Shown here piece by piece: positions 1 to 20,519 of a stretch of DNA of 20,519 nucleotides. A model generated the notes under the pieces. The model was not told where the DNA came from. It ran no database searches and was given only the letters and a program-made list of their open reading frames with translations. The translations under genes and the position numbers were made by a program. Each line of letters opens with the position of its first letter. The stretch's first letter is position 1. The stretch lies in the IMG/VR virus record IMGVR_UViG_3300037502_001976, positions 1-20,519 of that record; one strand, written 5' to 3'. The DNA is from a virus.

Positions 1-132
1 TAATCTATTAAGTCTTTCAACAATACCAAAATAAGTCCAAACTGCCACAACGATAGCAGATACGATAGCCACTATATTTTTAATAGGTAGGGCCACACTT
101 GTTTGGTCACTTAATTTAAATTCACTGCTCAT
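1..132 (-). CDS. Small single-pass membrane protein (C-terminus cut by window edge)
   Basis: The ORF begins at ATG 132 and runs 44 codons without a stop to the left edge, so the C-terminus is missing. The N-terminus is hydrophilic (MSSEFKLSDQTS). Residues 16-37 form one hydrophobic segment ending in VWTYFGIVE, followed by the start of a charged region (ERLNRL). The ATG overlaps the stop of the zinc-ribbon gene as ATGA, so translation is probably coupled. Short phage proteins with a polar head, one transmembrane helix and a coiled-coil tail often act in lysis (holin or spanin-like) or at the membrane. I recall similar N-termini in marine phages but cannot assign a function. A gene is likely; the role is unknown. 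Confidence 0.72.
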   Translation of the reverse strand, partial: MSSEFKLSDQTSVALPIKNIVAIVSAIVVAVWTYFGIVERLNRL

Positions 133-362
133 TTTTCAACTGTTTCTGTCATTAAACCTATTCTTTTACTGTTTGTGATAGGAATATATTTTATAACTCC
201 ATTAACATATTGTTCTACTTCTTCACCGCACAGAGAACATCTGTAGAAATCTTTGTATAAGAATAACAAAGGTGATAGTAAATTGCAATAGGGACATATG
301 CCATGTTCTATTTTGGCATCTAATTTTAAAGCGCGTCTAATTCTTTTTAATTTTTTTGGCAT
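129..362 (-). CDS. Small zinc-ribbon protein
   Basis: This 77-aa basic protein carries two CxxC knuckles, CPYC (Cys23, Cys26) and CSLC (Cys42, Cys45), separated by 15 residues. That spacing is typical of a zinc ribbon. The first 20 residues are Lys/Arg-rich. Zinc ribbons usually bind nucleic acid or protein; here either is possible and no specific partner can be named. The start overlaps the end of the upstream 221-aa gene by 26 bases and the stop overlaps the next ATG as ATGA, placing it inside the replication operon downstream of DNA polymerase. The zinc-binding fold is well supported by the motif; the function is inference. Confidence 0.8.
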   Translation of the reverse strand: MPKKLKRIRRALKLDAKIEHGICPYCNLLSPLLFLYKDFYRCSLCGEEVEQYVNGVIKYIPITNSKRIGLMTETVEK

Positions 363-1002
363 CTATGTCGTAGAACATATCATCAGAATCATCTGTCTTC
401 CAATCTTTATTTTCTACGTTCCACTCATTAGTTTGGACTTTATAATCCGGCCAATGTGTTGAAGTTGTAAAACTAGGAATACTCCACAAAATACGATTAT
501 TAGGCTGAATTGCAAAATTACCGTTATCAAGAGCCAAAATGTGAGCACACTTATGTTGATCGGGAATTTCAGAATGTTCAGTATCGATGATATTAGGTTC
601 CGGATGTGCCCAATCCACAGTGAATAAATATTCTCCATGATAAAACTTTTTGTTCTTACCTAAATATCTACAACGTTGTCCTACTAAAAAATCAAAAGTA
701 GTAACAGCAGGATAATAACTAAATGAATTCCACAACTCAAGATCGTCGAGAGTCTGATGTTCCATTTGTGATTGATGCACAGTACCGCTGTTTCTTCTTT
801 GAATAAAAGCAGAGATAGGAAGCCTCCAGTATATTGCACCATTCGTAAGTAAAGCATGAAATAAGATTGCACGCCCCGGAATACTTGCAATAGCAAAGAC
901 CACACAATCTTCAGTTTCGCCTTGATGTTCTCGTAAGTCATATAAATATTCTCTCCTTATTTTACAGTATATGGGTGGTATATTAGCATTTAAATAAGAC
1001 AT
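337..1002 (-). CDS. Conserved phage protein of unknown function, 221 aa
   Basis: I do not recognise a named domain. The protein is soluble, rich in aromatic residues (many Trp, Tyr and Phe) and ends in a charged tail (DSDDMFYDIDAKKIKKN). It has no signal peptide or membrane helix. Short blocks such as GRAILFHALLTNGAIYWRLP and the WNSFSYYPAVT region look like conserved beta-rich core segments. It sits 6 bases downstream of the polymerase stop codon and its 3' end overlaps the zinc-ribbon gene by 26 bases, so it belongs to the replication operon and may act in DNA or nucleotide metabolism. No clear Shine-Dalgarno precedes the ATG; coupling to the polymerase gene is likely. Confidence 0.75.
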   Translation of the reverse strand: MSYLNANIPPIYCKIRREYLYDLREHQGETEDCVVFAIASIPGRAILFHALLTNGAIYWRLPISAFIQRRNSGTVHQSQMEHQTLDDLELWNSFSYYPAVTTFDFLVGQRCRYLGKNKKFYHGEYLFTVDWAHPEPNIIDTEHSEIPDQHKCAHILALDNGNFAIQPNNRILWSIPSFTTSTHWPDYKVQTNEWNVENKDWKTDDSDDMFYDIDAKKIKKN

Positions 1003-1008
1003 TGAAAG

Positions 1009-2871
1009 CTATTTTATTGAACCCCAATCATCACCATATTCAAAATCAACTTTATTAGGTATTTCTAATTTAATTGCTGATTCCATTATTTCTACTATTT
1101 GTTTTGCATGGTCACTAGATTCAACAGATATATCTAATTCATCGTGAACTTGTATATGAGGTACAATACCAGCTTCACTCAATGCAATGATAGACATTTT
1201 AGTCATATCAGCAGCTGATCCTTGTATTAATCTATTTAATGCTTTGTATGTTCCTGCTCTTTTAATTCCAGGACCATATTCTTTTATTGCATCAGCATGT
1301 TTTTTAGGAATGCCAGCACCAAAAGTCATTGGCTCCCACATATCAAAATGACAAAGTCTTCCACCAATTGTTCTTATCTTACCATAATCATCTGCTCTTC
1401 TTGATACCGCTTGCATTAATTGTTTTATGAATGGAGCTTTAGCATGATATTGAGCAATTAGTTTTTCTGCTGCTTCTTTCATTAAACCTAACTCTGCCAT
1501 TAATTTGTTTTTACCCATACCATACATTAATCCAAGATTAATTGTTTTAGCTTGTGATCTTTCAATACCAGCCATCTTTGCAACTGCTGCATGGAAATCT
1601 GCTTCCCCTGCTTCATATGCTTCTGCAATTTCACTAATGCCATCAAGTTTTTGTAGTTTAGCATAATGAATTAATATTCTTGGTTCTTGTTGTGAATAGT
1701 CAAATACACCCCACTTGTGATTTTCTTCTGGAATAAATATTGATCTAATCATTGGACCTAATTCTTTATGTCTTACGGGAATCTGTTGTAAGTTTGGATT
1801 AGACATTGAGAATCTTCCTGTAACAGTTCCACCATCATCAGATCGTATTTGATTTATATCTGCATGTATTCTTCCGTTGTAAGAATGTTTTACAATCGTA
1901 TCTATAAAAGTTGTATGCGCTTTGTTTATCTCTCTTGCGTTTGCAATTGATTGTGCAAGTTCATGAGGATGATTTGCTAAAAAGTTTCTAGTAAAACTCG
2001 GAGCTCCTGTTTTTTCTGTTTTGTCGTATGGAAGTTTGAGTGCATCAAATGCTTTAGCAATAGATGCTGCAGCCCATAATTCTACATTAACTCCTGTTAA
2101 CTCCTTGATTTTAAATAACAATTTCTTTTCTTGATCTATAAGATTATTCTTAATTTTAGAAGCTTTTTCTAAATCAACTCTTACACCTTTGAATCTCATA
2201 TCAACAAGACATGGAAATAATTTTGTCTCCATATCAAAGATTGTCCATAAATCTTGATCAGATAATTCTACTTTCATTCTGTGCCAAAGTTTTAAAGTTG
2301 ATTCAGCATCTCTTTCTGCATACTGACCAACATACATAGATGGAAGTTTCCACATATCTTTTTTAGCATCGATACCATATTCTCTTGCAGCTGCTTGTAA
2401 TACTGCTTCATCTTTACTTATTCCTGCATATTCTTTTGCAAGATCATTTAATCTAAAGCTCCATCTATTTTCATTTACAAGTGATGCAGCAATCATTGTG
2501 TCTACAACTTTTGCAGGAGGTTTAATACCTGATGATCTTAACCAACAGATATCATACATTGCATTGTGAAATATAAATGTAGCATCTTGTTTAAATAAAT
2601 TTTGTAACCAATTTAAAACTAACTTCTTATCCATGTTACCACCACCATCATGAGCTATTGGATAATATGCGGACCATCCTTCTACTGCTACTGATACACC
2701 TACAATATGACCACGACCAACCACGTTCCCCGATCCGCGTTCAGTTAACTCTGGATCACAGGTCTCTAAATCCACTGCGATTTCCTTATGACCTTGTAAG
2801 TCTTTTAATTCTTCTGGTACCACCCATTCTGTTTGTGGTGTAAATAATATTTGTTGAAATGTTCGTGTCAT
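1009..2871 (-). CDS. polA: Family A DNA polymerase with 3'-5' exonuclease domain
   Basis: This is the phage replicative DNA polymerase (Pol I/T7 gp5 type, 620 aa). Residues 30-200 form the DnaQ-like proofreading domain: exo I DLET (34-37), exo II FHNAMYD (101-107) and exo III YAERD (184-188). The polymerase domain follows. Motif A is DYSQQE (391-396), with catalytic Asp391. Motif B carries Arg438, Lys442 and Tyr450. Motif C is HDE (576-578), with catalytic Asp577. All catalytic acids are present and there is no 5' nuclease domain, as usual for phage enzymes. Lys442 aligns with E. coli Lys758, so Leu446 occupies the Phe762 position. The start codon overlaps the DUF3310 stop as ATGA, and the gene is expressed with the helicase and primase upstream. 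Confidence 0.97.
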   Translation of the reverse strand: MTRTFQQILFTPQTEWVVPEELKDLQGHKEIAVDLETCDPELTERGSGNVVGRGHIVGVSVAVEGWSAYYPIAHDGGGNMDKKLVLNWLQNLFKQDATFIFHNAMYDICWLRSSGIKPPAKVVDTMIAASLVNENRWSFRLNDLAKEYAGISKDEAVLQAAAREYGIDAKKDMWKLPSMYVGQYAERDAESTLKLWHRMKVELSDQDLWTIFDMETKLFPCLVDMRFKGVRVDLEKASKIKNNLIDQEKKLLFKIKELTGVNVELWAAASIAKAFDALKLPYDKTEKTGAPSFTRNFLANHPHELAQSIANAREINKAHTTFIDTIVKHSYNGRIHADINQIRSDDGGTVTGRFSMSNPNLQQIPVRHKELGPMIRSIFIPEENHKWGVFDYSQQEPRILIHYAKLQKLDGISEIAEAYEAGEADFHAAVAKMAGIERSQAKTINLGLMYGMGKNKLMAELGLMKEAAEKLIAQYHAKAPFIKQLMQAVSRRADDYGKIRTIGGRLCHFDMWEPMTFGAGIPKKHADAIKEYGPGIKRAGTYKALNRLIQGSAADMTKMSIIALSEAGIVPHIQVHDELDISVESSDHAKQIVEIMESAIKLEIPNKVDFEYGDDWGSIK

Positions 2872-3086
2872 TTATCTTTATAATCTCTTTCTAATATCAT
2901 TTCCAAATAGTGCATCGCTTTTAATATATCTTCTTTCTTACCTTTTAATCGGTGACGACAGATATATTTAATTGCATTACCTTCAGCGAATGGTAATTTA
3001 TTTTCGTTTATGAATATAGATGGCTGTATCTTCATTAATTTATAATGTTTACCACCAACTTGTTTAAAGAATGTTTTGTTTGTCAT
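2868..3086 (-). CDS. DUF3310 family protein (T7 gp1.7-like)
   Basis: The 72-aa protein has the DUF3310 signature: VGGKHYK near the N-terminus, a KIQPSIFI segment, EGNAIKYICRHRLKGK in the middle, then a helix with AMHYLEMIL. DUF3310 proteins are small phage proteins related to T7 gp1.7, which has been linked to nucleotide kinase activity on dGMP/dTMP. Whether this shorter member has that activity is unknown. It lies between helicase and polymerase genes and overlaps both by 4 bases (ATGA at each end), so the three should be made from one coupled message. A role in nucleotide supply or replication fits this position. Confidence 0.88.
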   Translation of the reverse strand: MTNKTFFKQVGGKHYKLMKIQPSIFINENKLPFAEGNAIKYICRHRLKGKKEDILKAMHYLEMILERDYKDK

Positions 3087-4591
3087 ATCAAATATGCGCG
3101 ATCAAAGTTCTTTGGATCTACAATATGTAATTCTTTCTTTGCTCTTGTAAAAGCAGTGTAATACAAACGATGTAAATCATCAGGATCTGTTTCGCTTTGT
3201 TTAATTGCAGCAGCTGTTAAATCTAATAGAACACAAATATTATCTCGTTCGCCACCTTTGAACGCGTGGATTGTTGACATAAGAATACGTGGAGTCTTAT
3301 TTATCTTCTCACCATTTGCTCTCATATTACGAATATAATTTTCAGTAATTGTGTCTACACCTTCAAATGATTCATACCATACTTTATCAGTAAGTAAACC
3401 ATGATTTTTAATACAGTCTTGTATTAAATACTTTTGTTCAACTTTCAATGTTTTAGCATCTCTGTATCCAGGAACTACATTGGCACCTAAATATTTATAT
3501 ATATTTTTTATCTGTATATAATTTAATGGTGTACCATTTCTAAAATCTTCCCAATTACTTAATGCCAGTAATAATTCTAATGATAAAGAATTAACTCCTT
3601 TATATTGATAATACCAACCTTGTAATTCACACAATTCTTTTACATCATCTAAAAAGTAGTTAGCTGAAGCAAGAACAGTCCATTCTCCTTTGGACATATC
3701 TAACTGTGTAATATCAGTATAGTATCTTAAAATACCTGTTTCTTGACGTGGTTTATAATCTTTTTGATATCTATTCTTAACTTTAGATATAATCCTTTGT
3801 GATAATTCGTGTATAGGACCACCAGGAATACGATAAGATTGATTAAGCGTCCTGATCTCGTCTACCTCATCTTTTAAGGCTATAAAGTGATCTACATCGG
3901 CCCCAGCCCATTTAAAAATGGCTTGATCATCGTCTCCTGCAATATAAGTCTTTTCAGCTTTATTCCAAATACATCTAACCATTTCCCATTGCAAATGAGA
4001 TAAGTCTTGTGCTTCATCTATAAATAATACTTTAAGTTTAGGAGCTATGTCTTTCTCAATAAAATCCTCTAATAAATCTGTAAAATCTTTTAATCCTTTT
4101 TCTTTTTTGAATCGTTTTAATTCTTGGTCTATTAAAAACAATGTATCTCTTTCTATATCTAATAGGTTTCTTCTTGAATCATAGCATTCCATTAAATCAA
4201 TCTTCTTAACTCTTGCTGTATTAATAATGGTTAAATATTCATTGTCAGAATTAAAGATACCATCTTCATTAGAATAAGATGCAGTCTTAATTGGTATATT
4301 ACATTTTAATCCAAACTCTCTATAATCTTCTGGGTTCATCATTCTATCTCTAGACATACTTAATAATTTGAATGCAAGTGAATGCAATGTCTTAAAATAA
4401 ATTAAATCATGTTCAGGACTTAACCCAAATTTTTCAGATGCTCTTGTTGCAGCTTCTTTTGCAGCCTTCTTGGTAAAAGAAAAATAACCTATCTCTCTTG
4501 GTTTAATTCCTTGTTTAATAAATTCATCTACCAAGTTTAACAATGTTGTTGTCTTTCCTGTTCCAGGTGGACCTAGTATTATTGTCTTCAT
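3083..4591 (-). CDS. SF1 DNA helicase, UvrD/PcrA-like
   Basis: This ATP-dependent DNA helicase has 502 aa. Walker A is GPPGTGKT (7-14), Walker B is FIDEAQD (190-196), motif III is AGDDDQAIFKWAG (218-230), motif IV is QSYR (251-254), motif V is STIHAFKGGE (439-448), and motif VI lies in YYTAFTRAKKEL (477-488). These order and spell as in UvrD/Rep/PcrA enzymes, which translocate 3'-5' on single-stranded DNA. It is shorter than cellular UvrD (about 700 aa), and Walker A begins at residue 7, so the N-terminal Q-motif is absent. The start is secure: there is an in-frame TAA just upstream and an AGGAGG site 10 bases before the ATG. It may unwind DNA at the fork with the primase and polymerase, or act in recombination. 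Confidence 0.94.
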   Translation of the reverse strand: MKTIILGPPGTGKTTTLLNLVDEFIKQGIKPREIGYFSFTKKAAKEAATRASEKFGLSPEHDLIYFKTLHSLAFKLLSMSRDRMMNPEDYREFGLKCNIPIKTASYSNEDGIFNSDNEYLTIINTARVKKIDLMECYDSRRNLLDIERDTLFLIDQELKRFKKEKGLKDFTDLLEDFIEKDIAPKLKVLFIDEAQDLSHLQWEMVRCIWNKAEKTYIAGDDDQAIFKWAGADVDHFIALKDEVDEIRTLNQSYRIPGGPIHELSQRIISKVKNRYQKDYKPRQETGILRYYTDITQLDMSKGEWTVLASANYFLDDVKELCELQGWYYQYKGVNSLSLELLLALSNWEDFRNGTPLNYIQIKNIYKYLGANVVPGYRDAKTLKVEQKYLIQDCIKNHGLLTDKVWYESFEGVDTITENYIRNMRANGEKINKTPRILMSTIHAFKGGERDNICVLLDLTAAAIKQSETDPDDLHRLYYTAFTRAKKELHIVDPKNFDRAYLI

Positions 4592-4691
4592 ATTTCTTTA
4601 ACCTCCTTTCTAATATTTCTTTTTGCAATTTTACTTTTTCATATTGTTCTTTTAACAATCTGTATTTTAAAAACCAATTAATACCTATCAT
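4524..4691 (-). CDS. Small coiled-coil ORF overlapping the helicase start
   Basis: A 55-codon ORF fills the space between primase and helicase. Its ATG (4691) shares one base with the primase stop (TAATG), and AGGAG lies 11 bases upstream. The first 35 residues, starting MIGINWFLKYRLLKEQYEKV, are a plausible amphipathic or coiled-coil helix with a hydrophobic start (IGINWFL) and alternating Lys/Glu/Leu. The last 22 codons overlap the helicase gene in another frame and look random (Asn/Arg-rich), so either the overlap is tolerated or the functional part is the N-terminal helix. It may instead serve mainly to carry ribosomes to the helicase start. No family recognised. Confidence 0.5.
   Translation of the reverse strand: MIGINWFLKYRLLKEQYEKVKLQKEILERRLKKYEDNNTRSTWNRKDNNIVKLGR
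4602..4607 (-). promoter_or_regulatory. Strong ribosome binding site of the SF1 helicase gene
   Basis: On the minus strand AGGAGG lies 10 bases before ATG 4591, inside the 3' half of the small coiled-coil ORF. It is one of the few full Shine-Dalgarno matches in the window, and with the in-frame TAA just upstream it fixes the helicase start. Confidence 0.8.
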
Positions 4692-6244
4692 TAAAAATGT
4701 TGCTCCTGATATTTAGTTGGTGATACTGTTGTATTAATTTTTTTCATTGTTCTAATCTTAACTAATCTAGGTTGTTGACCTTTGATTCTAACTCTTGATT
4801 CTTCTACAAATATTCCATCTGCCTTTAATGATGTAATTAAATTTCCTGTCTTTGCCTTATCCATTTCCCAATGATTCTTTTTACAAAAGTTATAAAAGTC
4901 TTCCATTCTAAAGTATGTAAATTCTCTTTTATCATCTGTGTATGGAAGTTTATTAAAGATATCATCCATCGTTCTTGCATTCTGTCTATTCGTAGTCCAA
5001 TCTTGTAACAATGAAATGAGTTGATTTTTAGGATCCAATGATTCTAAAGGTTGAACTGTTTCTAACTTATCCATTAAAGGTTTTAGATAAAACTCTCTCC
5101 AATCTTTTTCTTTTAATTTAGGTACTAATAAATCTGCTTTCTCTAACATTGCTAATGAGAATAATGCAGGACTAGCTAATTGTTCAGCTTTCAATTCAAC
5201 TCTCTTTTGTTTTTTATCTTCTGTTTCCTCTCCTATATCTAAAAAGTATTGTGGTGGATTAGAATTGTATTTAGTTAAATTTCCAAGTTTAGGCATCATT
5301 TCTCCTCCATCTCCTACACCAAATTTTCTAGTTCTACATAAAGATGGATTACAAACATCTACAATTGGAGGAAGTTTGCATCTATATTTATCGTAACCTT
5401 TTCTACCAATGGATTTTAATAATTGCTGTACTTCTCCATTTGGTAATGGCGGAGACATGTACTTTAAGTTAGCTGCAACGACTTTATCTTGCCAAGAATC
5501 TGGATCAGATTGTTTAAAATATATGGCAATATTAAACAATGAGTTATTTCTAGATCCTTCGCCAAAGCCGTCGCGAGCTAATCTATTTAAACATGGAGGC
5601 CCATCTTTAAATACTTCTTCTACCTTTTCTTCTTTGATTTCAATTTTTTCAACTTCTTCCCTGCTGCGCGCATAAATATCATAGAGCTTATAAAATTCCT
5701 CAAGTGACATAGCGGAGCCATTATCGTCGAACGCATATCTCAATCCTTTCTCTTGGTTATGGTATGGGAGATTTAAAAAATTACCTGTGTCCCCACGTTC
5801 CACAAGTATTTCAGTTTGTTTAGGAAATATTTCAACACCTGAATATCCTAATCCTTCTGAAATTTTTTTAAGTGTAGTTTGCATCAATGATGCAGGTATA
5901 AATTCTTTGGTGAATAAAAATACGTGTGCTCCTCCAGATTTAGATCTGAATACTATTAACGGAAGTTTTAAACTTCTTATTTTCTGTACTAATTCTTTGT
6001 GTTTAAGATTATACTGATCAATATCAATACAACCCCACTTACAATTATTTTGTTCATTAATGGGAATAATACCCAAAGCAGGATCAACACCATTAAGGTG
6101 GTCTTCCCAAAGGTTATCCGTGATCGGCTTTCTAACAATGAATGCTTTTCCTTTTTGTTTTCCATTCTCTCCACGTTCCCCTTTTTGATATTGTCCGTAT
6201 GCACTTTGCAGTCCACTAAATATTTCCTTAAATTTTTCTTTCAT
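4691..6244 (-). CDS. AEP-type DNA primase with PriL-like C-terminal region
   Basis: This 517-aa protein looks like an archaeo-eukaryotic primase (AEP). The N-terminal catalytic part shows the metal-binding IDID motif (73-76), an SGGAHVF block (103-109) containing His107, and VEIFPKQTE (137-145), matching the hDhD, sxH and third-motif order of AEP enzymes. Residues 212-310 begin PPCLNRLARDGFGEGSRNN and carry Cys218, Cys289, Cys298 and Cys303. This resembles the four-Cys helical domain of the large primase subunit PriL, which binds an iron-sulphur cluster. The C-terminal 120 residues look like a winged helix (region 450-510). It would make primers for the family A polymerase. The gene follows the SSB-like gene; no clear Shine-Dalgarno precedes ATG 6244. 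Confidence 0.87.
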   Translation of the reverse strand: MKEKFKEIFSGLQSAYGQYQKGERGENGKQKGKAFIVRKPITDNLWEDHLNGVDPALGIIPINEQNNCKWGCIDIDQYNLKHKELVQKIRSLKLPLIVFRSKSGGAHVFLFTKEFIPASLMQTTLKKISEGLGYSGVEIFPKQTEILVERGDTGNFLNLPYHNQEKGLRYAFDDNGSAMSLEEFYKLYDIYARSREEVEKIEIKEEKVEEVFKDGPPCLNRLARDGFGEGSRNNSLFNIAIYFKQSDPDSWQDKVVAANLKYMSPPLPNGEVQQLLKSIGRKGYDKYRCKLPPIVDVCNPSLCRTRKFGVGDGGEMMPKLGNLTKYNSNPPQYFLDIGEETEDKKQKRVELKAEQLASPALFSLAMLEKADLLVPKLKEKDWREFYLKPLMDKLETVQPLESLDPKNQLISLLQDWTTNRQNARTMDDIFNKLPYTDDKREFTYFRMEDFYNFCKKNHWEMDKAKTGNLITSLKADGIFVEESRVRIKGQQPRLVKIRTMKKINTTVSPTKYQEQHF

Positions 6245-6261
6245 GTTTTGCCATATTGTTT

Positions 6262-6283
6262 GGGGCCCGTATTACCGAGCCCC
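6262..6283 (-). other. GC-rich intercistronic hairpin upstream of the primase gene
   Basis: On the minus strand GGGGCTCG and CGGGCCCC form an 8-bp stem (one G-T pair) around a 6-base loop. It lies between the SSB-like gene (ends 6298) and the primase start (6244). No T-run follows, so it is not a classic terminator. A processing site, an mRNA-stability element or a partial attenuator that gives more SSB than primase are possible. It stands out because the surrounding DNA is strongly AT-rich. Confidence 0.6.
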
Positions 6284-6297
6284 GGTTATAGATTAAA

Positions 6298-7080
6298 CTA
6301 AAACGGCACGTTCTCGTTTACTCTCTCTTCTACATCAGCTCTTGTTTGCACCGATCCTCTTTTTACATCACCTGAAAAACCTTTTGCACTTAAGTACAAA
6401 GATTTATCTTTGGTTTCTAGAATTCGGTCTTGTGTTACTACCCAACCATACCAACTACCTTTATCATTTTTTTGTAAGTTAGATGATAAGTTGTATACAA
6501 CACCATGCATTGGAGGAACTGCAAATCCACCTTTACCGTCAGGGATCTGAACAGTTTTCATCATTGCGTTCCACTTCTTGCTCACATTAAGTTGAGTTGA
6601 TTTCATGGTAATTAAAGCTGGAGTATAACCACCTGCTTTAGTTTCCACCATTACATAGTAAGAAGCAGTCTCTTCTAAATAGTTACCATTTGGTAATCTA
6701 ATTTTAGATCCTTCTCTCTTACCTGTAGCTATCACTGGACTGTTTGGTGAGTGTAATGCAACAGGAGCTGCAGATCCTTCACCTCTTTCAGACCATTCTG
6801 GATAGTCTTTCTTATAGTAACAAGGAATAACTTTAATTCCTTTTTTACCATCATACAGTTCATTCGTAACTGTATTGTATATCATACCAGGTTTAGCACC
6901 TGTTACGTATTTAGAATCACCTTCAGTTACCTGTGGTGATAATTGTCCAAGGATTCTTATGAAAGGTAACGCAAGATCTTGTTGCGTCATGTTTTCAAAG
7001 CCTTTGTCTAGATCATCTCCAAACAAAGCTACAGAACCATTGGTTACTGGTTTTTTTACCATTGCTTCATTAGCCATCAT
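6298..7080 (-). CDS. Probable single-stranded DNA-binding protein
   Basis: The 260-aa soluble protein lies directly upstream of the primase in the replication operon. It ends in VEERVNENVPF, an acidic stretch capped by Pro-Phe. This is the hallmark of SSB and T7 gp2.5-like C-terminal tails that recruit other replication proteins. The middle is beta-rich with basic and aromatic residues (KVIPCYYKKDYPEW; YYVMVETKAGGY), compatible with an OB-like fold, though I cannot prove the fold by eye. GGAG lies 5 bases before ATG 7080 and 8 bases before the next ATG at 7077, so the true start may be 7077. SSB is an inference from tail and position. Confidence 0.62.
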   Translation of the reverse strand: MMANEAMVKKPVTNGSVALFGDDLDKGFENMTQQDLALPFIRILGQLSPQVTEGDSKYVTGAKPGMIYNTVTNELYDGKKGIKVIPCYYKKDYPEWSERGEGSAAPVALHSPNSPVIATGKREGSKIRLPNGNYLEETASYYVMVETKAGGYTPALITMKSTQLNVSKKWNAMMKTVQIPDGKGGFAVPPMHGVVYNLSSNLQKNDKGSWYGWVVTQDRILETKDKSLYLSAKGFSGDVKRGSVQTRADVEERVNENVPF

Positions 7081-7090
7081 CGTTTCTCCA

Positions 7091-7654
7091 TTATTTACGG
7101 GTTATTTTAGTTGTGTCTTTAATCCAAGTACTAAAGACTTCAGAAGGCATGTCGAGCCCGGACTCGACACGCTCCTGAAATAGGGCTGTCAAAGTATTCC
7201 AAGCCACATCAGATTTCTGTTGTGGATCAAAACCATTTGACGCCGCAAGGTCCAACAATTGTTGTGCCTTGTCATCTTCGCCACGACCGAACGTAACAGA
7301 AACATTGTTTTTAATAATGTCTCCAAGTCCGTTTTCACGAAGCCATTTATAAGCTTCTTCCCTTTTGAAGTCATCTTTGGGAAGTGTACATCTATATTCT
7401 CTTTTGACTGTTACAGATGAACCATCAGCTAATTTCAAAGAACTTAAACCTTGCTCCGCTAGGAGTTCAGGTATAACTCGTTCACTAATATCTCTTGCCA
7501 TTGCTTTTAGATTATCTACATGCTCTTCAGCTCTAGTAATATCATCTTCTAAAGCTTTTAATTTTTGGCATTGGTCTGCTATTGTAGTTACTTCTACATT
7601 GTCTAGAAGATCCGTAGAATCATCTAGCATCATTTGTTTTACATCGTCACTCAT
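7091..7654 (-). CDS. Coiled-coil phage protein of unknown function, 187 aa
   Basis: I cannot name the family. The N-terminal 20 residues are acidic (SDDVKQMMLDDSTDLLDN). Residues 27-57 have a heptad-like, highly charged pattern (LKALEDDITRAEEHVDNLKA) suggesting a coiled coil. A helix and beta-hairpin segment (ELLAEQGLSSLKLADGSSV) follows, then a mixed C-terminal domain. This coiled coil plus short beta domain is seen in small phage proteins encoded next to SSB genes. The start is 2 bases downstream of the 132-aa gene's stop, with AAGGA in the last codons of that gene acting as its ribosome binding site. Near its 3' end the gene carries a GC-rich perfect inverted repeat (7150-7169). Confidence 0.78.
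   Translation of the reverse strand: MSDDVKQMMLDDSTDLLDNVEVTTIADQCQKLKALEDDITRAEEHVDNLKAMARDISERVIPELLAEQGLSSLKLADGSSVTVKREYRCTLPKDDFKREEAYKWLRENGLGDIIKNNVSVTFGRGEDDKAQQLLDLAASNGFDPQQKSDVAWNTLTALFQERVESGLDMPSEVFSTWIKDTTKITRK
7150..7169. repeat. Perfect 7-bp inverted repeat inside the 187-aa gene
   Basis: TGTCGAG and CTCGACA flank the 6-base loop CCCGGA. The element lies in the codons for the RVESGLDM stretch, which use G/C-ending or G/C-rich codons (GTC, GAG, TCC, GGG, CTC, GAC) unlike the AT-rich codons around it. It may form an mRNA hairpin about 60-80 bases before the end of the gene, or be a protein-binding palindrome. Confidence 0.55.
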
Positions 7655-7656
7655 AA

Positions 7657-8055
7657 TTATCCTTTCTGATAGAGATCGAATTCAATTGGGTAATATTTAA
7701 ACTCTCTACGATCCCATTTCAAGAGTTTAAATTGGCCATTGGTCATGTCACTTGCTATTGCACAAGAAATACCAATGACCGCCGGATCTCCTGTTAGCAA
7801 TATATAATCTTGCTTTCTAAAATCTTTTAAATTCTTTCGCATCTTAAATACGAAAGGTGCTGCATTAAATGCAACTTGATCAAAGTAGGCAAGGCATATA
7901 ACTAAATATCCAAAATTAGAAGCGCTTAATATATTTATATTAGCTGGTGGATGTTGTAATACATACACAAAATTTTCTTTAGGGTTCTCTTTAATAAACT
8001 CTAAAAACTCTGTAAGACTTTTATCTTTATATAACTCAAATATTTTATTTTTCAT
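7657..8055 (-). CDS. First gene of the replication operon, unknown function, 132 aa
   Basis: No family can be named. The protein is basic, with a Lys-rich N-terminus, a hydrophobic but not clearly membrane-spanning middle (NINILSASNFGYLVICLAYF) and a C-terminal DRREFKYYPIEFDLYQKG. It is the promoter-proximal gene of the leftward replication operon: a predicted transcription start near 8071 leaves a leader of about 16 bases with purine-rich AAGAGAG before the ATG. Promoter-proximal phage genes are often expressed early, so an early host-interaction or regulatory role is possible. The last codons supply the Shine-Dalgarno of the next gene, 2 bases away. Confidence 0.78.
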   Translation of the reverse strand: MKNKIFELYKDKSLTEFLEFIKENPKENFVYVLQHPPANINILSASNFGYLVICLAYFDQVAFNAAPFVFKMRKNLKDFRKQDYILLTGDPAVIGISCAIASDMTNGQFKLLKWDRREFKYYPIEFDLYQKG

Positions 8056-8068
8056 TCTTTTTTCTCTC

Positions 8069-8097
8069 TTGACAAATCATATAATGATCTTTATTTA
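8069..8097 (+). promoter_or_regulatory. Candidate promoter of the SNF2-like gene
   Basis: TTGACA at 8069-8074 is a perfect -35 box on the plus strand. The best -10 at a 17-base spacing, TATTTA (8092-8097), is weak. A perfect TATAAT exists at 8080-8085 but without a -35 at proper distance. Some plus-strand promoter must serve the gene starting at 8127; which boxes are used is uncertain. Confidence 0.45.
8076..8088. promoter_or_regulatory. Operator-like dyad in the divergent promoter region
   Basis: ATCAT-ATA-ATGAT is a perfect 5-bp inverted repeat with a 3-base centre. It overlaps the minus-strand -10 box and lies between the two facing TTGACA boxes. It could bind a repressor acting on both promoters, but short AT-rich dyads also arise by chance. 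Confidence 0.35.
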
Positions 8098-8106
8098 TTA
8101 TGTCAA
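8078..8106 (-). promoter_or_regulatory. Sigma70-type promoter of the leftward replication operon
   Basis: On the minus strand a perfect -35 box TTGACA (8106-8101) is followed after 17 bases by TATATG (8083-8078), and TATGAT is also readable at a 19-base spacing. Transcription would start near 8071, just before the 132-aa gene. The spacer contains TAATAAATA and ATCATTATAT blocks that recur upstream of hsp20. Confidence 0.72.
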
Positions 8107-8126
8107 TAGAAAGAATTTAATTATTT

Positions 8127-9566
8127 ATGGTAAGAGATTATAGGTTTAAAACCAAGCCATACGAGCATCAATTAGTTGCTTTAGAAAAGTCTTGGGATAA
8201 AGAAGAGTATGCATATTTTATGGAGATGGGTACAGGTAAATCAAAAGTACTTATTGATAACATTGCTATTCTTTATGACAAAGGAAAAATAAATGCGGCA
8301 ATGATTATAGCACCAAAAGGTGTTTATAGGAACTGGTTATCTTCTGAAATTCCTACACATATGCCTAGCCATATACAATATAAAAGTGTACTATGGACAG
8401 CTTTAACATCCAAAACAAAAGATAAAGAGTACCAATCTTTGTTTGAAACAGACTATAACCTTCACATCTTTATTATGAATGTTGAAGCTCTATCAACGCC
8501 AAAGGGTATTGCTTTTGCGCGTAAATTTTTATCATGTCATAATACTTTAATTGCTGTAGATGAATCTACTACAATTAAAACACCAAAAGCAGCGCGTACT
8601 AAAAATATAATAGGTATTGCAAGTCTTGCTAAATACAGAAGAATATTAACAGGTTCACCTATAACTAAATCTCCTTTAGATTTATATACACAATGTAAAT
8701 TTTTAAACGAAGATTTATTAGGTTTTAGTTCTTATTATTCTTTTCAGAATAGATATGCTTGCATGGTAGATAAATGGTTTGGTGGTAGAAAAGTATCTGT
8801 AATTAAATCTTATCAAAGGTTAGATGAATTATCTAAATCAATAGAGCCTTTTTCATATCGTGTATTAAAAGAAGATTGTTTAGATTTACCTGATAAAATT
8901 TATATTAAGAGAGAAATAGATTTAACAGAAGAACAATTAAAGATGTATCAATCAATGAAACTTGTAGCCATGGCAGCATTAAAAGGTAAAGTTGTTAAAG
9001 CCCCACATGTATTAACTCAATTAATGAGATTACATCAGATAACTTGTGGTCATGTAATGACAGAAACAGGTGAGATAGTTGATATTGAAAATAATAGATT
9101 AAAAGAACTTATTAATATTTTGGAAGAAGTTGAAGGTAAAGTTATTATATGGTCTCATTATACACATGACATCAGAAAAATTTCAGCTGAATTAAAAAAG
9201 ACTTATGGTGAAAATTCTGTAGTAGAATATTACGGACAAACAGAATCTGAAACTAGACAAAAAGCAATAGACAAATTCCAAGATCCGCGATCCCCGGTCC
9301 GATTTTTCATTGGCAATCCACAAACAGGCGGGTATGGTATTACGCTAACAGCGGCCAGTACAGTTATATATTATTCTAACGGTTATGATTTAGAGAAGAG
9401 ATTACAATCAGAGGATCGTGCACACAGAATAGGACAAAAGAAATCAGTTACTTACATTGATCTAATTGCGGAGAAGACTGTTGATGAAAAGATTGTCAAA
9501 GCTCTCCGCAAAAAGATTAATATTGCGTCCGAGGTTCTCGGAGAAGAATTAAGATCTTGGATTTAA
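8127..9566 (+). CDS. SNF2-family ATPase/helicase-like protein
   Basis: This SF2 DNA-dependent ATPase of the SNF2/Rad54 type has 479 aa. Motif I is MEMGTGKS (32-39), motif II is DEST (145-148), motif III is LTGSP (174-178), motif V is GGYGITLTAAS (401-411), and motif VI is QSEDRAHRIGQ (427-437), a strong SNF2 signature. It covers only the two RecA-like domains without accessory domains. SNF2 enzymes move along double-stranded DNA and displace bound proteins; phage members may clear host proteins from DNA or assist recombination and replication restart. It is the only gene on the plus strand and diverges from the replication operon, so it is probably controlled separately. No strong Shine-Dalgarno is seen; the purine-rich AGAAAG lies 13 bases upstream. 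The codons for motifs V-VI are locally GC-rich. Confidence 0.95.
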   Translation: MVRDYRFKTKPYEHQLVALEKSWDKEEYAYFMEMGTGKSKVLIDNIAILYDKGKINAAMIIAPKGVYRNWLSSEIPTHMPSHIQYKSVLWTALTSKTKDKEYQSLFETDYNLHIFIMNVEALSTPKGIAFARKFLSCHNTLIAVDESTTIKTPKAARTKNIIGIASLAKYRRILTGSPITKSPLDLYTQCKFLNEDLLGFSSYYSFQNRYACMVDKWFGGRKVSVIKSYQRLDELSKSIEPFSYRVLKEDCLDLPDKIYIKREIDLTEEQLKMYQSMKLVAMAALKGKVVKAPHVLTQLMRLHQITCGHVMTETGEIVDIENNRLKELINILEEVEGKVIIWSHYTHDIRKISAELKKTYGENSVVEYYGQTESETRQKAIDKFQDPRSPVRFFIGNPQTGGYGITLTAASTVIYYSNGYDLEKRLQSEDRAHRIGQKKSVTYIDLIAEKTVDEKIVKALRKKINIASEVLGEELRSWI

Positions 9567-9599
9567 CCAATCCATTTCTTCATTAGTATAAGGCATCAT
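9549..9599 (-). CDS. Candidate 16-aa micropeptide overlapping the SNF2 3' end
   Basis: ATG 9599 shares a base with the stop of the preceding micropeptide ORF (TAATG). The peptide reads MMPYTNEEMDWLNPRS, which has protein-like, acidic composition, with an alternative ATG one codon in. It ends antisense inside the last codons of the SNF2 gene. No Shine-Dalgarno is present, so it would depend on re-initiation. Very small ORFs are easily spurious; support rests on the stop/start chain and the composition. Confidence 0.3.
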   Translation of the reverse strand: MMPYTNEEMDWLNPRS

Positions 9600-9673
9600 T
9601 ACTTATAATTATTATAAATTAGATATAATAAGATAATAAAACAAACAATAAAAAATATTGTTATTGTAGTCAT
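9599..9673 (-). CDS. Candidate 24-aa single-helix membrane micropeptide
   Basis: The ORF starts at ATG 9673, overlapping the hsp20 stop as TAATG, and encodes MTTITIFFIVCFIILLYLIY followed by NNYK. This is an uninterrupted hydrophobic helix of about 17 residues with a polar basic end, the size of one transmembrane segment. The same TAATG junction links known genes here (4691, 16555, 18439). T-rich DNA encodes Phe/Ile/Leu by default, so chance remains possible. If real, it is a small membrane protein made with Hsp20. Confidence 0.4.
   Translation of the reverse strand: MTTITIFFIVCFIILLYLIYNNYK
9603..9617. repeat. Perfect AT palindrome in the convergent intergenic region
   Basis: TTATAAT and ATTATAA flank a single T. 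It lies downstream of the SNF2 gene within the candidate membrane micropeptide ORF. All pairs are A-T and the loop would be too tight for a stable RNA hairpin, so a protein-binding site is more plausible than a terminator. It may be chance in such AT-rich DNA. Confidence 0.3.
9644..9662 (-). terminator. Weak hairpin with T-rich tail downstream of hsp20
   Basis: On the minus strand AACAATA and TATTGTT pair around TTTTT and are followed by TGTTTTATTATC. This has the layout of an intrinsic terminator, but only one of the seven base pairs is G-C. It sits where the leftward hsp20 message and the rightward SNF2 message converge. Termination would be inefficient if it occurs. Confidence 0.3.
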
Positions 9674-10095
9674 TATTTAATATCTATTTTAACGCCTTCA
9701 ATTTCTTTAGGTTCGTTAAAACCAAGTTTGATTTTAAGTAGACCATCTTTCATTTCAGCTTCATCAACTATTACATCTTTAGCTAATTCAAACTGTTTGA
9801 AAAATTTTCTAAATGCTAGACCTTTTTGTACGTAGTCTACATTTTTATCTTCTACTTTTCCTTCTATTGTTAAAATACCGTCTTTAACTTCTACAAGTAC
9901 GTTATCTTTATTGTAGCCAGCTAAACCGATTTCTAATCCGTATTTACCTTTTGAGTATTTTACTACATTGTAAAATGGAAATGATTGTACTTTTGACCAC
10001 GTGTCAAAAATATTTTCAAACGCATCATCAAAAAACTTTGTTGATCCGTTGAACATTTGTTTGCTTAAATTATTGAAAACTTCTAGGTTTGTCAT
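9673..10095 (-). CDS. Hsp20 small heat-shock protein
   Basis: This 140-aa alpha-crystallin family chaperone holds unfolding proteins in an ATP-independent way and forms oligomers. The N-terminal arm has FPFYNVVK, then the crystallin core with KYGLEIGLAGYNKDNVLVEV, a GILTIEGK strand, a LAFRKFFKQFELAKDVIVDEAEMKDG segment and the family motif GLLKIKL near residues 120-126. The start is chosen at ATG 10095, because AAGGAG lies 6 bases upstream; the longer frame to 10137 adds 14 residues without a ribosome site. It follows speD and has its own promoter-like sequence (10154-10181). Hsp20 genes are common in large myoviruses and marine phages, where they probably aid virion assembly or protect host proteins during infection. 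Confidence 0.93.
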   Translation of the reverse strand: MTNLEVFNNLSKQMFNGSTKFFDDAFENIFDTWSKVQSFPFYNVVKYSKGKYGLEIGLAGYNKDNVLVEVKDGILTIEGKVEDKNVDYVQKGLAFRKFFKQFELAKDVIVDEAEMKDGLLKIKLGFNEPKEIEGVKIDIK

Positions 10096-10101
10096 AATTA
10101 T

Positions 10102-10107
10102 CTCCTT
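10102..10107 (-). promoter_or_regulatory. Ribosome binding site deciding the hsp20 start
   Basis: AAGGAG on the minus strand lies 6 bases before ATG 10095. It is the only good Shine-Dalgarno match near the 5' end of this gene and favours the shorter 140-aa protein. Confidence 0.75.
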
Positions 10108-10153
10108 TGTTAAGCAAGTTAATTGGTCCATCCACATGATGCAACCTGGAGGA

Positions 10154-10181
10154 GATATAATGATTATTTATTAATTTTCAA
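10154..10181 (-). promoter_or_regulatory. Promoter-like sequence for hsp20
   Basis: TTGAAA (10181-10176), inside the last codons of speD, is followed after 16 bases by TATATC (10159-10154). The spacer contains TAATAAATA and ATCAT, and the -10 region reads ATCATTATAT, the same blocks as in the replication-operon promoter at 8078-8106. A start near 10147 would give a leader of about 50 bases. Confidence 0.5.
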
Positions 10182-10746
10182 GTACTGATTTTTCTCTTGT
10201 AATATGGCCAACAACTGTGCCTTTATGAATACCTTCTTTAATTCTATACCCATGTGTGCCACTGCCATTAATCTCAACTTCTTTTCTACTTTTTAATAGT
10301 GCATTGTTTTTCTTCTCTATTTCTTTATTTTCATAATTTCTTGCAATCATATCTTCTGAAAAATTAATAGTATGTATTTCACTTAAATCATTCTCTCTGT
10401 CTAAAAATTTATATTCTATTTTTGTAGTGTTAAAATCTCTTTTTATTTTATTGCATATTGTTTCAGGATCAAATTCGCCGCAGGAGTAAACATCAAACTG
10501 CAACAAGGCGGGGTCAGGTTCATCCCATACATGCATTACTATATGAGAAGTTTCTATAATAGCTGCTCCTGTAATTCCACGATTCCCGATCATGTGAGAA
10601 TACTTTACGTATGGTCCCATCATAACCTTCATTCCTATTTCATCTATAAATTTCTTAAACCATTCAGTAAGGAAAGCTTCATCCATTGGAGGATTTTTAG
10701 CTTCTGCACGAACAATTAAATGTTTATGTACTAAAACTTTATTCAT
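10171..10746 (-). CDS. speD: S-adenosylmethionine decarboxylase family protein (SpeD)
   Basis: This pyruvoyl-dependent decarboxylase of the AdoMetDC/SpeD family makes the aminopropyl donor for spermidine. Numbered from ATG 10746 (191 aa), the motif IETSHIVMHVW contains Ser67, the expected self-cleavage residue that becomes the pyruvoyl group. His72 and Cys89 (in DVYSCGEFDPE) fall where the processing His and catalytic Cys lie in the short bacterial enzymes. The core ends near residue 130; a charged tail of about 60 residues (NYENKEIEKKNN..., GTHGYRIKEGIHKG) is extra. A TTG at 10761 could add 5 residues; no Shine-Dalgarno decides between them. No spermidine synthase gene is nearby, so a host partner is implied. 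Some SpeD homologues act on arginine or ornithine, so the substrate is not certain. Confidence 0.9.
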   Translation of the reverse strand: MNKVLVHKHLIVRAEAKNPPMDEAFLTEWFKKFIDEIGMKVMMGPYVKYSHMIGNRGITGAAIIETSHIVMHVWDEPDPALLQFDVYSCGEFDPETICNKIKRDFNTTKIEYKFLDRENDLSEIHTINFSEDMIARNYENKEIEKKNNALLKSRKEVEINGSGTHGYRIKEGIHKGTVVGHITREKSVLEN

Positions 10747-10790
10747 AAGCGCGTCATACAACTTTTTGAAATTAATGCAACAAATTATTT

Positions 10791-11249
10791 TTAAACAATT
10801 GGGGAATAAATTGTCTTGCCATCTACTTTAGATGCTTTAAGATATTGCCGTCTATTTTTGGCTGCAGAATAACTGCAATGAATCCATCCGGAGTTAGGGT
10901 CGTCAGGGGTCCAGAATTCAAGTATACATTGATCGTAATCAAGGTTTTTAACCAACCAATCACTAACTTCCTTGTTTGCTACACCAAATACTTCAAAGTC
11001 GGCTGCTTCACCACGAGTGTGTTGACTCTTGCTTGATGATCCTATTCTCTCACAAAGTTCTGGCGATCTATATCCAGAGCTGATTGTAACCGGTAAGTTA
11101 AAGTTATCGCGTACAGGTTGTAATATGTATTGGCAAAGTAATTGTAAATTAAATATGTGATCTGAATTTGGTTCGTTTGGTATTCCGAGTCTTATTGCTT
11201 CTTGGGATTTAGTTAACTCTTCTAAAGAAAAGTTGTTGCTTAATTTCAT
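10791..11249 (-). CDS. Peptidase M15 family endolysin
   Basis: This zinc peptidase of the M15A/D-Ala-D-Ala carboxypeptidase type has 152 aa and is expected to cut peptidoglycan cross-links at the end of infection. The N-terminus (NFSLEELTKSQEAIRLGIPN) is typical of phage members. Then come a conserved SGYRSPELCERIG block (58-70), SQHTRGEAADFE with zinc ligands His77 and Asp84, and GWIHCSY with the third ligand His124; Glu111 is a possible catalytic acid. There is no signal peptide, so export depends on a holin. The ATG overlaps the stop of the adjacent membrane-protein gene as ATGA, giving a holin-endolysin cassette. Confidence 0.93.
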   Translation of the reverse strand: MKLSNNFSLEELTKSQEAIRLGIPNEPNSDHIFNLQLLCQYILQPVRDNFNLPVTISSGYRSPELCERIGSSSKSQHTRGEAADFEVFGVANKEVSDWLVKNLDYDQCILEFWTPDDPNSGWIHCSYSAAKNRRQYLKASKVDGKTIYSPIV

Positions 11250-11473
11250 TTAAGTTTAAATAAAATGACTATGAGAGTTAATGCGAGAGCGCCCATTCCT
11301 GTAAGCATAGCTTTTTGAATCCAATCAACTTTCTTTTCTATCTTATAGATAGCACAACTCATATGTTTGAGATGATTGTTTTTTATTGTAGATATATCTT
11401 TTTTAAGATTATCCACTCTGTGATATAAATCTACCATATGTTCATCTAGCCGAGATTTTATGATTTTCTTCAT
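11246..11473 (-). CDS. Coiled-coil membrane protein, probable holin or XhlA-like lysis protein
   Basis: The 75-aa protein has a basic, heptad-patterned N-terminal part (HMVDLYHRVDNLKKDISTIK and IYKIEKKVDWIQ) and a single hydrophobic helix at residues 54-73 ending LIVILFKLK. Coiled coil plus C-terminal membrane anchor matches the layout of XhlA-type haemolysin/lysis proteins. It overlaps the endolysin gene downstream and the 1286-aa virion gene upstream, by 4 bases each (ATGA). Position and topology argue for a lysis role, either as holin or as holin partner. Family membership is by pattern only. Confidence 0.75.
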   Translation of the reverse strand: MKKIIKSRLDEHMVDLYHRVDNLKKDISTIKNNHLKHMSCAIYKIEKKVDWIQKAMLTGMGALALTLIVILFKLK

Positions 11474-14400
11474 ACTGTTCTCTGTCTTTGTCTAATTAGT
11501 TTTTCAGCAGGTGATAATAGTTGTTCTTCAGCTACTGTCAACTTTGTTATTGGGTTAATTTGATTACCAGCTACAGCTGTAGGTAAATTAACTTGTCCAT
11601 ATCCTTGTATATCAGTAGGATTTGGTAATTGTGGTAATCCTTGTATTGGAGCTAATGTAGGTTCAGCTAGATTCTTAAATGGATTTTCTATTTCTGGTAA
11701 TCCAGGAGCAGTTAAAGGAAGTGTAGATAATCTATCTCTTATATTATCTATTATACCAGATGCTTGATCAAAAGGGTTTGGTAAACCTAAATTCAAAGCA
11801 TTTTCTTCAAATAAATCTTTTACATCTTTAGATATATTTAAAGGTGTAAATACACCATCATTAATAGAACCAAATTCTTTTTTAGAAATACGTTCTGCAT
11901 TTTTAGAGATTACATCTTCAGATGTTCCTAATAATTCAGCTGCTCTTATATCTTTATAAAAATCTTTTTTAACACCAAACAAAGCTCTGTTAGCATTTAT
12001 ATATGCATCTACAATTTCTTCTGGGGTTACAGGACCACCTCTTAAAGTATTTCTTGTAAACAATTGTCTTGACTCTCTAATACCTTTTTGAAGTTCAGCA
12101 ACTTTAAATTTTAATCCACGTTCCACGTTTAACTTAACGGGTCTAAATCCTGTAAAGCCAGCTAATTCATCTCCTAATTCAAAAGTTTGTCCATACTTAT
12201 CAAATTTACCTTTTTGAATAACATCAACTGGTTCAATAGCTAAATCTAATCTTTTTAATTGGTCATATGAAAATGGAGCTTGTGTTTTTGCTAAATGAGT
12301 AATAGCAGCGATTATTTTATTTCCATCTGTATCTTCAGGATTAAATATTTGATTGCCTTCTCTATCTCTTCCGCCTCTAATAAATATATCTGCAATTGCT
12401 TCAGACCATATAGCTTCTGTTACGAATGGTTGACCTAATTCTTTTGTAGATTCTATTAATCCTCTAAAGAAATCATTCATTATACCATCTTTATCATTTC
12501 TGCCTGATGAAACTTGATTAAGAACAGTTTGAATTGGTCTATACAGTAAATCATATGCATTGGCGTGACTAAAATCTACGTACTTTAATTCACCTGTTTC
12601 TTTATCTTTAATTGGAATTAATGTTGAATTTTTAGACCAATCAGCAACATATCTTCTCATTGCTTCTACTTGTTCATCTGTAACATCGTAAATAACTTTA
12701 GCCATTTCAACAACAGCTGTAGGAACTGCTGCTGTTGTTACACCCATTCCAACTAATCTTTGATAACCAATACCAGCTAATGGTTTAACAATAGTTCCAT
12801 CAGCTAATTTAACTTCTGTTGTTATTTCGTCTAACGCTCTACTAATAATATTAGTAGATGTTCTCATTATTTCAGCTGGAAAAGATACGAAATTACCAAA
12901 TGGTAACTTACGTAAACCTTTTATAAAATCTCCAACATAATCATAGTTTGGAATGTTATTTCTTATTATACTTGCTGCTTCTTCATCTAATTCTTTTACA
13001 GTTTTATTTATTCCATACTTGGCATAAGCGTTATCTAAACGTTTACGTTCCATAGCCCATGATGTAATTTTCCAAAAGTCATCTTCAGCTGTATATAAAT
13101 CTTCAGATACTTTTTTAATTTTTGACAATGGTCTTAACATTAATCTTAAAAATTTATCTGAATTAACTGTTTCACCAAAACTAATATCTTTTAATAAATT
13201 ATTTAAATCTCCAAGAGCAACGTTTTTATTAACAACTCCTAACTCCAATAATTTTCTATACAGTTCATTATTTTGTCTTGTTCCTGGTAATGCTGTTTGT
13301 AAAGCTGAATATGCTTCACGCATTGATTTAACATCAGGTATAATTCCATTAGCTGTTGCAAATGCTCCTGCGCTTATAAAATTTCTTAAATGAGTAACTG
13401 GAGATAAAACTGTTTTAGCTAATTGAGAAGTTGCTTTAGGGTATAAAATTAAATTTTCATAAAGCTTACCAATAATACTATCACTTCTCATTTGTGATGA
13501 TGTTTGTTCTAAAGCATCTGCAATTTCTGTTATTGCATATTTACCATTAACGGGATTTGTAATTCCAGCTTCTAAAGCTTTATTAGGATCTATGTTAATT
13601 TTTTTAAAATCAGGACCTAAATTTTGTAATGCTTCTTCTTCCGTATCATAAAATATTCCTTTACCTCTAGCTTTTAATTCATCTGATTTAGCAACAAGGT
13701 CTTGAAAAAATTCATTTCTTCTTGTTATTAAAGATAATCTAGCAGTTCCACCTAATATTGTTTGCATAGGATTTTTAGTTTTACCAAGAAGTTCTTCTAT
13801 AACTTTTCTATTTTCAGCTGGTAAACTACTTAACGAAGCAAATCCTTTATCTGTAACAGCTTCATCTAATACTGTTTTACCCACAAAGAAATCAGGTATT
13901 TGAAATACAGGATCAGAAGGTTTATCCATTCTGAAACCTTTTGGAAGTCTTGCAGTTTTAACTAAACGTTCTACATAATAATTAGCTTGTTCATCTGTAA
14001 TTTCTTTGCCATTTTGCAAGGCAACTTCTTTAAACATATTCTTTGTTTTATTAATTGCTTCTTCTGCAGGTTTAAAATTAAAGAAAGGTATTAAAGATTT
14101 ATTTTGAAATATATCATAAGTAGAACCTAAATAATTTTTAAATTTGTTTCCAAATAAATTTTTAAAATCACTTATATCATTAGGATCTATTTTTCCTCCA
14201 ATGGAACTAAACATGTCTCCCCAACCAGATCTTATTAAACTTATATTGTCTAAAATACTTGTTATCGTTTTATCGTCAGCTCCGTATTTTCTTAAATTAT
14301 CTACAATACCTTTTTGTAATGTTTCATCTACATTTCCAAATGCAACTTTTCCTGCATCATCTATTGTAGGTTCTCCTGATAATAATAAATCATTCAACTT

Positions 14401-15330
14401 TGCTAATGTTTCATTTCTCTCTTTTGCTGTTTGTTTATTAGCTACTGTCTTCCATGCTGGAAAAATAGAATCAATATCTTGGTCTAAAGTTCTAGAAACT
14501 TGTTGAGCTAAATTAACATCAACAGATCTTCTTCCAATTTGTTGTCTTTCAATATCAAAGTATTCTTGAGTTTTACCTCCTCTTGCTCTTACATAAGAAC
14601 CAACTTTATCTAATAATCTATCAATTTTACTATTACTAAATCTTAAATCTTTTCCACGATCCGCTATCTTTTTAATACTTTGACCTACACCACTTACAAG
14701 TCCTGTAAATAATACGCTTTCAGTTCCAAATTTAACTCTATTAATTAATTCTCTACTTGGATCATCTTCTGGTCCTTCTCTATTAAGTTCTGTTGGTCCA
14801 CCTAATAAATCTCCAAGTGTACCTATTTCTTCTACATCACCAACAAATACTGCATCTGATAAACCTCCGCCTGCAGCTCCTGCTGCAAATTTTGCAAGTT
14901 TACCTTTTGTATTTAATTCTATTGCTTTATCAGCAGCTTGTCTTAAAGCTGGATTATCTAGTTTAAAATAGTTACCTGCTTTCTTTGCTTCTATTGCTGA
15001 TTTAGCTAAATTGGATCCTAACTTAAATCCATAAACTCCTGGCACACCTAAATTAACTAAAGCTTCTGTTAATTTTCCTGCAGTTGTTGCTTCTGCTTTT
15101 TCATCTAATTCAGTAAGATTATCAAACCATCTTTCTATTTCAGCTGATTTATTTGTGCCTGCTCCTAAATCATAAAGAGTTGCGCCTAATGAAAATGCAC
15201 CTTTTGGTATTTGAATTAATCCAGAACCGATACCAGCAAATATAGATTCTAATGTACTTACAGAATTATTTTTTTCAGCATCAATTAATTGTGGACTAGA
15301 AGCAAGTCCTGTATTTACAATATCTACCAT
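11470..15330 (-). CDS. Large virion protein, probable internal/ejection protein (1286 aa)
   Basis: This is the largest gene in the window. The protein is mostly helical by composition, with Gly/Ala-rich hydrophobic stretches near residues 31-60 and 147-160 (KFAAGAAGGGLSDAVFVG), and further segments such as FISAGAFATANGIIPD and GMGVTTAAVPTAVVEM. An RGGPV element sits at about 1097-1101. The last 105 residues are Pro-rich with GLPNPFDQ and ENPFKN repeats, ending in LTVAEEQLLSPAEKLIRQRQ. Size, position before the lysis genes and the hydrophobic patches recall T7 gp16-type internal virion proteins that form the DNA-ejection channel. No lysozyme or transglycosylase motif is visible. The start has no clear Shine-Dalgarno and lies 10 bases after the 404-aa gene. 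Confidence 0.82.
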   Translation of the reverse strand: MVDIVNTGLASSPQLIDAEKNNSVSTLESIFAGIGSGLIQIPKGAFSLGATLYDLGAGTNKSAEIERWFDNLTELDEKAEATTAGKLTEALVNLGVPGVYGFKLGSNLAKSAIEAKKAGNYFKLDNPALRQAADKAIELNTKGKLAKFAAGAAGGGLSDAVFVGDVEEIGTLGDLLGGPTELNREGPEDDPSRELINRVKFGTESVLFTGLVSGVGQSIKKIADRGKDLRFSNSKIDRLLDKVGSYVRARGGKTQEYFDIERQQIGRRSVDVNLAQQVSRTLDQDIDSIFPAWKTVANKQTAKERNETLAKLNDLLLSGEPTIDDAGKVAFGNVDETLQKGIVDNLRKYGADDKTITSILDNISLIRSGWGDMFSSIGGKIDPNDISDFKNLFGNKFKNYLGSTYDIFQNKSLIPFFNFKPAEEAINKTKNMFKEVALQNGKEITDEQANYYVERLVKTARLPKGFRMDKPSDPVFQIPDFFVGKTVLDEAVTDKGFASLSSLPAENRKVIEELLGKTKNPMQTILGGTARLSLITRRNEFFQDLVAKSDELKARGKGIFYDTEEEALQNLGPDFKKINIDPNKALEAGITNPVNGKYAITEIADALEQTSSQMRSDSIIGKLYENLILYPKATSQLAKTVLSPVTHLRNFISAGAFATANGIIPDVKSMREAYSALQTALPGTRQNNELYRKLLELGVVNKNVALGDLNNLLKDISFGETVNSDKFLRLMLRPLSKIKKVSEDLYTAEDDFWKITSWAMERKRLDNAYAKYGINKTVKELDEEAASIIRNNIPNYDYVGDFIKGLRKLPFGNFVSFPAEIMRTSTNIISRALDEITTEVKLADGTIVKPLAGIGYQRLVGMGVTTAAVPTAVVEMAKVIYDVTDEQVEAMRRYVADWSKNSTLIPIKDKETGELKYVDFSHANAYDLLYRPIQTVLNQVSSGRNDKDGIMNDFFRGLIESTKELGQPFVTEAIWSEAIADIFIRGGRDREGNQIFNPEDTDGNKIIAAITHLAKTQAPFSYDQLKRLDLAIEPVDVIQKGKFDKYGQTFELGDELAGFTGFRPVKLNVERGLKFKVAELQKGIRESRQLFTRNTLRGGPVTPEEIVDAYINANRALFGVKKDFYKDIRAAELLGTSEDVISKNAERISKKEFGSINDGVFTPLNISKDVKDLFEENALNLGLPNPFDQASGIIDNIRDRLSTLPLTAPGLPEIENPFKNLAEPTLAPIQGLPQLPNPTDIQGYGQVNLPTAVAGNQINPITKLTVAEEQLLSPAEKLIRQRQRTV

Positions 15331-15340
15331 AGTAGTTCAC

Positions 15341-16555
15341 TTATGATATTGGAGTTAGTTTAGCTACTCCTAATTTTTGTTGGCCTGTAACTGGATCTTT
15401 TATCATTTGTTGACTAGGAACAGCTAAATATAATTTATCTCCTATACTATAAACTTTTTTTGCAGTTAAAGTATTTAAATTAACATCAGCAGTTGTTGAT
15501 CCATAATAATCTTCTTTTGGATCTAATCCATAAGCTTTTAATTTAGATCCTATTGTTTCTTTTGAAGCTAATGATCTTTCTAATCTAGTTAATTGGTCTT
15601 CACCTTTAGCTTTAGCTGTTTCAATAGCTATTCTTCTTTGAATTGCTAATTGAGCGGCTGCTTGTTTAATATTTTGTGGTTTTTCAAAAGCTTTAGATTC
15701 AGATACTGCTTTTAATACTTCAGGAGCAGCTTCTCTTAAATTCTTACCTTTAAAGAAAGCTGGAGACGCAGCAAGTAAAGCATCATAAATAGCTTGTGAT
15801 CTAGCTTCTTCACCACCTAATAATCTTGCGTATAAATCAGCTTCTTTTTGAATTTTCTTTTCATTAAGTACATCTTCAATATCTATTTCATTGTCATCTG
15901 TTTTAGGTGGGGGCGGAGGTAGAGACGGTTTTTTTACTTCTGTTCCTGTAGCAAATGCTAAATCTTCTTCAGTGCTTGTTTTAAATGGACCAGTTCCTGT
16001 AGGTTTATTATTTTCTCCTTCTAAACCTTTGTAAATACCATATCCTGTTCCAGCAGCTCCTGTTCCTATTCCTGTAGCTATTCCATATTTTTTAAGGAAA
16101 TCTTTAATACCTACCCCTGCTTGTTTTAAAGTTTCAGTTGCACCACTTGTATAAGGTCTTAATGTTTCTTTAAAATATTGATTAGTTAAAAAAGGAGCTT
16201 TTTCTAAAGGTAAACCTCTACTTGGATAACCAACTGGAAATTCTGGATATTTACCAGCTTGTTTCAAAATTGATAATGGACTTATTTTGGAAATAGTACG
16301 TAATCTTCCAAGTGGAGTAAAATTTAATAATTCATATGGATCTCTTTTAGTATACGAATAAATGTCCGGTCTAATTTTTGCTTCTTCTTCTGTTACAATT
16401 TCTGGAGAAAAGAAATCAAATATTCCTTCACCTTCTTTAAAACCAACTCTACCACCGTCCGCGTATCCCGGTTCACCAAGACCCGAAGTAATTCCTGTAT
16501 TGTAACTATTTACTGGTCCTCCACGAAACATTGGTCTTCTTAAAGTTTTACTCAT
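15341..16555 (-). CDS. Virion-associated protein with RPMFRGG N-terminus (404 aa)
   Basis: The N-terminus reads RRPMFRGGPVNS (6-17), then GITSGLGEPGYADGGRVGF (21-39), a Gly-rich tag I recall from many uncultured marine phage structural proteins. Then come a Gly/Ala hydrophobic segment (158-176), a Pro run PPPPP (213-217), an acidic stretch (DDNEIDIEDVL), and a long Ala/Lys/Glu helical region (231-330). The C-terminal 50 residues look beta-rich (KVYSIGDKLYLAVP). The ATG shares one base with the stop of the 277-aa gene (TAATG). Position among the virion genes suggests an internal virion or tail-associated protein; no enzymatic motif was found. The CDS call is firm, the role inferred. Confidence 0.8.
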   Translation of the reverse strand: MSKTLRRPMFRGGPVNSYNTGITSGLGEPGYADGGRVGFKEGEGIFDFFSPEIVTEEEAKIRPDIYSYTKRDPYELLNFTPLGRLRTISKISPLSILKQAGKYPEFPVGYPSRGLPLEKAPFLTNQYFKETLRPYTSGATETLKQAGVGIKDFLKKYGIATGIGTGAAGTGYGIYKGLEGENNKPTGTGPFKTSTEEDLAFATGTEVKKPSLPPPPPKTDDNEIDIEDVLNEKKIQKEADLYARLLGGEEARSQAIYDALLAASPAFFKGKNLREAAPEVLKAVSESKAFEKPQNIKQAAAQLAIQRRIAIETAKAKGEDQLTRLERSLASKETIGSKLKAYGLDPKEDYYGSTTADVNLNTLTAKKVYSIGDKLYLAVPSQQMIKDPVTGQQKLGVAKLTPIS

Positions 16556-17388
16556 TAACCAAATATTCCTCCCTTACCTAATACTTTACCGGCTAGACCT
16601 CCAACTCCAGTAAGTGTTCCTAATAAAGTTTGTAATGGACTAGCAGGTTGTGTTGGTTGATATGTTTGAACTTGTGTTGGGAATCCTCCAGCAAGTCCAG
16701 TTAACTGTTGACCAACTAAACCATATCTAGTGTAAGGTTCGAAAGCAGCCTCCTTTGCAGCAGCAGCTTGAGCATCTAATATCGCTTGTTGTTGAGCTTG
16801 TTGTTGTTGACCTAAAGCACTCATAGCTCCAATTTGTTGTCCTAATAATTGTGGTTGTAAACTAGCTAAACCTTGTTGTTGTTGAAATGCTTGTGAAGCT
16901 GCTTGTTGAGCTTGACCAAATCCTTGTTGTAATAATTGTGCTTGTAATGCTGCTCTATCTTGTAAAGTTTGAGCTCCATATTCTGCTCTTTGAACTCCTT
17001 CTCTTGCGCCACCAAAAGCTCCGCCTGCTACAGCTTGTGCTTGTTGTTGTGCTAATGCTTGTTGTCTTTGTTTATCAAATTCAGAAAGTGTAGTTGAAAT
17101 AACTTCTTGTTGATAAGGTGACATAAACTGTTGATAAGCTTGTGGGCCAGAATATTGTTCAGCTTGTTGTAAATATTGTTGATAATCACCTAATCCACCT
17201 GCTAGTCCTCTTGCTTGTTGTTGTAATTGAGTTTCAGGTGCAACTTGTTGTGCATAAGTAGTTGTTGGGATTGCTGCTGAAGTTGAAAGTAAAGGTAACA
17301 GTCTTTCCCCTAATGCAGTAAATGCTCCAGTTAAATAAGGTGAAGGTAAATTTTGTGTTACCGATGTAGGTGTAGGTATTTCTGCCAT
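16555..17388 (-). CDS. Gln/Ala-rich virion protein (277 aa)
   Basis: The protein is dominated by Gln and Ala from about residue 47 to 225, with runs such as LQQQ, RQQALAQQQAQ, QQQQ and AQAAAAKEAA, and ends in a Gly-rich tail (GGLAGKVLGKGGIFG). The N-terminal 45 residues (MAEIPTPTSVTQNLPSPYLT) and the FEPYTRYGLVGQQLTGLAGG region near the C-terminus are the most ordinary parts. Gln/Ala-rich helical proteins of this size, encoded just before larger internal proteins, recall T7 gp14-like ejection proteins, but this is by analogy. The Gln run is encoded mostly by CAA, giving TTG repeats on the plus strand that could expand or contract. It starts 1 base after the upstream gene's stop. Confidence 0.8.
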   Translation of the reverse strand: MAEIPTPTSVTQNLPSPYLTGAFTALGERLLPLLSTSAAIPTTTYAQQVAPETQLQQQARGLAGGLGDYQQYLQQAEQYSGPQAYQQFMSPYQQEVISTTLSEFDKQRQQALAQQQAQAVAGGAFGGAREGVQRAEYGAQTLQDRAALQAQLLQQGFGQAQQAASQAFQQQQGLASLQPQLLGQQIGAMSALGQQQQAQQQAILDAQAAAAKEAAFEPYTRYGLVGQQLTGLAGGFPTQVQTYQPTQPASPLQTLLGTLTGVGGLAGKVLGKGGIFG

Positions 17389-17389
17389 A

Positions 17390-18439
17390 TTAAGCCATAG
17401 CCTCTAGTTGATTCATAATTTGATACATTCTTTTCGCACCTTTTCTGATATCTCCACCACCTGCATTTCTAACAGCTTTTGCAGTAAATACAAATTCATT
17501 TTTACTTAATCTTGCTGGTACATCATCTGCTTTTTCTTTTTTACCAATTGGAACAAATCCACCTTTTGCCCTATAATCTAACTCCATTCCACCTAAATCC
17601 ATAATTCCTCCACCTTTAGCATATCCAACATATCCACCATATTGAAATCCTGATCTAGTTATAGCACTAGCTATTTCATCATCATTAAATCCAGCTGATA
17701 ACATAGCTGATCTAATATAGTCTATTTGTTGTTGTCTATTTGCTGAAACTGTTTGACCCATTGCTGCTAACTGATCTTGATATTTTTTGTTTGCATCTAA
17801 AGCAGCATTATAAGCTAATTCACCAGAAGCTGCTAATTGTCCTGGCACTAAAGATTTAGCAGTTGTAAATAATTGACCACTTGTTATTGGAGTATTTGGC
17901 CCAATAACTCCTTTACTTAAATATTCAGAACCTGTTGCAGCTGCCTCTAATCCTAAATTTTTAAGAGTATCTAGAGTTGATAAAGCTTCTTTAGCAGCAG
18001 CAGTTTGTGTAATACCTAAATCGCCTCCTTGTAAAAATGGAGAAACATTTGATACCAATGAACCAGTATCAGCAGTTAAACTTAAAGGTGCTCCAGTTTG
18101 TAATGCTCTTAATTGATCAGCAGCTGTTGCTTGTCCAGGTGTTCCTGGAGAAGCCAATGCTCCTGTTAAAGAAGCTATACCTAAACTTACAGGACTAATT
18201 CCTCTTTGTGCTGCTCCTTCTTGAGAAGCTTGCGAAACTAAATTTATAGCGCCACTTCCTATTGCTCTAGCTAACATAGGATTACTTGTAAATAAACTAC
18301 CTATACCTGATCCAATACCTGGTGCTAAAAACGGTAAAGCAGCCGCAATAAAAGGCAACGCTGGTTTAATTTCATTAGGTACTATTTTGTCTAATACTTT
18401 TGATATTGGTTTTGTAATTTTTGAAAAGACTTTACCCAT
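17390..18439 (-). CDS. Virion/tail-associated protein with DVPARLSKNEFVF motif (349 aa)
   Basis: The start is taken as ATG 18439, with AAGGAG 9 bases upstream and a TAATG overlap with the previous gene; a TTG at 18448 would add 3 residues. A basic N-terminus precedes a hydrophobic Ala/Pro/Gly segment (27-50, ending GIGSGIGSLF). The middle is Ala/Gly/Ser-rich. Residues 267-296 are a Gly-rich tag (YGGYVGYAKGGGIMDLGG, AKGGFV). The C-terminus carries DVPARLSKNEFVFTAKAVR and AGGGD (306-331), a block I recall from tail or ejection proteins of many marine phages. Position suggests an internal or tail-associated virion protein. No catalytic motif seen. Confidence 0.82.
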   Translation of the reverse strand: MGKVFSKITKPISKVLDKIVPNEIKPALPFIAAALPFLAPGIGSGIGSLFTSNPMLARAIGSGAINLVSQASQEGAAQRGISPVSLGIASLTGALASPGTPGQATAADQLRALQTGAPLSLTADTGSLVSNVSPFLQGGDLGITQTAAAKEALSTLDTLKNLGLEAAATGSEYLSKGVIGPNTPITSGQLFTTAKSLVPGQLAASGELAYNAALDANKKYQDQLAAMGQTVSANRQQQIDYIRSAMLSAGFNDDEIASAITRSGFQYGGYVGYAKGGGIMDLGGMELDYRAKGGFVPIGKKEKADDVPARLSKNEFVFTAKAVRNAGGGDIRKGAKRMYQIMNQLEAMA

Positions 18440-18879
18440 TATAACCAACTCCTTTTGGTGAATCTTGTAGCTTTTCTATAAACTTTATTATCATCTGAAA
18501 TCCTTAACCAGTTAATAGGTTGGTTTAAACCTAACACTTTTGTAAAATGTTTTTTAGTCCAAGCCATTACTTTTGTGATATTTTTAACACAAACGGTGTC
18601 AATATGCCATAGATTATTACCGCTTTTCCATTCATTATCTTCAATTAAACCTGTTAAAATAAAGCGTTTTTCTACTTCATTATTTAAATAAGCCCAATTT
18701 GTAAAAGCAATCATAATATTTTCATCTTTATGTATTTTATATTGATTCAATTTGAAGGAAGGAAGTATGTGATAGTAAAGATCTTCTCTTGTTAAATCTT
18801 TATACTTATCAAACTTCTTATACAAAGATATAACCTCGTGCATATCTTTAAGTTTATCCTTATCAAATATGAAGTCCAT
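18439..18879 (-). CDS. HlyC-like (RTX toxin-activating) lysine acyltransferase homologue
   Basis: The 146-aa protein aligns by eye with HlyC-type acyltransferases, which move a fatty acyl chain from acyl-ACP to lysines of RTX toxins. Shared blocks are LPSFKLNQY (39-47; HlyC has LPAIRANQY), NWAYLNNEVEKRF (61-73), W84-K-SG and LWHID (90-94), where Asp94 matches the HlyC catalytic Asp, and a late WLRISDDNKVYRKA segment. The catalytic His of HlyC lies 14 residues before the LP pair's Pro; here that position is Tyr26 and the nearest His are 14 and 37, so activity is uncertain. No RTX repeats occur nearby; adjacent genes encode virion proteins and glycosyltransferases, so a virion protein could be the target. 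No clear Shine-Dalgarno. Confidence 0.78.
   Translation of the reverse strand: MDFIFDKDKLKDMHEVISLYKKFDKYKDLTREDLYYHILPSFKLNQYKIHKDENIMIAFTNWAYLNNEVEKRFILTGLIEDNEWKSGNNLWHIDTVCVKNITKVMAWTKKHFTKVLGLNQPINWLRISDDNKVYRKATRFTKRSWL
18449..18454 (-). promoter_or_regulatory. Ribosome binding site deciding the start of the 349-aa virion gene
   Basis: AAGGAG on the minus strand lies 9 bases before ATG 18439 within the last codons of the acyltransferase-like gene. It directly abuts the alternative TTG at 18448, so it cannot serve that codon, which supports the ATG. Confidence 0.7.
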
Positions 18880-18922
18880 GCAAGTCGGTTAAGCTTGTAG
18901 ATATACCGAAACGTTGATTTTA

Positions 18923-19696
18923 CTATGATTTCTTCTTTTCGTCAACTAAAGATTGGACGTTAGCTTCTGCTTTATCTTTCTTTTGAAACATTAAGCTTAA
19001 ACTACCATGGTAAGAATGTGAACCAAAATGTGTTAATGGACTCATAGCATCAGCGTATATTTTACCGCCTGCTTTAACCCATAATGTACAGAAAGATATA
19101 TCTTCTCCAAGATAACCATTTTCAGGATCTTGTGCAGTTTCAAAGAAGGTATACCAACCATCTTTCATAACCTCTACTTTATTACCTACTAACTGTTTAT
19201 TAACAGTTTTCTTCTCTGGATATACTTCTGCTAGTTTAGTGAATACTTCTCTTTTAATCATCATAAATCCAGTTGGCCCTGCAGTAATTTCTGTAAAACC
19301 ATCTTTCTCTACTTTAACATTATCTTTATCCGGAAAGTGTACAATAAACTGCAATTGATTATTAGGACCATAACCTTTTACTGGATAAGGTGTTAAACAT
19401 AATGGTACATCTTTTTCTAATAATCTATAAACAGCTTCTGGTTCAAATCCAATATCTGAATCCACAAATAACATATGAGAACAATCTGAATTTAGAAAAG
19501 AAGCTACACAATTATTTCTAGCTTGTGTTACTAATGCCATCCCCGATTGAAGATGTAATGCTGTTGATACTGCAAGTCTTGGATGTGAATGAGATACAAA
19601 TTTCATCATACTGTTCATATAGTTTGTAGTAACCATATGACCAAATGCTGGTGTTGCTACGAATAATTTAATGTGCTTTTTTTTGGCTTCTGGCAT
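18923..19696 (-). CDS. GT-A fold glycosyltransferase
   Basis: This 257-aa predicted glycosyltransferase starts with the LFVATPAFGHMV strand-loop, has TQARNNCVASFL (57-68), the metal/nucleotide-binding MLFVDSDIGF with the DxD motif at 79-81, AGPTGFMMIKREVF (139-152), GEDISFCTLWVKAGGKIYAD (197-216), and His223 and His227 in the THFGSHSY segment. This arrangement fits GT2-like GT-A enzymes with a DxD metal site and a late acidic acceptor site. There is no membrane helix. It overlaps the upstream GT-B gene by 29 bases, so the two are probably made together. Likely roles are glycosylation of virion proteins, phage DNA or host surface sugars. The sugar and acceptor cannot be told from sequence. Confidence 0.9.
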   Translation of the reverse strand: MPEAKKKHIKLFVATPAFGHMVTTNYMNSMMKFVSHSHPRLAVSTALHLQSGMALVTQARNNCVASFLNSDCSHMLFVDSDIGFEPEAVYRLLEKDVPLCLTPYPVKGYGPNNQLQFIVHFPDKDNVKVEKDGFTEITAGPTGFMMIKREVFTKLAEVYPEKKTVNKQLVGNKVEVMKDGWYTFFETAQDPENGYLGEDISFCTLWVKAGGKIYADAMSPLTHFGSHSYHGSLSLMFQKKDKAEANVQSLVDEKKKS

Positions 19697-20519
19697 AATT
19701 TAAAAAGTTAATCCATTCTCTTATTCTTATTTCCCAAGAATAATATTTATTATAATATTTCGTTTGCATTTCTAGGTCCTCTTTATATAGACCATTTTTA
19801 TAATTGTCAATTACAGAGTTTAATGTATCTGCATATCTTTCAATTAAATTTTGTCCGCTAGAATCAAATTCAATCATTGTTGCAAACTCTCCACATGTTT
19901 CTGGCAACGCTCCGTAATTCGTTGTCACCACATGACAGCCCGCGCTCATCGCTTCGATGATAGCAAGACAAGATGTTTCTGCAAAGATAGATGGATAAGA
20001 ATAGATGTGTGTTGTTAACAATGCTTTTCTTATTTCTTCATTACTTGCATACCCATGGTAATTAACATTTGGTGTATTCTTACATTTATTAAATAACTCA
20101 TCAAATTTTCCTTTTTCATTTTCTTCAAATTGTGAACCATATATTTTAGTTGAAGAATAAATATCTACTTCAAAATCATCTCTAGTTTTATTTAATATTT
20201 CTATTGCTTTTATAAGAACTGCAAGTCCACGCCATGGAGTTGAACTATATAATAATTTAATTTTAGTTTGCGGAATAGTATTTAAAATTGGTTTAGGAAC
20301 TGATTCAAATGGATGAGTTGCATTCTTAATTACAAATGACTTATATTCAGGTATTTGAAATTGTTCTCTAAATTTATTGTATTGCCAAGAACTTACATAA
20401 ATAAAGTAATCAATAGAATCTACAAATTTACGATCACGCATGTATTGTACATTCGGTTGATCATAACTTAAATGTTGCCAAAGAATATTTGTTTTATCTT
20501 TTTCTACAAGTGACGGATG
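19668..20519 (-). CDS. GT-B glycosyltransferase, GT4-like (N-terminus cut by window edge)
   Basis: The frame stays open from an internal ATG (20441) to the right edge for 26 more codons (NILWQHLSYDQPNVQY just before that ATG), so the gene begins outside the window; 283 residues are visible. Features are the IDYFIYVSSWQ strand, a KLLYSSTPWRGLAVLIKA block where the donor-phosphate site lies, a YHGYASNEEI strand-helix, and FAETSCLAIIEAMSAGCHVV, containing the E-x7-E motif of GT4 retaining enzymes followed by TTNYGALPET. This is the C-terminal nucleotide-sugar domain plus part of the N-terminal domain. The codons for the E-x7-E region (19921-19965) are locally GC-rich. It pairs with the following GT-A enzyme. 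Confidence 0.9.
   Translation of the reverse strand, partial: HPSLVEKDKTNILWQHLSYDQPNVQYMRDRKFVDSIDYFIYVSSWQYNKFREQFQIPEYKSFVIKNATHPFESVPKPILNTIPQTKIKLLYSSTPWRGLAVLIKAIEILNKTRDDFEVDIYSSTKIYGSQFEENEKGKFDELFNKCKNTPNVNYHGYASNEEIRKALLTTHIYSYPSIFAETSCLAIIEAMSAGCHVVTTNYGALPETCGEFATMIEFDSSGQNLIERYADTLNSVIDNYKNGLYKEDLEMQTKYYNKYYSWEIRIREWINFLNYARSQKKAH

Follow-up and report, generated by a model that had tools for sequence, protein, structure and literature searches.

The stretch of viral DNA analysed here (the window, 20,519 nucleotides) contains an open reading frame that a first-pass annotation had read as a phage primase in which an AEP catalytic domain is fused to a four-cysteine domain of the kind found in PriL, the large subunit of archaeal and eukaryotic primases. 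Such a protein raises three questions: whether the four-cysteine domain is a true relative of PriL, what its cysteines bind, and whether the enzyme primes replication of the phage that encodes it.

Overall organisation and catalytic domain

The open reading frame lies on the minus strand at positions 4691-6244, as do all the features of this protein described below, and encodes 517 residues from an ATG start; the plus strand of the same interval is interrupted by stops throughout. The PHROGs family phrog_21866 ('primase') matches nearly the whole chain (5.9e-98), and the Pfam AEP-TOTE and PriCT_1 profiles both score above their cut-offs, giving a protein in which an AEP domain is followed by a four-Cys domain resembling PriCT-1 and the PriL C-terminal domain (CTD) and then by a probable winged helix. 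All of the motifs quoted in the first-pass annotation are present, namely IDID, the SGGAHVF region (SGGAH), VEIFPKQTE, the PPC of Cys218, the YRC of Cys289, and Cys298 and Cys303.

Residues 1-200 (5645..6244) constitute the AEP/Prim-Pol catalytic domain. AEP-TOTE matches residues 39-200 (E=1.5e-15; 57.9 bits against a cut-off of 27), and profile comparison matched the AEP domain to the Prim-Pol domain of MsCAPP (7nqd/7p9j) at 3e-14. With Foldseek the structure 7nqd matched the model of the phage primase at E=1.2e-11, and among solved structures the CAPP Prim-Pol is the one most closely related to this domain. The three motifs of the AEP/Prim-Pol superfamily are found within the AEP fold. Motif I (DxD) is the sequence CIDID at residues 72-76 (6017..6031), with the catalytic Asp74 and Asp76; motif II (sxH) is SGGAH at residues 103-107 (5924..5938), with His107; and the acidic motif III lies in VEIFPKQTE at residues 137-145 (5810..5836), with Glu138. 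Each of these four residues, together with Phe140 and Pro141, is invariant in 83 of 83 homologues, which were drawn from phage genomes and IMG/VR, made non-redundant at 85% identity and reach down to approximately 23% identity. With AEP-TOTE over its cut-off, invariant catalytic residues and a fold match to the CAPP Prim-Pol, the assignment as an AEP primase is secure. HP0184 of Helicobacter pylori (2atz) also matched the phage primase model (Foldseek, E=4.9e-5), presumably through the AEP domain, and this match to a model suggests that HP0184 has an AEP-like fold.

The C-terminal region, approximately residues 330-498 (4751..5257), probably adopts a winged-helix fold. It is modelled by AlphaFold2 with pLDDT mostly above 85, and a Foldseek match of the model to the winged helix of TcpK (5vfy; probability 1.00, TM 0.57 by target) would fall on these residues. 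For the full-length AlphaFold2 model the mean pLDDT is 88.8 and the pTM 0.57, the latter suggesting that the domains are perhaps loosely placed relative to one another.

The four-cysteine domain and its conservation

Residues 208-318 (5291..5623) form a compact helical module resembling the PriL-CTD, as delineated by an alignment of 105 domain sequences from viral and bacterial-genome contigs, by AlphaFold2 modelling and by a comparison with bridging phage primases described below. Modelled alone, the domain has six helices, with a pLDDT of 82.6 and a pTM of 0.77. Its core, residues 226-284 (5393..5569), is matched by Pfam PriCT_1 (PF08708) with 23.1 bits against a gathering cut-off of 21.1 (E=5.6e-5), in a position after the AEP domain, and the same profile matches 89 of the 105 domain members at E<=0.1. 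Because this match falls between the first and second cysteines (Cys218 and Cys289), the cysteines frame a known domain.

Cys218 is located at the start of the first helix in a PPC motif (GPPC; 5591..5593), Cys289 in the sequence YRC (5378..5380), and Cys298 and Cys303 at 5351..5353 and 5336..5338. The first-pass annotation had singled out these four residues and had named homologues in which they vary as a refutation. Its proposal survives that check, and the pattern is well beyond chance: they are invariant in 83/83 homologues, exactly as are the catalytic residues, and in 105/105 domain sequences, where the only invariant columns are P-P-C, the other three cysteines and one glycine. The primase has seven cysteines in all, and the other three vary among the 83 homologues. 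The spacing is C1-x66-77-C2-x8-C3-x4-C4, in which the x8 is replaced by 10 residues in nine sequences and by 4 in four, and the final x4 is constant. Arg232, at the start of the second helix (5549..5551), is invariant in 83/83 viral homologues and is replaced by lysine in two genomic ones. It lies near the position of Arg306 in human Pri2, a residue that binds triphosphate (PMC5333051).

Nine relatives (L377 and L382-L389) lack the cysteine set, each keeping at most one aligned cysteine. Eight of these have, by inspection, a C-terminal P-loop helicase-like region, the exception being L383, and a further helicase fusion, L372, keeps all four cysteines. When the presence of the four cysteines is mapped as a label onto an AEP-domain tree, approximately 3 changes are needed, against 8.7 for shuffled labels (by a quick method, on a tree with several weak forks). 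The four cysteines behave as one unit, and their loss as a complete set is the pattern expected if they share a single metal site.

Which metal this site holds is the point on which the main rival explanation turns, for it accepts the same domain and the same ancestry and differs in placing structural zinc, rather than an iron-sulphur cluster, between the cysteines. Four cysteines that include a C-x8-C-x4-C arrangement could indeed ligate zinc, and zinc sites are common among primases. The [4Fe-4S] cluster of PriL, however, is bound by a distant cysteine in a helix followed by a cluster of three, with no CxxC knuckle among them, and the cysteines of the window domain follow that same order. 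Relatives that bear the PriL domain also carry [4Fe-4S], and purified PolpTN2 is brown (PMC3973330). By analogy with these proteins a [4Fe-4S] cluster is likely in the four-Cys domain, and we regard zinc as a rather unlikely occupant, albeit one to be taken seriously.

Relationship to the PriL C-terminal domain

Direct comparisons with PriL gave little. The profile search that the first-pass annotation had offered as a check came out negative, the PriL family PF04104 (DNA_primase_lrg) having no match to the window protein at E<=1 and none to any of the 105 domain members at E<=0.1. Weak PF04104 places in two Bacillota proteins (L409 and L410) were discarded, as these resemble formyltetrahydrofolate synthetases. 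A tblastn search with human Pri2 against phages and plasmids found no match. Fold searches with Foldseek, using either the full model or the domain alone, gave no significant PriL match, and no PriL chain was among the top 50 for the domain; PriX (4wyh) had the highest TM among the matches listed for the domain (0.43/0.47), yet ranked only 17th with E=3.4. When Pri2 sequences (the chains of PDB 5f0q and 6di6) were compared by hhalign with the profile of the window domain (A3), human Pri2 aligned in the PPC register with P=0.015, 3 of 300 shuffles scoring equally well, and yeast Pri2 aligned in another register.

The N-terminal domain of PriL, which docks on PriS, is absent from the 517-residue chain, and there is no room for it, since the AEP domain occupies residues 1-200 and the PriCT_1 match already begins at residue 226. 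The proposal that this single chain combines both primase subunits therefore fails, in that it is the C-terminal (Fe-S) domain of PriL that is represented and not the N-terminal one.

A path to PriL was found through other primases. In a sample of PriCT_1 proteins, 33 of them from approximately 500 genomes in two phyla and one more from a plasmid, the four-Cys arrangement was present in L440 alone. This Bacillota protein, a 636-residue ORF, is the key bridge and is itself an unusual primase-helicase, with a PriS-like AEP domain, a four-Cys PriCT-1 domain (residues 255-338) and a DnaB-type helicase. Its four-Cys part aligns with the A3 profile at E=5.8e-10 (hhalign), and its phage relatives in Thermus phages P23-45 and TSP4, Bacillus phage KLEB27-3 and Moorella phage MTATph1 end in a domain of the form PPC/PAC...C-x8-C-x3/4-C. 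A five-member set of these PriS-type bridging sequences aligns with A3 at E=1.7e-13, with all four cysteines in register, and with the yeast Pri2 CTD at E=1.5e-5, with the first cysteine in register (both by hhalign). In a shuffle control for the yeast Pri2 comparison none of 300 shuffles did as well (score 35.7 against a shuffled maximum of 21.1). PF04104 also matches four of the five phage bridge proteins scanned, below its threshold (E 0.006-0.12), at places that overlap the four-Cys domain or adjoin it.

The kinship of the window domain with the PriL-CTD is thus transitive, running from A3 to the bridge set and from there to yeast Pri2, and is supported stepwise rather than directly. Judged from these alignments, the four-Cys domain most likely represents the PriL-CTD in compact form, with the metal site retained. 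Of the earlier proposal of a PriL-like four-Cys domain, then, the kinship holds by way of bridging families, and neither a direct PF04104 match nor a significant fold match to PriL was obtained.

It could instead be argued that an ordinary PriCT-1 bundle acquired four cysteines independently and that its likeness to PriL is convergent. The rarity of the arrangement among sampled PriCT_1 proteins (1 in 34) and the failure of the direct PriL comparisons to reach significance are what such a history would leave. Against it, the bridging primases align both with the window domain and with Pri2, in the registers given above; homology of PriCT and PriL has already been published (PMC5862659); and the Cys-less relatives are nested among four-Cys sequences on the tree, a placement that points, with moderate support, to loss. 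We consider convergence unlikely, and kinship of the domain with the PriL-CTD remains the reading that we prefer.

Genomic context

The primase gene sits in a replication module made up of genes resembling gp32, gp33 and gp34 of Pam3, the primase, a UvrD-like helicase, DUF3310 and a family A polymerase. The Pam3-like genes lie upstream of the primase on the minus strand (6298..8055; PF23977, PF23984 and PF23992). The next gene downstream encodes a UvrD/Rep-like SF1 helicase (3083..4591, minus strand; UvrD-helicase E=1.5e-33), in the same order in relatives, and beyond it is a family A DNA polymerase with a 3'-5' exonuclease (1009..2871, minus strand; DNA_pol_A E=2e-64, exo1 3e-14), whose presence in the same phage had been correctly recognised at the outset. 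The order primase-helicase-polA recurs in phages 023Pt_psg01 and DSL-LC04 and in Pelagibacter phages HTVC027P and HTVC023P. The window itself is a 20.5-kb fragment; in six complete genomes of related phages neither DnaG_N nor DnaB_C was found. As these relatives lack DnaG and DnaB, the AEP protein is their main candidate primase, and the window protein is probably the phage's own replicative primase. A role instead in repair, recombination priming or a conflict system, which the nearest named families (the TOTE conflict system and the CRISPR-associated Prim-Pols) might bring to mind, is improbable given a score with the NCBIfam CAPP model (32.5) that falls far short of its cut-off (200), the lack of a fused helicase or any cas-like gene seen, the conserved replication module and the complete relatives' genomes without DnaG or DnaB.

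Several other genes in the window were noted. A gene at 10171-10761 (minus strand) resembles S-adenosylmethionine decarboxylase (AdoMet_dc E=5.6e-17), an auxiliary gene for polyamine synthesis carried by a phage, and adjoins a gene for an Hsp20/alpha-crystallin small heat-shock protein (9673-10137, minus strand; E=9.3e-12). The sole large plus-strand gene (8127-9566), divergent from the replication module, encodes a SNF2/HepA-type helicase. The 221-residue product of 337-1002 (minus strand) matches phrog_3704 'ferredoxin' at 1e-76; it has no Pfam match, few cysteines and no ferredoxin-type cysteine motif, and the PHROG name looks doubtful. The minus strand further carries an M15 peptidase, a probable endolysin (10791-11249); a 1286-residue product that neither PHROGs nor Pfam matches and that is probably a large component of the virion (11470-15330); and a group 1 glycosyltransferase (19668-20441).

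Proposed function and significance

Taken together, we think it probable that the protein is a replicative primase with a compact relative of the PriL-CTD holding one metal site, most likely [4Fe-4S]. The AEP domain would form the dinucleotide and extend the primer. The helix bundle would be fastened through the metal, which would join Cys218, where helix 1 begins, to the three cysteines that follow helix 4 (Cys289, Cys298 and Cys303). In the manner of p58C, the four-Cys domain would grip the template and also the initiating nucleotide by its 5'-triphosphate, with Arg232 as a candidate triphosphate contact. It would swing relative to the catalytic domain on a linker of approximately residues 190-214, and in this way would govern initiation and the length of the primer. 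Binding of DNA or of a partner is the probable task of the winged helix, and in vivo the family A polymerase would then use the primer, together with the UvrD-like helicase. The CAPP CTD has been modelled in a Pri2-like role, and the CAPP Prim-Pol domain primes in vitro without its CTD (PMC10345425), so that the four-Cys domain may be dispensable for catalysis.

A broader proposal, on whose merits we are evenly divided, is that PriCT-1 and the PriL-CTD are one mobile module, the metal-bearing form of which has been retained by phages of bacteria. A compact Fe-S initiation domain, mounted on at least two quite different AEPs (TOTE/CAPP-like and PriS-like), would then prime replication in several lineages of phages. 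In a few lineages, mostly those to which a helicase was fused, the cluster would have disappeared in one step.

An aquatic phage would, on our preferred reading, have its own single-chain primase, built from a copying domain of archaeal/eukaryotic type and a helper domain that was thought to be eukaryotic and is common in bacterial viruses. If the site holds [4Fe-4S], the Fe-S primase, deemed a hallmark of archaea and eukaryotes, would be commonplace among phages that infect SAR11-type bacteria and others, and the protein would offer a small, single-chain, genetically accessible enzyme with which to probe the role of the cluster in folding, in gripping the triphosphate or as the disputed redox switch. 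Cultured Acinetobacter and Klebsiella phages carry the four-Cys primase.

Comparison with known systems

As an idea, such a fusion is of a known kind, with precedents in PolpTN2, in CAPP and in the published link between PriCT and PriL. The present analysis adds a large phage primase family in which a compact PriCT-1 keeps four cysteines, the loss of these cysteines as a complete set, and a bridge to Pri2 at the sequence level; no description of these was found in a search limited to open-licence papers. The bridge families supply a sequence link between PriCT-1 and PriL that was earlier based on structure comparison and weak profile matches.

The window protein differs in nothing essential from the other members of PHROG 21866 ('primase'); those in pelagiphages and in Acinetobacter, Klebsiella and Roseobacter phages are full-length homologues. 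All sampled homologues of this short form keep the four cysteines, a site that the PHROG annotation does not mention.

CAPP (MsCAPP/MpCAPP) provides the closest solved AEP domain, and its PriCT-like CTD is reported to contain conserved cysteines (PMC8211822). The window protein differs in having no TPR or RT domain and no CRISPR context: it scores 32.5 bits with NCBIfam PrimPol_Msp, for which 200 are needed, and no cas-like gene was present among the ORFs scanned. A class search for further CAPPs returned four genomes. Two Bacillota CAPP_A proteins fused to reverse transcriptase (L397 and L398) have CTDs with EGC/DGC...C...C-x-C, and a stretch in them, LSHYERL/LRHGERL, resembles LRHGGRM of Pri2; from these motifs, CAPP CTDs may be Fe-S domains too. 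Neither of the two CTDs gave an hhalign match to the window domain. The TOTE conflict system shares the AEP-TOTE domain, but no helicase is present within the 517-residue chain.

PolpTN2, from Thermococcus plasmid pTN2, fuses an AEP domain with a PriL-like four-Cys domain and is light brown on purification (PMC5862659, PMC3973330). The PolpTN2/PrimPol-PV1 supergroup resembles the phage primase in joining AEP, PriCT-1, a PriL-like four-Cys region and a winged helix in a single chain (PMC5862659, PMC3973330). In PolpTN2, however, the chain is 945 residues long with PriCT-1 and PriL-like regions separate, whereas the phage-borne primase is compact at 517 residues. PolpTN2 gave no hhalign alignment with the A3 profile, which places the window protein outside a PolpTN2-like family, and no phmmer match in the PDB. 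Earlier PriS-PriL fusions are known from Nanoarchaeum and a Bacillus provirus (PMC3973330).

The PriL/Pri2 (p58) CTD has the same order of elements as the phage domain, with Cys1, helix 1, helix 2 bearing the arginine, helix 3, and then Cys2, Cys3 and Cys4, and human Pri2 also has the PPC motif. Human and yeast Pri2 have C2-x16-C3-x39-C4 where the phage domain has a compressed C3-x4-C4. In further contrast to PriL, the phage domain is fused to the catalytic domain, lacks the PriL-NTD and has no direct PF04104 match. PriCT-1 has been related to the Fe-S_N subdomain of PriL (PMC5862659). The PriS-type phage primases (P23-45, KLEB27-3 and MTATph1) share the four-Cys terminal domain, with C-x8-C-x3/4-C and PPC or PAC, but their catalytic domain is closer to DNA_primase_S/LigD, and a DnaB-type helicase is fused in L440 and adjacent in MTATph1.
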